Of a stretch of DNA of 64,000 nt, positions 1 to 64,000 are shown in pieces; within the stretch, counting starts at the first letter, position 1; every line of letters begins with the position of its first letter. The DNA lies in assembly GCA_946887075.1 (NCBI GenBank), contig CAMPKA010000005.1, positions 62,001-126,000 on the forward strand, given 5' to 3'. The position numbers were made by a program, and so were the translations under genes. Origin of the DNA: an uncultured Salinimicrobium sp. GTDB lineage: Bacteria; Bacteroidota; Bacteroidia; Flavobacteriales; Flavobacteriaceae. The notes under the pieces were generated by a model. That model made no database searches. It saw only the letters and a program-made list of their open reading frames with translations, and was not told the origin of the DNA.

Positions 1-623
1 ACCAGACGCAGCAAAAGCAGACGGGGTCCACCACTTTTCAGGGACATGCAGGCGCCGACAGGGACCACAAAAATGAGATCCTTCGTTTTTTCAGGTCCGT
101 AGACAAAGGTATTCATCATATTCTTCAGAACCAGCACGTTCCCCTGCTGGTAGCCTGCCAGGATTATTTGTTTCCGATCTACCATGAAGCCAGCACATAT
201 AAGGACCTTTATCCTAAAGCGCTACCGGGGAATCCGCAGGATTTTGAAAATACCCCGGCGCTGCATACCGCTGCCTGCGACTTTCTGAGGCCTTATTTCG
301 AAAAGGAAAAACAGGAAAAAATGGAACAGTTCCAGGAATTGAACCCTTCCCGTACCTCTACCCGAGTGTCGGAGATCATTCCAGCCATATACGAAGGAAA
401 GGTGGATACCCTGTTTCTTCAGAACAGAACAGACATCTGGGGTAATTACAATGAAAAAATGGCTTCGGTCCAGGTCGATGACCATGAATCATCGGCCAAT
501 ATTTCGCTGATGAATCTGGCAGCGGTCAAGGTAATTGAACAGGGAGGCCAGGTTTACCTGGTTGAGGATCAATTCATGCCCGATAAGAATTCCGAGATGA
601 ACGCGGTTTTCCGGTACAATTAA
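1..623 (+). CDS. baeRF-type protein (archaeo-eukaryotic release factor-like), 3' part
   Basis: The frame is open from base 3, so the N-terminus lies upstream; about 206 residues are visible. The segment resembles the C-terminal half of bacterial archaeo-eukaryotic release-factor-like (baeRF) proteins, with a stretch reading PLLVACQDYLFPIYHEAS that matches the family pattern of a hydrophobic strand followed by a tyrosine-rich LPIY motif. The last part (ESSANISLMNLAAVKVIEQGG) looks like the eL30-like C-terminal fold of the same proteins. The family is related to eRF1/Dom34 by sequence but its cellular role in bacteria is not established. A strong hairpin follows the stop. Assignment is by recognition of the fold pattern only. 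Confidence 0.6.
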   Translation, partial: QTQQKQTGSTTFQGHAGADRDHKNEILRFFRSVDKGIHHILQNQHVPLLVACQDYLFPIYHEASTYKDLYPKALPGNPQDFENTPALHTAACDFLRPYFEKEKQEKMEQFQELNPSRTSTRVSEIIPAIYEGKVDTLFLQNRTDIWGNYNEKMASVQVDDHESSANISLMNLAAVKVIEQGGQVYLVEDQFMPDKNSEMNAVFRYN

Positions 624-630
624 ATGAAGA

Positions 631-659
631 CCGGGAGGAACGAATTTCGCTCCTCCCGG
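631..659 (+). terminator. Stable hairpin after the baeRF gene
   Basis: CCGGGAGGA (631-639) pairs with TCCTCCCGG (651-659) around an 11-base loop. A run of T follows at 675-685, about 15 bases past the stem, so this is a terminator-like hairpin, not a textbook one. It sits between convergent genes (baeRF stop at 623, proline dehydrogenase stop at 715). Confidence 0.6.
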
Positions 660-714
660 ACATAATTGAAGTTTCTTTTTTTTTTGAAGGCCCTCTCTGG
701 GTGCCCTTTCTGAT

Positions 715-1926
715 TTAGCTGACCAGTTCTTCTTCCCTGTTGCTTTTGGTGATCTCCCCGGCTCTCCTTTTGCGTTCCTCATAGAGCAGGGCGAGTTCAC
801 GACCTGTCTGGCCTTTTACAGAAGTATTCTCCTCTGCCCTTCTGATAAGATAAGGGACTACCTCTTTTACGGGCCCAAAGGGCACCAGTTTTGCCACGTT
901 GTATCCCTCCTTGGCCAGATTATAGCTGATGTGTTCACTCATGCCGTATAGCTGTGAAAACCATACCCGGTGATCGTCTTTGGCGATACCCTTGTCCTCC
1001 ATGATCTGCAGGGAAAGATAATTACTGACCTCATTATGGGTGCCGATAAATACCGAAATATCATCGATATGGGCGAGGCAGTAGGTCACGGCACCGTTGA
1101 AATTGACATCTGTAGCTTCCTTATTCTCACATATCGGTGAGAGATAACCCATTTTGGCTGCGCGGTCGTTCTCCTTCTCCAGGTAGGCCCCACGGACAAT
1201 TTTGGCGCCCACAATGAATCCCTCCTCTTTCGCACGGGCATGCAGGTCCTTGAGATATTGCATCCGATCCCAGCGGTAGCACTGAAGCGTGTTGTAAATC
1301 ACCGCCCTTTCGCGGTTGTATTTGAACATCATTTCTTCTATGAGAACATCTGCGGCATCCTGCATCCAGCTTTCCTCGGCATCAGCCAAAAGGCTTACGC
1401 CTTGTTTATAGGCCTCATCACAAATTCTGTTTACCCTGTTTTTTACCCGTTGCCACTCCTCCTCCTCCTGGAGGGTGAGACTTGCATTAGCGGAAACTTT
1501 CTGCCAGATCTCGAACCTCCCGATTCCGGTCGGTTTGAATACGGCAAAAGGCATGGACGGGTTTTTTGCGATGAATTTCACAATGTTGATCTTGCGCTGG
1601 ATGGCTTTGTCGAACTCACTTTCCTTCTCCTTCCCTTCCACCGAATAGTCCAGAACCCCGTGCAGATTCATCTTGTACATCTTTTCGATGGTAGGAAGAC
1701 ATTCTTCCTCCGTTTCTCCGCCACAAAACTGATTGAAGATGGTCTTCTTTATCAGCTTCTCCACGGGGAGGTTAAACTTCAGCGCAAAATTGGTGAGAGA
1801 GGTTCCTGTTTTTACCAAAAAAGGACGATCTATCATTTCAAAAAGGAAGATCGCCCGGTTGAGTTCTGAATCAGATTTTAATTTAAATGCTGTTTCAGTA
1901 TCATTGAAGATTTTCTTTGTAATCAT
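715..1926 (-). CDS. Proline dehydrogenase (PRODH)
   Basis: 403 residues, single-domain flavoenzyme that oxidises proline to delta-1-pyrroline-5-carboxylate and passes electrons to the quinone pool. The PRODH barrel motifs are visible: VGAKIVRGAYLEKEN in the middle, and the C-terminal PYLIRRAEENTSVKGQ signature that binds substrate and FAD. No P5C dehydrogenase domain is fused, unlike proteobacterial PutA, and none lies beside it. The ATG at 1926 is supported by a good Bacteroidetes -7 box (TATCTTTG, minus strand, 1953-1946). Divergent from aroB. Longer than stand-alone PRODH of Gram-positives (about 300), as is usual for the Bacteroidetes/eukaryotic type. Confidence 0.9.
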   Translation of the reverse strand: MITKKIFNDTETAFKLKSDSELNRAIFLFEMIDRPFLVKTGTSLTNFALKFNLPVEKLIKKTIFNQFCGGETEEECLPTIEKMYKMNLHGVLDYSVEGKEKESEFDKAIQRKINIVKFIAKNPSMPFAVFKPTGIGRFEIWQKVSANASLTLQEEEEWQRVKNRVNRICDEAYKQGVSLLADAEESWMQDAADVLIEEMMFKYNRERAVIYNTLQCYRWDRMQYLKDLHARAKEEGFIVGAKIVRGAYLEKENDRAAKMGYLSPICENKEATDVNFNGAVTYCLAHIDDISVFIGTHNEVSNYLSLQIMEDKGIAKDDHRVWFSQLYGMSEHISYNLAKEGYNVAKLVPFGPVKEVVPYLIRRAEENTSVKGQTGRELALLYEERKRRAGEITKSNREEELVS

Positions 1927-1945
1927 CGAAAAGAATTAATGTAGG

Positions 1946-1953
1946 CAAAGATA
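1946..1953 (-). promoter_or_regulatory. -7 box of proline dehydrogenase promoter
   Basis: TATCTTTG on the minus strand fits the Bacteroidetes -7 consensus TAnnTTTG and lies 20 bases before the ATG at 1926. No clear TTG is seen at the -33 position. Confidence 0.55.
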
Positions 1954-2024
1954 ATTAATGGGGAGGGATTGTTCTTTTTTTTCTGCTTATTTTCGGAGCT
2001 TCTAACCAAGTTTTTTCCGACGTT

Positions 2025-3113
2025 ATGAGTACACAAAACCGGCGTGGTGCCGTCCATTTTAATCAGGAGGGATATCAGGAGTTACAGGAGCTTCTCAAAC
2101 AGGGAAGTTTTTCTTCTGTCTTTGTCCTGACCGATACCAACACGCAGCAGCATTGCCTAACGCCTTTTCTGCAAAAATTCAATAGCGATCTGCCCCTGGA
2201 GGTCATCGAAATGGAAGCCGGTGAGGAGCATAAGACCCTGGAGACCTGTGAAGGGATATGGAAAGCGCTCTCAGAGTTGGGCGCCGACCGAAAAAGTCTT
2301 CTGATTAACCTGGGAGGTGGGGTTGTGACCGATTTGGGTGGTTTTGTCGCATGCGGCTTCCGGAGGGGAATTGAGTTCATTCATTTTCCAACCACGCTCC
2401 TGGCCATGGTCGACGCCGCTATAGGGGGAAAGAACGGTGTCAATTTGGGAAGCCTTAAAAACCAGGTGGGTGTGATCACACCTCCGGCGATGGTCGTTGC
2501 AGATACGGAATTTCTGAAAACCTTGCCAGCTCCAGAAATGCGAAGCGGGCTGGCCGAAATGCTCAAACACGGCTTAATCGCTTCTCCAGGATACTGGGAG
2601 AAATTAAAGGCCTTGAAAGATCTGACTCTGGCAGATCTGGATGAGCTGGTCCTGGAATCCGTGCGGATCAAACAGGAGGTCGTCCTCAAGGATCCGCGCG
2701 AGGAAGGCCTGAGGAAGACTCTTAATTTCGGTCATACCCTGGGTCATGCCATAGAAAGCTTTTGCCTGGAGGAGGAAAAACGGGAAAAGCTACTTCATGG
2801 AGAAGCCGTGGCAATAGGAATGGTTCTGGAAGCCTTTCTTTCTGCACAAGCAACAGGATTTCCCCAGGAGCAACTTGAAGAGGTTCGGGATTCCATCAAG
2901 GAGCTCTATGGGGTGATTCCCTTTAATGCCTCGGAAATAGAAAAAATCAAGACCCTGCTTAAATTCGATAAAAAAAATGAGGCGGGAAAAATAAATTTCG
3001 TTCTTTTGGCGCGAATTGGGAAACCTGTGATAGACCGGGAAGTCCCGGACAGGCTCATTGAGGAGGCCTTTCAATATTATCTTGAAGGTCAGCGAAATAG
3101 CCGGAAAATTTAA
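2025..3113 (+). CDS. aroB: 3-dehydroquinate synthase
   Basis: 362 residues, full length. Second step of the shikimate pathway: converts DAHP to 3-dehydroquinate using NAD+ and a divalent metal. Visible signatures are the NAD-binding GGGVVTDLGGFVA, the substrate loop LAMVDAAIGGKNGVN, and the metal-site histidines in FGHTLGHAIE and LHGEAVAIGM. ATG at 2025 gives the usual N-terminus. It stands alone, divergent from proline dehydrogenase; a weak -7-like box TATTTTCG lies at 1988-1995. No other aro genes are in the window. Confidence 0.96.
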   Translation: MSTQNRRGAVHFNQEGYQELQELLKQGSFSSVFVLTDTNTQQHCLTPFLQKFNSDLPLEVIEMEAGEEHKTLETCEGIWKALSELGADRKSLLINLGGGVVTDLGGFVACGFRRGIEFIHFPTTLLAMVDAAIGGKNGVNLGSLKNQVGVITPPAMVVADTEFLKTLPAPEMRSGLAEMLKHGLIASPGYWEKLKALKDLTLADLDELVLESVRIKQEVVLKDPREEGLRKTLNFGHTLGHAIESFCLEEEKREKLLHGEAVAIGMVLEAFLSAQATGFPQEQLEEVRDSIKELYGVIPFNASEIEKIKTLLKFDKKNEAGKINFVLLARIGKPVIDREVPDRLIEEAFQYYLEGQRNSRKI

Positions 3114-3167
3114 AATACAGGAACCAAATTTTTATTTATTTTTAACTCTGGCCGGAAAATGAATCCT

Positions 3168-3175
3168 TACTTTCG
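3168..3175 (+). promoter_or_regulatory. Probable -7 box of the acidic protein gene
   Basis: TACTTTCG, one base off TAnnTTTG, 27 bases before the ATG at 3202. The 88-base gap after aroB and the box suggest independent transcription. Confidence 0.4.
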
Positions 3176-3201
3176 TCCAGAGCACGACCAAAAAATTATC
3201 T

Positions 3202-3534
3202 ATGAAAAGAGTCATTGTAGATTACAAAAAGCTTACTCCAGAGATCCTCGGATTGTTGGTTGAAAAATACCCTGACGGGTATGATGATGATCAGATCATC
3301 TCCTTTAAGAACGCCAAGAATGAAACGGTAGATGCCGTTGAAGTACGGACAGAGGACAGTATCTACCTGGTCAAGGTGAGTACACGCCTGGAGAACACCA
3401 TGGCAAATTATGACGAGGAGGATTACGATGAAGCTGATTTTAACGAACCGATTGTGGAAATTCCGGAAAAGGAAGAGGATGAAGTTGAAGCGGATTTAGC
3501 CGATGATGAGGAGGACACCAAAGAGGAAGAATAA
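3202..3534 (+). CDS. Conserved acidic protein of unknown function
   Basis: 110 residues. The first 70 look like a small folded domain (MKRVIVDYKKLTPEILGLLV..., with alternating strands and a helix). The last 40 are almost entirely Asp/Glu (NYDEEDYDEADFNEPIVE then EKEEDEVEADLADDEEDTKEEE-type tail). Proteins like this are common in Flavobacteriia and are sometimes misnamed DNA primase; I see no primase, zinc or Toprim motif. The acidic tail could mimic nucleic acid or hold a basic partner. Its own promoter-like box and a strong terminator make it a single-gene unit. Confidence 0.8.
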   Translation: MKRVIVDYKKLTPEILGLLVEKYPDGYDDDQIISFKNAKNETVDAVEVRTEDSIYLVKVSTRLENTMANYDEEDYDEADFNEPIVEIPEKEEDEVEADLADDEEDTKEEE

Positions 3535-3556
3535 TTTTTCTTAGCATTCAGAAAAT

Positions 3557-3585
3557 AAAAAAGGGATCACGAGGATCCCTTTTTT
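3557..3585 (+). terminator. Bidirectional intrinsic terminator
   Basis: A perfect 12-bp stem (3557-3568 with 3574-3585), core AAGGGATC/GATCCCTT, 5-base loop ACGAG, flanked by A6 on one side and T6 on the other. It can end transcription from both the acidic-protein gene (+) and the DJ-1/PfpI gene (-) that converge here. Confidence 0.85.
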
Positions 3586-3599
3586 CATATCCATGCTCA

Positions 3600-4148
3600 T
3601 CAGGCATGCTGTTTCTGGTGCTTTCCTTCACGAATCTCTTCGATCAACTTTCGATTGAATGCCGGAAGATCCTTGGGGCTGCGACTGGTGACAAGACCCT
3701 GGTCTACCACTACTTCCTTGTCAACCCAATTTGCTCCTGCATTGGAGAGGTCATCACGGATCGACTTGTAAGAGGTCATGGTACGGCCTTCCACCACTCC
3801 TGCACTGATTAGGGTCCAGGGCCCATGACAAATGGCAGCTACTGGTTTTTTCTGTTTAAAGAAATCCCTTACGAACACCAGGACGTCATCATTCATTCTC
3901 AGATGGTCGGGATTGATCACACCACCTGGAAGGACCAGGGCGTCATAATCATTCGCGGAGGCCTCATCAACAGCCTTGGCCACTTCATATTCCCCTGACC
4001 AGTTTCCCTTGCTCCAGGATTTTATCTTCCCGCTCTCCGGACTTACAATCTCTACTTCGAAACCTTCTTTCTCCATAGCTTCCTTGGGAGAGGAAAGTTC
4101 ACTTTCCTCAAAACCATTGGTCGCCAGGATGGCAATTTTCTTTTTCAT
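3600..4148 (-). CDS. DJ-1/PfpI family protein (PfpI protease/deglycase-like)
   Basis: 182 residues, full length. The nucleophile elbow AAICHGPW places the conserved cysteine at about residue 107, followed by His, as in PfpI/YhbO proteins. The glutamate of the FEESEL motif at about residues 14-18 completes the usual reactive-cysteine site. Members of this class act on stress-damaged proteins or small carbonyls; whether they are proteases or deglycases is debated. The C-terminus ends in a basic GKHQKQHA tail. Convergent with the acidic-protein gene and separated by a shared terminator. A second, longer DJ-1 type protein is encoded at 51062. Confidence 0.9.
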   Translation of the reverse strand: MKKKIAILATNGFEESELSSPKEAMEKEGFEVEIVSPESGKIKSWSKGNWSGEYEVAKAVDEASANDYDALVLPGGVINPDHLRMNDDVLVFVRDFFKQKKPVAAICHGPWTLISAGVVEGRTMTSYKSIRDDLSNAGANWVDKEVVVDQGLVTSRSPKDLPAFNRKLIEEIREGKHQKQHA

Positions 4149-4249
4149 GGTACTTCATTTTTTGTGGTTCGACCTTAAGGTAATAAAGGACCGGTTTTTT
4201 CAGTGCTAAGGCCTTTTTAAAATTAACCGCGGAAAGGTTAAAGTTCAGA

Positions 4250-5263
4250 TCACGAATCCTTCCTTTTGGCTTTTTGTGCCTCTTCTCTTTTGTCGACCTG
4301 GGAGCGGAGCGTATCCAGGATCCGCTTCTCATCGATCAGCTGGCCCTTTTTCTGCTCCAGCCGTTCCAGTTCCTGATATATGGCAGGTTCCGCATATTTG
4401 TTTGGTTTCACCTGTTCCTTTTTGTGCAGCGCGAAATGCAGGGTAAATTCTGCACCAAAGAAAAGAATCAGGCAGGTATAGTATACCCAGAGGAGAATCA
4501 GGACCACCGAGGAGGCTCCTCCATAAACAGAACCAGGATCACTCTGGCCAAAATAGAACCCGATGATATACTCCCCGATCAAAAACATTACGGTAGTAAG
4601 GGCTGCTCCCAGATAGGTGGTCCTCCAACGGAGTTTCACATCAGGGAGCCATTTGAAGATGGCAGCAAAAAGTGAAGTGATGATCAAGAAAGAGATCAGG
4701 TAATTCATCAGTTCCACCATAAAGGAAGTAACGGCGGGGGCAATCCTCGCTACGTAATCGCTGATGGCTGTCAGGACAGCCGAGATGATCAGGGAAATCA
4801 GCAGCAGAAGGCCCACTACGAATACCATTCCCAGGGAAATAATCCTGTTGATGATAATGCGCTTGATACTGTTCTTTTTTGCCGTAACATTCCAGATATT
4901 GTTCATGGCGGCCTTTAGCTGGAAAAAAACTCCCGTTGCCCCGAAAACCAGGAAGCCGATTCCGAATATGATAGCCCAGGTGTTGTCTGTGGTCAGGGCG
5001 GCATTGGCAATCATGTTCTCTATGGCGGAAGCCGGTTCTGGACCAATAAAATCGCTGATCTCATTGGTTATCCGGCCCTGGACAGCCTGCCGTCCAAAAA
5101 AATATCCGGCAAGGGTCACCACGATGATCAGCAGGGATGGGAGAGAGAATAGCGCATAGTAGGCAATGGTAGCACTCCTGGCCCATGGATCATTCCTGTT
5201 CCAGCTTCCGAAGGCGGCCTTCACCAGTTTCCAGAAAGATGATAACTTATGACGGATATTCAT
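4250..5263 (-). CDS. YihY/virulence factor BrkB family membrane protein
   Basis: 337 residues. An amphipathic N-terminus (FWKLVKAAFGSWNRNDPWARSATIAYY) leads into about six hydrophobic segments, with the family signatures AYYALFSLPSLLIIVVTLAG, FGATGVFFQLKAAMNNIW and LLWVYYTCLILFFGAEFT. These belong to the YihY (former BrkB/ribonuclease BN) family of inner-membrane proteins, whose transport role is unproven; the old RNase BN name is wrong for them. A charged coiled-coil C-terminus (YQELERLEQKKGQLIDEKR) faces the cytoplasm. Monocistronic by spacing. Confidence 0.9.
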   Translation of the reverse strand: MNIRHKLSSFWKLVKAAFGSWNRNDPWARSATIAYYALFSLPSLLIIVVTLAGYFFGRQAVQGRITNEISDFIGPEPASAIENMIANAALTTDNTWAIIFGIGFLVFGATGVFFQLKAAMNNIWNVTAKKNSIKRIIINRIISLGMVFVVGLLLLISLIISAVLTAISDYVARIAPAVTSFMVELMNYLISFLIITSLFAAIFKWLPDVKLRWRTTYLGAALTTVMFLIGEYIIGFYFGQSDPGSVYGGASSVVLILLWVYYTCLILFFGAEFTLHFALHKKEQVKPNKYAEPAIYQELERLEQKKGQLIDEKRILDTLRSQVDKREEAQKAKRKDS

Positions 5264-5291
5264 CCAGGTGCACTTTCCTGTTAATTTACGT

Positions 5292-5323
5292 AAAAAGCCC
5301 CCTCAACAAAAAAGCTCAGGGGG
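5292..5323 (-). terminator. Intrinsic terminator of the lrp-type gene
   Basis: On the minus strand ACCCCC-type stem CCCCCT (5323-5318) pairs with AGGGGG (5303-5298) across a 14-base loop and runs into CTTTTTA (5297-5291). It lies 25 bases past the regulator's stop. Confidence 0.75.
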
Positions 5324-5347
5324 TATTTTAATAGTAATTTAAGGATG

Positions 5348-5827
5348 TCAGAGGTTCTCGAAGATCGAGTGCATCAGGCGCTTTTTGTCATTGATACTCT
5401 CTTCAAGAGAAATCATAGTCTCTGTGCGGTATACCCCTTCAATATCATCCAGTTGGAAAATGATCTCCTTCGCATGCTGGGTATCCCTCGCCCGGACTTT
5501 ACAGAAAACATTGAACTTGCCGGTGGTGACATGGGCAACAGTAACAAAAGGAATTTCATTGATGCGTTCTAGAACGAATTTCGTCTGGGAGGTATTCTGA
5601 AGAAATATACCCACGTACGCGATAAAGGCATATCCCAGTTTTTCATAATTCAACGTTAGTGAGGAACCCAAGATAATTCCTGCCTCTTCCATCTTTTTCA
5701 CCCTGACATGGACCGTTCCCGCCGAAATCATCAGCTTTTTAGCGATGTCCGTAAAGGGTGTTCGTGTATTATCAATCAGCATATTCAGGATCTGGTGATC
5801 CGTCTCATCTAATCTAAACTTTGCCAT
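5348..5827 (-). CDS. Lrp/AsnC family transcriptional regulator
   Basis: 159 residues, normal family length. N-terminal winged HTH (about 1-60: DETDHQILNMLIDNTRTPFTDIAKKLMISAGTVHVR pattern) then the RAM/AsnC ligand-binding domain (about 70-150: FIAYVGIFLQ..., FNVFCKVRARDTQHAKEII, GVYRTETMISLEESI). Such regulators usually sense amino acids and form octamers. The SAGTVHVRVKKMEEAGII recognition region is typical of the broadly conserved Bacteroidetes Lrp. Promoter box TAATTTTG at 5858-5851 lies 24 bases before the ATG. Targets cannot be read from this window. Confidence 0.93.
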   Translation of the reverse strand: MAKFRLDETDHQILNMLIDNTRTPFTDIAKKLMISAGTVHVRVKKMEEAGIILGSSLTLNYEKLGYAFIAYVGIFLQNTSQTKFVLERINEIPFVTVAHVTTGKFNVFCKVRARDTQHAKEIIFQLDDIEGVYRTETMISLEESINDKKRLMHSIFENL

Positions 5828-5850
5828 AGCTCTTCATTTTAAACGAAGTA

Positions 5851-5858
5851 CAAAATTA
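5851..5858 (-). promoter_or_regulatory. -7 box of the Lrp-type regulator
   Basis: TAATTTTG on the minus strand matches TAnnTTTG, 24 bases before the ATG at 5827. Confidence 0.5.
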
Positions 5859-5896
5859 GCATATATATGTTACATTATAAATAAAAACCCTCGTTT

Positions 5897-7042
5897 TTAG
5901 CGCACTTTAATTGATAACCTGAATTTATTTAACAAAATCTCCTGTGCCGGATCCTGTTTTTCAAGTTTACCTCCACTGGAGGACCGGATCTCCTTTCCTT
6001 CGCAGTCAATCACCTGGTGACCGAACAGGTTCAGGTTTGTTCCTATCTCCTGTACGACCGGAATAAAAAGAATTTCCTCGCGGTATAGTTTCTCTTGATA
6101 ATTCAGGGCGACCTCCATAGGCCTTCCCTCTATGGTCCCGTTTTTAAGCAGCACATCGCAGAATCTTTTCTTGTTCTCCGGTATGGAGGTGTACGCTGCT
6201 GTGGAAAAATCGAGATACGCTCCTGATGAAAGCGCCCGGAGTGCAGCATAAAGGGAGAAGGCGGTGAATTTTCTGGTGATCTCCCGGGAATAATCCCCCG
6301 GATAATGTCCAGCTTCGAAAAGCACGGTCGGCACTTCGGCTGCCTGAAAACTGTCCCCGGTACAATTGATATTGAAGGCGTCATCGTACCTGCCGATCTG
6401 ACCGGGAATGACCTCCTGCAACTGCGCATTGAGTGCAGCTATAAGTTGCATCGCTTTTTCGCGTCCTGCTGAAATGCTGCGCATCTCATCACAAGCTGGC
6501 GCAAGAAAGGAAAGTGTGGCAGGAACCGGGACGTCTCCTGCAGAGAAAAGGGTGCGCTGGTCGTGCAGGTTAAAACAGAAGTCCGGCCCAAAGGCACTGA
6601 AAATTTCACGAAGCACCCGGCTTTCCGGCTCCTTTCGTTCGTCGGCATCGCGATTGAGATCCACAGCATGGGCGTTCTCGCGGGTGTAAAATCGCGCACC
6701 ATCTGGATTAAGCATGGGAATTGCCAGGAAGGTGCAATTTTCCAGAATCTGCTTTACCGGTTCCTCCCGTGTCTCCTTCAAGAGGTTGAAGAAATCAAAG
6801 AGGGCCTTGGTCGTAGTGGATTCATTCCCGTGCATCTGTGACCACGCCAACACCTTTAGGGGACCTTTACCGAACTCGACCATCGGGATCGGATTTCCCA
6901 GAACCGACTTTCCCACCATTTTGAAATTGCTGGGAAGTTCTGTTTTTATCTTTTCATAGGTGAGGTATCGACCAAAAAGGTTTTTGTTCTGAAGCCTGGG
7001 ATAAATGGAGAAGAAGAATGACTGATCGGGTGTTGGATTCAT
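5897..7042 (-). CDS. M14 family zinc carboxypeptidase
   Basis: 381 residues from the ATG at 7042 (an in-frame ATG at 7060 gives six more). The open frame reaches 7162, but that part holds no conserved sequence and is filled with operator-like repeats, so a start near 7042 is preferred. Zinc ligands are visible: HGNES (His71, Glu74) and FNLHDQ (His160); the catalytic Glu is in VLFEAGHYPGD (Glu243). The substrate-pocket motif NPDGARFYTREN and the HAVDLNRD stretch are typical of M14 peptidases. No signal peptide is seen from this start, so it is probably cytoplasmic and acts on peptides or peptidoglycan-derived amides. It faces the XRE regulator gene across the half-site cluster at 7043-7343. 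Confidence 0.85.
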   Translation of the reverse strand: MNPTPDQSFFFSIYPRLQNKNLFGRYLTYEKIKTELPSNFKMVGKSVLGNPIPMVEFGKGPLKVLAWSQMHGNESTTTKALFDFFNLLKETREEPVKQILENCTFLAIPMLNPDGARFYTRENAHAVDLNRDADERKEPESRVLREIFSAFGPDFCFNLHDQRTLFSAGDVPVPATLSFLAPACDEMRSISAGREKAMQLIAALNAQLQEVIPGQIGRYDDAFNINCTGDSFQAAEVPTVLFEAGHYPGDYSREITRKFTAFSLYAALRALSSGAYLDFSTAAYTSIPENKKRFCDVLLKNGTIEGRPMEVALNYQEKLYREEILFIPVVQEIGTNLNLFGHQVIDCEGKEIRSSSGGKLEKQDPAQEILLNKFRLSIKVR

Positions 7043-7120
7043 GTTTACAAATGTAGACATTAAGAAATTTACAATTGTAAAGAGTATTGCTTCCTGAGAA
7101 TGTTGATAAATGTAAATCAA
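7043..7120. promoter_or_regulatory. Operator-like cluster near the carboxypeptidase start
   Basis: Contains a perfect 14-bp palindrome TTTACAATTGTAAA (7068-7081), an imperfect one GTTTACAAATGTAGAC (7043-7058), and TTGATAAATGTAAATCAA (7103-7120) with matching outer arms. Four TTTACA/TGTAAA hexamers occur in under 80 bases. The same motif recurs over the start codon of the divergent XRE gene, which suggests that regulator binds here. Confidence 0.6.
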
Positions 7121-7257
7121 AAGCATTCCACAGACCTGGTCGGATTGGAATTTTTCCATCACCTCGAATAAAGCGGTTCAAATAACTTTAGTTCAATACT
7201 TTAAGCGCAGTTATTTGAATTAACAGATCAATACAACAGGAATGGAAATAGGCTGCA

Positions 7258-7288
7258 TTGTACAGGTCCGTGAATTGTTTTACTTTTG
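7258..7288 (+). promoter_or_regulatory. Promoter of the XRE regulator
   Basis: TTG at 7258-7260, then 20 bases, then TACTTTTG at 7281-7288. This is the Bacteroidetes sigma-A pattern TTG-N19/21-TAnnTTTG. The implied start of transcription is near 7294, giving a leader of about 26 bases. Confidence 0.65.
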
Positions 7289-7312
7289 TGAATAGGAAGA
7301 GATCCTAAAATT

Positions 7313-7328
7313 GTTTACAATGATAAAC
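7313..7328. promoter_or_regulatory. Operator-like palindrome over the XRE start codon
   Basis: GTTTACAATGATAAAC has GTTTA/TAAAC arms and covers the ATG at 7320. Another TTTACA follows at 7338-7343 inside the gene. Its resemblance to the sites at 7043-7081 suggests autoregulation. Confidence 0.55.
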
Positions 7329-7718
7329 ACAGAGCAGTTTACAAAAAGAATCACTCAGATCATGGAATATTATGATCTCACAGCAGCCTCATTTGCGGAT
7401 CGGATAGAAGTCGGAAGGTCGTCGATTTCCCATTTGCTCTCAGGAAGAAACAATCCGAGCCTGGACCTGGTGATGAAAATTATTAAGGCTTTTCCTGAAG
7501 TGGAATTATATTGGCTGCTTAATGGAAAAGGGCGTTTTCCTTCCACTTCTGCCGAACCAAAAGCCCCTGTGGAAGGAAATAAACCCCAGGAGGAAAAGAA
7601 ACGGGACCTTTTTTCCGACCCTGATCCCGATCTTCCTCCTCATCCTAAACGCACCAGAGAAATCTCGAGAGTAGTGATATTTTACCGGGATGGCACCTTT
7701 GAAGCCTTTGAAAATTGA
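7320..7718 (+). CDS. XRE-family helix-turn-helix regulator
   Basis: 132 residues from the ATG at 7320; a TTG three codons upstream is less likely. The N-terminal 65 residues are a Cro/C1-type HTH (ITQIMEYYDLTAASFADRIE, then GRSSISHLLSGRNNPSLDLV as the recognition region, then FPEVELYWLLNGKG). A proline/charged linker follows, and the end IVRVVIFYRDGTFEAF-like (here SRVVIFYRDGTFEAFEN) is a short conserved C-terminal strand pair seen in many flavobacterial XRE proteins. It faces the M14 carboxypeptidase gene, and both starts carry TTTACA/TGTAAA palindromes, so self-regulation and control of the carboxypeptidase are likely. A lipoprotein gene follows 31 bases later. Confidence 0.9.
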   Translation: MINTEQFTKRITQIMEYYDLTAASFADRIEVGRSSISHLLSGRNNPSLDLVMKIIKAFPEVELYWLLNGKGRFPSTSAEPKAPVEGNKPQEEKKRDLFSDPDPDLPPHPKRTREISRVVIFYRDGTFEAFEN

Positions 7719-7749
7719 TTTTTCCTGTTAAATAGGCTTTCTTTGTGGC

Positions 7750-8127
7750 ATGAGAAAACTGATACTGGTATTGATTCTCGCTGGCTCTCTCACGTCATGT
7801 TATCAGCCGGAGAGGCGCTGCGCTGATTTCAGGACAGGAACCTTTGAATTCGAGTCATATCTGGATGGAGAACTGGTCAAAAGCCGGTTTGTTCGGACCG
7901 ACAGCATTGAAATTGACTTCTTCCGGGGAGAAACGGATACCTCTGCCATTAGGTGGATCAATGATTGTGAATATTTGATCAGAAACCTGAATCCTGAAAA
8001 CAGGTCCGAAGAAAAGCCATTGCACATCAAAATCCTGACTACTGACGGCGATTCCTATACCTTTGAATATGGCCTTGTAGGGGACAGTAAAAAGCAGCGG
8101 GGCACGGCGGTTAAAGTGATGGAATAA
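7750..8127 (+). CDS. Small lipoprotein, conserved in Flavobacteriia
   Basis: 125 residues. Signal peptide MRKLILVLILAGSLTSC with lipobox LTSC, cleavage before Cys17, so an outer- or periplasm-facing lipoprotein. The mature part has alternating strand segments (TGTFEFESYLDGELVKSRFVR, EIDFFRGETDTSAIRWINDC) that suggest a small beta fold, with two further cysteines (RRC and NDC) that may pair. No catalytic motif is seen. Proteins of this type have been mislabelled as DNA topoisomerase IV subunit, presumably from their usual place near parC/parE; here parC is also close. May be co-transcribed with the XRE gene. Confidence 0.8.
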   Translation: MRKLILVLILAGSLTSCYQPERRCADFRTGTFEFESYLDGELVKSRFVRTDSIEIDFFRGETDTSAIRWINDCEYLIRNLNPENRSEEKPLHIKILTTDGDSYTFEYGLVGDSKKQRGTAVKVME

Positions 8128-8129
8128 AC

Positions 8130-8861
8130 CTAGAAGCTCGCATTGTAGAATTGAACAATGGCTTCCAAATCCGCTTCAGACCTCGGGTGAAGCCTGTTTT
8201 CCTTCATGTGCCGGGCTATACTGGCTCTGTGTTCCTCTGGAAATTCCTCCAAAAACCTGTTTTTGTTCCTGTCAACCGGTACTGGCCGTGAGCCCTGGAA
8301 CATCAGATAATAATCCTCCTGATCCACATATTTCGGAGGTCTGGCCTGTTGCATGGCTGCAGCTGGTCTCGCCCTCTTGATCTTCTTCCCGTGTTTCAGC
8401 AGGAGCACCAGGGGTTTATCTTCATGATCCGGGGTCAGAATCGCGAAATATCCCAAAAGGTCTACGGCTCTGTTGCTGGTACCCCTGTAGGACAACATTT
8501 TATACGGAACATCATTGAGGACCACGGAAACCCCTGGATGGAGCACCCGGTAGCTATCCTTATCCATTCGGACATGCATTTCCTCTTTGGCAATGTCATA
8601 TCTGACTTCGGCGATCAACGGATCGTTGTCCGGAAAAAGAAGTTGGGCTTTAGTGAAATCGTCAAACAGGTAAGGAGTTCCATCGATATCATCTGCAATA
8701 TCAGCGTTTTTCTTGATCCCCTTGAGGAACTGATTCATGATCTCCTTGTTGTCGTCGCGGTTGAGGGCAGCTGTTGCGGAGCCCCCTGGTATTACTTCCT
8801 GAGCTGACATGGTCAGGGCGCAGAAGGCCAGGCTCAGGAAGAGGTAAAATTTTGGCTTCAT
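8130..8861 (-). CDS. Secreted protein of unknown function
   Basis: 243 residues with a clear signal peptide (MKPKFYLFLSLAFCALTMSAQ, cleaved after SAQ). The mature protein contains a motif typical of uncharacterised Bacteroidetes proteins: a YLFDDFTKAQLLFPDN stretch followed by a charged region VRYDIAKEEMHVRMD, probably a beta-rich domain. The C-terminal 60 residues (DYYLMFQGSRPVPVDRNKNRF, EEHRASIARHMKENRL) are helical and charged. No enzyme motif is seen. It ends two bases from the convergent lipoprotein gene. Its start is 47 bases downstream of the mscL stop on the same strand, so it may be read through from the parE operon. Confidence 0.8.
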   Translation of the reverse strand: MKPKFYLFLSLAFCALTMSAQEVIPGGSATAALNRDDNKEIMNQFLKGIKKNADIADDIDGTPYLFDDFTKAQLLFPDNDPLIAEVRYDIAKEEMHVRMDKDSYRVLHPGVSVVLNDVPYKMLSYRGTSNRAVDLLGYFAILTPDHEDKPLVLLLKHGKKIKRARPAAAMQQARPPKYVDQEDYYLMFQGSRPVPVDRNKNRFLEEFPEEHRASIARHMKENRLHPRSEADLEAIVQFYNASF

Positions 8862-8908
8862 ATCATATTTGGAATATGACCTGAAGATATTAAAAAATAT
8901 GTATTCTT

Positions 8909-9355
8909 TCAGGGGTTTCTGCTTTTCTTTAGAAGATCATTCTGTTCCTCCATCAATTTGTTGATGTTTTCGAGAAGTTGAATATCCTTGGCCGGCTGTA
9001 CCTCTTTTACTGCAGGATTCTCAGCTTTCCGACGAAACCGGTTCATGAATTTAACCACCATAAAGACGGTGAACCCAATGATCAGAAAATCGATGATCAC
9101 CTCAAGGAACAGTCCATAGCCTATCGCAATTTCCTCGGAAACCGTCTCCTCTCCTACCGTGACGGCCTCCCTGAGAATGATCTTCTGTTCCGCAAAACTC
9201 ACAGAACCGGTCAGGATGGAAAGCGGCGGCATCACAACCTGCTTAACCAGAACATCCACCACCCGATTAAAGGCAGTACCGATGATGATCCCAACCGCCA
9301 TATCGATCATGTTGCCTTTGATGGCAAATTCCCTGAATTCTTTGAGAAGTCCCAT
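8909..9355 (-). CDS. mscL: Large-conductance mechanosensitive channel
   Basis: 148 residues. The first helix MGLLKEFREFAIKGNMIDMAVGIIIGTAFNRVVD is the MscL signature, with a second membrane segment near 82-103 (YGLFLEVIIDFLIIGFTVFM) and the charged C-terminal bundle helix. It opens under membrane tension to release solutes on hypo-osmotic shock. Its ATG overlaps the parC stop by one base (TAATG), so it is the last gene of the parE-parC operon and translationally coupled. Confidence 0.96.
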   Translation of the reverse strand: MGLLKEFREFAIKGNMIDMAVGIIIGTAFNRVVDVLVKQVVMPPLSILTGSVSFAEQKIILREAVTVGEETVSEEIAIGYGLFLEVIIDFLIIGFTVFMVVKFMNRFRRKAENPAVKEVQPAKDIQLLENINKLMEEQNDLLKKSRNP

Positions 9356-12027
9356 TACTGGTCGAAGAGGTTTATCTGGTTCTCATTCGATTTAGGCGAT
9401 TTTTTTACCAGGCTGGCAGACAAATCGGGTACCTCGGAATCGGTTTCGCTTCTTTCCTCTTCTTCCTCCTCAGTGTTATCATGAGCGGTTTCCTGGGGAT
9501 CGACATAAGGCTTGGGGTCAAGAAGATTTATCTGTTTGATCTTTTCGGCACTCAATTGATTTCCAAGGGCTTTAATCCCTTTTACCGAAATGAATTCTTC
9601 AAGTTCTACTGAATCATTTGGCTTCTGGGATTTCCCCCGTAGTTTCGAATAAACGATCTCGATCAGAGGGAGGTAATCGGTCGATACGAGTTCCAGGTAA
9701 TTTTTCGGGTTCTCCCCGATGAAGCATTCCTCCTTCTCCTCGTTTTCGATAAGGAACCGCTTTACGTAGAAGCGTTCCTTTTCCGCTTCCCAATAAATCG
9801 CGGAGATTGGTTTTTTGGGCACCCATTTCTCCAGGACGATGATATCCTGGTCAAATCGGGTGGTAAGTTCCGGTTTGATAGTCTTGGCAACCCCGTCCTG
9901 TGTAATTACCAATATTCGGTCCTCTCCCTTGAATTCCCCCAGCAGCTCACCACGTTCATCCACATTGAGCCTTCTCACGGTATCGTCAAACCAGATCCTC
10001 CTCGGCTTGAGCGTGGAAACTCCTTCTTCTTTAAGTTCTATCCTTTTGACCGGATATTTGGTTACCAGATTTCCCTTGACCTGCCTTCCCTTGATGGCCA
10101 TATCGGCGAAATCCACCTCGAATTTGAGCTTTTTGATACTCCCCACCTGGCGCAGGTATACCATTACCACTTCTGCTTCCCCGTTAGGATTGGCAGAAAA
10201 ATACTGAATTTCAGATCCTTTTTTTCCCAGGGTCAGATCATATTCCCGATCCCGTGTAACTGAAGTAACAGCAAAACGTTTGATATAGGATGCTCCTCCC
10301 TTACCATCCTTGTAGATCAGGTTGTAGATCGTTCTACGATCCTTTTTCTTGAAAATGGCCACATGGATAATGTCTTTCCCGATAAAGGTTTTAGAATCTA
10401 CCTTGGTCACCATCATCTTTCCCTCCCTGGTAAAGCAGATGACATCATCGATATCCGAACAATCCGTCACATACTCATCCCGTTTCAGGGCGGTTCCCAC
10501 GAAGCCTTCCTTACGGTTGACGAATAATTTGGTATTTCGGATGACCACTTTGGTCGCCTCTATGTCGTCGAAAAGCCGGAGTTCAGTCTTTCGTTCCTTC
10601 CCGCTGCCATAGTCCTTCTTGAGTCGCGTGAAATAAGCAACGGCATAATCGACGAGATGATCCAGGTGATGCTTGATGGCAGCGATCTCTCCTTCAAGAG
10701 CCTCGATCTTCTGCTGGGCCTTCTCGAGATCGAATTTGGAGATCCTCTTGATCCTGATCTCGGTCAGCCGGACAATGTCCTCTTCCGTGATGGCGCGTTT
10801 TAAGTGCCCGACATAGGGTTTGAGTCCATTGTCAATCGCACTGATGACTCCTTCCCAGGTCCCTTCCTCCTCGATGTCACGGTAAATCCTGTTTTCGATA
10901 AAGATTCTCTCTAGTGAGGCAAAGTGCCACTGCTCCTGGAATTCCTCCAGCTTCACCTCAAGATCGCTTTTGAGCAGGCTGAGCGTATGATCCGTACTTC
11001 GCCTGAGGATTTCCGAGACCCCGAGAAAAGCGGGTTTGTTATCGATGATCACACAGCTCAGGGGAGAGATGGAGATCTCGCAGTTCGTAAAGGCAAACAA
11101 GGCATCAATAGTCTTGTCAGGAGAGATATTCGGGGGAAGATGAATCAGGATCTCGACCTCGCTTGAGGTATTGTCCTCGATCCGCTTGATCTTGATCTTC
11201 CCTTTGTCATTGGCCTTCAGTACAGAATCGATCAGTGTGGAGGTATTCGTGCTGAACGGGATCTCCCTGATGACCAGGGTGTTCTTGTCCAGCTGGGAAA
11301 TTTTTGCGCGCACCCGCACCCGTCCTCCCCGCATTCCATCATTGTAACCGGTGATATCAGCGATGCCTCCGGTAGCGAAATCGGGATACAACTTGAATTT
11401 TTTTCCCTGAAGGTGTTTGATACTCGCGTCGATCAGTTCGATGAAGTTGTGCGGCAGGATCTTGGTGCTTAGCCCGACTGCAATCCCTTCGGCTCCCTGC
11501 GCCAGAAGCAGCGGAAACATCACGGGAAGGTTCACGGGTTCCTTTTTGCGTCCATCATAGGACAACTGCCATTCGGTAATCTTCGGGTTGTAGACCACAT
11601 CCAGCGCGAACTTCGAAATCCTTGCCTCGATGTATCGAGCAGCAGCGGCTCCATCCCCAGTGAGGATATTTCCCCAGTTCCCCTGGGTGTCGATCAGAAG
11701 ATCCTTTTGCCCCATCTGCACCATCGCATCCCCGATACTGGCGTCACCATGAGGATGGTACTGCATCGTATGGCCTACAATATTGGCCACCTTATTGTAC
11801 CTACCGTCATCTAGGTCCTTCATCGAATGCATGATCCGCCGCTGAACGGGCTTAAAGCCGTCCTCCAGGGCGGGAACTGCGCGTTCCAGGATCACATAGG
11901 AGGCGTAATCCAGAAACCAGTCCTTATACATACCCGTCACCCGGGTTATCACTTCCTGCTTTTCCTCTTGTTGTTCCTGATCCCCGAACTGATCGTCCTG
12001 TGGATCCTCTAACTGCTCATGATCCAT
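9355..12027 (-). CDS. parC: DNA topoisomerase IV subunit A
   Basis: 890 residues. GyrA/ParC breakage-reunion domain with catalytic tyrosine at about 132 (AAAARYIEARISKF), the 5Y-CAP region HPHGDASIGDAMVQMGQ, then a long coiled-coil and a beta-propeller C-terminal domain. A GyrA-box is not obvious, which fits decatenase more than gyrase, as does the parE partner upstream. The first 30 residues and the last 80 are acidic and low-complexity. Works with ParE to separate daughter chromosomes. Overlaps the preceding small membrane-protein gene by one base (TAATG) and mscL likewise. Confidence 0.94.
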   Translation of the reverse strand: MDHEQLEDPQDDQFGDQEQQEEKQEVITRVTGMYKDWFLDYASYVILERAVPALEDGFKPVQRRIMHSMKDLDDGRYNKVANIVGHTMQYHPHGDASIGDAMVQMGQKDLLIDTQGNWGNILTGDGAAAARYIEARISKFALDVVYNPKITEWQLSYDGRKKEPVNLPVMFPLLLAQGAEGIAVGLSTKILPHNFIELIDASIKHLQGKKFKLYPDFATGGIADITGYNDGMRGGRVRVRAKISQLDKNTLVIREIPFSTNTSTLIDSVLKANDKGKIKIKRIEDNTSSEVEILIHLPPNISPDKTIDALFAFTNCEISISPLSCVIIDNKPAFLGVSEILRRSTDHTLSLLKSDLEVKLEEFQEQWHFASLERIFIENRIYRDIEEEGTWEGVISAIDNGLKPYVGHLKRAITEEDIVRLTEIRIKRISKFDLEKAQQKIEALEGEIAAIKHHLDHLVDYAVAYFTRLKKDYGSGKERKTELRLFDDIEATKVVIRNTKLFVNRKEGFVGTALKRDEYVTDCSDIDDVICFTREGKMMVTKVDSKTFIGKDIIHVAIFKKKDRRTIYNLIYKDGKGGASYIKRFAVTSVTRDREYDLTLGKKGSEIQYFSANPNGEAEVVMVYLRQVGSIKKLKFEVDFADMAIKGRQVKGNLVTKYPVKRIELKEEGVSTLKPRRIWFDDTVRRLNVDERGELLGEFKGEDRILVITQDGVAKTIKPELTTRFDQDIIVLEKWVPKKPISAIYWEAEKERFYVKRFLIENEEKEECFIGENPKNYLELVSTDYLPLIEIVYSKLRGKSQKPNDSVELEEFISVKGIKALGNQLSAEKIKQINLLDPKPYVDPQETAHDNTEEEEEERSETDSEVPDLSASLVKKSPKSNENQINLFDQ

Positions 12028-12509
12028 TATGCCCTTGCTTTGTTTTTTTCCAGCACTTTTGCCAGGGACAGCCGTAGAGACTTGATTTTTTTACCTGACA
12101 AAAAGGTGATGTTATATCTGTAATGCCTGTACCCTTTTTTATTACGGGAATTGATAAAGATGTGGAGTCTTTTATAGAAGAAGTAGTTTTCTATTCGAAA
12201 ATCCTGTAGCTTGGTTTTCGGGATTTCTGTCCGCTGCTCCCTGTAATGCATAAAAAGGGAGACCAGCACCCCGTTGCTTTTGAAATTCAGGGTCTCTCCG
12301 TCGCTGTCAAAATCGAAGGTTTTCCCTACGATGAAAATGTATACCGCCACCAAAAGGGCGATCAGATTCGGAATAAGGGAGCTGTAGTTGAAGGGCACAT
12401 CATCGTACTTGATCTCAATCGAAGCAAAAGCATTGGTGATAAATACCGCCACCACGATAATATATACCGAGGGAATGACGCTGACCTCCTTTTTATTGTT
12501 GAACCTCAT
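12027..12509 (-). CDS. Small two-helix membrane protein between parE and parC
   Basis: 160 residues. Two transmembrane helices, about 11-31 (SVIPSVYIIVVAVFITNAF) and 45-65 (SLIPNLIALLVAVYIFIVG), then a basic cytoplasmic part of about 95 residues with beta pattern (GETLNFKSNGVLVSLFMH, KLQDFRIENYFFYKRLHIFI), similar in outline to bacterial PH-like domains. It lies one base after parE and overlaps parC by one base, so it must be co-translated with topoisomerase IV. No known function; not a recognised topoisomerase partner. Confidence 0.82.
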   Translation of the reverse strand: MRFNNKKEVSVIPSVYIIVVAVFITNAFASIEIKYDDVPFNYSSLIPNLIALLVAVYIFIVGKTFDFDSDGETLNFKSNGVLVSLFMHYREQRTEIPKTKLQDFRIENYFFYKRLHIFINSRNKKGYRHYRYNITFLSGKKIKSLRLSLAKVLEKNKARA

Positions 12510-12510
12510 G

Positions 12511-14364
12511 TCAAGCTTCTATCAGGTCAAGTTCCACCTTCAGATTATCAATAATGAACTCCTGCCTGTCGGGGGTATTCTTCCCCATATAGAAACTCAG
12601 CAGTTCCTCTATACTCATCTCCTTGTCCAGCATGACCGGGTCCAATCTGATGTTTTCCCCTATAAAATGCTTAAACTCGTCCGGCGATATCTCTCCCAGT
12701 CCTTTAAAGCGGGTAATCTCCGGTTTTCCTGATAGCTTTGCAACTGCCTGCTGCTTTTCATGTTCGCTATAGCAGTATATCGTCTCTTTTCTGTTCCTGA
12801 CCCTGAAGAGCGGAGTCTGCAGGATATAAAGATGATTCTCCTTGATCAGTTCGGGAAAGAACTGGAGGAAAAAAGTGATCAACAGGAGCCGGATATGCAT
12901 CCCATCCACATCGGCATCAGTAGCAATCACAATGTTGTTGTACCGAAGGTCCTCCATTGACTCTTCGATGTTCAGGGCCGCCTGCAGCAGGTTGAACTCC
13001 TCGTTTTCATAAACGATCTTTTTGGACATTCCATAGGAGTTCAGGGGTTTTCCACGGAGGCTGAAGACAGCCTGGGTATTGACGTCCCTTGATTTAGTGA
13101 TCGATCCACTGGCCGAATCCCCTTCCGTGATAAACAGCGTGCTTTCCAGGTAGCGTTCTTTCTTGCTGTCCCCTAAGTGAATTCTGCAGTCCCTGAGTTT
13201 CTTATTATGGAGGCTTGCTTTTTTGGCCCTGTCCTTTGCAAGTTTCCTGATTCCCGACAATTCCTTTCGCTCGCGCTCCGCCTGCAGGATTTTTCTTTGT
13301 AGTTTCTCCGCCGTTACAGGATTCTTATGCAGATAATTATCCAGCTGGGTTTTGAGAAAATCGTTGATATAGGTACGGACCGTAGGAAGATCTCCTCCCA
13401 TGTCAGTCGAACCGAGTTTTGTTTTGGTCTGGCTTTCAAAAACGGGTTCCATCACTTTAATGCTGATGGCAGAAACAATGGATTTGCGAACATCGCTGGC
13501 TTCGAAATTCTTGCCGTAAAATTCCCGAATTGTTTTGACTATGGCCTCTCTGAAGGCTGCCTGATGGGTACCACCCTGAGAAGTATGCTGTCCGTTGACG
13601 AAGGAATGGTATTCTTCGCTGTATTGGGTCTTGCTATGGGTAATGGCAACTTCTATATCATCCCCTCTGAGGTGAATAATCGGGTATAACCTGTCATCCT
13701 CATGGATACTGTCTGAAAGCAGGTCAGCAAGACCGTTTTCGGAATAGAACTTCTCCCCGTTGAACACGATCGTGAGTCCCGGATTAAGGTATACGTAGTT
13801 TTTAAGCATTTTTTCTACGTATTCTGACCGGAATCTGTAATTCTTAAAGATCAATTCATCCGGAATAAAGCTGACCTTGGTCCCTTTCCTTCTGGAAGTC
13901 TCGTCGAGCTCTTCCTCGGTTATCAGGTTGCCCTGCTGGAATTCCGCGGATTTGGACTTCCCGTCCCTGGTTGACTCCACCCGAAAATGAGAGGACAGCG
14001 CATTGACTGCCTTGGTTCCCACCCCATTAAGCCCGACAGACTTTTTAAAAGCCCGCGTGTCGTACTTGCCCCCGGTGTTCATCTTGGAAACCACATCGAC
14101 CACTTTGCCCAGTGGAATCCCCCGCCCGAAGTCTCTGACGATTACCTTCTGATTCTGGATAGAGATCTCTATGGTCTTTCCTGAGCCCATGACGAACTCG
14201 TCGATTGAGTTGTCGATCACTTCCTTGAGCAGAATATAAATTCCGTCGTCTGCGCTGGATCCGTCTCCGAGCTTTCCAATATACATTCCCGGGCGCATTC
14301 GGATATGCTCTTTCCAGTCCAGGGAACGAATATTGTCCTCCGTATAAACAGCTTCTTCTATCAT
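12511..14364 (-). CDS. parE: DNA topoisomerase IV subunit B
   Basis: 617 residues. GHKL ATPase motifs [14 protein letters not shown] and [13 protein letters not shown] in the first 120 residues, transducer domain, then Toprim motifs EGDSASG and [15 protein letters not shown]-driven partner of ParC. Length is that of ParE, without the GyrB insertion. First gene of parE - membrane protein - parC - mscL. The 198 bases upstream to ychF hold no other gene and no convincing -7 box. Confidence 0.94.
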
Positions 14365-14561
14365 AGGTAAATCTGCGGTTGCGAGGCTAATATAAGCTTT
14401 CCCGAAAAGAATAGAAACTCCTGTCGGTGAAAATAATTAACAAATGTTTCACAACCTCTAAGGGCGGCTGTACGGCTTCCGAGAGCGTACCGGACGGGAG
14501 GTAAAAGCAAGAAAAGTTAGGTCCTTTAGGCGCAAAGGGAAGCTAAGAAACGGCCTTGTGC

Positions 14562-15656
14562 CTAGACGTTGAACCGGAAATGCATCACATCCCCGTCCCG
14601 CACGATATAGTCCTTTCCCTCAACCCGCATTTTCCCGGCTTCCTTGACCTTGGCCTCACTCCCGTACTGGACATAATCATCATAAGCGATCACCTCCGCA
14701 CGGATGAAACCTTTCTCAAAGTCGGTATGGATGACACCGGCCGCCTGTGGGGCCGTTGCTCCCACGGGGATTGTCCATGCCCGGACTTCTTTGGGTCCTG
14801 CGGTAAAATAGGTCTGCAGGTTTAGCAGTTGATAGGCTCCTCTGATCAGCTTGGCGGAACCAGGTTCATCAAGACCGATGTCCTGAAGGAACATCTGCCG
14901 CTCCTCGTAACTTTCCAGTTCCGTAATATCGGCTTCCGTACCTACCGCCAGGACGATTACCTCTGCCCCCTCCTCGCGGACAGCTTCTCTGATCTGGTCG
15001 ACCAGTTCATTCCCCGAAACCGCGTCCTCCTCATTCACGTTGCACACATACAGCACCGGTTTATCCGTTATGAACTGAAGGGGCCGGATGAATTCCTCCC
15101 GTTCCGTCTCGGTCAGATCAGTGGCACGGACGGATTTTCCAGCTTCTAATCCGGATTTCACCTTCATAAGGGCGCTCTCCTCTTTCTGAGCCTCCTTGTT
15201 TCCTGTTTTTGCTGCCCTTTTGACCTTCTCGAGCTTTTTGTCGACAGTTTCCAGGTCCTTAAGCTGGAGTTCCATATCGATGGTCTCCTTGTCGCGGATC
15301 GGGTTGATGGAACCATCTACATGTACGATATTGTCATTTTTAAAGCATCTCAGGACATGAAGAATGGCATCGGTTTCCCGGATGTTTCCGAGAAACTGAT
15401 TCCCAAGGCCTTCCCCTTTACTGGCCCCCTTTACCAGACCCGCGATGTCGACGATCTCAACCGTGGCTGGGAGCACCCTTTCCGGTTTTACAAGGGACTC
15501 CAGTTTTTCAAGTCTTCGGTCGGGTACATTGACCACCCCGATATTGGGTTCGATCGTGCAGAAGGGAAAGTTGGCACTTTGGGCCTTTGCATTGGACAGG
15601 CAGTTAAAAAGGGTGGATTTCCCCACGTTTGGTAAACCTACGATTCCGGCTTTCAT
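14562..15656 (-). CDS. ychF: Redox-regulated ATPase YchF/OLA1
   Basis: 364 residues. Obg-like P-loop [14 protein letters not shown] motif (here [15 protein letters not shown]), switch [17 protein letters not shown], and the atypical NVNEED in place of NKxD, which shifts specificity from GTP to ATP. C-terminal TGS domain ends [18 protein letters not shown]. Ribosome-associated ATPase linked to oxidative-stress responses. Promoter box TATATTTG lies 32 bases before the ATG. Single gene. Confidence 0.96.
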
Positions 15657-15687
15657 GTCAGCGATTTAATATGCGTTTTTGCGGCTG

Positions 15688-15695
15688 CAAATATA
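15688..15695 (-). promoter_or_regulatory. -7 box of ychF
   Basis: TATATTTG on the minus strand matches TAnnTTTG and implies a leader of about 25 bases. Confidence 0.55.
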
Positions 15696-15825
15696 GGGAT
15701 TACTTTCTTTAACTCCGGCCGGAAATGGGGTACCATTCCCGGGGCTTTTTAAAGGTGGTTTAACGAAGCTTTATAGGAGACCAGACGGCTTTCTTCGTAC
15801 CTTGATAAAAACAAATTTCCTTGAT

Positions 15826-16239
15826 ATGAAAAAATTCATCTTTGTTATCGCCGTGGTACTGTCCTTTTCCGGATTTGCACAGGTCAATACATCACCCGAT
15901 TCGATAAGGGAAATGGTGCCCTTCAAACTGAGGGAACCTGCAGGCTACCTTCTGGACAAACAGGAATTCACCTTTACCCCGGAGGTTGAGGAGACTATTC
16001 TGATCAAACAAATACAGGACGAACAGTATGTCGACTATGGAAAACTGCGAAGAACCACTCCGGATGGATATTACATCATGACCACCACCATTGATGATGA
16101 TGTTTCCTTTGGAAGGTTCGATTCCATGGGGAATTTCCGGGCTCTCCGCTATGACAGGGAAAGGGATTCGGTTATTGTGGATTACTTCGAGTTCCAGGAA
16201 GTTCTCAGGGAGGAAACTCAGGAGAACAGGGTAGACTGA
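15826..16239 (+). CDS. Secreted protein of unknown function
   Basis: 137 residues from the ATG at 15826, which starts a normal signal peptide (MKKFIFVIAVVLSFSGFAQ). An upstream in-frame start at 15802 would put eight residues before it and is unlikely. The mature protein is small and beta-rich, with pairs of aromatic and acidic residues (YVDYGKLRRTTPDGYYIM, VIVDYFEFQEV). No motif recognised. Stands between ychF (divergent) and pta, 133 bases before the latter. Confidence 0.75.
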   Translation: MKKFIFVIAVVLSFSGFAQVNTSPDSIREMVPFKLREPAGYLLDKQEFTFTPEVEETILIKQIQDEQYVDYGKLRRTTPDGYYIMTTTIDDDVSFGRFDSMGNFRALRYDRERDSVIVDYFEFQEVLREETQENRVD

Positions 16240-16346
16240 TCCTGCAGGAGACCCACATTCACATTGTAGGCGTCAGGATTGCTGATCCCGATCAGGTTTT
16301 GACACATTTTGATGCGGACCCTGGAGCCTCTCCTGAAAGGATGTGT

Positions 16347-16354
16347 TACTTTTG
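16347..16354 (+). promoter_or_regulatory. -7 box of pta-ackA
   Basis: TACTTTTG, 18 bases before the pta ATG at 16373. It overlaps a possible GTG start at 16343, which argues that translation begins at 16373. Confidence 0.55.
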
Positions 16355-16372
16355 TGGCAAATTTCCAAGGCT

Positions 16373-18466
16373 ATGAACAAAGGGCTTTACATCGCCACAA
16401 TAGAACCGGACAGCGGCAAATCCCTGGTCTCCCTGGGATTGATGCGGGCACTTTTGGGCAAAACTGCCAGGGTCGGTTATTTCCGGCCCGTCATCAGTGA
16501 GAATGACCGAACCAAAAAAGACAACCACCTCGATACAATCCTCCGGCATTTTGAACTCGGTCTTCCCTATGAGGACGCCTTTGCCTTTACGAGGCAGGAG
16601 GTAATCCAAAAAAGGAACGAGGGAGATTCCGGAGAGATCATAGACGTGATCATTCGGAAGTACAAGGCCCTGGAGGATCAGTCGGATTTCGTGCTGGTCG
16701 AGGGAAGTGACTTCTCAGGAGAGGGTAGCGTTTTTGAGTTTGATGAGAATATCACCATAGCTAAAAACCTCGGGCTGCCCGTAATCATCATTGCCAGCGG
16801 CATGTCCAAATCGACCGAAACCCTCATGGGAAGCCTTCAAATGGCCTACCAGTCTTTTCGCAAAAAGGAGGTTCAGGTGCTGGCAATGGTCAGCAACAAG
16901 ATCAAGGAGGATCAGCTCCAGCAAACCACTCAGGCGATGGCAGCCTTTCTTCCAGATGATGTCGCCGTATTCGCCATTCCACATGTTCCGAGCCTGGGGA
17001 ACCCGAGCCTGAAGGAGATCGTCCAAACCCTTAATGGGAAGATCCTTTTCGGGGAAGACCTGCTCGACAATCAATCAGGAAGTTTTAACGTGGGAGCCAT
17101 GCAGCTGCGGAATTACCTGAAACATCTCAGGCATGAGTCCCTGGTGATTACCCCGGGGGATCGTGCCGATATCATTCTTGGAGCGTTGCAGGCCCACATT
17201 TCTGCCAATTACCCGCGGATATCAGGAATTATTCTGACCGGAGGGCTGATCCCGGAAGACTCGATTCTCAAGCTCATTGAAGGGCTGTCTCAGGTGGTTC
17301 CCATTGTTTCAGTGGAAGACGGCACCTTTAACGTCACCAACCGGGTAGGCGCAATCAAGTCAAGGATATATGCCGAGAACATTCCCAAGATCGAGACCTC
17401 CATCAGTACCTTTGAGAAATATATCACCATAGATCCTTTGATCGAGAGGTTTTTGAATTTTAAGCCACGGGGGCTCACGCCCCGCATGTTCCAGTACAGC
17501 CTGATCAAAAGGGCGCAGCAACAGAAAAAACATATCGTTCTTCCCGAAGGGACGGATCCGCGCATTCTTGCTGCCGCAGCCCGACTTGTGGCCACTGATC
17601 TTGTGGAGATCACGCTGCTTGGAGCTGCCTCCGATATAGAGAAGGTTGCGATGAAGAACGGTATTTCGTTGGATATCTCCCGGCTGCAGATTATCGATCC
17701 ATCGCGGTCTCCCTATTTCGAGGATTATGTGGAAACCTTTTATCAGCTCCGCAAGCATAAGAATGTCAACCACGATATCTCCAGGGATCTGATGAGTGAT
17801 GTCTCTTATTTCGGAACAATGATGATCTACAAAGGACACGCGGACGGCATGGTTTCTGGAGCCGCGCATACCACCCAGCACACGATAAGACCCGCCCTGC
17901 AGTTTATCAAGACCCGTCCCGGTGTTTCCGTGGTTTCTTCTGTTTTCTTCATGTGTCTCGAAGATCGGGTCGCTGTTTTCGGGGACTGTGCGATCAATCC
18001 GAATCCCACTGCCGAGGAACTGGCAGAGATCACGATCTCTTCTGCCGAAAGCAGCAGAGCATTTGGAATAGAACCCAGAATCGCCATGCTCTCCTACTCT
18101 TCCGGGAGTTCCGGGAAGGGTGCCGATGTCGACCGGGTCAGAAAGGCTACCGAGATGGTGCGGTCCCGTCGCCCGGACCTGAAGATCGAAGGGCCTATTC
18201 AGTATGATGCTGCCGTAGACCTTAATATCGGTCGGAGTAAACTACCGGAATCCGAAGTTGCCGGTCAGGCCACTGTTTTCATATTTCCGGATCTCAATAC
18301 AGGGAACAACACCTATAAAGCGGTCCAAAGAGAGACGGGAGCACTTGCGATCGGTCCCATGCTTCAGGGCCTAAATAAACCTGTAAACGATCTAAGCCGA
18401 GGCTGTACGATTGATGATGTCTTTAATACCGTAGTCCTTACCGCAATACAGGCTCAGGGCAACTAA
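16373..18466 (+). CDS. pta: Phosphate acetyltransferase
   Basis: 697 residues, long (E. coli-like) form. N-terminal P-loop-type CobB/CobQ-like region (YIATIEPDSGKSLVSLGLM), central DRTGG regulatory domain (about 210-320), and C-terminal PTA/PTB catalytic domain from about 370 (KKHIVLPEGTDPRILAA, MVSGAAHTTQHTIRPALQ, YSSGSSGKGADVDRVR, QYDAAVDLNIGRSKLP). Interconverts acetyl-CoA and acetyl phosphate. Ten bases separate it from ackA, so the pair is an operon for acetate overflow and ATP formation. Start chosen at 16373 because of the promoter box and the conserved MNKGLYIATIEP beginning. Confidence 0.95.
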   Translation: MNKGLYIATIEPDSGKSLVSLGLMRALLGKTARVGYFRPVISENDRTKKDNHLDTILRHFELGLPYEDAFAFTRQEVIQKRNEGDSGEIIDVIIRKYKALEDQSDFVLVEGSDFSGEGSVFEFDENITIAKNLGLPVIIIASGMSKSTETLMGSLQMAYQSFRKKEVQVLAMVSNKIKEDQLQQTTQAMAAFLPDDVAVFAIPHVPSLGNPSLKEIVQTLNGKILFGEDLLDNQSGSFNVGAMQLRNYLKHLRHESLVITPGDRADIILGALQAHISANYPRISGIILTGGLIPEDSILKLIEGLSQVVPIVSVEDGTFNVTNRVGAIKSRIYAENIPKIETSISTFEKYITIDPLIERFLNFKPRGLTPRMFQYSLIKRAQQQKKHIVLPEGTDPRILAAAARLVATDLVEITLLGAASDIEKVAMKNGISLDISRLQIIDPSRSPYFEDYVETFYQLRKHKNVNHDISRDLMSDVSYFGTMMIYKGHADGMVSGAAHTTQHTIRPALQFIKTRPGVSVVSSVFFMCLEDRVAVFGDCAINPNPTAEELAEITISSAESSRAFGIEPRIAMLSYSSGSSGKGADVDRVRKATEMVRSRRPDLKIEGPIQYDAAVDLNIGRSKLPESEVAGQATVFIFPDLNTGNNTYKAVQRETGALAIGPMLQGLNKPVNDLSRGCTIDDVFNTVVLTAIQAQGN

Positions 18467-18476
18467 AAAACAAAGG

Positions 18477-19670
18477 ATGAAAAATATACTGGTTATCAAT
18501 TCCGGAAGCTCTTCTCTAAAATTCCAGCTGTTATCGATGCCAACCGAGGAGGTACGGGCCAAAGGCCTGGTAGAGAGAATCGGTCAACCCTCCGGCAGGA
18601 TTTCCTATGAAGCCGGACCATACCGCACTTCTGAAACCCTGCCTGTACCGGATCACGCTTTTGCCTTGCAACAAGTTGCCCGGCACCTCATGAATCGGGA
18701 TACTGGTGTTATCCGCCAGCCGGGTGAAATTGCCATAATTGCGCATCGGGTTGTCCATGGGGGAGAAAGTTTTTCCGATACCGTAATTATCGATCGGGAG
18801 GTAAAGGAAAAGATCCGGTCCTTGTTCTCCCTGGCTCCCCTCCACAATCCCCCAAACTTAAAGGGCATTGAGGTTGCCGAGGAGTTGTTCCCCGATACCA
18901 GACAGATCGCTGTTTTCGATACTGCCTTTCATCAGACGATACCACAAAAGGCCAGCCGCTATGCGATTCCCCCTGAATTCTACACAAAGCACCACATCAA
19001 AGTATATGGTTTCCATGGAACCAGCCACCATTATGTCTCCAAGAAAGCGGGGGAATTCCTGGAGCGCAAGGATACGCGCCTGATCAGCGTTCACCTGGGA
19101 AATGGCTGTAGTATCACCGCGATCAGGAATGGGAAAAGCGTTGATCACTCCCTGGGATTTGGTCCTGTCAATGGACTGGTCATGGGAACCAGGAGCGGAG
19201 ACATCGATCAGGCGGTGATATTTTACCTGATCGAACAGCTAGGGTATTCTGCGGAGGAAGTCAGCGATTTGCTGCACCACAAAAGCGGCATGCTGGGACT
19301 TACGGGATACAGTGATCTCAGGGACATTGAAGCCGGGGCTGCCAAGCATGATCCTGATTGCCTGCTGGCCCTCGAGCTCAGCACCTATCGCATTAAAAAA
19401 TATATCGGTGCCTATGCCGCAGGGATGAATGGACTTGATGCCCTTATCTTTACAGCTGGCATTGGCGAAAACAGCAGCTTGATAAGGAGTATGGTCTGCC
19501 AGGATATGGATTACCTGGGGATCGAAATTTCTCAGGACCGCAACCAGGAGAAATCCTCCTCAACCCGGCTGATCAGTACAGACTCCTCCAGGGTCAGGGT
19601 GCTCGTTATTCCTACCGATGAAGAGCTCGAAATCGCGCAGCAGGCTTATGCCCTGGGATCGGAAATTTAA
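18477..19670 (+). CDS. ackA: Acetate kinase
   Basis: 397 residues. ASKHA-fold acetokinase with NSGSSSLKFQL at the N-terminus, AHRVVHGGESF, DTAFHQTIP, FHGTSHHYVS, HLGNGCSI and GTRSGDIDQAVI. Forms ATP from acetyl phosphate. Second gene of pta-ackA. Confidence 0.96.
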   Translation: MKNILVINSGSSSLKFQLLSMPTEEVRAKGLVERIGQPSGRISYEAGPYRTSETLPVPDHAFALQQVARHLMNRDTGVIRQPGEIAIIAHRVVHGGESFSDTVIIDREVKEKIRSLFSLAPLHNPPNLKGIEVAEELFPDTRQIAVFDTAFHQTIPQKASRYAIPPEFYTKHHIKVYGFHGTSHHYVSKKAGEFLERKDTRLISVHLGNGCSITAIRNGKSVDHSLGFGPVNGLVMGTRSGDIDQAVIFYLIEQLGYSAEEVSDLLHHKSGMLGLTGYSDLRDIEAGAAKHDPDCLLALELSTYRIKKYIGAYAAGMNGLDALIFTAGIGENSSLIRSMVCQDMDYLGIEISQDRNQEKSSSTRLISTDSSRVRVLVIPTDEELEIAQQAYALGSEI

Positions 19671-19757
19671 CCCTTTCTTGACGCTGTTTAACAGCAATTT
19701 CTCTCTCTCGCCTGGAAATCTTTTCTAATTTGAAAGGAATAAACAAAAACCAGTATC

Positions 19758-20078
19758 ATGAGAAATGAAGAATTGCTTAATACGCTTTCGGAATGTATCA
19801 ACCATTGTAACCACTGTGCTGACGCCTGCCTGGACGAGGAGAACGTGAAAATGATGGTCAAGTGTATCCGGCTGGATCGCACCTGCGCCACTGTTTGCGC
19901 GGCCCTTGCCGATGTGCTGGCAACAAGCCATAAAGACGTACAGGGGCTGGTAGATTACTGTGAAAGGATTTGCCGTCAGTGTGGAGAAGAATGTGGCCGT
20001 CACGAAAACGAGCATTGCCAGAAATGTGCAGAAGCCTGTAGAAGATGCGCAGAGGCCTGCAGGAGTTACGCTGCGTGA
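19758..20078 (+). CDS. Four-helix-bundle copper-binding protein (DUF326/Csp-like)
   Basis: 106 residues, 16 of them cysteine, arranged as CxxC and CxxxC pairs along four helices (SECINHCNHCADAC, KCIRLDRTCATVC, YCERICRQCGEEC, HCQKCAEACRRCAEAC). This is the DUF326 pattern; the copper storage proteins Csp1/Csp3 use such inward-facing Cys to hold many Cu(I) ions. It has no signal peptide, so the cytosolic (Csp3-like) type is expected. It stands alone, 88 bases after ackA, with a TAATTTG-like box upstream. No copper ATPase or regulator is in the window. Confidence 0.87.
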   Translation: MRNEELLNTLSECINHCNHCADACLDEENVKMMVKCIRLDRTCATVCAALADVLATSHKDVQGLVDYCERICRQCGEECGRHENEHCQKCAEACRRCAEACRSYAA

Positions 20079-20080
20079 AT

Positions 20081-21592
20081 TCAGTGCTTTTTACCAGTCC
20101 GTCCATAAAGATGGTTCAGGGCAAATAATTCTTCCAGCCGGGCTCTGGAAATTTCCCGGGGAGGCATTCTCCAGGTCCAATTGCCTGTGACGCTCCCCGG
20201 TACATTCATGATGGCCCTCTCTCCAAGTTCCAGGATGTCCTGCATCGGGATGATGGCGAGTCCCGCGACTGATGACAGGGCCACCCTGTGCAGCACCTGA
20301 GCCACCTCGCCGTCCCTCACCCTTCGGCCAAGATATTCCTCCAGGTGATTCCGGACCTCCTTAGGGGCATTTCGGTACCAGCCTCTCGTGGTATTGTTAT
20401 CATGGGTGCCCGTGTACACGACCTGATTCGGCAGGTGCTGATAGGGTATGTAGGGATTATCCTCCTGCCGATTGCCAAAGGCGAATTGCAATACTTTCAT
20501 CCCTGCAAATCCAAACTGCTCCAGAAGATCGAATACAGGCTGGTCCAGCAGTCCCAGGTCTTCTGCAATAAAGGGCATTTGCGGAAATTCACTCTGGACC
20601 TTTTCGAAGAAATTTTTCCCCGGAGTTGTTATCCAACTGCCATTGATGGCCGTTTGTTCCGCTGCCGGTACCTCCCAATAAGCTGAAAACGCCCGGAAAT
20701 GGTCCAGTCGTACCAGGTCGAAAAGCAGCAGATTCTGCCTGAGTCTGCTGATCCACCAGTCGTATCCACCCTCCTTGAGATTCTTCCAGTGGTACACCGG
20801 AGTTCCCCATAACTGTCCGGTATCACTGAAAAGATCCGGAGGAACCCCGGAGATATGGGTGGGTTTCTTCCTACTATCCAGCTTAAAATAATTCGGGTTT
20901 TCCCAGCAGTCAGCACTGTCGTGGTTGATGTAAAAAGGGACATCTCCGAAGAGCCGGATACCCTCCTGACGCGCCTGATTGTGCAGCCGTTCCCACTGGG
21001 TGAAAAAGAGAAACTGAATGAATTTCTGTTCTTGGATATTCAGAGCCAGTTCTTTTCGAGCAGCTTCCAGCGCTTCTGGATCCCGATCCCGCAGCGGAAC
21101 CGGCCAGTCGGACCAGGGCTGGTTATCGAACTTTTTTCGAAGGCAGGTGTAAAGCGTATAAGTGTCCAACCAGTTTTGGTGCTTCCTGCAGAATGAGTGG
21201 AATGCTTCTCCTGCTTTACCTGCAGGGACAAAATTATTGAAGGCAGCCACAAATAAGGAGGATTTGTACGCTTCTACAGCTTCAAAATTTACGTGTTCCG
21301 GATCAAAACCAGCAGGAAGCGGGAAATCGTCGAGATTGATGTAACCTTCGGATTCCATAAGCTGTGGACTGATGAGCCACTGGTTTCCGGCAAAAGCGGA
21401 GTGGCTGCTATAGGGGGAATGATGATAAATCGAATCTGTCGAATTTAATGGGAGCAGTTGCCAGTAGCTGTGACCACTGGCCTTAAGGAAATCCAGGAAA
21501 TGATAAGCTGCAGGACCCAGATCCCCTATTCCATACCTCCCGGGCAGGGAGGTGATATGCATGAGAATTCCACAGCTTCTACCTATCTTCAT
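20081..21592 (-). CDS. malQ: 4-alpha-glucanotransferase (GH77, amylomaltase)
   Basis: 503 residues, normal for the short bacterial amylomaltase. N-terminal GILMHITSLPGRYGIGDLGPAAYHFLDFL; catalytic regions VRLDHFRAFSAYWEVP (nucleophile Asp), FIAEDLGLLDQPV (acid/base Glu) and YTGTHDNNTTRGW (stabiliser Asp). Disproportionates malto-oligosaccharides, and here probably recycles short glucans left by TreY/TreZ. Its start overlaps the treY stop by 14 bases, and its end lies two bases from the convergent DUF326 gene. Last gene of the minus-strand trehalose operon. Confidence 0.95.
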   Translation of the reverse strand: MKIGRSCGILMHITSLPGRYGIGDLGPAAYHFLDFLKASGHSYWQLLPLNSTDSIYHHSPYSSHSAFAGNQWLISPQLMESEGYINLDDFPLPAGFDPEHVNFEAVEAYKSSLFVAAFNNFVPAGKAGEAFHSFCRKHQNWLDTYTLYTCLRKKFDNQPWSDWPVPLRDRDPEALEAARKELALNIQEQKFIQFLFFTQWERLHNQARQEGIRLFGDVPFYINHDSADCWENPNYFKLDSRKKPTHISGVPPDLFSDTGQLWGTPVYHWKNLKEGGYDWWISRLRQNLLLFDLVRLDHFRAFSAYWEVPAAEQTAINGSWITTPGKNFFEKVQSEFPQMPFIAEDLGLLDQPVFDLLEQFGFAGMKVLQFAFGNRQEDNPYIPYQHLPNQVVYTGTHDNNTTRGWYRNAPKEVRNHLEEYLGRRVRDGEVAQVLHRVALSSVAGLAIIPMQDILELGERAIMNVPGSVTGNWTWRMPPREISRARLEELFALNHLYGRTGKKH

Positions 21593-24218
21593 AATCTTGG
21601 TTTGTAAGAAGGCCCACGGGAAATTCCCCGAGTACCTCCCTGATGTTAATAATTCTGCCAGTGAGCTTCGTACCGGACATCACGTTTTGCCATTCCTCCG
21701 GAAACTGCTGCCCGAGCTCAATTTCAGGGCTATCTTTCGGGAGCCAATCCAGCTGCTGGTCAAAATGTTTGCGGACCATAAGAGGAACCACCACTAGAGC
21801 GAGCCTGTTTTCCTGCCTGCGCGAAAATGCCAGAAAATCCTCAGCGAATGTACCGGAGATCTTCAGGGGTTCGTAATCCCCTGATTCAAAGAGTTCCGGG
21901 AATTTCTGTCGGAACTGCAACACGCGATGAAGACAGAACAGTTTTATCGACCCCGTATGGAAATCCATTTTGAGATCCTTAAGCATCTCCGGGGAGGGAT
22001 TGGTGAAGGTCTGTAACAGCCTTTTCCTGAGGTTGTAATCTACCGGACGGCGATTGTCCGGATCTACATAGCTCAGGTCCCAAAGCTCAGTCCCCTGGTA
22101 AATGTCGGGTATTCCGGGGCAGGTAAGTTTGAGCATGGTCTGGGATAGGGATTTCAGGGCTCCCCAAGGACGGATCTGCTGGTGGAAAGACTGGAATGAC
22201 TTCAGGAATTCTTGATTTTCCAGCAGGCTTTCCACGAACTGCATAACGTTTTTTTCATAGGTTTTATCTGGCTCAGCCCACGAGGAATGTTGCTTCCCTT
22301 CCCGTAGAACTTTCTTCAGGTACGCCTCGGTACGCTTCAAAAAATTTTTCCCGGGTTTGTCCTGAAATGGCCAGGCACCAACCAGCATCTGGTATATGAA
22401 GTATCGTTCATTGGCATCCGGGACAGCATCTGCGGGAATAGAAAGGATCTGTTCCCATTCCCGGACCTTTTGGAACCATTCCTGCCCGAGTTCGCTCAGG
22501 ACATTGATCCGCATCCGGGCGTCCTCTCCTCTTTTGGTATCGTGAGTGGCAGTAGCGTTGATCGACAAGGGAAAATCCGATGCCCGCTTCTGCATTTTCC
22601 GATGAAAAAGGTCAGGGGCAATTCCAAAGTGACCCGGAGAATCCCCTACCTCGTTGTGGGAGATCAGTTTGTTATGCAGATAAAAACTTGTGTCCTCCAC
22701 CCCTTTTGCCGCAAGGGGTCCGGTGAATTGCTGGCAGCGTTTGAGGAAGAATAACATGTTGTCTGACGACCCCTCAGCCTGACCCAGAAAAATCTGATAC
22801 CAGTGATCGAGATCCGGCTTGAGATCGGGATTATGCTGCCGGGCCTGTTCATGAGCTACGGTTAAAATCTCTTTTTGTTTTTGATTAAGCGGAAAAGTCT
22901 CCGGGTATATCCGGTAAACGGGAAAGGCCGCCAGGAAGTTTCCGAGGGCCTCCCTCCTTCCTTCTTCGTTCCTGACCAGATTGAGATCCAGGGCGAGTTG
23001 CCACAGGTTATTATATTCTCCGCCCATTCGCTCGTGAAGGATGAAGCGTTTCTGGTGGTATACCAGGTCCTGATATTGTGCAACCGGAGCCGCAATTCTG
23101 GCATATTCCTCTTCGAATAGTTGCTGATGCTCCTGACAAGTCAGAACCTGGTTGACCGCTGCCAGGAACCCATAGCCGCTAGTCCCCTGGACGGGCCAAT
23201 GAGCGGGTAATTTTTCATCCCATTCCAGGATCTTTTCAATGATGACATAAAACTCCGGTCCGAGATTCTCCCGGAGCCATTCCAAATACTGCTGGGGATC
23301 AAAAAGACCATCGATATGATCGATACGAAGGCCCTGGATCAGGTCTTCCTTGCAGAGCTGAAGAATAAACCTGTGATAAGAATCAAAAACTTCCCGGTCC
23401 TCCATTCTTAAGCAAATAAGATCGTTTATGGTAAAGAACCGTCTGTAATTGATACTTTGCTCTGTCTGCTTCCAGTATACAGGTTTGAAATACTGAAGCT
23501 CCAGGATACCTTCAAGTTTCTCTCTTGATTCGTTCACGCTGCTGATGATGTTTTTAACAGCACGCTCCAGGGAAGACTGCTGGCTGACCTGGCGGAGAAA
23601 AAAGTGTTTCACCTCCTCCCAGTTTTCCGGGTTCTCTTCAGTGGAGGCGGAGAATCTGTTTCCCCATTGGGGCAATTCACCTGTGTCAAAAAGGGCCTGG
23701 TAGGTCCGCTTCGAAACCGGATAGGAATGATCGAAATAGGTCAGAAAGATCCCGTCCTCCCTGAGCTCCAGGGAAATTTCCTGGCGTTCCAGGACTTCCC
23801 CGATCGGTCCTCCGAGAAAAGGAGCCATGACCTTTTGTCCACTTTGACCTTCCCAATCGATATCGAAGGAATTGAAAAATCCGCTTTTCGGGCCGCGTTC
23901 GAAGATGTCCCTGAGCCATAGATTATCACTGTCAAAGGCCATATGATTGGGGACAATGTCCTGCAGCCAGTTCATCTGTAATCCTTTGAGTTTCCGGGCG
24001 ATCTCCCGGAACTTTTCCAGGCGTCCTATTTCCTTGTTCAGGGAAAGCGGATCCACCACATCGTAGCCATGTGTACTCCCTTTCCGCGCCTGAAAAACAG
24101 GAGCCGAGTAAATGGTGGAAATACCCAGTTCCCCCAGATAATCCAGGACCTTTTCCAGGTCCTCAAACGGGAATTCCGGGGAAAGTTGGACACGGTATGT
24201 CGCTCTCGGATTTTTCAT
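21579..24218 (-). CDS. treY: Maltooligosyl trehalose synthase (GH13)
   Basis: 879 residues. Intramolecular transglucosylase that turns the reducing-end alpha-1,4 bond of malto-oligosaccharides into alpha,alpha-1,1. Signatures: ATYRVQLSPEFPFEDL start, YSAPVFQARKGSTHGYDVVD, nucleophile region GLRIDHIDGLFDP, acid/base region VIIEKILEWDEKLP, and NATATHDTKRGEDARMR. C-terminal FAEDFLAFSRRQ region closes the enzyme. Coupled to the GH57 gene upstream by a one-base TAATG overlap and to malQ by 14 bases. Confidence 0.95.
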   Translation of the reverse strand: MKNPRATYRVQLSPEFPFEDLEKVLDYLGELGISTIYSAPVFQARKGSTHGYDVVDPLSLNKEIGRLEKFREIARKLKGLQMNWLQDIVPNHMAFDSDNLWLRDIFERGPKSGFFNSFDIDWEGQSGQKVMAPFLGGPIGEVLERQEISLELREDGIFLTYFDHSYPVSKRTYQALFDTGELPQWGNRFSASTEENPENWEEVKHFFLRQVSQQSSLERAVKNIISSVNESREKLEGILELQYFKPVYWKQTEQSINYRRFFTINDLICLRMEDREVFDSYHRFILQLCKEDLIQGLRIDHIDGLFDPQQYLEWLRENLGPEFYVIIEKILEWDEKLPAHWPVQGTSGYGFLAAVNQVLTCQEHQQLFEEEYARIAAPVAQYQDLVYHQKRFILHERMGGEYNNLWQLALDLNLVRNEEGRREALGNFLAAFPVYRIYPETFPLNQKQKEILTVAHEQARQHNPDLKPDLDHWYQIFLGQAEGSSDNMLFFLKRCQQFTGPLAAKGVEDTSFYLHNKLISHNEVGDSPGHFGIAPDLFHRKMQKRASDFPLSINATATHDTKRGEDARMRINVLSELGQEWFQKVREWEQILSIPADAVPDANERYFIYQMLVGAWPFQDKPGKNFLKRTEAYLKKVLREGKQHSSWAEPDKTYEKNVMQFVESLLENQEFLKSFQSFHQQIRPWGALKSLSQTMLKLTCPGIPDIYQGTELWDLSYVDPDNRRPVDYNLRKRLLQTFTNPSPEMLKDLKMDFHTGSIKLFCLHRVLQFRQKFPELFESGDYEPLKISGTFAEDFLAFSRRQENRLALVVVPLMVRKHFDQQLDWLPKDSPEIELGQQFPEEWQNVMSGTKLTGRIINIREVLGEFPVGLLTNQDYEDR

Positions 24219-26638
24219 TATATCACCAAGTTAACTGAATTTTCCAGCTTCTGGAATTCCTCCACCCAGAGCGCCGCCTTCTCATCCTGACCCTGCCTGG
24301 CTTCCATAGCTTCGAGCTGTTCCTCCTTAACACGGAAGATGATGTTCTGACATTCCCATTTTTCCAGGGTGAGGGGACTTTCCTCGAGAACTTCGATCAC
24401 CCTGTTGATGTAACTCAGCAAATCCGTGTTTTCGGGATCCTCCTTAAATTTATAAAGTAATTGAGTAAGGCGCCGGTCCGCCAGGAAGTTCAGCGTTACC
24501 AGATCCAGGTCCACTTCGACCGCAACGGCAGATTTCAGTTGATTCTCCAACCTTTTCAGATTTAGGTCAGGATTTCGGAGCTCCTCTATCAGACGGCTGT
24601 TGACCGCGAGTTCTACCGGAAGTTTTAAACGCGATGGGACCACCATGTTGATCTCCTGGAAGGTTTTCAGCAAAGGATAGGTATTGTCAAAGAGCTGTTG
24701 CATGGCACCCTCTGCCCCACTCAGGTTGTTTTCCATGACCTGCTCCATTATGTGATGCTGTTCATCCCGGAAAAGGTGCCAGAAAGAATAATTGTGATTG
24801 CCGAAATAGGAGTCCAGGATGTTGAAGATTTCATAAATATTTCCTTTCTCAAAGAAGGCGGCTATCTTGATGTGGAGTTCCTCGAGGGCCTCGGGGCTGA
24901 TATACCTCCGTACGCCTCCAAAGACGTGATGGTCTCCCATATAAAGCACCGCATAGGATATATCAACTTCTTCCCAGGTGATGTCAGACCTGAACTGCGT
25001 CCGGCCCACCACCAGTTTCTGCTTCCCGGCCTCGTAATAATGATGCGCCTTTACTGTGGCTCCAAAGTTGTAAAGGGTCACTTTTTCAGGAAATTCCTCA
25101 AAAAGAGAGGAGATCGCATAGTGGGCGCCGATCCTGATCATGTCGAGTTCCATTGGCCTCACAAAACGTTCGTAGGCCTTATAGGCAGTGCCATATTCCG
25201 GAAGGTTGCTCGGAACCTGCTTCAGGGCCTCCGTGAAAGCCGGTTCAAAATCCTGGTCGCTAACCTCTTTAGCCAGTTGAATGGCTCGTGTGGCATAGAG
25301 AATGTCCTGCATGGATTCAATACCGGTAACTTCATCGAAAAACCAGCCACAGCTTGTATACATCAGCATGGCATGATACTGCATCTCGAGGAGTTTGAGC
25401 AATTTCACCTTATCTTCGTCGGAAAGGGCCTCCCCGAAATGCTCCTCCAGAAAAGCAGACACGTTTTCCTCCTGCCTGTTCAGGATAACACGGATATAGG
25501 CATCCCGTGCTTCCCAGGGATTAGCGGTGAACCTTCCCATTTCCTCCTCATAGAGGGTAATCAGCTTCTCCCGGACCTGATCAAAGGCATTGCGAAGCGG
25601 TTCCCTCCATTTTTGATTCCAACCTGCATTGCCTCCGGTGTTGCAGCCGCAATCACTTCTCCATCGCTCGACCCCGTGGTAGCAACTCCAGGAGGTGTTG
25701 TCCAATATCTCCACTTCGTGTTTCGGGGGATATTTTTCAAGAAACTCCCCGTAAATTGTCAGTTTGACATCCTCCCTTTCCGCGATGGAATGCAGGCAAT
25801 ACGAGAGGGCCATTTCCCCCAGTTTGTGATGGTGTCCGTAACTTTCACCGTCAGTGGCGATGTTCATCAGCTCCAGTTCATCATCCTCTGACAAGGCATC
25901 CTGTAATCGATTAGCAAAGGTTTCGCCGTTGTTCAGCAGTCCTTCAAAAGCCACAGCCTGTGAAGCCGAACCATCATAGAAAAAAAGGTTGATCTCTTTT
26001 CCAGAGGGAAGTTTGCAGAGGTATGCTCTTCGGGTATTGACCTTGGCATCCTTGGCATCCTTCCATTCAGTACCGCCGATTTTCCTTACCCGTTTGGCCT
26101 GGTAGGGAGACAGGATCGTGAATTTGATTCCGTGCCTGGCAAGAACCTCAAGGACTTCAGTATTAACGGCGGTCTCTCCCAACCACATCCCTTCTGGATC
26201 CCGCTGATATCTGTACCGGAAGTCCTCGATTCCCCAGATTACCTGGGTCTCCTGATCCCGTGCATTGGCCAGGGGCATTATAAGATGGTTATAGGCCTGT
26301 GCAAGAGCAGCGCCGTGACCTCCAAAGCGTTCAATGCTTTCCTTGTCAGCATCTAAAATAGCCTGATAGGTTTCAGGAGCCTCATGTTCCATCCATTCCA
26401 GGAGCGTGGGTCCGATATTAAAGCTCATCCAGGCATAATTGTTCATGATTGCCTCAATTCTGCCCTCTGTGTTCAGGATTCTTGAGGCGGAATTTCTGAC
26501 ATAACATTCGGCATTGATCCTGTGATTCCAGTCGTGATAGGGATAGGCAGATTCCTGCATTTCAACCTTGTTGAGCCAGGGGTTTTCCCTTGGAGGCTGA
26601 TAGAAATGCCCGTGAATGCAGATATATTTTTTATTCAT
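24218..26638 (-). CDS. GH57 family protein with DUF3536 C-terminal domain
   Basis: 806 residues. The start HGHFYQPPRENPWLNKVE is the GH57 signature, followed by YVRNSASRILNTEGR and NYAWMSFNIGPTLLEWM. IATDGESYGHHHKLGEMAL lies in the catalytic half and carries a conserved Asp/Glu pair. The C-terminal half (from about 450) is DUF3536. GH57 includes alpha-amylases, amylopullulanases and branching enzymes, but the DUF3536 branch has no proven activity known to me. Placed between treZ and treY and coupled to treY, it probably trims, debranches or branches the same glucan. Confidence 0.88.
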   Translation of the reverse strand: MNKKYICIHGHFYQPPRENPWLNKVEMQESAYPYHDWNHRINAECYVRNSASRILNTEGRIEAIMNNYAWMSFNIGPTLLEWMEHEAPETYQAILDADKESIERFGGHGAALAQAYNHLIMPLANARDQETQVIWGIEDFRYRYQRDPEGMWLGETAVNTEVLEVLARHGIKFTILSPYQAKRVRKIGGTEWKDAKDAKVNTRRAYLCKLPSGKEINLFFYDGSASQAVAFEGLLNNGETFANRLQDALSEDDELELMNIATDGESYGHHHKLGEMALSYCLHSIAEREDVKLTIYGEFLEKYPPKHEVEILDNTSWSCYHGVERWRSDCGCNTGGNAGWNQKWREPLRNAFDQVREKLITLYEEEMGRFTANPWEARDAYIRVILNRQEENVSAFLEEHFGEALSDEDKVKLLKLLEMQYHAMLMYTSCGWFFDEVTGIESMQDILYATRAIQLAKEVSDQDFEPAFTEALKQVPSNLPEYGTAYKAYERFVRPMELDMIRIGAHYAISSLFEEFPEKVTLYNFGATVKAHHYYEAGKQKLVVGRTQFRSDITWEEVDISYAVLYMGDHHVFGGVRRYISPEALEELHIKIAAFFEKGNIYEIFNILDSYFGNHNYSFWHLFRDEQHHIMEQVMENNLSGAEGAMQQLFDNTYPLLKTFQEINMVVPSRLKLPVELAVNSRLIEELRNPDLNLKRLENQLKSAVAVEVDLDLVTLNFLADRRLTQLLYKFKEDPENTDLLSYINRVIEVLEESPLTLEKWECQNIIFRVKEEQLEAMEARQGQDEKAALWVEEFQKLENSVNLVI

Positions 26639-26694
26639 AGCTGTTTTAGTTTTTAAGGTTCCCGAGCAGCAGATAAGACTATGCTTCTCCGGTT

Positions 26695-28497
26695 TTATCC
26701 GTGTGTTATTATGACAAAGGATTCTGGGGGCAGGCGAAGGGAATTTCTCTCAAAGAGAGGATCCCCTTCCATACTTCCACCCCATTTACGTTGTGCGGAG
26801 AAAAAAACAAGCTCCCATCCCGCTTGAAGATCTTCCACCAGCAACTGCTCCTGTTTCCCAAAGTTGAACCAGGCGCTGAGCGCTCCAGATGATGCTCTTA
26901 CCCTCAGAATCTCTGACCGTGTATCGCTCTGGGTTTCGACCCCCTCGCTCAATGGACGGAAGGTCCCTTTCTTCCGAAGTTGGATCAGTTCCTTATAGAA
27001 GGAAAAAAGAATGCTCTGGGGCTTCTTGTTTTTAAAATTCCAATCCAGTTTCGATTCCTGAAAGGAGGTTTCAGCTTGTGGGTCGGGGAATTCCGCAGCG
27101 CTGTGATTAAAGTACTCGAATTCCTTTCTCCGGCCTTCCCTGACTGCCCTTACGAGATCCTCATCCCCGTGGCTGATGAAATACCGGAAGGGTTCCCCGG
27201 CTCCGAACTCTTCTCCCATGAACAGCATAGGCACATAAGGGGCCAGAAGCAGCAATCCTGCAGCCAATTTCTGTTTTTCGAAGGATACCAGGGTGGAGAG
27301 CCGCTCCCCTAGCAGCCGATTCCCGACCTGATCGTGGTTCTGAACGGAGACCACAAAGCGATCAGGAGGAAGTCCCTGTGGGCTGTTCCCAATCCTTTTC
27401 TTTCGGAACACCGAATAGCTCCCATCGTAGACAAAGGCCTGCCTGAAGGATTTTTCCAGGAGCTCTATTGTTCCATAGTCCATGTAGTAACCGGCCTTCT
27501 CTCCGGTAAGAACGGTATGGACACAATGGTGAAAATCATCCACCCACTGGGCCTCAAGGCCAAAACCGTTGGGCAGGTCCCGGACAAGGCGGGCGTCGTT
27601 CAGATCGCTTTCCGCAATGATCACCAGTCTTCTCCCGCATTCTTCCTCCAGTTCGTTGACCCTCCTGCTGAGCTCCTCCAGGAAATGGACGGCGCCGCGA
27701 TCTATGATTTCATGGACCGCATCGAGACGCAGTCCGTCCATATGGAAATCGCGGAGCCACATCAGCGCGTTTTGCAAAAAAAACTCCCTTACTCCGTCGG
27801 AATATGCGTCGTCAAAATTAATGGCGCTTCCCCAGGGGGTATGATATTTATCAGTAAAACAGGGTCCATATGCAGGAAGATAGTTCCCCTCTGGTCCAAG
27901 GTGGTTGTATACCACGTCCAGTATCACAGCGAAACCTCTTTGGTGGCAGGTGTTGACAAGCTGTTTCAAGCCTGCCACTCCCCCGTAGCTATCCTGAACC
28001 GCATAGGGATATACCCCGTCATAACCCCAGTTCCTGCTCCCGGGAAACTGAGCGACCGGCATGATTTCAATAGTATTTATACCGAGTTCCTCGAGATGGT
28101 CGAGTTTTGCTGTAATTCCCTGGAAGGTACCCTCTTGCGTGAAGGTTCCGGTGTGCAGTTCATAGAGGATCATATCCCTTGTTTCCCTTCCCTTCCAGGA
28201 CTGATCTGTCCAGGAAAAAGCCTTCTGATCCAGAACCTGGGACCAGGAATGGACCCCCATGGGCTGTGAAAGGGATGCAGGATCCGGAAGTGGTCCCTCT
28301 CCATCGACTATGTACTGATACAGGTCTCCGGGAATTACCCCTTCTATGGTCGCTTCCCAATATGCCCCTTGCTGTTCGAGCCTGAAAGGATCCTCATATT
28401 TTTTAAGTACGACTGCCACAGTTTTGGCCTCAGGGGCCCAGACCGTGAACCGGCATTTCTCATTGTCCAGATATTCCACACCAACATGCTTTCCCAT
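26695..28497 (-). CDS. treZ: Malto-oligosyltrehalose trehalohydrolase (GH13)
   Basis: 600 residues from the ATG at 28497. The frame continues to a TTG at 28530, but that TTG is part of a -7 box, and MGKHVGVEYLDNEKCRFTVW is a normal TreZ beginning. CBM48-like N-terminus (FTVWAPEAKTVAV), then the GH13 barrel with WGYDGVYPYAVQDSYGG, MDGLRLDAVHEIID (nucleophile Asp), LVIIAESDLNDARLV (acid/base Glu) and VSVQNHDQVGNRLLGERL. Releases trehalose from the end made by TreY. First gene of the minus-strand operon; 56 bases to the GH57 gene. Confidence 0.94.
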   Translation of the reverse strand: MGKHVGVEYLDNEKCRFTVWAPEAKTVAVVLKKYEDPFRLEQQGAYWEATIEGVIPGDLYQYIVDGEGPLPDPASLSQPMGVHSWSQVLDQKAFSWTDQSWKGRETRDMILYELHTGTFTQEGTFQGITAKLDHLEELGINTIEIMPVAQFPGSRNWGYDGVYPYAVQDSYGGVAGLKQLVNTCHQRGFAVILDVVYNHLGPEGNYLPAYGPCFTDKYHTPWGSAINFDDAYSDGVREFFLQNALMWLRDFHMDGLRLDAVHEIIDRGAVHFLEELSRRVNELEEECGRRLVIIAESDLNDARLVRDLPNGFGLEAQWVDDFHHCVHTVLTGEKAGYYMDYGTIELLEKSFRQAFVYDGSYSVFRKKRIGNSPQGLPPDRFVVSVQNHDQVGNRLLGERLSTLVSFEKQKLAAGLLLLAPYVPMLFMGEEFGAGEPFRYFISHGDEDLVRAVREGRRKEFEYFNHSAAEFPDPQAETSFQESKLDWNFKNKKPQSILFSFYKELIQLRKKGTFRPLSEGVETQSDTRSEILRVRASSGALSAWFNFGKQEQLLVEDLQAGWELVFFSAQRKWGGSMEGDPLFERNSLRLPPESFVIITHG

Positions 28498-28527
28498 AAG
28501 CTCAGGAATCCATTTTCCAAGGTCAAT

Positions 28528-28535
28528 CAAAGCTA
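28528..28535 (-). promoter_or_regulatory. -7 box of the treZ operon
   Basis: TAGCTTTG on the minus strand matches TAnnTTTG and sits 30 bases before the ATG at 28497. It overlaps the alternative TTG start. Confidence 0.5.
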
Positions 28536-28638
28536 AGGAGGATCGGATAGAAGAATTAATGTTTAATAGTATTTTAACTAGAGGGCTGATTTTACTTATT
28601 TAATTTTAAATGGTTTGGAAAGCCAAAATGCCGACAGT

Positions 28639-28652
28639 GGCGAGGGCTCGCC
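28639..28652. promoter_or_regulatory. Palindrome in the treZ-glgE divergent region
   Basis: GGCGAG (28639-28644) and CTCGCC (28647-28652) with GG between, 33 bases before the glgE ATG. It is the only strong inverted repeat in the 28498-28685 divergent region and stands out as GC-rich in AT-rich surroundings, so it may bind a regulator of the island. It could also be a leader hairpin, but a two-base loop makes that less likely. Confidence 0.4.
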
Positions 28653-28685
28653 GAAATGTAATCAGTTCCAATTTAAAGCAAATTC

Positions 28686-30665
28686 ATGAAGTTAGAAGGC
28701 CATAAAAGGGTGAGTATTAGAAATGTTTCGCCACAGATAGATTGTGGCAGATATCCGATAAAAAGAGTAACGGACGAGGAGATCCGGGTCGAGGCAGACA
28801 TCTTTGGGGATGGCCATGACAAAGTAGATGCGGTGCTGCTATACCGTGAGGTAAAAAAAGAGAGGGGTCGGGAAAACAAATGGACAGAGGTACCGATGAA
28901 ATTCGAAGGAAATGACCACTGGAGTGCCGCCTTTAGTCTGCCGGTGACCGGAAACTACGAATATACTATCGAGGGTTGGGTCGACCATTACCGGACCTGG
29001 CAGGATAGCCTTCAGAAGAAAGCGGCAGCCGGTCAGGACCTTCGGGTGGAGATGCTGATCGGCGCCGAGCTCATGGAGCAGGCGATCTCACATGCGACGG
29101 CACCCAACAAGAAGAAACTAAAGGAATGGATACGGCTCCTGAAATCTGAGGAACATCAGGCCCAGGCCCAGGCAGAGGCCCTTGGAGACACCGCTTCAAG
29201 GGTGATGTACGCGTCCCGTGACCGCAGCCGCGCCTTTGCTTACGAGCGAACGCTGCAGGTCCGGGTCGAAAGGAAAAAAGCGCTGTTCAGCTCCTGGTAC
29301 GAATTCTTTCCCCGGTCGGCCTCTCCTGAGAAAGGAAGACACGGCACTTTCAGGGACTGTGAAAGGGTGCTTCCCGAAGTGGCCAAAATGGGGTTCGACG
29401 TCATTTATTTTCCTCCGATCCATCCTATCGGGCACCGCCACCGCAAAGGAGTGAATAATGCGACTGAAGCAGCGGAAGGAGATCCCGGTTCTCCCTGGGC
29501 AATTGGTTCCGAGGAGGGAGGCCATAAGGCGATCCATCCGGAGCTAGGGACCCTGGATGATTTTCAGCGGCTGGTTGGGAAGGCTGCGGAATCTGGTATC
29601 GAAATCGCCCTGGATTTTGCCATTCAGTGCTCCCCTGATCATCCATATGTGAAGGAGCACCCGCAGTGGTTCAAATGGAGGCCCGATGGAACAGTTCAAT
29701 ATGCGGAAAATCCTCCGAAGAAGTACCAGGATGTGCTCCCGGTCAATTTTGAAACCGAGGATTGGAAGAACCTTTGGGAGGAGCTCAAGAGTATAGTGGA
29801 ATACTGGATCGACAAGGGTGTTACCATCTTCAGGGTGGATAACCCCCACACGAAAACCTTTCTCTTCTGGGAATGGCTTATCGGGGAGATCAATAAGAAA
29901 TACGACGGGATTATTTTCCTTGCCGAGGCCTTTACACGTCCCAGGGTTATGGAGGAGCTCGCCAAGATCGGATTTAACCAGTCCTACACCTATTTTACCT
30001 GGCGCAATACCCGGGAAGAGTTCGTCGAATACCTCACCCAGCTGACTAGGACGGAGGTTAGAGAATACTACAGGCCGAACTTCTGGCCCAATACTCCCGA
30101 TATCCTTCCGATTTCCCTGGAGAACAAGCAGGAACCGTCTTTTATTATAAGGCTGCTTCTGGCCGGGACACTCTCCTCCAATTATGGACTTTATGGTCCT
30201 GTCTTTGAGTTTGGTCTCAACGAGGCCTTCCCCGGAAAAGAGGAGTATATCCATTCCGAAAAATATCAGATCTATCACTGGAACTGGGAGCGAAATACCC
30301 GGATCAAGGAGATGATCAGCATCCTGAACCGAATCCGGAAGGAGAATCCGGCCCTCCAAACGACATGGAACATAGAATTTCTGGAAACGGATAACGACCA
30401 TTTCCTGGCCTATACCAAAATGGACCAGGACAAGACCAACAAACTGATCATCGTGGTAAGCCTCGATCCCTATCACACCCAGGCGGGCTGGGTCAAGGTT
30501 CCACTGGAATCCCTGGAACTTTCCGCCGGAGAATCATTCTCGGTACAGGACCTGCTCACTGGCACGGGCTACATCTGGAACAATGAATGGAATTATGTGG
30601 AGCTTCATCCTCAGGCCATCCCGGCCCATATATTAAAAGTCGAATCTAAAGAACCGCTGAGCTAA
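28686..30665 (+). CDS. glgE: Alpha-1,4-glucan:maltose-1-phosphate maltosyltransferase (GH13_3)
   Basis: 659 residues. Transfers maltose from maltose-1-phosphate to the non-reducing end of alpha-1,4-glucan. N-terminal beta domain (RVTDEEIRVEADIFGDGHDKV region), helical insert, barrel with DVIYFPPIHPIGHRHRKG, nucleophile Asp385 in FRVDNPHTKT and acid/base Glu414 in FLAEAFTRPRVM; their spacing of 29 residues equals that of the studied actinobacterial enzyme. NYGLYGPVFEFG near the end is a GlgE hallmark. First gene of glgE - treS/mak - glgB; ten bases to the next gene. Confidence 0.95.
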   Translation: MKLEGHKRVSIRNVSPQIDCGRYPIKRVTDEEIRVEADIFGDGHDKVDAVLLYREVKKERGRENKWTEVPMKFEGNDHWSAAFSLPVTGNYEYTIEGWVDHYRTWQDSLQKKAAAGQDLRVEMLIGAELMEQAISHATAPNKKKLKEWIRLLKSEEHQAQAQAEALGDTASRVMYASRDRSRAFAYERTLQVRVERKKALFSSWYEFFPRSASPEKGRHGTFRDCERVLPEVAKMGFDVIYFPPIHPIGHRHRKGVNNATEAAEGDPGSPWAIGSEEGGHKAIHPELGTLDDFQRLVGKAAESGIEIALDFAIQCSPDHPYVKEHPQWFKWRPDGTVQYAENPPKKYQDVLPVNFETEDWKNLWEELKSIVEYWIDKGVTIFRVDNPHTKTFLFWEWLIGEINKKYDGIIFLAEAFTRPRVMEELAKIGFNQSYTYFTWRNTREEFVEYLTQLTRTEVREYYRPNFWPNTPDILPISLENKQEPSFIIRLLLAGTLSSNYGLYGPVFEFGLNEAFPGKEEYIHSEKYQIYHWNWERNTRIKEMISILNRIRKENPALQTTWNIEFLETDNDHFLAYTKMDQDKTNKLIIVVSLDPYHTQAGWVKVPLESLELSAGESFSVQDLLTGTGYIWNNEWNYVELHPQAIPAHILKVESKEPLS

Positions 30666-30675
30666 ATATTCAGAT

Positions 30676-33600
30676 ATGATCAAACCCATTAATTCTGCAG
30701 ATCAGCTAACCTGGTACAAAGACGCCATTATCTATGAGCTCCATATCAAGGCCTTCTTCGATAGCAATGGAGACGGGGTAGGGGATTTCGAAGGCCTGCT
30801 TCAAAAACTGGATTATCTGGAAGATCTGGGGGTAACTGCGATATGGCTCCTTCCCTTCTATCCCTCTCCCTTGAGAGACGACGGGTATGACATAGCGGAT
30901 TATTACAGCATCAACCCGGCCTACGGCGACCTGGAGATGTTCCAGAGACTTATCGATGAAGCCCACGAAAGGGGACTGAAGATCATTACTGAGCTGGTGA
31001 TCAACCATACCTCGGATCAGCATCCCTGGTTCCAGAGGGCGCGGACAGCGCCTCCCGGGTCCCCGGAGCGAGACTACTACGTATGGAGTGATGACCCCTC
31101 CAAATACAAGGATACCAGGATCATATTTACAGACACTGAACCTTCCAACTGGACCTGGGATCCGGTGGCAAAACAGTATTTCTGGCACCGGTTCTTTTCC
31201 CACCAGCCGGATCTGAACTTTGATAATCCGCAGGTACAGAAAGAAGTCTTTGATATCATAGATTTCTGGTGTGACCTTGGGGTGGACGGATTCAGGCTGG
31301 ACGCAGTCCCGTATCTCTACGAACGGGAGGGAACCAATTGTGAAAACCTGCCGGAGACTCACGTATTTCTAAAAAAGCTCCGCGCACATGTCGATAAACA
31401 TTATTCCAACAAACTCCTCCTGGCAGAAGCCAATATGTGGCCGGAGGATTCTGCGGAATATTTTGGGGATGGGGATGAGTGTCATATGAACTACCATTTT
31501 CCCATCATGCCCAGAATGTTTATGTCGGTCAAAATGGAGGACCGATACCCGATAATGGATATCATTGACCAGACCCCTGACATTCCTTCCAATTGCCAGT
31601 GGGCTATCTTTCTTCGGAACCATGACGAGCTAACCCTGGAGATGGTGACCGATGAAGAGCGTGACTATATGTATAAGGTCTACACCAAAGATCCTCAGGC
31701 AAAGATCAATGTGGGAATCCGTCACAGGCTCGCCCCTTTGCTGGAGAACAATCGCGCAAAGATCGAACTGATGAATGTCCTGCTGTTTTCTCTGCCTGGT
31801 ACTCCGGTCATCTACTATGGTGATGAAATCGGAATGGGTGACAACTTCTATCTCGGGGACAGGGATGGGGTCCGGACCCCCATGCAGTGGAGCTCTGATC
31901 GCAATGCAGGCTTCTCTACGGCAAATCCGCATAAGTTGTACCTTCCGGTGATTATCGATCCCTCATATAAATACGAATCCGTCAATGTCGAGACGGAACT
32001 GATGAATTCCTCTTCCCTGCTCTGGTGGATGAAAAGAATCATCAGTATGAGAAAAAAATACAAATCCTTTGGGCGGGGGGATATCAATTTCCTGTCGCCC
32101 AGCAATGCAAAAGTCATCGCATTTACCCGGACTTATGAAGATGAGGATATTCTCGTCCTGGGAAATCTCTCCCGTTTCCCTCAGGCGGTGGAACTCGATC
32201 TGGAACCCTATGATGGCTATATTCCTGTGGAGGTCTTCAGCCATAACAAGTTTCCGAGGATCACCGAACAACCCTACCTCTTCACTCTGGGGCCTCACGG
32301 GTATTACTGGTTCCAGCTCCAAAAAGAGAAGGGACACGTAGAAAAGGCGGAGACGCCCCTTCTGCAGGTGCCACAGTGGGAAGATCTTTTCCAGAATAAG
32401 GTCAAGATCCGCCTGGAGAATGAAGTGCTACCCCATTACCTCAGTACCTGCCGCTGGTTCGGTGGAAAGAGCCGGGTAATCCAGTTTATCGGGATCGTCA
32501 ACAAGGTCGATATTCCAGTGGAGGATCTCTCCACAACTCTCGTCACGCTGGAGGTTAACTACAACGACGGGCTTCCGGAGGTGTACCAACTTCCGCTGGG
32601 TTTTGCCACAGTGAGCAATGAGGAGGAGTTCCGGGAAATATCCGGAAAGGGAATCATCGCCAGGCTCAAAGTCGGAGGTCAGGAAGGATATCTCTTCGAC
32701 GCGGTCTACAGCGAGAGATTCCGGAATGTCCTGTTCCGGAACATCAAGATCGGTCGGCGCCTCAAGAGTGGACGAGGGAACCTGGTCTTCTACCACAGCG
32801 AGGGGGATTTCCAGCCGGGTCCGGAAAAGGTTCATTCCAAGGTCCTCAATGCGGAACAGAGCAATACTTCGCTGATCTTCGACAACAAGTACTTTCTTAA
32901 GCTCTACCGCAAGCTCGACAATACGATCAATCCGGACATGGAGATCACCAAATATCTAACGGAGAAGACTACCTATCAGAATTCCCCGAAGTTTGTAGGG
33001 GCGATTGAGTATGAACCGGACGCCCGGAATGTGATCGTCCTGGGAATGATGCAGGATCTTGTCCCCAACCAGGGAGATGCCTGGGATTATACCAAGGATT
33101 CCTTGAACCGGTTTTTTGAGAGGGTTCTGACGCGGCCGAGGGAAATGGAATTTGAAGCGGTGGAACATACCCTTGATCCTCTGAGTTATCAGGAACTTCC
33201 AGTTAACATGCAGGAGCTGATGGGGGGCATCTTTCCGGAACGAATCGATCTGCTTGGGAAGCGCACAGCAGAGATGCACAAGGCCCTGGCTGCCAATCCG
33301 GAGGTGAAGGACTTTGAACCCGAACCCTTTTCCCTGCATTACCAGCGGTCCCTTTTCTCCTCGCTCCAGTCCCTGACCAGAAATGCCTTTCAGAACCTTC
33401 AGAAGAGCATCAAGATACTGCCAGAAGAGATCCAGGCTGAAGCGGAGGAAATTCTGGGAATGAAGACCGAGGTGCTCAATACCTTTAAGCGGGTGTTCAG
33501 TCATAAGATCCCGGTTATGAAGATCCGGACGCACGGAGATTATCATCTTGGTCAGGTCCTGTGGACGGGAAGGGATTTTGTTATAATAGATTTTGAGGGA

Positions 33601-33975
33601 GAACCCGCGCGCTCCTTCAGCGAAAGGCGCCTGAAGCGATCTCCCCTTCGGGACGTGGCAGGAATGATCCGTAGTTTTCATTATGCCGCCTATAGCAGTA
33701 TTATCGAATCCGAATTCGATCAGCAAAAGAAGGAGGGGGATCTGGACCACTGGGCTGAGAATTGGTACTACCTGGTGACGCGCATGTTCCTCCAGGGGTA
33801 TTACAGCAATGTCGGTGACAATAATTTCATCCCCCGGGACAAGGAGGATACCGAAATTCTGATGCAGACCTTTCTGCTGGAAAAGGCGATTTATGAAATG
33901 AACTATGAACTGAACAACCGACCGGACTGGGTGTTGATCCCATTGAGAGGAATCAGGTCATGTATAAAAAAATAA
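30676..33975 (+). CDS. treS: Trehalose synthase fused to maltokinase
   Basis: 1099 residues, a fusion. Residues 1 to about 550 are TreS (GH13_16): SPLRDDGYDIADYYSI, nucleophile Asp209 in GFRLDAVPYLYEREG, Glu251 in LLAEANMWPED, Asp317 in LRNHDELTLE, and MQWSSDRNAGFS. It isomerises trehalose to maltose. From about 570 the maltokinase domain follows: HYLSTCRWFGGKSR start, then IRTHGDYHLGQVLW (about 951-964) and VIIDFEGEPARSFSERR, the phosphotransferase-type catalytic and metal sites. It makes maltose-1-phosphate for GlgE. In mycobacteria the two activities are separate proteins that form a complex; here the fusion couples them. Confidence 0.95.
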   Translation: MIKPINSADQLTWYKDAIIYELHIKAFFDSNGDGVGDFEGLLQKLDYLEDLGVTAIWLLPFYPSPLRDDGYDIADYYSINPAYGDLEMFQRLIDEAHERGLKIITELVINHTSDQHPWFQRARTAPPGSPERDYYVWSDDPSKYKDTRIIFTDTEPSNWTWDPVAKQYFWHRFFSHQPDLNFDNPQVQKEVFDIIDFWCDLGVDGFRLDAVPYLYEREGTNCENLPETHVFLKKLRAHVDKHYSNKLLLAEANMWPEDSAEYFGDGDECHMNYHFPIMPRMFMSVKMEDRYPIMDIIDQTPDIPSNCQWAIFLRNHDELTLEMVTDEERDYMYKVYTKDPQAKINVGIRHRLAPLLENNRAKIELMNVLLFSLPGTPVIYYGDEIGMGDNFYLGDRDGVRTPMQWSSDRNAGFSTANPHKLYLPVIIDPSYKYESVNVETELMNSSSLLWWMKRIISMRKKYKSFGRGDINFLSPSNAKVIAFTRTYEDEDILVLGNLSRFPQAVELDLEPYDGYIPVEVFSHNKFPRITEQPYLFTLGPHGYYWFQLQKEKGHVEKAETPLLQVPQWEDLFQNKVKIRLENEVLPHYLSTCRWFGGKSRVIQFIGIVNKVDIPVEDLSTTLVTLEVNYNDGLPEVYQLPLGFATVSNEEEFREISGKGIIARLKVGGQEGYLFDAVYSERFRNVLFRNIKIGRRLKSGRGNLVFYHSEGDFQPGPEKVHSKVLNAEQSNTSLIFDNKYFLKLYRKLDNTINPDMEITKYLTEKTTYQNSPKFVGAIEYEPDARNVIVLGMMQDLVPNQGDAWDYTKDSLNRFFERVLTRPREMEFEAVEHTLDPLSYQELPVNMQELMGGIFPERIDLLGKRTAEMHKALAANPEVKDFEPEPFSLHYQRSLFSSLQSLTRNAFQNLQKSIKILPEEIQAEAEEILGMKTEVLNTFKRVFSHKIPVMKIRTHGDYHLGQVLWTGRDFVIIDFEGEPARSFSERRLKRSPLRDVAGMIRSFHYAAYSSIIESEFDQQKKEGDLDHWAENWYYLVTRMFLQGYYSNVGDNNFIPRDKEDTEILMQTFLLEKAIYEMNYELNNRPDWVLIPLRGIRSCIKK

Positions 33976-33978
33976 GCA

Positions 33979-36711
33979 ATGGTCAAGAAAAAGGGAAATA
34001 AGGACATCGAAAGAAAGGAGAGTACCGTTGGTAAATCCCCAAAGGCACCAACCGGGAAAACCGCATCGAAAAAGACGCTTTCCGGTGAGGTGAAGGGACC
34101 GAAAGGAACGGGAAAGGGAGCTACCCCCTCAGAAAAAGCAACTGACCCGGGGGGTCTGAAACTGGAAGATACTCCCAAGAAACTTCCCGGACACGAGGCT
34201 CTACAGGGGCTTCCCGAACATGGGACTCCCGATCGTCAGGAAGCCCCGGGGAAGCCGTCTGCTGAAGCAAAGCCTGGGAAAGCTGGCAAAGTTCCCGCAA
34301 AAAACAAGGGGACAAGGGCGGGTAAAAAAATGGATTCCTCTGTAGGGGTAAAAAAAGCCAGAGAAAATAAGGCGGACAGTACCACCGGAAAAGAAAAAGC
34401 GGACAAGCCCACCCCGACCAGGAAACCGGCTAAGAAGATGTCTCGTACCAAGACCAGGCCCGGGATCAGTGCCGAGGAAAAAATGAAAATGCCTAACAGC
34501 TCACCCGGGGATGAGCTTAAAAAAGCGGCTCGTTCAGCCAGAAAGGCAGTTTCAGAGAAACTCACCCCTGATCAGGAGACCCGGCAGAAACTGGAAGAGA
34601 AGGCCAGGGAGATGATCCCTGATCCGGAAGAGCTCAAAGGAATGGCGGGGAGCATGGCGGAGAAAGTGATCGAAGGCTCCGAAAAAGCAAAGGAATACCT
34701 AAAGGAAATCCTTCCGGATGAGGATGAAATTAAGAAAGAGGCCCAGGAGGTCATGAATAAAGACAGGAACCAGGAGAAACAGCACCAGAAAGGTTCGGAG
34801 GAGCAACCGGCTGAGGCAAGTCTGCTGACGGCCTTTGATATTCATCTTTTCCGGGAAGGAAAGCACTATCACCTGTACAACAAGCTTGGGGCACATCCGA
34901 TGACCTACATGGGAACCAAGGGGGTGTACTTTGCGGTCTGGGCTCCCAATGCCGAGTACGTTTCTGTGATCGGTAGTTTTAACAACTGGAACAGGGAAAA
35001 TCACAGGATGAATTCCAGGTGGGACCATTCCGGAATATGGGAAATCTTTATTCCCGGAGCCAAAAAAGGGGACCTGTACAAGTATTTCATCCGGTCCAAC
35101 AGCGGATATGAAGTAGAAAAAGGAGACCCGTACGCCTTCCGATGGGAGACACCTCCCCACACCGCTTCCCTGGTATGGGATCTTGAGAATACCTGGAATG
35201 ATAAAAAATGGATGACCCGGCGGATGCAGAACAAGGAAAAGGCTCAGCCATACAGTGTGTATGAACTCCACCTCGGGTCATGGAAAAGAATGCCCGAGGA
35301 TGGATACAGGTCCCTCTCCTATGCTGAACTTGCGGAGGATTTACCCGCCTACCTGAAGGAAATGGGCTTTACCCATGTTGAATTCATGCCTGTAATGGAA
35401 CACCCTTTCTTCGGGTCCTGGGGCTATCAGATTACCGGGTATTTTGCGCCTTCGAGCAGATTTGGCAGTCCCCAGGAGTTTATGTACCTGATTGATCGTC
35501 TGCATCAGGAAGGTATCGGGGTTATTCTGGATTGGGTTCCCTCCCACTTCCCTTCAGATCAGCACGGTCTGCATTATTTCGACGGAACCCACCTCTATGA
35601 ACACGAGGATCCACAGAAAGGATTTCATCCGGACTGGCAAAGTTATATCTTCAATTACGGCAGGAATGAAGTGCGGTCCTTTCTGATCAGTAACGCGCTC
35701 TTTTGGCTGGACAAATTTCATTGTGACGGGCTGCGGGTCGATGCCGTGGCTTCAATGCTCTACCTGGATTACTCGAGGAAGCACGGGGAATGGCAGCCCA
35801 ATGTTGAGGGAGGACGGGAAAATCTTGAGGCGATCAGTTTTCTGAAGGAATTCAACGAGGTGGTGTACCGGGAATACCCTGACACCATTACGATAGCGGA
35901 AGAATCTACCGCCTGGCCTATGGTTTCCAAACCGACCTATATGGGAGGCCTGGGCTTTGGAATGAAATGGATGATGGGCTGGATGCATGACACTCTGGAA
36001 TATTTCAGCAAAGATCCGATCCACAGGCGCCATCACCAGAATACGATCACCTTTAGCCTGAATTATGCGTTTAGCGAAAACTTCATGCTACCCTTGTCTC
36101 ATGATGAAGTGGTCTATGGGAAAGGCTCCATCCTGAATAAGATGCCGGGAGATCAATGGAACAGGTTTGCCAATCTTCGCACCCTGTATTCCTATATGTA
36201 CGCGCATCCCGGTGCCAAGTTGCTTTTTATGGGAGCCGAATTCGCACAGGCCTCCGAATGGAACCACGATTCCAGTCTGGAATGGCATTTGGCCGGAGCT
36301 GATCCGCACAGGAAGATCCAGGAGACCCTCAAGGAGCTCAACAGGCTATACAAGAACGAGCCTGCGCTCTATGAAAAGGCCTTTACCCAGGAAGGATTCG
36401 AATGGGTGGATTTGAACGATGCGGAAAACAGTATCATCAGCTTTATCAGAAAAGGCAACGATTCAAAAGATGACCTGCTCGTAATCTGCAATTTCACACC
36501 GGTTCCCAGGGAAAACTACCGGCTCGGGATGAGGGAAAAAGGCAGCTGGCAGGAGCTCTTCAACAGTGACAATGAAGCGTTTGGTGGTAGCGGGGTTCGG
36601 AATGACGGCGCGATCTCAACCCAGGAACTCGGGGCGCACGGTAAGGACCATTCCCTGTCCCTGACCCTTCCTCCTCTGGGAGTGCTTTACCTGAAGAAAA
36701 GCGGAGCTTAA
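33979..36711 (+). CDS. glgB: 1,4-alpha-glucan branching enzyme with long basic N-terminal extension
   Basis: 910 residues; the usual length is about 630-730. Residues from about 280 on are a normal GlgB: CBM48 ([22 protein letters not shown]), barrel with ELHLGSWKR, nucleophile Asp588 in [14 protein letters not shown], Glu641 in IAEESTAWP and Asp709 in [14 protein letters not shown]. Residues 1-180 are Lys/Pro/Gly/Thr-rich and without order, resembling histone-H1-like tails. Residues 180-270 form charged helices ([52 protein letters not shown]). The extension may anchor the enzyme to glycogen granules, another protein or a polyanion; this is inference. Three bases after treS/mak; four-base convergent overlap with the next gene. 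Confidence 0.94.
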
Positions 36712-37391
36712 TCAGGTGAATTTCTGAAGGCATTGAAGACCCCGAGTTTGATCTCGGGGTCGAGTACATTCTGGGACACAAGTTTCTGATTCACCTCGAG
36801 TTCTATCCCACTGTATCCTTCAGGAAACCTGGTCCTAAGATAAGTGGTAAATCCGTCTGCCGTTCCCAGATAAGGATAGTTGAAGGCAATCCTGATCCAG
36901 GGGAGCTCCTTGTGCAGTGCCTGGCGAAAGGATTCGGCAAAAAAAGCCTCTGCACTTCGCGCTGGGTCAAACAGGATTCCAATCTCCGCTGTCCGCTCCT
37001 CCCCATTGAGCACGGGAGTAAAGCTGTGTACGGAGAGATGCAGCACCTCTTGCTGATCACCTAGAAATGCCCGGATTCGGTCTTCTACAGGATCCCTGTA
37101 AGCGTAGTAATAGCATCGCAGGATCTCCGGTTTTTGCGCCTCCGGGATTCCCCTTGTGAATTTCGAAAAGAGTTCCGGGTGATCCAGGGATCTGTTGTTT
37201 TCCACCAGGAGACGGCTTACCTCCGTATGCCGGCTGTAGTCGGCAAGGGGAACCAGGCCGAGAAAAAGGTCCAGGGCTCCCGGATCATATCCTTTGTGGG
37301 TTGCAAGAAGGTCCCCGGCTCCCCGAAACAGGGAGCTGAACTCAGCGGGAACGAGGTTTCCGGCATGCTCACAGGTAAGAACCTTTTTCAA
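36708..37391 (-). CDS. N-formylglutamate amidohydrolase-like protein
   Basis: 227 residues. Family signatures: [49 protein letters not shown] and GIELEVNQ, with the His/Glu/Asp set used for zinc in this family. It starts at a TTG whose last bases overlap the GCS2 stop (TTGA), so it is translated by coupling. True N-formylglutamate deformylases sit in histidine-degradation operons; no hut gene is present. With an ATP-grasp and a GCS2 ligase as partners, it more likely hydrolyses an acyl-glutamate or isopeptide bond in their product. Convergent with glgB. Confidence 0.85.
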
Positions 37392-38620
37392 TTTTCCTCG
37401 AGTGGATCAAAAAAATCATTTTGTGCCAGGCAGCGACCAAGTTTCCGATAAACCTGTATTAACCGCTGCTGGGATTGGTTCTGATCAAGCGCAGTAACCA
37501 ATCTTGAGGCGAGGCTTTTATTTTGCAGGAGCCATGTGATGTCCTGCACCCGCTGCTCAGGGATCTCATCCCTTACCAGGCTCAATAGTTTCTTCCATAT
37601 CTCCCCAGCCTTTACCTTTCCCTCCAGGTCGAATAGCGCCAGGTATTTCTGATCCGTAATCTCCGCGGCCTCTGCGTCCCGAATCGAAATATCGAGTAGC
37701 CCTGCCAGATCATTTTCATGCCAGTTCTGCTGGTCTTCAAAGGAAACCAGCTCCTCGCTGACGAGCAGCCGGAGAGATTCCACAATCAGCACCGCAAGGC
37801 TGATATCTGCCTTGGGGCATTCCTGAAGGTCTATCACCCTGATTTCGATAGCTCCCCGATCAAATCTGGCAATGGCTCCCCTGGAATTGAGAAAATGCTG
37901 ATCGAGGATATGCTCCTGGTCATGGGGCCGGATTGCCCTGTTGATCGGTTCAAAGATTCTTTCAAAATATGTCGCCCGATCGAAAACCTGCTCCGGAATT
38001 ACTTTCCCGGTCATCTCAGGAATTTCCTTCTGATTGGTTTTATAGTAGTGCATCCGGGTATCCCTGAATCCGGTATACCTTCCATCCAGAACTGGGGAGC
38101 TGGCACTGAGGGCTGGAATGATCGGAAGAAGGATGCGGACCGCAGCATGAAGCCGTCCGAATTCCTCATCTCCTGAGAATGGAAGGTTGATATGCATGCT
38201 TTGAAGATTGGACCATCCATGGCCCCGACAGTCAAAGATCCGGTTATAGAGCTCATAAATCCTGTTGTTCTCATGAGGCCAGAGCTTCATTTCCGTTGCC
38301 GGATCCATCAGTGGATGTGCGGCCGAAGGAAGAAGCTGACAGCCGTATTCCCCAAGTAGTCCGTTGATCTCCCTGACATTGGCAGTAAACAGCGCTTCCA
38401 GCTCCTCGAGATCCTCAGCCGGACCATTGGTTTTGAGCTCGACCACATGGGCGACGAGTTCATTGCTCCATGCCACAGGCCCATTTTCTACTTCTGAGCT
38501 GAGGCTGCCGTTTTTCCTGGTCAGGAGCTGGTCGACAACAGGAGCTATTTTCAAAGAATCCGATTTGACGACCATGTACTCCAGCTCTATACCATAAACT
38601 TCAAAAAGATGATAGGCCAT
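37388..38620 (-). CDS. GCS2-type carboxylate-amine ligase (glutamate-cysteine ligase family)
   Basis: 410 residues. Glutamine-synthetase-like fold of the GCS2 family: FEVYGIELEYMVV near the N-terminus (metal-binding Glu pair), VAHVVELKTNGPAEDL, then the HGWSNLQSMHINLPF core and GAIEIRVIDLQECP later. GCS2 enzymes join glutamate or a related acid to an amine using ATP; the plain YbdK type makes gamma-glutamylcysteine only weakly, and the substrate here cannot be read from sequence. One base separates it from the ATP-grasp gene upstream and four bases overlap the amidohydrolase gene. Confidence 0.88.
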   Translation of the reverse strand: MAYHLFEVYGIELEYMVVKSDSLKIAPVVDQLLTRKNGSLSSEVENGPVAWSNELVAHVVELKTNGPAEDLEELEALFTANVREINGLLGEYGCQLLPSAAHPLMDPATEMKLWPHENNRIYELYNRIFDCRGHGWSNLQSMHINLPFSGDEEFGRLHAAVRILLPIIPALSASSPVLDGRYTGFRDTRMHYYKTNQKEIPEMTGKVIPEQVFDRATYFERIFEPINRAIRPHDQEHILDQHFLNSRGAIARFDRGAIEIRVIDLQECPKADISLAVLIVESLRLLVSEELVSFEDQQNWHENDLAGLLDISIRDAEAAEITDQKYLALFDLEGKVKAGEIWKKLLSLVRDEIPEQRVQDITWLLQNKSLASRLVTALDQNQSQQRLIQVYRKLGRCLAQNDFFDPLEEN

Positions 38621-38621
38621 G

Positions 38622-40073
38622 TTATTTTTTTTCTAGGCGATTTTTCAGGGCAGAGAGAATTTCAGTGTAAACGCGATCGCCGTAGAAACCGTCTTCCACT
38701 CCTGCATCGACGTTGGGATTATCGTTGATCTCGATTACCAGTGCCTTCCCATCGACCTCCTTCACGTCAATCCCGTACAGCCCTTTACCCATCAGTCGAG
38801 CTGCTTTCAGGGCTGCCTTGAGAACCTGATCCGGAACTTCCTCCAGGGCCATGACATCAGCGTTGCCATTACGGTCATCCTTTTTCTTTGCACTCCAGTT
38901 GTAGATCTGCCAGTGATCCGGTGCCATATAATACCGGCAGGCGAATAGTGGCTGATCATCAAGAACCCCGATCCGCCAGTCATAATCGGAAGGGGTAAAT
39001 TCCTGAGCGATGACAAGCTCCGATTTTCTTAACATCTCTGCCACAAGTTTCTCATATTCTTCGGGTGTTGAGGCTTTTTTCACTCCGAAAGAGAAGGTAG
39101 AATCGGGGGACTTCAGTACCAGGGGAAGCCCGATCCTGTCGATGACCTTGTTCCTGTTGTCCTTGTGTACGATCAGGGTCCGGGGGGTAGGGATCCCGGC
39201 ATTTTCAAGGGCCTCCGCCATAAAAACCTTGTTGCAGCATTTCAGGATCGCGTCCGGATAATCCACCAGGGCGATATCCTCCTGCTGCGCTTTTCTCGCA
39301 AAGGCATAGGCTTCATTGTTCACCTCCGTACTCTGCCTGATCAACAAAGCATCAAATGCAGAAAGGCGGGACAGGTCCTTTGGAGAAACAATTTCGACAT
39401 AAAATCCCATCTTTTCAGCAAGTTCCGCAAATTTACGAAGTGCCTTCTGATTGCTTGGGGGGGCAGGATCATTGTCCTGAACCAGGATGGCCAGATCATA
39501 TTCGTAGGATCCACTTCTGGGGGTGTCATATCTTTTTTTAGCGAAATACTGCACCGCAAATTCCCGCATACTCTCCCTGTGTTCTTCGGGAATCTCCGCC
39601 TCTGAAATCGCCTTGATCGCCTTGATGTTCCACTTGTTTGTTTTGACGAACCTTACCCGGAGAAATGGGATCTGAAAATGTCTGTGGAACATCGCACTGA
39701 GTTCCCGGTATTTCCGGGCGACGTTTTGCCCAAAGTAGATACTCAAGGTAAATTCCTGGGATTTGATATCCCTAAGACTTTTTTGGATTAGGCCATCGAA
39801 TTCGTCTGATACGATCTTGACCAGGATGGGTTCGCGCAGATCGACCAGGTTCCGAACAGTGGGTATAGCCTGATGGCCACGAGCCTCAGCTAAAAGCGAT
39901 ACATAATAGCCTTTGGACTGGTAAGAATAATCCTTGCAAAGATTGAAGATCCGGGCCTTCTTCATCGTGGAAAATTTCGGATTCATCAGATAATCCCTGG
40001 CCGCGACCAGTTCGATATTCTCCAGATGGATATTCCAGTGTTCAGGTTTATTGACAACAAGATACTTGTTCAT
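38622..40073 (-). CDS. ATP-grasp ligase with RimK-like N-terminal (RLAN) domain
   Basis: 483 residues from the ATG at 40073; the open frame runs on to 40190, but a promoter lies between. N-terminal 1-200 match the RLAN domain that precedes RimK-type ATP-grasps (KYLVVNKPEHWNI, FNLCKDYSYQSKGYYVSLLA). The ATP-grasp follows: DALLIRQSTEVNNEAYAFAR, LPLVLKSPDSTFSFGVKK (nucleotide site), VIAQEFTPSDYDWRIGVLDD and the metal-binding GIDVKEVDGKALVIEINDNPN near the C-terminus. RimK relatives add glutamate to proteins or small acceptors. First gene of the amidoligase operon. Confidence 0.9.
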   Translation of the reverse strand: MNKYLVVNKPEHWNIHLENIELVAARDYLMNPKFSTMKKARIFNLCKDYSYQSKGYYVSLLAEARGHQAIPTVRNLVDLREPILVKIVSDEFDGLIQKSLRDIKSQEFTLSIYFGQNVARKYRELSAMFHRHFQIPFLRVRFVKTNKWNIKAIKAISEAEIPEEHRESMREFAVQYFAKKRYDTPRSGSYEYDLAILVQDNDPAPPSNQKALRKFAELAEKMGFYVEIVSPKDLSRLSAFDALLIRQSTEVNNEAYAFARKAQQEDIALVDYPDAILKCCNKVFMAEALENAGIPTPRTLIVHKDNRNKVIDRIGLPLVLKSPDSTFSFGVKKASTPEEYEKLVAEMLRKSELVIAQEFTPSDYDWRIGVLDDQPLFACRYYMAPDHWQIYNWSAKKKDDRNGNADVMALEEVPDQVLKAALKAARLMGKGLYGIDVKEVDGKALVIEINDNPNVDAGVEDGFYGDRVYTEILSALKNRLEKK

Positions 40074-40094
40074 GAAATGAGGCTGAATTTTGAC

Positions 40095-40126
40095 CAAAGT
40101 TAGCGCAAATTTCGTTCCGATGACAA
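40095..40126 (-). promoter_or_regulatory. Promoter of the amidoligase operon
   Basis: On the minus strand TTG (40126-40124), 21 bases, TAACTTTG (40102-40095), matching the Bacteroidetes -33/-7 pair. It implies transcription from about 40089 and fixes the ligase start at 40073. Confidence 0.65.
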
Positions 40127-40311
40127 CGGAATATACTGCCGATGATACTCGAGTAAGGGATTGGCTGAGCCCGTGAGAAGATCCGTTCAAAAGTTTTCAA
40201 AATACTGATTAAGAACAGGTTAAATATGTTTTGGTCTTTTCGATTTTCCCTGTTATTTTTTATTTTGGAAAAGTTGAAGAACTGAATTATTAACCTTTAA
40301 AAGCAATTATT

Positions 40312-40755
40312 ATGGCAACGCGATTAGGATTTGAGAAATTCGCCCAGGAAGCCCATGAATATATTAACTTCCTGGCTGAGCAACTCGGACATCCCGAGGA
40401 AAAGGAGCGGGCCCTAATCCTCTGGCGGGCTGTGATGCACTCCGTACGAGATAGAATTCACATCGGAGAATCATTTCAGATCATGGCTCCCCTGCCCATG
40501 ATTTTCAAGGGGATCTACGCTGAGGATTGGAAGTTTTCGGAAAAACCGCCGAAATCATATGACACCATGGAGGGGATGGAAAACGATGTTCAGAGGATAC
40601 AAAGGCAATATGGGGAAACCGAATTTTCCTGGGGAAAACCCACCTCTGAACTAATAGCCATTACCTTGAGTTCCCTGACCAGGTACATGCCTGAATCCCA
40701 ACTAGAGCACATTCGGGAACAGCTCCCAAAAGAGATTCATGAAATGGTCAGCTGA
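40312..40755 (+). CDS. DUF2267 domain protein
   Basis: 147 residues covering one DUF2267 unit: FEKFAQEAHEYINFLAEQLG, ALILWRAVMHSVRDRI, APLPMIFKGIYAEDW, and ITLSSLTRYMPESQLEHIREQLPKEI near the end. The family is helical and of unknown function; members often appear with stress or phosphate genes. No signal peptide. Transcribed alone, with a strong terminator 26 bases after the stop. Confidence 0.88.
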   Translation: MATRLGFEKFAQEAHEYINFLAEQLGHPEEKERALILWRAVMHSVRDRIHIGESFQIMAPLPMIFKGIYAEDWKFSEKPPKSYDTMEGMENDVQRIQRQYGETEFSWGKPTSELIAITLSSLTRYMPESQLEHIREQLPKEIHEMVS

Positions 40756-40780
40756 TTTCCATAACAGGCTCATGCAATTG

Positions 40781-40813
40781 GCGCCTCTTCCCTAGCCGGA
40801 AAGGCGCTTTTTT
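40781..40813 (+). terminator. Intrinsic terminator after the DUF2267 gene
   Basis: GCGCCT-C-TTCC pairs with GGAA-AGGCGC (40781-40807, one bulged C, loop CTAGCC) and is followed by six T at 40808-40813. Confidence 0.85.
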
Positions 40814-40995
40814 CATTCCGGCTTTTTCGATATCTTTTTCTCATTCTTCAGAGAATTTCCGCTAAAGCTATAACCAAAAATTCTGATGGAGTTTTTAAAC
40901 AAGCCTCTTATAAAATCCCTATAAGACAGAAATGTTCGGAATCTAGAGACTAAGTTAACACATCCCCACCCTATGGTAGCAACAGAGACTTTTGT

Positions 40996-41826
40996 TCATT
41001 TTCCACAATTCGGCTGGAAATCTTGGAGCCACCATGTCAGGGCCTCCGGAATCTCCTTGGCCCAGAGATCCTCATTGTGCCTTCCGCCTTCCACGGTTTT
41101 ATACCTGAGATTCTCTTCGGGAATCCCCTTTCGCAGTAGCAGAAGTGTCATCCTTTGCATGTTCGGAATCATCGTCTCCCCCTCTTCCGTACCCCCCATT
41201 ATGTAAAAACGTTGATCTTTAGCCAACTCTGTTTCATTAACAAACGAAAAGATCTCCTCATTAAACCACAGGGAAGGGGAAAAGACTCCTGCAAACCCAA
41301 ATACTTCCGGATACTGAAGCATGGCGTACAGAGAAACCAATCCTCCCAGGGAGGAACCCATAATGCCTGTGGAGGTCTTATTGGGATCGGTACGAAAATG
41401 TTTATCGATATAGGGTTTGAGGTCATTAACCACAAATTCCAGGTAAGCATTGGCTCCTCCACCTCCATATTCAGGATTCGGGAAAGGTGTGAGTTCCTGT
41501 ATTCTTTTCTCATTGCCGTGCTCAATGCCCACGACGATCATTTTCCTTCCCTTCGTGCGATCCAGCCATTCATCTATCCGCCACTCTCCTGAAAAAGCGG
41601 TGGAGGTGTCAAAAAGATTCTGCCCGTCGTGCATATAAAGCACCGGGTAACAATGCCTGGGTTCTTCGTCGTAATTATCCGGAAGATAGATCCACATCCT
41701 TTTGAGGGTGTCGAGCTGCGGCGCGTCGAGCTCAAGGCTAACAATATTTTCGGATGCGCTCGTCTGACCCCTGGCAAGGCCAGAAAGAAAAAAAATCAGG
41801 AGCACTAAAAGGGAATTTTTGGCCAT
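40996..41826 (-). CDS. Secreted esterase, Fes/esterase-D-like alpha/beta hydrolase
   Basis: 276 residues. Signal peptide MAKNSLLVLLIFFLSGLARG. The mature enzyme has PVLYMHDGQNLFD, the nucleophile elbow MGSSLGGLVSLYAM (GxSxG) and the C-terminal VEGGRHNEDLW with the catalytic His. This is the Esterase_put (PF00756) type, related to enterochelin esterases and feruloyl/acetyl-xylan esterases. Substrate is not predictable; no siderophore genes are nearby. The 200 bases beyond its stop, up to the terminator at 40813, hold nothing I can identify. Confidence 0.88.
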   Translation of the reverse strand: MAKNSLLVLLIFFLSGLARGQTSASENIVSLELDAPQLDTLKRMWIYLPDNYDEEPRHCYPVLYMHDGQNLFDTSTAFSGEWRIDEWLDRTKGRKMIVVGIEHGNEKRIQELTPFPNPEYGGGGANAYLEFVVNDLKPYIDKHFRTDPNKTSTGIMGSSLGGLVSLYAMLQYPEVFGFAGVFSPSLWFNEEIFSFVNETELAKDQRFYIMGGTEEGETMIPNMQRMTLLLLRKGIPEENLRYKTVEGGRHNEDLWAKEIPEALTWWLQDFQPNCGK

Positions 41827-41895
41827 GGTACTGATGCTTTAGGTAAAGATGAGATCATCCCGCACATTTTTTATATCCGCCCGCCAAGATAGCAA

Positions 41896-42084
41896 TTAAG
41901 GCCGCCTTTCATCCTCTTCTTTCGGAGTAATAGGTACTCTGATCTCCTCTTCCTTTACTTCCTCCTTGGTAACTTCAGCTTCTGTTTTAGGATCTGCCTC
42001 AGCCATAATCTTATTATACCTGCAGGAAGGAAATAAAAGCAGTAAAACAAGCCCGCCCAGGAGTAATTTCTGATGATACCTCAT
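41896..42084 (-). CDS. Short acidic lipoprotein
   Basis: 62 residues from the ATG at 42084. Signal peptide MRYHQKLLLGGLVLLLLFPSC with lipobox FPSC, cleavage before Cys21. The mature 42 residues are almost all charged (TEAEVTKEEVKEEEIRVPITPK), likely unstructured. The frame extends to 42198, but -7-like TATTTTCG at 42113-42106 supports the later start. No function can be given. Confidence 0.65.
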   Translation of the reverse strand: MRYHQKLLLGGLVLLLLFPSCRYNKIMAEADPKTEAEVTKEEVKEEEIRVPITPKEEDERRP

Positions 42085-42199
42085 GAATTGTTTTTTATTA
42101 AGATACGAAAATACCTCTGTGCTATCAAGTTCGATGCTGAATTTCCACAGGGATGGGTTTAGGAAAAAATCAGTAATTTGTCCCGAAAACCGAAACAAT

Positions 42200-43480
42200 A
42201 TGAATTACAGGTATTTTCTTGTTCTGATTTTGATGATTGCGCTTCAGGCTCAGGCACAGACCGCAGAGGAGATCAGCACCAAAGCCCACAGGATTCACGA
42301 TGAAGTGATTACCATCGATACGCACAATGACATCAATGTCGAAAACTTTACCGCCGAGCGAAATTATACGCAGGATCTTGAAACCCAGGTAAATCTTCCA
42401 AAGATGATCGAAGGGGGAATGGATGTTTCGTGGCTGATCGTTTATACCGGACAGGACGAACTGACCCCTGAGGGATACCGTAAAGCTTATGAAAATGCGA
42501 TTTCCAAGTTTAAAGCCATTCATCGTTTGGTTGAGGTATTCGCCCCGGAGAAAGTCGGTCTTGCCACTACTTCTGAGGAGGTCAGGGACCTCGTATCTTC
42601 AGGAAAAAAAGTGGTCATGATCGGGGTTGAGAACGCCTATCCCATTGGCACAGACATCGGGAACGTGAAGAAATTCTACGACCTGGGTGCCAGGTACATG
42701 TCTCTTTCCCATAATGGGCACAGTCAGCTCTGCGATTCCAATACCGGAGAGGCAGATGGCTGGCTACACAACGGACTAAGCCCTCTGGGCCGCGAGGTGG
42801 TTAAAGAGATGAACCGACTCGGAATCATGATAGATGTATCCCATCCTTCCAAGGAGGCGATGAAGCAGATGATCGAACTGAGCAAGGCTCCTCTGATCGC
42901 TTCGCACTCCTCCGCCCGGGCGCTTTGTGACCATAGCAGGAACCTTGATGATGAGCAGCTCGAGTGGATGAAGCAAAATGGCGGGGTTGTTCAAACAGTT
43001 GCTTTTTCCTCCTATCTAAACACGGAAAAACACAACGCCTTTGAAGCAGGGGTGGATCAGATATACCAAGAGGTTGGAAAGAAAATGGGTTTTAAGGTTC
43101 TGGAATGGGATGCAGTACGGGAGCTTACTGAAGCGGAAAGGGAGAAATATCGGGACAGCTTCCGAACGGTCCGGGAACTCTCACAGCCTAAAATTGAGAA
43201 GCTCAAGAAGACTGTTCCTCCGGTTGATGTTTCTGATTTCGTAGACCATATCGATTATCTGGTCGAAAAGATGGGAATTGACCATGTTGGTATTAGTTCG
43301 GATTTCGACGGAGGTGGTGGAATCGAAGGCTGGAGTGATGCTTCGGAATCTTATAATGTAACCCTGGAATTAGTCAAGAGAGGTTATTCCGAAGAGGAGA
43401 TCGCCAAGCTCTGGGGAGAAAATTTGCTCCGGGTCCTTGACCGGGTCCAGGAAGTGGCCAGGGAGATACAAAAAGGCTGA
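42200..43480 (+). CDS. Secreted membrane-type dipeptidase (M19)
   Basis: 426 residues from the ATG at 42200, which opens a signal peptide (MNYRYFLVLILMIALQAQAQ); the frame begins earlier at 42083 but without sense. M19 metallo-dipeptidase: IDTHNDINVENF carries the HxD zinc pair, MIGVENAYPIG the bridging Glu, LSHNGHSQLCDSN, MIDVSHPS and LIASHSSARALCDHSRN the further His ligands, and HVGISSDFDGGGGI the last Asp. Cleaves dipeptides including those with D-residues. Periplasmic or lipid-facing by its signal peptide. Confidence 0.93.
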   Translation: MNYRYFLVLILMIALQAQAQTAEEISTKAHRIHDEVITIDTHNDINVENFTAERNYTQDLETQVNLPKMIEGGMDVSWLIVYTGQDELTPEGYRKAYENAISKFKAIHRLVEVFAPEKVGLATTSEEVRDLVSSGKKVVMIGVENAYPIGTDIGNVKKFYDLGARYMSLSHNGHSQLCDSNTGEADGWLHNGLSPLGREVVKEMNRLGIMIDVSHPSKEAMKQMIELSKAPLIASHSSARALCDHSRNLDDEQLEWMKQNGGVVQTVAFSSYLNTEKHNAFEAGVDQIYQEVGKKMGFKVLEWDAVRELTEAEREKYRDSFRTVRELSQPKIEKLKKTVPPVDVSDFVDHIDYLVEKMGIDHVGISSDFDGGGGIEGWSDASESYNVTLELVKRGYSEEEIAKLWGENLLRVLDRVQEVAREIQKG

Positions 43481-43525
43481 TTAATTATATGGAGGGAATG
43501 TCGGGTTTGATGGGAATAGCTGTTT

Positions 43526-44236
43526 TCAGGAATTTTTATGGCGTCTTTTTTTATCCCAGATGACAAAGGCGACAAAGAGTATTACGCTAATTGCCGATCC
43601 CCAGATCAGGCCGGTCTTGAGCCGCTCATAATTTTCTCCCAGAAAGGCTATCAGAAGAATAAGGGGAGTGATACCAAGCATAGTTGCCCCGATGAATCTC
43701 CAGTACCCCATCTTCAGGACTCCGCCGACAAAACTGATCGCATCATTCGAAAGGAAGGGGCTTAAACGCACCACGACTACCGTCCAAAACCCATAATCCG
43801 CTATAAAGGATCCTATCTTCTTGTAGGTCTTGTACCCGATCATCTTCTCCACGATTACCGGGCCAAAATATCGTCCGATGAAGTACCCGATACTGGAGGC
43901 AAGAAAAATAGCCACTAAAAGAATAAGACTGCCCCATAAGCCGCCGAATGCGACCACTGCCACTACCATTAGGATGGGGGTGGGAATCACGATCAGGAAC
44001 ATCTGGAGGATCATCACCAGGATGATCAGAGCGGGCCCGAACCACCCGAACTGGGCGACCCACTGCTCCGTCCTTTTCTGGTCTCCACTGGTCAATACAT
44101 TCCATGCTTTATCAAGGAATTCCTGAACCTGGGGGAAGAGAAAATAGCTCAGAAGGGCCAGTAAGATTATCCCCAGGGAAATATAAAGCGGCGCCTTGCT
44201 CTTTTTAACCGAAGGTGGGTTGATGGGATCCTCCAT
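43526..44236 (-). CDS. TVP38/TMEM64-type membrane protein (VTT domain)
   Basis: 236 residues with an N-terminal helix and about five further membrane segments. The VTT signature is visible: AVVAFGGLWGSLILLVAIFL, SSIGYFIGRYFG, then FWTVVVVRLSPFLSNDAISFVGGVLKMGYWRFI. VTT proteins include lipid scramblases (VMP1/TMEM41B type) and DedA transporters; the role in bacteria is not fully known. Three bases after the start of the next gene upstream on the same strand, so part of a two-gene unit with the SdiA-regulated-type protein. Confidence 0.9.
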   Translation of the reverse strand: MEDPINPPSVKKSKAPLYISLGIILLALLSYFLFPQVQEFLDKAWNVLTSGDQKRTEQWVAQFGWFGPALIILVMILQMFLIVIPTPILMVVAVVAFGGLWGSLILLVAIFLASSIGYFIGRYFGPVIVEKMIGYKTYKKIGSFIADYGFWTVVVVRLSPFLSNDAISFVGGVLKMGYWRFIGATMLGITPLILLIAFLGENYERLKTGLIWGSAISVILFVAFVIWDKKRRHKNS

Positions 44237-44239
44237 TCC

Positions 44240-45094
44240 TTAATCTTTGATCCTAACAAGGTGAAGCATCGCCGGCTTACCTTCGCTGGATATCAAAAGT
44301 TCTCCCTGATCACTGAAAGTCAGTCCCTCAGGCTGCGGAAATTTGGTTTCGTCCAGCAAATGGAGCTTTTCAGGCTTTCCTGCTGAATTAAAGACCAACA
44401 GGCGCGGCTGTTCCGCCTCCAGAAGATACACCTCTCCCGAAGGGGCGATTCCAATCTCCGAGGGGTAGAAAATTTCCTGTAAATCCTCCTGACGAATCTC
44501 GTCGAAAATGCTGTCCTGAAAGGTCATCTTGATCACGGGTTCCCGTGAAGATTTCATCGATTGCCTATCGACCGCGTAAATTCCTTTGTAGTCCTTGGAG
44601 ATCGGGTCATCTTCCTTCACGGCTACAAAGAACCTTCCGGATTTGCGGTCAAAAGCAAGCCCTTCAAGGTTGACCGAGGATCCGAGCTCAATGTCAAATT
44701 CCTCAACCTCTGGTTTTCCCAGGAAATCCCTGACGCGATAGATTATTCCATCGCTTTGCAATACGTAGGCGTCAGCTCCTACAACAGCGATCCCTTCATA
44801 GTCCCCCTGTCCTGCGAATTGGATATTCCTGACTACCTTGGAGGAATCCAGGTTATAGATGAAGATATTTCCGAGCTCATCCTGAATCCCGGCGATTTGG
44901 TTTTCTCCCAGGTGCGCGATTCCCGAAACCTCCGAGAGCTCCTTGGGAAGTTCCCAGGACTGTATGATCTCTATGTCCGGAGAAACCTCGGGCTGCAGAT
45001 CGATCTTTTCATTTCGTTCCATCAGGTAGATCAACAGAACAACCACCCCTACCAAACCTGCGGAGATCCCAAAAACAATTCTTCCAGTACCCAT
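44240..45094 (-). CDS. SdiA-regulated-domain protein (membrane-anchored beta-propeller)
   Basis: 284 residues. One N-terminal helix (GRIVFGISAGLVGVVVLLIYLM) anchors a repeat-rich domain: WELPKELSEVSGIAHLG, NIQFAGQGDYEGIAVVG, DIELGSSVNLEGLAFDR, YPSEIGIAPSGEVYLL, KFPQPEGLTFSDQGELLI. The repeated EG(I/L)A and SE(I/V) units mark the SdiA-regulated (PF06977) family, a phytase-like/NHL-type propeller. Function unknown; first gene of a pair with the VTT protein. Confidence 0.87.
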   Translation of the reverse strand: MGTGRIVFGISAGLVGVVVLLIYLMERNEKIDLQPEVSPDIEIIQSWELPKELSEVSGIAHLGENQIAGIQDELGNIFIYNLDSSKVVRNIQFAGQGDYEGIAVVGADAYVLQSDGIIYRVRDFLGKPEVEEFDIELGSSVNLEGLAFDRKSGRFFVAVKEDDPISKDYKGIYAVDRQSMKSSREPVIKMTFQDSIFDEIRQEDLQEIFYPSEIGIAPSGEVYLLEAEQPRLLVFNSAGKPEKLHLLDETKFPQPEGLTFSDQGELLISSEGKPAMLHLVRIKD

Positions 45095-45284
45095 GGGTTC
45101 AATTTTGATTTCAAGTTACTTATTTTGTCGTAACCCTGGCAGGTCTTAGATTTTTCTTTGGAAAAATTAAACAAGATTTAGCAGTTTGGCGCATGCTTGT
45201 AGATCTCCAGGTTTTCCTAAAATTTCTTAAATCCTATAATTATTTCCTACCAGTCTTCGTTTCTTTGGCACACACTTTTACCCT

Positions 45285-47573
45285 GTGATGCTGAAGAAAA
45301 TATCCCTGACCCCATTTCAGAAATGGGCCCTGATTGCGCTCCTCTCCGTCTTTGTCCTAAGCCTGTCTTTCTATATGAGCATTTATTGGGGGCTTTGGGG
45401 AGAAATTCCTTCGGAGAAGGAATTGGCGAATCTGAACCAAAACGAGGCCACGGAGGTCTTTTCCTCGGATGGCAGACTGATGGGGAAATACTACATCTTC
45501 GATCGGCAGCCTGTCCTATATGAAGAATTACCGCAACACCTGATCGATGCACTGATCGCCACAGAAGACGTTCGGTTTTATGAACATTCCGGGATTGACG
45601 GAAGGAGTCTGCTACGGGTATTCTTCAAGACCATCCTGCTCGGAGACAGATCTGCCGGAGGCGGGAGTACCATTACGCTCCAGCTTGCCAAGAACCTCTA
45701 CGGCCGGAAGGATTACGCCTTCATGGATATCGTGATCAATAAACTCCGGGAATCCATAATCGCGGAACGCCTGGAGGATATCTACTCAAAAAAAGAGATC
45801 CTGGGTCTTTACTTCAACACGGTGCCTTTCAGCGATAATACCTACGGGATCGAAAGCGCTGCGCGGAAATTTTATAACACGACAGCGGCTGATCTCAGTC
45901 TTTCACAGGCGGCAACCCTGGTGGGTACGCTCAAAGCCAACCATTACTACAACCCGAGGCTGTTTCCCAAAAGAAGCAGGCAAAGGCGAAATGTAGTGCT
46001 TGGCCAGATGAATAAATACGGGTATCTCTCCTCCGAGGATTTCCAGAGAACGAAAAAAAAGCCCATCGACCTGGACTACCGGTTTTTTGGCAATAACAGT
46101 GGGCTTGCCCCTTACTTCAGGTCTCACTTAAAGCAGGAGTTGCAGTCCCTGCTCGATACCATAGAAAATCCTCAGGGAGAACCCTACAACCTTTACCGTG
46201 ACGGGCTTCAGATACACACAACCATAGATTATGATATGCAGGAGCTTGCCGAGGAAGCAGTAGCCGAGCATATGGCAGGACTTCAGGAGCAATACGAAAA
46301 GGCTTGGGGAAATCGGGCTCCCTGGAAGCGGGAATCCATACTTCAGGCCGCTGTGGAACAGAGCGATGCCTATAAGAGGCTCTCCGCCCGGGGTTGGGAC
46401 AAAGACAAAATCATGGATTCCTTAAACACCAAAACAGAAATGGAGCTGTTTGACTGGGGGGAAAAACGCCTGATGGAAGCCAGCGTGGTGGACAGTATTC
46501 AGCACTACCTGAAGTTTCTCAACATCGGAATGGTCAATATCGATCCTCAGACTGGTGCGGTCCTCTCCTGGATCGGGGGGATCAACCATGAATACTTCAA
46601 ATACGATCATGTGGCGCAGAGCAGACGCCAGATCGGGTCTACCTTTAAACCGGTGGTCTACACGGCCGCGGTGGAGAACGGCATTGATCCCTGTACCTAC
46701 TATTCAGTTCGGGAGGTAACTTATGGAGGAGGATGGACTCCGTCCAACTCGGGCGAGCAGGAGGATCCCGCCATCAGGTATCCTATGAAAACTGCATTAA
46801 GCAGGTCAGTCAATACCATAGCTGTGAAGGTGCTGTTCGATGTGGGATTGCCAAACGTTCTGAATATGGCGTATCAGATGGGATTCCCTGAGGACATTCC
46901 GCAGTACCCGTCGATTGCCCTGGGAACTGCCCAGGTCCGTGTGGCTGATCTGGCCGGCTCCTACGCCAGTTTTGTCAATGACGGGAAACCTGTTAGTCCC
47001 TATTATATCACAAGGATAGCTGATAAATATGGAAATACGCTGCTCGAGTTTTCTCCGCCAGAACAGGCGCCGAGAGCTTTTTCCAAAACCACCCGGCAGG
47101 TGATGATCCAAATGATGAAGGAAACCGTCAGCAGTGGTACTGCTGCCCGATTGCGGTACAAGTACGGTCTGGACAATGACCTGGCGGGAAAAACAGGGAC
47201 CACGCAGGACAACCGGGACGGCTGGTTTGTCGGGATCATGCCTGAGCTGGTCTCGGTCACCTGGGTAGGTGCTGATAATCATCGGATAGGCTTTCCTTCT
47301 ACCTACATTGGTCAGGGTGCAAATTCCGCCTTGCCCGCCTTTGCCCTGTTGCTGCAGAAGATGAACGCAGATCCCCAATTTAAGCCCATTACTGATGGGA
47401 ATTTTGCTCCCCCTTCTCCCCTGGTCCAACAGATGCTGGATTGTCCCCCTGAAAAAAAGCTGGATTTCTTTGAACGTCTCTTCAACAAGAAACAAGGGCG
47501 CAGAACGAACCAGGAAGAGCGAAAAGGGCTGTTTAAAAAGATCAGGGGCTGGTTTTCCAAGAAGGACAGGTAG
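45285..47573 (+). CDS. Class A penicillin-binding protein (PBP1A-type)
   Basis: 762 residues. Short N-terminus, one membrane helix (ALIALLSVFVLSLSFYMSIYWGL), GT51 glycosyltransferase (catalytic Glu in ATEDVRFYEHSGIDGR; SAGGGSTITLQLAKNL), then transpeptidase with Ser452 in GSTFKPVVYTAA (SxxK), SVN at 508-510 and KTGTT from Lys636. Polymerises and cross-links peptidoglycan. Ends in a basic cytoplasm-like tail KKQGRRTNQEERKGLFKKIR. Three bases from the convergent helicase gene. Confidence 0.95.
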   Translation: MMLKKISLTPFQKWALIALLSVFVLSLSFYMSIYWGLWGEIPSEKELANLNQNEATEVFSSDGRLMGKYYIFDRQPVLYEELPQHLIDALIATEDVRFYEHSGIDGRSLLRVFFKTILLGDRSAGGGSTITLQLAKNLYGRKDYAFMDIVINKLRESIIAERLEDIYSKKEILGLYFNTVPFSDNTYGIESAARKFYNTTAADLSLSQAATLVGTLKANHYYNPRLFPKRSRQRRNVVLGQMNKYGYLSSEDFQRTKKKPIDLDYRFFGNNSGLAPYFRSHLKQELQSLLDTIENPQGEPYNLYRDGLQIHTTIDYDMQELAEEAVAEHMAGLQEQYEKAWGNRAPWKRESILQAAVEQSDAYKRLSARGWDKDKIMDSLNTKTEMELFDWGEKRLMEASVVDSIQHYLKFLNIGMVNIDPQTGAVLSWIGGINHEYFKYDHVAQSRRQIGSTFKPVVYTAAVENGIDPCTYYSVREVTYGGGWTPSNSGEQEDPAIRYPMKTALSRSVNTIAVKVLFDVGLPNVLNMAYQMGFPEDIPQYPSIALGTAQVRVADLAGSYASFVNDGKPVSPYYITRIADKYGNTLLEFSPPEQAPRAFSKTTRQVMIQMMKETVSSGTAARLRYKYGLDNDLAGKTGTTQDNRDGWFVGIMPELVSVTWVGADNHRIGFPSTYIGQGANSALPAFALLLQKMNADPQFKPITDGNFAPPSPLVQQMLDCPPEKKLDFFERLFNKKQGRRTNQEERKGLFKKIRGWFSKKDR

Positions 47574-47576
47574 GCA

Positions 47577-49091
47577 TCAGAAGCGTTGATTGATCCGTAA
47601 CCGGAGTTTCCTCATATAATCCTCCTTTAACCAGTCCCGGTAGTTTTTCGTGCTGTTGCTGATACAGTAGGAGTATCGCCGGATCCTGTAGGCGATATCC
47701 TCCTGTAGGTCCTTGGCCAAAAGACGCGCATCGAAAACATCCGCAGCGTTCTCCACGCACATCTGGGTGTGTTGTTCCAGGGAGCGCTCCAGGAGATCCT
47801 TCGATTTAAGTCCTTTTGAGATGATATCGTCGTACTCCGTCTCAACGTCGAAGCTGACATCAGGTGTTTTGGAGAATTTTCTTCTGATTTCGGGCGGCAT
47901 CTCATATTTAAAATTCTGCTCGATTTCCTCGTCACTGACCAGGCTTTCCAGGAAGAAATCAGGAGACCTGAAGATCTGCTTCCAATCAACAGGTGCGCTC
48001 CAGAGACCAAATCTTGCTGCATTGTTCCCGAGATCTATCACCGTAAATTCGTTCTTCCCCGGGAGGACCCTGGAACCCCTCCCGATCATCTGGTAATACA
48101 ACGTGAGGGATTTGGTCGCCCGATTAAGGATGATGCATTCCACAGTGGGTTCGTCAAATCCCGTTGTGAGAATACTCACTGAGGTCAGGACTGCATCGGG
48201 CTTATTTCGGAACCATTTGAGGATATCCTTGCGTTCCTGCTTGCTGGTCGTGTTGTCCAGGTGCCGTATCTCTATTCCGGCATTTCTGAAGGTTTCATAA
48301 ACCTCTTTCGAGGTATTGATCCCGTTGTTGAAAATCAGCGTTTTCTGCCCCTGGCATTTTTCCATATAAGCATCCAGCAGTTTCTCCTGCATGGAGAAAT
48401 TCGAATACAGCTCTTCCGAAGACTTCACCGTATAATCCCCATTAATCCCAACTTTTAGGGATGAAAGCCCCACATCATAACTATAGGTATTAGCCTTGGC
48501 TAAAAAGCCTTTGTTTATCAGGGTGCTGATGGAATCTCCCACGATGAGTTCCCGGTAATGGTCTTTCATCGGAAGTTTGATATTGGAACTCAAGGGAGTA
48601 GCTGTAACGCCCAGGATAAAGCATCGGTTAAAGAATTTGAAGAGCTTCCGAAAGGAATTGTAATGGGCCTCATCGATGATGACCATTCCAAGATTATCGA
48701 GTTCTACCTTTTCATCGTTTAGACGGTTGTTCAGGGTTTCCACCATGGCCACAAAACACATGTATTCATGTTGATCCGGGAGTTCCTTGATTTTACTGTT
48801 GATGATTTTGTTCCTTACCCCAAACCCAGTGAGCATCCGGGAAGTTTGTTTACAGAGTTCAATGCGGTGGGTCAGGATAAGCACCTTTTTTCCAGTACGC
48901 TGGATGTATTCGCGGACAATCTGGGAAAATATCACCGTTTTACCCCCACCTGTAGGAAGCTGGTACAGTAAATTATACCGCTCCGGGTGTTCCTCAAGCA
49001 CCCGAAAGATCTTCTGTATATCCTCCTGCTGGTAATCATATAATTCCTTATCGACCGTTTTTTCCTCAATTCCGAATGTTCCCTGCGCCAT
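47577..49091 (-). CDS. SF2 DEAD/DEAH-type helicase
   Basis: 504 residues from the ATG at 49091. The open frame extends to 49454 but would overlap the crp-type gene, and a full -33/-7 promoter lies at 49147-49117. Motifs: YQQEDIQKIF (Q-like), PTGGGKTVIFSQIV (I), THRIELCKQT (Ia), IIDEAHYN (II), GVTATPLSS (III), GFDEPTVECIIL (V), YYQMIGRGSRVLPGKNEF (VI). The layout matches RadD/ type III restriction-like ATP helicases, without a nuclease domain. No methylase or defence partner is adjacent, so repair or RNA work is more likely than defence. Confidence 0.9.
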   Translation of the reverse strand: MAQGTFGIEEKTVDKELYDYQQEDIQKIFRVLEEHPERYNLLYQLPTGGGKTVIFSQIVREYIQRTGKKVLILTHRIELCKQTSRMLTGFGVRNKIINSKIKELPDQHEYMCFVAMVETLNNRLNDEKVELDNLGMVIIDEAHYNSFRKLFKFFNRCFILGVTATPLSSNIKLPMKDHYRELIVGDSISTLINKGFLAKANTYSYDVGLSSLKVGINGDYTVKSSEELYSNFSMQEKLLDAYMEKCQGQKTLIFNNGINTSKEVYETFRNAGIEIRHLDNTTSKQERKDILKWFRNKPDAVLTSVSILTTGFDEPTVECIILNRATKSLTLYYQMIGRGSRVLPGKNEFTVIDLGNNAARFGLWSAPVDWKQIFRSPDFFLESLVSDEEIEQNFKYEMPPEIRRKFSKTPDVSFDVETEYDDIISKGLKSKDLLERSLEQHTQMCVENAADVFDARLLAKDLQEDIAYRIRRYSYCISNSTKNYRDWLKEDYMRKLRLRINQRF

Positions 49092-49116
49092 TTTCTTTGT
49101 TTCAGATGCAATTTTG

Positions 49117-49147
49117 CAAAAATAGCTGATTCTAAGGGTATACTCAA
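49117..49147 (-). promoter_or_regulatory. Promoter of the SF2 helicase
   Basis: On the minus strand TTG (49147-49145), 20 bases, TATTTTTG (49124-49117). It implies a start of transcription near 49111 and supports the ATG at 49091. Confidence 0.65.
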
Positions 49148-49182
49148 ATTTTTTGGTAGGGAAATACTTTCGAGTAAAATCC

Positions 49183-49195
49183 CGTCCGTCGGACG
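49183..49195. promoter_or_regulatory. Palindrome before the Crp/Fnr gene
   Basis: CGTCCG-T-CGGACG is an inverted repeat with a one-base centre, just upstream of the -7-like TATCTTAG at 49215-49222. It could be an operator for the regulator itself. Confidence 0.35.
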
Positions 49196-49280
49196 AGGTA
49201 CCAAAGGAAAGTTTTATCTTAGTGTGGAACCCACTTGCCTGCTTGAGAGCCCCCATGTCAGTTGTCCAAACCTGTACCTT

Positions 49281-50015
49281 ATGTTTCAAAGCGAATTCGA
49301 TCGCACGAAGTATTTGGGGGCGTTGTCCGAAAATCATCTCCTGAAGGATCTGGATCCGCAAAAACTCAACACTTTTCTGGGCGACCTCAAACTCGAGGTT
49401 TGGCCACGAAATACCTGTAGCCTGAACCGTCCCCTGATCGGTCGACATTTTCACTTTATCCTCTCTGGCCGTATGAAGCTGTACAAATACGACCCGAGGA
49501 CCGGTCGGGAATTCACGCTATTTCTTCTGGGAAAAAATGATGCTTTCGATATTCTCAATCTTTTTGATGGGATTGAGCATCAGGTATTTTATGAAGCCCT
49601 GGAAAGAGTTTATCTGCTATCCACACCAATGCCCCGGATGCGTTTTTGGATTCAGGAGTTTCCGGAGCTCAATCGGAACCTGATCCCGTATCTCAGTCTA
49701 CAGATCAGAACCCTCGAGGAATATGCCTCCAATATCACACTAATAGGTATTCAGGCTCGGCTTGCCCGTCTGATCCTGAGTCATCACAATCCTGAGACTG
49801 GGGAAGTGGAGATGATCAGGGACCTGACCCACGATGAGATCGCCAAACTGATCGGTTCCACCAGGGCTGTGATCAACAGGCATCTCCAGGTTTTTAAAAA
49901 TTCCGGCATTCTCAAATTTCATCGGCATAAAATAGAGATTATAGACAGGGCATTACTGCGTGAAAAGGCAGGTCTTTCGAAAAAGGATGAAAATTTAACT
50001 AGAGGTGATACTTAA
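49281..50015 (+). CDS. Crp/Fnr family transcriptional regulator
   Basis: 244 residues from the ATG at 49281; an in-frame GTG at 49224 would lie at the predicted start of transcription and is less likely. N-terminal cyclic-nucleotide-type domain (LIGRHFHFILSGRMKLYKYD, GREFTLFLLGKNDAFDILN), then a long dimer helix and a C-terminal HTH_Crp (RDLTHDEIAKLIGSTRAVINRHLQVFKNSGILKF). No Fnr-type Cys cluster is seen, and the phosphate-binding RAxS motif of true CRP is not obvious, so the effector is unknown. Divergent from the helicase. Confidence 0.88.
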   Translation: MFQSEFDRTKYLGALSENHLLKDLDPQKLNTFLGDLKLEVWPRNTCSLNRPLIGRHFHFILSGRMKLYKYDPRTGREFTLFLLGKNDAFDILNLFDGIEHQVFYEALERVYLLSTPMPRMRFWIQEFPELNRNLIPYLSLQIRTLEEYASNITLIGIQARLARLILSHHNPETGEVEMIRDLTHDEIAKLIGSTRAVINRHLQVFKNSGILKFHRHKIEIIDRALLREKAGLSKKDENLTRGDT

Positions 50016-50078
50016 GTAGCTATTTATCCGTAGGGGGTGATTTACCTTGGTCCTTATTAATCTTAATACCGATGCATT

Positions 50079-50624
50079 ATGAAAAAAGTATTTTTATTCG
50101 TGCTGATGCTGGGCACTGTTCTGCAGGGCTATTCACAGATCGTGCTGAGAGAGGCTAAAGTGGTTTATGTCCCCGAAAAGATGAAGGTAGATCCCATAAA
50201 GAATTCCCTTACTCTTGAAGTTAATGAAAAGTTTGCAGGCGAATTTCAGGAGGATGCCCTGGAATTTCTGCGAAAGAATTTCGATCCGGTCAAGCTTGCT
50301 GCGGATAACCGGGATAAAAAATTTGACAGGTATGAAGTCACTTTTAAGAGTGACAAGGGGCTTCTGATGGCCAGTTTTGACCGTGATGGAAATCTGATTT
50401 CGAGCTTTCAAAAATTCAAAGGTGTCGGTCTTCCCCCAGAGGTAAGATCGGATCTATATGCAAGGTACGGGAAAACTGAACTTCTTAAGACCAAGTATAT
50501 AGCCACTTCGAAGTCATGGAACCTGGACGGGGAATTCTATCGTCTCAAGATCCGAAGTGCCAATGGAGTCGACAGGTTGAAGATGTACAAGAAAGCCGGC
50601 CAGTCCCGCTTTGCCTCCATGTAG
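50079..50624 (+). CDS. Secreted protein of unknown function (flavobacterial type)
   Basis: 181 residues with signal peptide MKKVFLFVLMLGTVLQGYSQ. The mature part has a PepSY-like outline: ANFASFDRDGNLISSFQKFKGV-type strand (here LLMASFDRDGNLISSFQKF) followed by LPPEVRSDLYARYGKTELLK, and a YRLKIRSANGVDRLKMYKK end. That resembles periplasmic beta proteins of the PepSY/DUF2874 sort, but I would not assign it. 63 bases after the Crp/Fnr gene, with a TACCTTGG box between, so it may be separately transcribed. Confidence 0.75.
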   Translation: MKKVFLFVLMLGTVLQGYSQIVLREAKVVYVPEKMKVDPIKNSLTLEVNEKFAGEFQEDALEFLRKNFDPVKLAADNRDKKFDRYEVTFKSDKGLLMASFDRDGNLISSFQKFKGVGLPPEVRSDLYARYGKTELLKTKYIATSKSWNLDGEFYRLKIRSANGVDRLKMYKKAGQSRFASM

Positions 50625-50773
50625 GGGTCTCCAGAGCCGCTATCCATACCAGCTGTTTAATAATTCTCCGCCTAAATTCTGGAAATTTTAACTATCAAAG
50701 AAGCGTTAAAGGGTAAATATCTTACCCCCAGGTAATTGTACTTTTAAAATAGTAATCAAAAAAACTTATTACC

Positions 50774-50872
50774 ATGGCAGAACAAGGAAAAAATCAGAAC
50801 CAAAAGAAAGAATCAGCTGGAAAAAAAGATCAAAGACAACAGGACAGGAAATCTTCCGGTACCAAGAAGTAA
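50774..50872 (+). CDS. Small hydrophilic protein, 32 residues
   Basis: ATG at 50774, TAA at 50870-50872. The sequence is nearly all Lys, Gln, Asp, Ser and Gly (starts MAEQGKNQNQKKESAGKK, ends SGTKK), predicted disordered, no membrane part. An A-rich stretch precedes the start, as usual for Bacteroidetes translation signals, and a clear terminator follows 34 bases later. Similar Lys/Gln-rich micro-proteins are seen in flavobacterial genomes but have no assigned role. Confidence 0.6.
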   Translation: MAEQGKNQNQKKESAGKKDQRQQDRKSSGTKK

Positions 50873-50905
50873 TTGATCAATCCGTACATACTAGCATGTT
50901 TTCAG

Positions 50906-50928
50906 GCCACCTCCCAAGGGTGGCTTTC
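50906..50928 (+). terminator. Intrinsic terminator after the 32-residue gene
   Basis: GCCACC (50906-50911) pairs with GGTGGC (50919-50924) around a 7-base loop and is followed by TTTCT. Confidence 0.65.
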
Positions 50929-51012
50929 TACTGATAAAAGGGTATGGGACTCGTGGGACTCTGGAAGGACCTGCGGTTAGCGGGAATTTAACCAAACATT
51001 AGTAAAGGCTTG

Positions 51013-51043
51013 TTGGTGAGGCCTCACCAGGATCGTAATTTTG
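51013..51043 (+). promoter_or_regulatory. Promoter with internal 16-bp palindrome
   Basis: TTG (51013-51015), 20 bases, TAATTTTG (51036-51043) fits the Bacteroidetes pattern exactly. Between them lies the perfect palindrome TGGTGAGGCCTCACCA (51014-51029). A protein bound there would block the polymerase, so this is a strong repressor-operator candidate. Confidence 0.7.
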
Positions 51044-51061
51044 GCTTTAAAACGATCTGAA

Positions 51062-51739
51062 ATGAAAATACTGATGGTACTTACCTCCCACGGGAAACTG
51101 GGGGAAACGGATAAAAGGACTGGTTTCTGGCTTGAGGAATTTGCAGCACCCTATTACGCCTTTACAGATGCGGGGGCTGTTGTGACCCTTGCCTCCCCTA
51201 AAGGAGGGCAACCTCCGGTGGATCCTATGAGTACTGCAGAGGAAGCTGCTACCGAAGCCACAAGGCGATACGAAATGGATTCTGACCTGCAGCAAAAACT
51301 GCATAACACCAAAAAACTTCAGTTTGTCACCGCCGATGATTACGATGCTGTATTTTTCCCTGGAGGTCATGGACCTCTATGGGACCTGGCAAATGATCTT
51401 GATGCCATTGGTCTGATCGAAACTTTCTGGGAGCAGGGAAAACCAATTGCACTCGTTTGCCACGGTCTTGCTGCGCTGGCCAATGTAGAAGTGGATGAAA
51501 AGCCATTGGTCAGAGGTAGAAATGTGACCGGTTTTGCCAATACGGAAGAGGAGGCTGTGGGAATGACCGAGCTGGTTCCTTTTCTTATCCAGGACAAGAT
51601 GAACCAGTTGGGTGCCAACTATAGTAAGGGTGATGACTGGTCCCCATATGTCAAGGTAGACGGAAATCTTATTACGGGACAAAATCCTGCTTCCTCTGGT
51701 CCCGCAGCTCAGGAACTCCTCAAAAAATTACCGGGTTAA
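51062..51739 (+). CDS. DJ-1/PfpI-type class I glutamine amidotransferase-like protein
   Basis: 225 residues from the ATG at 51062, 19 bases after the promoter; an upstream in-frame start at 51041 lies inside the -7 box. Larger DJ-1 subfamily (Hsp31/YDR533C-like): LTSHGKLGETDKRTGFWLEEF with the conserved Glu26, FFPGGHGPLWDL, and nucleophile elbow ALVCHGLAAL (Cys133, then His). Such proteins have methylglyoxal-glyoxalase or chaperone/deglycase activity. The next gene starts on the base after the stop, so the two form an operon. Confidence 0.9.
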   Translation: MKILMVLTSHGKLGETDKRTGFWLEEFAAPYYAFTDAGAVVTLASPKGGQPPVDPMSTAEEAATEATRRYEMDSDLQQKLHNTKKLQFVTADDYDAVFFPGGHGPLWDLANDLDAIGLIETFWEQGKPIALVCHGLAALANVEVDEKPLVRGRNVTGFANTEEEAVGMTELVPFLIQDKMNQLGANYSKGDDWSPYVKVDGNLITGQNPASSGPAAQELLKKLPG

Positions 51740-52624
51740 ATGCCTGCTTCGCGATCTGTCGAGGAGGTCATCGCAGCTCATGAAGCCTCGGGAAAATACT
51801 TTTCAGTCAATGGGATCAAAACCTTCGTTCTTCGGGCAGGCCGGGGAGAGGCGGTTTTCTGTATTCATGGAGTCCCGACTTCTTCCTTTCTTTACCGGAA
51901 GGTTATCACTTCCTTGTCCAGAAGAGGTTACCGGGGAATCTGTGTAGACCTCCCTGGTTTCGGGTTGAGTGAAAGACCCTCAGATTTCGATTACACCTTC
52001 CGCGGCTATGCCACATTTCTTCATGAGGCCACAAGGGCACTGAGGCTTCGTAAATTTCATCTGGTAGTTCATGACATTGGCGGTCCGATCGGCTTTGCTC
52101 TTGCAGCCATGCATCCTGATCGGATTCTGTCCCTGACTATCCTCAATACCTGGATTGACGTCGTCAATTTCAAAAAGCCAGCAGTGATGAAGCCCTTTGA
52201 CCAAAAAATTTTAGGACAGGCGGAGCTCAAACTCATCACGCATCTTACCTGGCCGGTGATGTTCCGGACCATGGGGGTGTCGACTTCCAAAATACCTCTT
52301 GAGGAGATCAATGCTTATGTTGATCTTCTTAAACGGGAGGATAATGGAAAGGCCTTTCTCCGGGTAATGAGAAGTTACGACCGCTCCCCCGAATTCCGGG
52401 AGCTTTGCTACCGCGCCGTTCAAAAGGTTCCATACCCGGTTCAGGCCATTTGGGGAGAGAAGGATCCTGCGCTGACCTGGCAAACCTATGGTAAAGAAAT
52501 CCGGCAAGCAGCAGGTCTTAAAGAGGTCAGCCTTCTGCCGGCCAAACATTTTCTCCAGGAGGAAGTATGGCTTGCCCTGAGCGATAAGATTGTAGAACTC
52601 GCCCAGGGAGCTCATCAGGTTTAA
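51740..52624 (+). CDS. Alpha/beta hydrolase, haloalkane-dehalogenase/epoxide-hydrolase-like
   Basis: 294 residues. Oxyanion region CIHGVPTSSFLYRKVI, nucleophile elbow VVHDIGGPIGFALA with Asp where lipases have Ser, acid IWGEKDPALTW and catalytic His in LPAKHFLQEE. An Asp nucleophile points to haloalkane dehalogenase, epoxide hydrolase or fluoroacetate dehalogenase chemistry; the two halide-stabilising Trp are not evident, so epoxide or ester hydrolysis is equally possible. ATG is directly after the DJ-1 stop, so translation is coupled. Convergent with the SDR gene. Confidence 0.88.
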   Translation: MPASRSVEEVIAAHEASGKYFSVNGIKTFVLRAGRGEAVFCIHGVPTSSFLYRKVITSLSRRGYRGICVDLPGFGLSERPSDFDYTFRGYATFLHEATRALRLRKFHLVVHDIGGPIGFALAAMHPDRILSLTILNTWIDVVNFKKPAVMKPFDQKILGQAELKLITHLTWPVMFRTMGVSTSKIPLEEINAYVDLLKREDNGKAFLRVMRSYDRSPEFRELCYRAVQKVPYPVQAIWGEKDPALTWQTYGKEIRQAAGLKEVSLLPAKHFLQEEVWLALSDKIVELAQGAHQV

Positions 52625-52627
52625 CTT

Positions 52628-53347
52628 TTATTTTTTTGGAGGAGTAGTGGGCCGGATCTCGATTTTACTCGGTAGAGCCCGCTGATTCATTCTCAGAAGA
52701 TCGATTACCAGTTCTCCGATATCCTCTTTCTGTATTTTCCAGGCGTCCTTCTGTGAAGGTTCGTGGTCGTTAAAATAAGTTGCCACGGAACCAGGCATTA
52801 TGGTAGTGACCTTGATTCCATAATCCCTCAGATCCAGCATAGCTGCCTGGGTGAATCCAGTAACTCCGAATTTGCTCGCGTTATAGGCACTCCCACCTGC
52901 GAAGAAATTTGTTCCCGCCAGGCTGGAAATGGTGATGAGATAACCCTTTGAGCGCTTGAGAGCTGGAATAGCTGCCTTCACCGTATAGAAAACCCCCGAA
53001 AGATTGGTGTCGATGGTCTGCTGCCATTGCTCGATGGTCAGATCCTCGACGGAACCGAAATGTCCTATCCCAGCGTTGGCTATCACGATGTCGAGTTGGC
53101 CCCACTTTTCAAGAATGTCATTGGTTGCCTTTTCGATTTGATTAAAATCACGGACATCCACTTCCATGCCGATGACTTCTCCTGCATAATTTGAAGAGAT
53201 TTCTGCAGCAGCCTTTTCCGCTTCTTCTCCATGGCGACTGCTGATGGCCACCTTCACTCCTGCCCTGGCCAGTTCAACTGCCACTCCGTATCCTATTCCC
53301 TTGCTGCCTCCCGTGATGAAGGCAACCTTATTTCCTAGTTGTTCCAT
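52628..53347 (-). CDS. Short-chain dehydrogenase/reductase
   Basis: 239 residues from the ATG at 53347; the frame begins nine codons earlier. Classical SDR: NAD(P) site TGGSKGIGYG, VIANAGIGHFG, catalytic ISSLAG and YNASKFGVTG (YxxxK). Rossmann-fold oxidoreductase of unspecified substrate. Three bases past the convergent hydrolase stop. The motif SSRHG in the second strand suggests NADP preference. Confidence 0.9.
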   Translation of the reverse strand: MEQLGNKVAFITGGSKGIGYGVAVELARAGVKVAISSRHGEEAEKAAAEISSNYAGEVIGMEVDVRDFNQIEKATNDILEKWGQLDIVIANAGIGHFGSVEDLTIEQWQQTIDTNLSGVFYTVKAAIPALKRSKGYLITISSLAGTNFFAGGSAYNASKFGVTGFTQAAMLDLRDYGIKVTTIMPGSVATYFNDHEPSQKDAWKIQKEDIGELVIDLLRMNQRALPSKIEIRPTTPPKK

Positions 53348-53521
53348 TCTGGTTTTTTTCAGGTTTCTTTCCAAACGAAGTTAAGCATCGGCAGGCGGAA
53401 AAAAAGGTAACTCCTGTTTAAGACTTTGTTAATTCCCGGTCCTGCCGGATTCCGGTATTTTCGATACCATTTCCGGGAAAAAATCTGGTCTGCAGGTGCA
53501 CAAAAAACTGAAAGATTAAAT

Positions 53522-53529
53522 TACCTTTG
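53522..53529 (+). promoter_or_regulatory. -7 box of the 53607 gene
   Basis: TACCTTTG fits TAnnTTTG. It implies a leader of about 70 bases before the TTG start. Confidence 0.45.
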
Positions 53530-53606
53530 CACATTTCCTGACCGAAACGGCCCTTGAGGCAGAATCCTGCAGGAGATATGTGATGTAAATTTTAAAAGTA
53601 ACAGCA

Positions 53607-53981
53607 TTGGAAAATCCTAAAGCCCAGAAACTACTTAACAAAATTCAGCGCGATCTGATGCGCAACGGAATTATAACCAATACCATTGTTGAAGACCTGA
53701 AGGAACTTCGTCCTTATGCTGTTGAGGAAAAGAATCCGGTTTTGGCCAAGGCGATCCGTCTGACTTACGAGCACATCGAGACCTATGGCACATTTGATAT
53801 TCCGATTCCCGAAGATGAGCCTCTGGAAGAGGCAGAAGGTGGACAAAATCAGGACAATGCTGATCCAGTAGAAAGTCTTGACTATCTGCTGTCCCTGATG
53901 GCGGAAGCCAGGAACAGACTCAACAGGGAGGAGATCCGGGAATACAATGAGAGCCTGATCGCTTACGCAGAAGAAAATTGA
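53607..53981 (+). CDS. Conserved flavobacterial protein of unknown function
   Basis: 124 residues starting with TTG; no ATG lies between the upstream stop and the conserved beginning ENPKAQKLLNKIQRDLMRNG, and the first ATG is at about residue 18. Two helical parts (1-60 and 90-124) flank an acidic linker rich in Glu/Asp/Gln (PEDEPLEEAEGGQNQDNAD). No known domain, no signal peptide. It may share a transcript with the membrane protein 41 bases later. Confidence 0.75.
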   Translation: MENPKAQKLLNKIQRDLMRNGIITNTIVEDLKELRPYAVEEKNPVLAKAIRLTYEHIETYGTFDIPIPEDEPLEEAEGGQNQDNADPVESLDYLLSLMAEARNRLNREEIREYNESLIAYAEEN

Positions 53982-54022
53982 TCCATCCCTGGCGCGATGT
54001 TTGAAGGTGAGGCTGATTAACT

Positions 54023-54655
54023 ATGGAGAAGAAAATGAGTAAAAAGGGAGCCGTTCTGAACAAGAAACCCCGTTGGAAGCTTTTACACCAGTACTACAGC
54101 TATACCGGATTCTATAAATTCGTTGGCGCAAGCCTGAAAAAGGCGATCCTTCCGATCGTCCTTTTTATCGTGGCCCTTCTGCTGGTGAACCAGTACGTGA
54201 TCAATATCAATGGTCTGCTTGTCACTGTTACAGAAACCTATTCCAGAACAGGGATCCTGGGTGTTTTTCTTACTTCTGAGTCCCTGCTGGGACTGGTGCC
54301 TCCGGAGCTTTTCATCGCCTGGGCAGGAAAATCAGCTGCTCCTATCCTGAATCTGAGCCTGCTTGCGCTGATGTCTTATCTAGGGGGGATCATCTCCTAC
54401 TGGATCGGCAAAGGAATCACGATGATTCCCACTGTCCACGACGCCCTAGAGAACAAAATGTCCAAGCACATCAAAAACACAGAGAAATGGGGTGGTTTTT
54501 TGATCGTGGTCGGTGCCTTGTTACCGATCCCGTTTTCGATGACCAGCATTGCGGCAGGAATCATCAATTACAGCTTTCGGCTTTACCTGCTTTTTGGTCT
54601 GCTTCGCTTTGTCCGCTTCTACGGGTATGCCCTGGTCATCTTCAAAATCGTCTGA
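54023..54655 (+). CDS. VTT/DedA-like membrane protein
   Basis: 210 residues. Basic N-terminus (MEKKMSKKGAVLNKKPRWK), then about five hydrophobic segments, with ILGVFLTSESLLGLVPPELF, YLGGIISYWIGKG and GGFLIVVGALLPIPFSMTSI, which follow the pattern of the SNARE-associated/VTT family. Distinct from the 236-residue VTT protein at 43526. Likely a lipid or small-molecule carrier; unproven. Confidence 0.75.
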   Translation: MEKKMSKKGAVLNKKPRWKLLHQYYSYTGFYKFVGASLKKAILPIVLFIVALLLVNQYVININGLLVTVTETYSRTGILGVFLTSESLLGLVPPELFIAWAGKSAAPILNLSLLALMSYLGGIISYWIGKGITMIPTVHDALENKMSKHIKNTEKWGGFLIVVGALLPIPFSMTSIAAGIINYSFRLYLLFGLLRFVRFYGYALVIFKIV

Positions 54656-54684
54656 AGTACTTCCCTAAAATCGGATTAAAAGCC

Positions 54685-54707
54685 TATTTTTGAAGTCCTA
54701 GCAGGAC
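54685..54707 (+). promoter_or_regulatory. -7 box and inverted repeat before the CDF gene
   Basis: TATTTTTG at 54685-54692, followed by GTCCT-AGC-AGGAC at 54695-54707, directly at the predicted start of transcription and six bases before the ATG at 54713. The repeat could be a metal-regulator operator or a short leader hairpin. Confidence 0.45.
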
Positions 54708-54712
54708 TCTTT

Positions 54713-55588
54713 ATGGGGCATCATCACGATCATCATCATGCCGGAAAAAATCTGAAACTTGCCTTTTTCCTAAATGCGGGTTTCACTGTCCTTGAACTTA
54801 TAGGGGGGGTCTATGTCAATAGCGTGGCGATCATTTCAGATGCGATCCACGATCTTGGAGATACGCTTTCCCTGGGCACTTCCTGGTACCTCCAGAAGAA
54901 GTCCCGGCAGAGTCGTGATGCACAGTTCTCCTTCGGCTATAAGCGGTTTTCCCTGTTAGGGGCACTGATCAACTGCGTGGTCCTTATTACAGGTTCCCTC
55001 TATGTCATCTACGAAGCGGTGAGGAGGCTATTGGAACCGGAGCATTCGGATGCCCAGGGAATGATGTTGTTTGCTTTAGTCGGAATCGCAGTGAACGGCT
55101 TCGCTGCCTATAAGCTGTCTTCCGGGAAGAGTATGAATGAAAAAGTGGTATCCTGGCACCTCTTCGAGGATGTGCTTGGCTGGGTAGCGGTCCTGATCGT
55201 CGGAATCGTACTGTACTTCAGGGATATTCACTGGCTTGATCCTGCTCTTTCCCTGTTGATCACGCTTTATATTTTATATAATGTCTTCAAAAGATTGCGG
55301 GATACACTCTTCATTTTCCTTCAGGGGGTACCCAAGGATATCGATTTGGAAACTTTACAGGAAAAGCTCCTGGAAGTGCATAACGTCGCCTCCCTGCACC
55401 ATACCCATGTCTGGTCTCTTGAGGGAACAGATCATGTTTTTACTTCCCATGTAAAGCTCCGGAATATCAGCAGCTTTCAGCAACTCCTGGACGTAAAGCA
55501 CGAGGTAAAGCAAATCCTGGCCGGATATAAGTTCGACCACTATACCATTGAGGTGGAACTTGATGAGGAGACCTGTGATCTGATGTAA
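54713..55588 (+). CDS. Cation diffusion facilitator (CzcD/ZitB-type)
   Basis: 291 residues. Starts with a His-rich metal tail (MGHHHDHHHAGKN), six membrane segments, with DAIHDLGDTLSLG in TM2 and HLFEDVLGWVAVL in TM5 as the intramembrane Zn/Cd/Co site (HxxxD type). The cytoplasmic C-terminal domain HNVASLHHTHVWSLEGTDHV supplies more His ligands. Exports divalent metal out of the cytosol against the proton gradient. ATG follows the -7 box by 20 bases. Confidence 0.93.
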   Translation: MGHHHDHHHAGKNLKLAFFLNAGFTVLELIGGVYVNSVAIISDAIHDLGDTLSLGTSWYLQKKSRQSRDAQFSFGYKRFSLLGALINCVVLITGSLYVIYEAVRRLLEPEHSDAQGMMLFALVGIAVNGFAAYKLSSGKSMNEKVVSWHLFEDVLGWVAVLIVGIVLYFRDIHWLDPALSLLITLYILYNVFKRLRDTLFIFLQGVPKDIDLETLQEKLLEVHNVASLHHTHVWSLEGTDHVFTSHVKLRNISSFQQLLDVKHEVKQILAGYKFDHYTIEVELDEETCDLM

Positions 55589-55589
55589 T

Positions 55590-56702
55590 CTACCGGATTC
55601 TGTTGAACCGGATGCCGAGTTCTCTTTCGAGTTGCCCCAGTTTCTTAAGTTCATATTTATTTACCAGGGCAAGAGAGATACCCCTGTTTCCTGCCCTGGC
55701 GGTGCGCCCGCTTCTATGGGTGTAGTAATCCGTCTGGTCCGGGAGTTCATAGTGGATGACAAATGCAAGCTGTGCCACGTCGATACCTCTGGCTGCCACA
55801 TCGGTCGAAACCAGGAGCCTGATATTTTCTTTCTGAAAAGCGCGCATCACCTTATCCCGATCCTTCTGAAGGAGATCTCCCTCAAGAAGTCCGGCATTGA
55901 AATCCCTGCTTTCCAAAAGGGAAGTCAACTTACGGGCTGTGGCCTTTGTCCGTGTGAAAATGATCCCCCTCTTCTTACCCATTGATTTGAGGAAGTAGCT
56001 CAGGGTATCGAATTTTTCCCGGTCCTCCACCGGAATATACTGATGGACTATGTTGCTATTGACGGTTTCACCTTTGTCGATTTGAATCCGCCGGGCATCT
56101 GGTCCGAGGTACTTTTCAATGATCTGATTAAGATCTTTAGGGATAGTCGCTGAGAAAAGCCAGGTGTTTCTTTGCCGGTTTCGTAGCGCATCCAGGATGG
56201 CAGTGAGTTCTTTTTTGAAGCCCAGGCTCAGCATTTCGTCCGCCTCATCCAAAACCACTATCCTTACTTCGGACAAATCGACCGCTTTCTTCTGGACCAG
56301 GTCCAGCAATCGACCTGGGGTGGCCACGATTACATGCGTCGGCCGTTTCAGACGCTTTATCTGAAGATCGATTTTTTCCCCTCCATATACTGCTTCTGTA
56401 AAGATCTTCTCGGTGTATTTTGTGAACCGAAATAACTGTTTGGCCACCTGTTGACCCAGCTCCCTGGTAGGAGTCAGCACCAATGCCTGCACAGCTTTGT
56501 GATCAGGATCGATATGGGTCAGGATCGGAAGTCCAAAAGCTGCCGTTTTCCCCGTTCCCGTCTGTGCCTGGCCTATAAAATTGATGTTTCCTTCCATCAG
56601 GACCGGAATCGCTTCTTCCTGGATTCTGGTGGGCTGCGTAATTCCAAGTTCCCCTAAACCTCTGATCAGCTCCTGTGATACTCCTAATTCCTCAAAAGTC
56701 AT
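55590..56702 (-). CDS. DEAD-box RNA helicase
   Basis: 370 residues, no C-terminal extension, so a minimal DEAD-box core. Q motif GITQPTRIQEEAI, AQTGTGKTAAF (I), TPTRELGQQ (Ia), VLDEADEML (II), FSATIPKDLN (III), RGIDVAQLAFVIHYELP (V), HRSGRTARAGNRG (VI). Unwinds short RNA duplexes in ribosome assembly or mRNA decay. Two bases from the convergent CDF gene. Confidence 0.94.
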   Translation of the reverse strand: MTFEELGVSQELIRGLGELGITQPTRIQEEAIPVLMEGNINFIGQAQTGTGKTAAFGLPILTHIDPDHKAVQALVLTPTRELGQQVAKQLFRFTKYTEKIFTEAVYGGEKIDLQIKRLKRPTHVIVATPGRLLDLVQKKAVDLSEVRIVVLDEADEMLSLGFKKELTAILDALRNRQRNTWLFSATIPKDLNQIIEKYLGPDARRIQIDKGETVNSNIVHQYIPVEDREKFDTLSYFLKSMGKKRGIIFTRTKATARKLTSLLESRDFNAGLLEGDLLQKDRDKVMRAFQKENIRLLVSTDVAARGIDVAQLAFVIHYELPDQTDYYTHRSGRTARAGNRGISLALVNKYELKKLGQLERELGIRFNRIR

Positions 56703-56789
56703 CCTTTCTTTAATTTTAGGGCGAAGGTAAGTCTTTGTTCCCGGGATGTGGTTTTACGGCGGATTATTTTTACATCAAATGCCACTTGT

Positions 56790-56810
56790 TAAACTCAAGC
56801 TAAACTCAAG
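56790..56810. repeat. Tandem repeat TAAACTCAAG x2
   Basis: TAAACTCAAG occurs at 56790-56799 and 56801-56810, one helical turn apart, in the region between the DEAD-box helicase and the Pmp3-type gene. A CTTG just before it makes inverted pairs with CAAG. Spacing of 11 bases suits two molecules of a DNA-binding protein on one face. Confidence 0.4.
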
Positions 56811-56875
56811 GCTTTAAGATTTTCTTCTAACGGATTATCAGTAAATTGGTATATCAACCAATAAATCAAAAAGAT

Positions 56876-57019
56876 ATGTTGACCATCATTTTGAATATTC
56901 TATTACCACCGTTAGCAGTATATCTAAACCACGGAATCGGGATGACCCTGCTGATTAGCATTCTTTTGACGATGCTCGGTTGGTTACCAGGAGTGATTCA
57001 TGCCTTTATAGTGAACTGA
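56876..57019 (+). CDS. YqaE/Pmp3 family membrane peptide
   Basis: 47 residues, ATG at 56876, TGA at 57017-57019. Two hydrophobic helices with the family pattern LPPLAVYLNHGIG between them and the ending GWLPGVIHAFIVN, close to the Pmp3 consensus of PPLAVxxxxG and PGxIHAxxI. Pmp3/YqaE peptides sit in the plasma membrane and protect membrane potential under salt, cold or drying stress. It is too short for most gene callers. No -7 consensus is sure; TAAATTGG lies about 25 bases upstream. Confidence 0.8.
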   Translation: MLTIILNILLPPLAVYLNHGIGMTLLISILLTMLGWLPGVIHAFIVN

Positions 57020-57029
57020 TGCAAACCAT

Positions 57030-57126
57030 AACTGTCTAAAATATGATCTTCAATACCCCGGACGCTTCTACAGTCCAGTGGGGTTCAGAATTTGAATTGG
57101 CCTCTAAGTTAATATTTTAGACAGTT
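57030..57126. repeat. 15-bp inverted repeat enclosing 67 bases
   Basis: AACTGTCTAAAATAT (57030-57044) and ATATTTTAGACAGTT (57112-57126) are exact reverse complements. The right arm covers the galE stop codon (57117-57119). The 97-base unit looks like a small MITE or an IS remnant, but no target-site duplication is visible; it could also be a long-range terminator stem shared by the Pmp3-type gene and galE. Confidence 0.45.
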
Positions 57127-58154
57127 CTTTCCTTTTCTTCCAGATGTTGTTGCCATTTCCAGGCGGTTGCCATAGCATCCTCGATATCATACTCTGCCTT
57201 CCACTTGAGCACTTCGTTAGCTTTTGTGGTGTCAGCATATGCTGCGGTAATATCTCCTGCCCTTCTCCCGACAACCCGGTACGGGAGCTTCTTTCCAGAG
57301 ACTTTTTCAAAAGCTTTGATCGCTTCGAGAACTGAGTTTCCTTTTCCGGTACCCAGGTTAAAGACCTCGTAGTTCTCCGATTGTTCTCCACTCAAGAGCC
57401 TTTCCAGGGCCACCACATGAGCTCTGGCCAGATCCATCACATGGATGTAGTCCCGAATACATGTGCCATCAGGGGTGGGATAGTCATTCCCGAAGACGGA
57501 GAGGACCTCCCTTTTTCCGGAAGCGGTCTGGGTGATGAAAGGAACGAGGTTCTGTGGGGTTCCTATGGGAAGCTCTCCGATGTGGGCGCTGGGATGGGCT
57601 CCAATCGGATTGAAATACCTCAGGGAGATCGCCCTGAACCTGGGATCGGCAGTGGTGAGATCTGAGATGATCTCCTCTCCGATCTGTTTCGTATTCCCAT
57701 AGGGGGATTCCGCCTTTTTTATAGGGGCATCCTCCGAGATCGGCAGCTTATCAGCCTGTCCGTATACGGTGCAGGAGGAACTAAAAATAAATTTAGGTGC
57801 CTCCTGTTCTCCGAGTTGCTGCAGGAGATAGATAAGGGAATTCAGGTTGTTCTCGTAGTATAGCAGCGGGTTTTCCACACTTTCCCCTACCGCCTTTGAA
57901 GCTGCAAAATGAATCACCCCCTCGATATCGGGATGCTTTTCAAAAAAGCTTCTTACGGCTGCCTTGTCCCGCAGGTCAACGTTTTCAAACTCCGGGGAGA
58001 TCCGGGTAATCCGGGTAATCCCGCCCAGGACGTCCAGGGATGAGTTGGAAAGGTTATCCAGGATGACGACGTCATAGCTGCGTTCCTGAAGGGCCACTAC
58101 GGTGTGGGATCCGATAAAACCCAACCCTCCGGTGACCAGAATTTTTTTATTCAT
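57117..58154 (-). CDS. galE: UDP-glucose 4-epimerase
   Basis: 345 residues. Extended SDR: NAD site GGLGFIGSHT, FSSSCTVYGQ with Ser/Thr, and the catalytic YGNTKQIGEEI (YxxxK). Converts UDP-glucose and UDP-galactose for envelope polysaccharide or galactose use. Ends within the right arm of the inverted repeat at 57112-57126, so the last residues (KERTV) may have been set by that element. Confidence 0.94.
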   Translation of the reverse strand: MNKKILVTGGLGFIGSHTVVALQERSYDVVILDNLSNSSLDVLGGITRITRISPEFENVDLRDKAAVRSFFEKHPDIEGVIHFAASKAVGESVENPLLYYENNLNSLIYLLQQLGEQEAPKFIFSSSCTVYGQADKLPISEDAPIKKAESPYGNTKQIGEEIISDLTTADPRFRAISLRYFNPIGAHPSAHIGELPIGTPQNLVPFITQTASGKREVLSVFGNDYPTPDGTCIRDYIHVMDLARAHVVALERLLSGEQSENYEVFNLGTGKGNSVLEAIKAFEKVSGKKLPYRVVGRRAGDITAAYADTTKANEVLKWKAEYDIEDAMATAWKWQQHLEEKERTV

Positions 58155-58314
58155 TGCTGCTGATTATTCGATTCTGACGCAAATTAAGGAATTGGAAACT
58201 TTATACCGTCCTTCGGAGAGAATAATCCGGACCTTCGGGTTACACACAAAAGAACCACCTCCACAGGTGTGGTAAAAAAGATGGTTCCCCGGAAGTGCTT
58301 CGCGAAGAAAGCGG

Positions 58315-58322
58315 TATATTTG
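58315..58322 (+). promoter_or_regulatory. -7 box of the DUF3817-mscS pair
   Basis: TATATTTG fits TAnnTTTG, 25 bases before the ATG at 58347, and rules out the longer open frame from 58269. Confidence 0.5.
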
Positions 58323-58346
58323 CAGCGTGAAAAACCGTATTGCATT

Positions 58347-58631
58347 ATGTCTTTAGATCATCGCGTTAAAGCCTTCAGGATCATCAGTTTCCTTGAAGCC
58401 ATTTCCTTTCTCGTCCTATTGCTTATCGCCATGCCGCTCAAGTATATCTGGCATGAGCCCTTCATGGTGGAAACGGTCGGGATGGCCCATGGCGTTCTTT
58501 TTATAGCCTATATCCTCGGTGCCCTGATTTTGTTTCGCCCCCTGGGTTGGGATTTGAGAACCTTTGGGATCGTCTGCCTGAGTTCCGTGCTTCCCCTAGG
58601 GCCGTTTTACGTGGAGAAAAAGTATCTCTAG
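58347..58631 (+). CDS. DUF3817 membrane protein
   Basis: 94 residues from the ATG at 58347. Three helices with the DUF3817 pattern: RIISFLEAISFLVLLLIAMPLKY, VGMAHGVLFIAYILG (MAHGVLF is typical), and a last segment ending FYVEKKYL. Integral-membrane family of unknown role. Three bases before the MscS gene, so probably one operon. Confidence 0.87.
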   Translation: MSLDHRVKAFRIISFLEAISFLVLLLIAMPLKYIWHEPFMVETVGMAHGVLFIAYILGALILFRPLGWDLRTFGIVCLSSVLPLGPFYVEKKYL

Positions 58632-58634
58632 GGA

Positions 58635-59930
58635 ATGCGGGAAGAAATCAGGGATATCAGTACTTACTTCGCGGATTATCTCCTTGCACAGGAGATGAAT
58701 CCGGATATGGCGTATTTCTTCAATCTGATTCTCAACGTTTTGGTAGTGGGGGCGCTTTGGATCCTGCTTCACTTTCTCACCAAGAAGATCATTCTTAAGA
58801 GTTTCAAAGCTTTTACAAACCGGACTAAGACGACTTTCGATGATTTCCTGGTCAAGAGCAATTTTCCCAGGTATGTCAGTAACATACTTCCCCTCCTGCT
58901 GCTGATCTTTACTGTACCCATAGTATTTGAGGAATACCCACAGGTACTGGGAGTACTGGAGTCTCTGATAGACATCTTCATCATTTTTCTGTGCGTGCTG
59001 ATTTGCAGGAGTCTTTTGCGCAGCACAACGAATTTCATGAAGATGCATGAGCGGTTTAATGACAAACCCATCGAGAGCTACACTCAGGTCCTGATGATCA
59101 TCTTCTGGGGAATCGGATTTGTACTGGCTTTTTCCGAGATCACGGATCGGTCCATCGAAGGCTTTCTGATCTCCCTCGGGGCGGCCTCGGCGGTTATCCT
59201 GTTTATCTTCAAGGATACGATCCTCGGATTTGTAGCCTCCATACAGGTGTCGGTCAATGACATCGTACGCATCGGAGACTGGATTACCTTCAGCAAGTAT
59301 GGGGCTGACGGATTCGTAACGGAAATCAACCTGGCCACTGTCCGGGTACAGAACTGGGACAAGACCTATACGACGATCCCCACCTACAGCCTGATCTCGG
59401 AATCCTTTCATAACTGGCGCGGAATGCTTGAATCACCCGGGAGAAGAATCAAGAGGTCGATCTTCATCAAACAGAGCTCAGTGAGGTTTATTACAAGTGA
59501 AGATCTGGAGCGGTTCTCGCGGTTCAGCCTGATCGCGCCCTACCTGGAACAGAGACAGAAAGAGATCGACCAGTACAATGCCACCCATAAGTTTGACCGC
59601 TCTACAGTCATCAATGGAAGAAACCAGACGAACCTGGGCATTTTCAGAAAATATGTCGATGCCTACCTCCATGCCCATCCCCTGATCAGCAAGGAACTCT
59701 TTGTGATGGCTCGCCTTCTGAGTCCCACTACTGAGGGAATTCCACTAGAGATCTACTGTTTCAGCAGTGACAAACGCTGGGCCTACCATGAGGAGATCAA
59801 CGCAGATATATTTGAGCATCTCATCGCAGCCCTGCCCTATTTTGATCTTAAGATCTTTGAATCCCCTTCTGGCGACGACATTGCAAAGGCCATTGCAGGC
59901 CTTCAGCAGCAAGGTAAAGCAACTAATTAA
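58635..59930 (+). CDS. MscS-family mechanosensitive channel
   Basis: 431 residues. Three to four N-terminal helices and the MscS core: AASAVILFIFKDTILGFVASIQ (TM3/pore and start of the beta domain), VNDIVRIGDWITF, GADGFVTEINLATVRVQNWD and PTYSLISESFHNWRGM. The long C-terminal domain of about 150 residues resembles the YbdG/YnaI-type variants more than E. coli MscS. Opens on membrane stretch. Second gene after DUF3817. Confidence 0.92.
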   Translation: MREEIRDISTYFADYLLAQEMNPDMAYFFNLILNVLVVGALWILLHFLTKKIILKSFKAFTNRTKTTFDDFLVKSNFPRYVSNILPLLLLIFTVPIVFEEYPQVLGVLESLIDIFIIFLCVLICRSLLRSTTNFMKMHERFNDKPIESYTQVLMIIFWGIGFVLAFSEITDRSIEGFLISLGAASAVILFIFKDTILGFVASIQVSVNDIVRIGDWITFSKYGADGFVTEINLATVRVQNWDKTYTTIPTYSLISESFHNWRGMLESPGRRIKRSIFIKQSSVRFITSEDLERFSRFSLIAPYLEQRQKEIDQYNATHKFDRSTVINGRNQTNLGIFRKYVDAYLHAHPLISKELFVMARLLSPTTEGIPLEIYCFSSDKRWAYHEEINADIFEHLIAALPYFDLKIFESPSGDDIAKAIAGLQQQGKATN

Positions 59931-59989
59931 AAGAACCGGATGTCTGTCCCAGAAATGAGTATCTTCATCCCCTTCAGCCTTTACAACTG

Positions 59990-61084
59990 ATGAAACTAAA
60001 GCGATTTTTGCAGGCCTTCGGTCTCCTGGCCGTTCTTCTTTCCCTCTTTCCTCTGGTTGCCTCGGACTACTGGTGGATCAGGATGTTTGATTTTCCACAC
60101 GTCCAGCTTACCACCCTTACCTTCCTGGCCCTTCTGATCTACTTTATCAGGTTTGAATTCAGGAACTGGAGAGACTATGTTTTTGTTCTGATCCTTTCGG
60201 CTTGTTTTGTTTTTCAGCTTGTGAAAATCTATCCCTATACACCTCTTGCCGCGGTCGAGGTCCTCGAGAACAGAAATCAGGACCCGAAAAATGTCCTCAG
60301 TCTGCTCGCAAGTAATGTCTTGCAGAAAAACAAGCAGTATCACCGGGTCATCGACGAGGTCCTTACCAGGGATCCCGATCTGCTGATCTTTACAGAAACG
60401 GATCAGAAATGGCGGGATGAGCTAAGTAAAGGTCTAAAAGGATTTGGATATGATTACCGGCTTGAGGAACCCCTGGATAACACCTATGGAATGTTGCTTT
60501 ATTCCCGTCTGCCCCTCCTGGATCCGAAGGTGCGATATCTGATCGAGGACAGCATTCCTTCTATGAGTTCCAGGCTTAGGCTGCCCTCCGGAGCCCTCGT
60601 CCAGCTGCATATCCTTCATCCGACTCCCCCTATGCCCCCTCATGACGCCACTTCCACCAGTCGGGACGCGCAAATGATGATGATCGCCGAGGAAGCCCGA
60701 AAGACCGAACTACCTGTTATCGTCGCAGGGGACTTTAACGATGTCGCATGGTCGGAAACAACCCGGCTTTTCCGTAAAGCCTCCACCCTTCTGGATCCCC
60801 GGATCGGGAGAGGTTTTTTCAACACCTATAATGCCAACAGCTTGCCGTTTCGGTGGCCGCTGGACCACATCTTCGTTTCTGAGGATTTCAGGCTGGTGGA
60901 AATCGAATTGGGACATGATTTGGAATCGGATCATTTCCCGCTATACGTGAAGCTGAGTCTGGAACCTGAGCACGGGGAGCCGCAGGAGGCAAAAGAACCC
61001 TCCTTTGAAGAAAAAAAGGAAGCCCGGGAACAAATCGAGAACGGCAAGGAAAAAGCGGCCTCTAATCCTGAAGCCGGTCTCTAA
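59990..61084 (+). CDS. Membrane-anchored endonuclease/exonuclease/phosphatase-family protein
   Basis: 364 residues. Three N-terminal membrane segments, then an EEP fold: LLASNVLQKNKQYHRVI, PDLLIFTETDQKW (metal Glu), VIVAGDFNDVAWSETTRL (GDFND), LPFRWPLDHIFVSEDF and LESDHFPLYVKLSL (catalytic SDH). Likely a periplasmic phosphodiesterase or nuclease. The last 40 residues are a charged tail. It overlaps the convergent thioesterase gene by 23 bases. Confidence 0.9.
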   Translation: MKLKRFLQAFGLLAVLLSLFPLVASDYWWIRMFDFPHVQLTTLTFLALLIYFIRFEFRNWRDYVFVLILSACFVFQLVKIYPYTPLAAVEVLENRNQDPKNVLSLLASNVLQKNKQYHRVIDEVLTRDPDLLIFTETDQKWRDELSKGLKGFGYDYRLEEPLDNTYGMLLYSRLPLLDPKVRYLIEDSIPSMSSRLRLPSGALVQLHILHPTPPMPPHDATSTSRDAQMMMIAEEARKTELPVIVAGDFNDVAWSETTRLFRKASTLLDPRIGRGFFNTYNANSLPFRWPLDHIFVSEDFRLVEIELGHDLESDHFPLYVKLSLEPEHGEPQEAKEPSFEEKKEAREQIENGKEKAASNPEAGL

Positions 61085-61451
61085 CGAATTCCACCCGGGT
61101 CTTACCGTGCGGTTTAGGTCTCCCTTGCTCATCAAGAGAAACCATTACGATCTTGTCGATGGTGATGATCACTTCCCGCGTCATCTTATTGCGGACTTCA
61201 CATCGAAGGGTCAGGGAAGCAGTTCCGAATTTCACGACATCCATTCCGATCTCGATGATATCCCCCTCCCTGGCAGAACTTTTAAAGTCAATCTCGCTTA
61301 TGAATTTGGTTACCGATCTCTGGTTCTCCAGTTGAATGATCGTATAGAGCGCAGCTTCCTCATCTATCCATTCCAGCAGCCTTCCGCCAAAGAGCGTTCG
61401 GTTGGGATTGAGGTCCTGAGGTTTGATCCATTTTCTGGTGTGGAATCTCAT
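61062..61451 (-). CDS. Acyl-CoA thioesterase, hotdog fold
   Basis: 129 residues. Single-hotdog YciA/BFIT-type protein: NRTLFGGRLLEWIDEEAALY with the conserved Asp/Glu, VTKFISEIDFKSSAREGDIIEI, and RCEVRNKMTREVIITIDKIVMV. Hydrolyses acyl-CoA; chain length cannot be told. Overlaps the EEP gene tail-to-tail. Confidence 0.9.
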   Translation of the reverse strand: MRFHTRKWIKPQDLNPNRTLFGGRLLEWIDEEAALYTIIQLENQRSVTKFISEIDFKSSAREGDIIEIGMDVVKFGTASLTLRCEVRNKMTREVIITIDKIVMVSLDEQGRPKPHGKTRVEFVRDRLQD

Positions 61452-61491
61452 AGGGCAAAGTATTTAGGCCGTAAAGATACCAGTTTAGCAT

Positions 61492-61917
61492 CTAATCGCC
61501 TTGCATTACCGTCTCCAGGATCCTGGAATGATCAAAGGCAAGATCCGGAATCTCCCCTACCTTCCACCAGCGTGCTTCTGAGGCATCATCCTTTCCCCGG
61601 GCCTCGGAATCAGGAGCAGCCTCCCCGCTAAACGCTATCGAAATCGTTCTGCCTCTCGGATCCCGCTGAGGATCATCGAAGACGCTCACCTGTTCCAGAT
61701 TCTTGGCATCAATACCGGTTTCTTCCTTTAATTCCCTTGCGGCAGCCTCCTTAAGCCTTTCCCAGGTGTCGACGAAACCTCCGGGAAGGGCCCACCTTCC
61801 CTTATAGGGATCGTTTTTCCTTTTTACCAGAAGGACTTCGGGACCATCCGAAGTAGTCCTTCTGATAACATTATCGACAGTCACAGAAATATTTTGCTTG
61901 TTATCTCCCATGATCAT
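61492..61917 (-). CDS. NUDIX hydrolase
   Basis: 141 residues. Nudix box at about 45-68: GGFVDTWERLKEAAARELKE followed by ETGID, with the REL/EE metal ligands. WALPGGF precedes it. Class likely ADP-ribose or nucleoside-diphosphate type; substrate unknown. Its ATG overlaps the SSADH stop (ATGA), so it is co-translated with the dehydrogenase. Confidence 0.92.
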   Translation of the reverse strand: MIMGDNKQNISVTVDNVIRRTTSDGPEVLLVKRKNDPYKGRWALPGGFVDTWERLKEAAARELKEETGIDAKNLEQVSVFDDPQRDPRGRTISIAFSGEAAPDSEARGKDDASEARWWKVGEIPDLAFDHSRILETVMQGD

Positions 61918-63266
61918 TTGAAATATATAGTCTTGATATTGGTAAATTCCCGAATTCCGAAAGCAGAGAGCTCCCGGCCGTAACCGGATTTTTTGGTTCC
62001 TCCGAAAGGCAGTCTGGGATCGCTCTTGACCAGTTCGTTGACGAATACCGCTCCGTCAGCAATTTCAGGAATCAGGTTCTCAGCTTTTTTGAGGTTGCCG
62101 GTAAATAAGGATACGCCGAGTCCGAATCTGGTGCTATTGATCAGGTCCACAGCCTGATTATCATCATTAAAAGTGGTGATCCCTATTGCTGGTCCAAAGG
62201 TCTCTTCCCTGAATACGGGCATCTCCGGAGTCACCTGCCCAAGAACCGTTGGCTGGTAAAAAGCCCCGCTCCTTTGACCTCCCTCCAGCAGAATGGCTCC
62301 CATTTCAATAGACTGTTCCACCTGCTTTTCGAGCTCCTTTGCCAGGTCTTCCCTGGCCAGAACCCCGATATAGGTGTCCTGTTTTAACGGATCCCCTGCT
62401 TTGAGCTTTTTTACCAGAGCGAGAAAGCGATCGGTGAATTCGTCGGCGATATCCTCCTGAACCAGCAGTCGCTTTCCTGCGATACAGCTCTGCCCGGTAT
62501 TCTGAAAGCGCGCCTGTATACACACCTTCAGGGTCGCATCCAGATCGGCATCAGAAAAGACAACAAGCGCATTGCTTCCGCCAAGCTCCAGCAGGGAAGG
62601 TTTTATCGTCTTTCCCGCAGTTGCAGCCACTGCACTTCCCGCAGCCTCGCTTCCCGTCAGGCTGATCCCTCTTATGCGTGGGTCCTGTATGATCCCGTCA
62701 ACCTTTTTACTGCTGATCACCAGATTCTGGAAACATCCATCCGGAAAGCCAGCCTTTTTAAAGACCTCTTCCACATGGCCGGCGGAAAGCATCACGTTGC
62801 TCGCATGTTTCAGCAGGCCAACATTTCCAGCCATAAGGGCAGGGGCAGCAAAACGGAAGACTTGCCAAAAAGGATAATTCCAGGGCATTACAGCCAGCAA
62901 GGGGCCCAGAGGTTCAAACCTGATAAGACTTTCAGACGCATCGGTCTCAATGGACTCGGGAGCCAGTTGAACTGCTGCGTGTTCTGCATAGTAGTCACAG
63001 ACCCAGGCACATTTTTCAACTTCGGCTTCCGCCTGTGAGATGGGTTTCCCCATTTCTTTGGTAATGGTTTCCCCATAGTACCGTTTATTCCCACGGAGCT
63101 CCTCCGCCGCTTTCCGCATCAGCGCTGATCTTTCTGGAAAGGAAGTCCGCTTCCAATTCTGGAATGCCGTCTGCGACCGGTCCAGGGCGCGTTCTATTTG
63201 CTCCTCAGAGAATTCCTGATGATCCTTCAGGATCTCGCCGGTATAGGGGTTTGTGGAAACCATCAT
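61914..63266 (-). CDS. Succinate-semialdehyde/aldehyde dehydrogenase
   Basis: 450 residues from the ATG at 63266 (ATG also at 63263); the frame runs to 63305. NAD(P)-dependent ALDH: NPYTGEI start, PLLAVMPWNYPFWQVFR, GSEAAGSAVAA, ELGGSNALVVFSDAD (catalytic Glu), NTGQSCIAGKR (catalytic Cys) and REETFGPAIGI. The short form without an N-terminal extension is typical of the Sad/YneI type of succinate-semialdehyde dehydrogenase. Coupled to the NUDIX gene. Confidence 0.92.
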   Translation of the reverse strand: MMVSTNPYTGEILKDHQEFSEEQIERALDRSQTAFQNWKRTSFPERSALMRKAAEELRGNKRYYGETITKEMGKPISQAEAEVEKCAWVCDYYAEHAAVQLAPESIETDASESLIRFEPLGPLLAVMPWNYPFWQVFRFAAPALMAGNVGLLKHASNVMLSAGHVEEVFKKAGFPDGCFQNLVISSKKVDGIIQDPRIRGISLTGSEAAGSAVAATAGKTIKPSLLELGGSNALVVFSDADLDATLKVCIQARFQNTGQSCIAGKRLLVQEDIADEFTDRFLALVKKLKAGDPLKQDTYIGVLAREDLAKELEKQVEQSIEMGAILLEGGQRSGAFYQPTVLGQVTPEMPVFREETFGPAIGITTFNDDNQAVDLINSTRFGLGVSLFTGNLKKAENLIPEIADGAVFVNELVKSDPRLPFGGTKKSGYGRELSAFGIREFTNIKTIYFK

Positions 63267-63416
63267 CTTTTTTCTAAAGGTAAAAACATGCTTCGGGGAC
63301 TCCAAGCTATTATAGGGATTTTAACGAAGCCGACAGCTGTTCATAAGCGGTTTACAACTGATTGAAGTGGATTGAAATACGGGTACGGATATTTCCTATA
63401 TTTAAAAAAACTACTC

Positions 63417-63821
63417 ATGGAAAACAGGGACCAAAGTCTGTTGCAGATGAGATCTGCCCCGACAAATGCCAATTCCTTTCAGACCAAAGCCGACGAAGAA
63501 TTCCAGAACCGAACCCTTCGCCCAGTCCTCGCACTACAGAATGATCTTCTGGTGGCAGCCTTCAGGAATTATGTGGACAAGCACAAAAATGTCTTCTACG
63601 ACATGTGTCCTGAGAAGAAAATGGCCTATATTGAGAATAGCATCCAGAAGGATATTAAATTCCGTAATAGCCTAAAAGGAATGGTCATCGGACTTTTCAG
63701 CCTTGCGGAATATGAGTACTACATCACCAATTCCTCTGCACTGAACAAGCGTATGATGCTTCTGGTCAGAGAAAGACTGCAGGATAATATTCAGCTCCTG
63801 AACCCTCCCCTTGCGGGATAA
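63417..63821 (+). CDS. Conserved flavobacterial protein of unknown function
   Basis: 134 residues from the ATG at 63417; the frame starts earlier at 63372 but the earlier part is not conserved-looking. All-helical: FQNRTLRPVLALQNDLLVAA, FRNYVDKHKNVFYDM, EKKMAYIENSIQKDIKFRN, KGMVIGLFSLAEYEYYI. Proteins of this sort are common in Flavobacteriia and are sometimes labelled glyoxalase, without support in the sequence. Function unknown. Confidence 0.78.
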   Translation: MENRDQSLLQMRSAPTNANSFQTKADEEFQNRTLRPVLALQNDLLVAAFRNYVDKHKNVFYDMCPEKKMAYIENSIQKDIKFRNSLKGMVIGLFSLAEYEYYITNSSALNKRMMLLVRERLQDNIQLLNPPLAG

Positions 63822-63895
63822 AGGGCATTATTAAACTTTTGCAAATTATTCTTCTTTGAAGGCTGTGTTCGCTATTTTTAGAAAAAAGGACGAAT

Positions 63896-64000
63896 ATGAG
63901 CGTGAATAAGGAAGAACTCTACAACAGGTGTCTCGATCTGGTCAATGAACGGATCAGGCAATACGAGGAAAAGCTGGATGATATCAGCGGTGAGGATTCC
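63896..64000 (+). CDS. Start of a GreA/GreB-type factor (partial)
   Basis: ATG at 63896, open to the window end (35 codons). The visible helix KEELYNRCLDLVNERIRQYE resembles the N-terminal coiled-coil of the GreA/GreB-like proteins of Bacteroidetes, which are often misnamed 3-oxoacyl-ACP synthase. Too short to be sure. Confidence 0.4.
   Translation, partial: MSVNKEELYNRCLDLVNERIRQYEEKLDDISGEDS

Follow-up and report, generated by a model that had tools for sequence, protein, structure and literature searches.

A Conserved RLAN-ATP-Grasp, GCS2 and FGase-like Operon of Flavobacteriaceae as a Candidate Capped-Peptide Pathway

Introduction

What would a bacterium make with two ligases of different folds and a hydrolase encoded together in one tightly packed operon? 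This question is raised by three genes on the minus strand, at positions 36708-40073 of a DNA stretch of 64,000 nucleotides, called here the window, which is closest to Salinimicrobium and whose RLAN protein shares 83% identity with that of the related locus L001. The open literature that we searched yielded no paper on RLAN proteins. We propose that the operon serves to synthesise and recycle a short capped peptide in the cell, using the logic of glutathione synthesis with other substrates, and we hold this proposal to be about evenly balanced between right and wrong; its main rival is the tagging of a protein.

Operon Layout and Promoter

The first gene (38622-40073) encodes an RLAN-ATP-grasp ligase of 483 residues with the Pfam domains RLAN, RimK and Dala_Dala_lig_C, in which an RLAN domain (residues 1-186, 39516-40073) precedes a catalytic ATP-grasp module (residues 190-483, 38622-39506). 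It is followed by the gene of a GCS2-type ligase of 410 residues (37388-38620; Pfam GCS2) and by that of an FGase-like hydrolase of 227 residues (36708-37391; Pfam FGase), which starts with TTG. All of these features lie on the minus strand, and the ORF coordinates of the window bear out the packing given in the preliminary description, with a gap of 1 bp between the RLAN and GCS2 genes and an overlap of 4 bp between the GCS2 and FGase genes. The RLAN reading frame as listed extends to a TTG at 40190; the form that begins with the ATG at 40073 is the one held in the protein database and found in most close relatives, and this ATG is most likely the start of the gene, as judged from sequence comparison.

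The preliminary description also placed the trio behind a single promoter. With the -33/-7 pattern that we take to be the Bacteroidota consensus, one match was found upstream of the RLAN gene (40095-40126, minus strand), combining TTG (-33, 40126-40124) with TAACTTTG (-7, 40102-40095), the latter beginning 29 nt 5' of the ATG, and this pair is a predicted Bacteroidota-type promoter. A generic sigma-70 scan of positions 36000-41000, whose model was not made for Bacteroidota promoters, gave 8 sites against 4.5 (sd 2.0) in shuffled sequences, and its minus-strand sites all lay more than 230 nt upstream of the RLAN ATG. A Pfam scan of 17 neighbouring proteins of the window revealed no hut, glutathione or S6 gene, in line with the earlier claim.

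The Three Enzymes

The domain calls of the preliminary description proved sound, with all three proteins scoring above the Pfam cut-offs. The first protein reached 163.9 bits for RLAN (cut-off 25), 41.1 for RimK (cut-off 21) and 45.8 for Dala_Dala_lig_C, and its order, an RLAN domain and then an ATP-grasp, is that of PF14401. In an alignment of 112 rows, K321, R367, D436 and E448 are kept in every row and N450 in 111, and these five residues are presumably catalytic, by the ATP-grasp fold. The structural model of the RLAN domain itself resembles a shortened ATP-grasp fold. The GCS2 protein belongs to the PF04107 superfamily (122.2 bits, cut-off 21), with E12, E14, E54, H143, E259 and R261 each kept in at least 97% of 99 rows. 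The third protein belongs to the PF05013 superfamily (63.7 bits, cut-off 28.9), and E8, H9, D36, H122, E197 and E199 are each kept in at least 97% of 90 rows; its single clear relative in the PDB is 2odf (Atu2144, E 3.1e-14).

Conservation among Relatives

The RLAN protein as query gave 580 confirmed relatives, from which we retained the 80 best loci in named genome records; by title these are mostly from Flavobacteriaceae genera, two being named only "Bacteroidia bacterium". In these best 80 of 580, every locus has GCS2 downstream of RLAN and on its strand, and the order RLAN, GCS2, FGase is found at 78, the two exceptions (L015 and L043) stopping at a contig edge. Such a near-constant order in 80 related loci is more than chance would give. 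The spacing is equally tight: over 102 RLAN-GCS2 pairs (the window, these 80 loci, a further 20 from the phylum draw described below and one plasmid), the median is 1 bp, with 95 pairs at 25 bp or less and a longest of 504 bp, while the GCS2-FGase median is -4 bp, with 83 of 93 pairs at 25 bp or less and a longest of 467 bp.

A plasmid of Legionella adelaidensis carries the trio in identical order, with 44% (RLAN), 41% (GCS2) and 38% (FGase) identity to the window; it was the sole match when the plasmid collection was searched with the window GCS2, and many named Legionella species appear among the best listed relatives of its GCS2 protein. The recurrence of the trio had been set beforehand as one point on which the idea of a dedicated system could fail, and it passed, being near-constant in the best 80 of 580 relatives and extending to this plasmid.

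The flanks of the related loci, read by eye, held no constantly linked transporter, and those examined held no recurrent target or carrier gene. A search for a linked gene of a LysW-type carrier or a graspetide precursor peptide covered the short ORFs in 700 bp on the upstream side and 800 bp on the downstream side; their largest cluster spans 15 loci, and we read the 14 largest clusters as frames within neighbour genes. The three proteins gave no match to the PADLOC anti-phage defence models at E 0.001.

Exchange of GCS2 and GNAT in Bacteroidota

The wider distribution was surveyed in 395 genomes, an even sample of the phylum to which the L001 genome belongs (Bacteroidota). RLAN was above the cut-off in 43 of them; a match in G374, below the cut-off and with internal stops, was dropped. 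GCS2 proteins of this type, defined by profile A3 at E 1e-30, occurred in 30 genomes, all within the 43, and in all 30 the gene adjoins RLAN. In one of these genomes (G183), GCS2 is encoded by a split frame. The remaining 13 RLAN genomes have a GNAT acetyltransferase, fused to the N-terminus of the RLAN-ATP-grasp protein in 12 and adjacent to it in one (G159), and none of these 13 has a GCS2 of this type at E 1e-30. Thus, the 30 GCS2 and 13 GNAT genomes make up the 43, with no genome having both partners and none having neither. Placed on a tree built from 49 RLAN proteins, the GCS2 label takes three changes; the split partly tracks the tree, and the 43 loci are therefore not 43 independent events.

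Outside Bacteroidota, four plasmid records gave a mixed result, and the split is therefore claimed for the Bacteroidota sample only. The Legionella record (L143) has GCS2 and the Azospirillum record (L145) an adjacent GNAT gene; in the Pseudomonas record (L144) neither adjoins RLAN, and the Aeromonas record (L146) is ambiguous, with a weak GNAT match on the opposite strand.

The ligases of both kinds of system have conserved segments in common: DWR.G, C.Y.MA..HWQI and NDNP are identical, with single exceptions, between nine GNAT-partnered proteins and the rest of the 112-row alignment, which suggests a shared ligation step.

Two Kinds of Hydrolase

FGase proteins of the operon type, defined by profile A1 at E 1e-20, were found in 24 of the 395 genomes, 21 times adjoining GCS2 and three times solitary among unrelated genes (G085, G155 and G368). 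They are absent from nine of the 30 GCS2 loci, where both ligases are still present. In 26 of the 30 GCS2 loci from the phylum survey, those outside Flavobacteriaceae, RLAN is directly preceded by a papain/C39-like peptidase gene. Its product scored above the cut-off for Peptidase_C39_2 in the three examples scanned, and C15, H172 and D190 are kept in 17 of 17 aligned sequences. The search for a constant fourth partner, proposed in the preliminary description, thus points to this gene, which is missing from the window and from the four sampled Flavobacteriaceae loci (G001, G202, G230 and G359); a genome-wide search with a single protein also found none in G001, G202 and G230. All nine GCS2 loci that lack FGase carry the C39-like gene, and therefore each of the 30 loci has at least one hydrolase.

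A Possible Capped-Peptide Pathway

From these families and their arrangement we infer the substrates, the order of the steps and the role of the operon as follows. The GCS2 ligase, with ATP, would form a bond between the side-chain carboxylate of glutamate and the amino group of an amino acid or another amine; the RLAN-ATP-grasp ligase would then activate the free carboxylate of this product and add a second amino acid; and the FGase-like metallohydrolase, or in other lineages the papain/C39-like peptidase, would cut the product for turnover or trimming. Since GNAT stands in place of GCS2 in the sister systems, both probably supply an N-terminal cap, gamma-glutamyl or acyl, to the shared ligase. 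The fixed gene order, the close packing, the constant position of GCS2 beside RLAN, the GNAT partner of the other 13 RLAN genomes, the ligase segments common to both kinds of system and the presence of a hydrolase at all 30 GCS2 loci speak for this reading. There is also a precedent, since one study describes linked ligases of different folds (an ATP-grasp with a COOH-NH2 ligase or a GNAT) as carrying out successive ligations in peptide metabolites (PMC4431377).

Against the capped-peptide reading stand the partial agreement of the GCS2/GNAT split with the tree and its mixed picture in the four plasmid records, the three solitary FGase genes among 24 and the nine GCS2 genomes of 30 without FGase, the lack of a constant transporter in the flanks read, and a pair of full-strength glutathione-synthetase-like domains that G001, which is closely related to the window, encodes some 70 kb away from the operon; in addition, the closest folds of the RLAN-ATP-grasp protein would favour protein tagging.

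Going one step further, RLAN enzymes could be tandem ATP-grasps, with a degenerate N-terminal copy and an active one, and could serve as the invariant centre of a modular route to capped peptides in which the cap is interchangeable, gamma-glutamyl from GCS2 or acyl from GNAT; Bacteroidota and Legionella would then produce gamma-glutamyl peptides of an undescribed class. We offer this extension tentatively and think it rather more apt to be wrong than right. In either form the matter deserves attention, given that Flavobacteriaceae have a near-constant, packed three-enzyme operon and related loci a cap enzyme that is apparently interchangeable, which together point to a widespread metabolite or tag for which the searched literature gives no assignment.

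Alternative Explanations

The nearest folds of the RLAN-ATP-grasp protein are LysX, ArgX and RimK, all of which work on the C-terminus of a protein or carrier protein, and protein tagging is therefore the main rival. Here the RLAN-ATP-grasp ligase would put glutamate or another amino acid on the C-terminus of a protein whose gene lies elsewhere, perhaps docked by the additional RLAN domain, GCS2 would add gamma-glutamyl units, and the FGase or the C39-like peptidase would remove the tag. A ligase and peptidase pair of this kind exists in RimK and RimB, the latter trimming RimK products (PMC12239564). Residues reported for the RimK glutamate site include R64, R189, N262, R211, H215 and R216 (PMC10092738); in a single pairwise alignment, the first three align to R246, R367 and N450 of the RLAN-ATP-grasp protein and are kept, in favour of tagging, whereas R211 and H215 are replaced by Q389 and D400, and R216, with an adjacent gap, falls on position 401, which is Arg in the window and in 7 of 112 rows and Gln in 81. 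We take the acceptor site as partly unlike that of RimK, without treating this as proof. The absence of a recurrent target or carrier gene in the flanks examined by eye also speaks against tagging, which we regard as possible though somewhat unlikely.

Modification of S6 itself, which the preliminary description had named among the outcomes that would refute it, is disfavoured at the family level: the protein stays below both RimK cut-offs (73.6 of 143.4 bits for TIGR00768 and 29.7 of 331 for NF007764), and a separate canonical RimK is above the cut-off in 26 of the 31 RLAN genomes that a set of 247 contained, with none above it in the other five. The interpretation of that description is supported in part, namely in its domain calls and its operon, and nothing in our measurements tips the balance from a small peptide towards protein modification.

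The capped-peptide reading must also be set against a plain glutathione or gamma-glutamylcysteine pathway run by unusual enzymes, which we consider very improbable. A GCS2 with an ATP-grasp does follow the enzyme logic of glutathione, and a full-strength GSH-S_ATP domain (166-180 bits) occurs in just three of the 31 RLAN genomes, the weaker matches falling mostly on canonical RimK places. However, none of the PF02955 matches listed lies at an RLAN locus, and the GCS2 protein stays far under every listed cut-off for gamma-glutamylcysteine synthetase and YbdK (176 and more), its best NCBIfam score being 60.7 of 371, with 56 of 176.4 for TIGR02050; at the family level it would not be a plain gamma-glutamylcysteine synthetase, which had likewise been named as a refuting outcome. 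Glutathione synthesis, moreover, is not known to require a dedicated FGase.

Finally, a salvage operon in which FGase and peptidase degrade N-acyl-glutamate compounds and the ligases re-amidate or repair them would suit the one or two hydrolases beside the ligases in each of the 30 loci and the occasional solitary FGase, but it is a poor candidate, as FGase is missing from nine of these loci with both ligases in place and the ligases are the constant core.

Comparison with Known Systems

Compared with RimK, LysX and ArgX, the operon ligase has the added RLAN domain, a partly different acceptor loop and a RimK score below the cut-off. Unlike the gamma-GCS and GshB enzymes of glutathione synthesis, the operon ligases reach no curated model, and they are accompanied by a dedicated hydrolase. 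This hydrolase shares the FGase family with HutG and Atu2144 (2odf), but it matches no NCBIfam family at E 0.001, in a library expected to include a HutG model, and has no hut gene among its 17 scanned neighbours.

The NAGGN osmolyte pathway consists of a GNAT-ATP-grasp fusion, an amidotransferase and a peptidase. It resembles the present systems in its cap enzyme, ATP-grasp and hydrolase, and the sister loci likewise fuse GNAT to the ATP-grasp; it differs in its amidotransferase, which is absent here, and no such model is named in the complete NCBIfam listings for L125 and L138, two of the GNAT-RLAN fusions.

Another close comparison is with RLAN-GNAT/papain-like systems, as the 2009 amidoligase survey of Iyer et al. 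reportedly associated RLAN (PF14401) with GNAT and a papain-like peptidase. The window differs from them in having GCS2 and FGase and neither GNAT nor a C39-like gene. The likeness lies in the same RLAN-ATP-grasp protein, with GNAT partners in L140, L145 and the 12 fusions (a C39-like part within a GNAT gene being a weak match of 18 bits, in L140 only), and in the C39-like peptidase that adjoins GCS2-type loci. The exchange of GCS2 for GNAT predicts the chemistry that would relate these systems, namely the same ligation with a different cap.

Alpha-glucan genes adjoining the amidoligase operon

On the forward strand of the window, GlgE (assigned by Pfam), a TreS-kinase-like gene (named by eye) and GlgB lie consecutively at 28686–36711. 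Further alpha-glucan enzymes, namely GH77, GH57 and alpha-amylases, are found at 20081–28530. The GlgE/TreS-kinase-like/GlgB row and the amidoligase operon are convergent, and their stop codons overlap at 36708–36711. The branching enzyme GlgB carries an N-terminal tail of about 280 residues (33979–34830) in which Lys, Glu, Gly, Ala and Pro are abundant, with its first Pfam domain starting after this tail, at residue 302; long GlgB versions of 868–996 aa also occur in five Salinimicrobium relatives (loci L001–L005).

Operon-type and related genes in other genomes

The operon-type FGase stands alone in three surveyed Bacteroidota genomes, G085, G155 and G368 (loci L168–L170), where the genome-wide survey searches found no RLAN or GCS2, and these solo FGase genes share a common neighbourhood with aminotransferase-like and hydroxyacid-dehydrogenase-like genes (named by eye). 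In another genome, G183 (locus L114), the GCS2 reading frame is split. The genome of L001, a Salinimicrobium locus closely related to the window, contains two neighbouring full-strength glutathione-synthetase-like domains (G001, contig C45, about 162–164 kb), a pair situated some 70 kb away from its RLAN operon.
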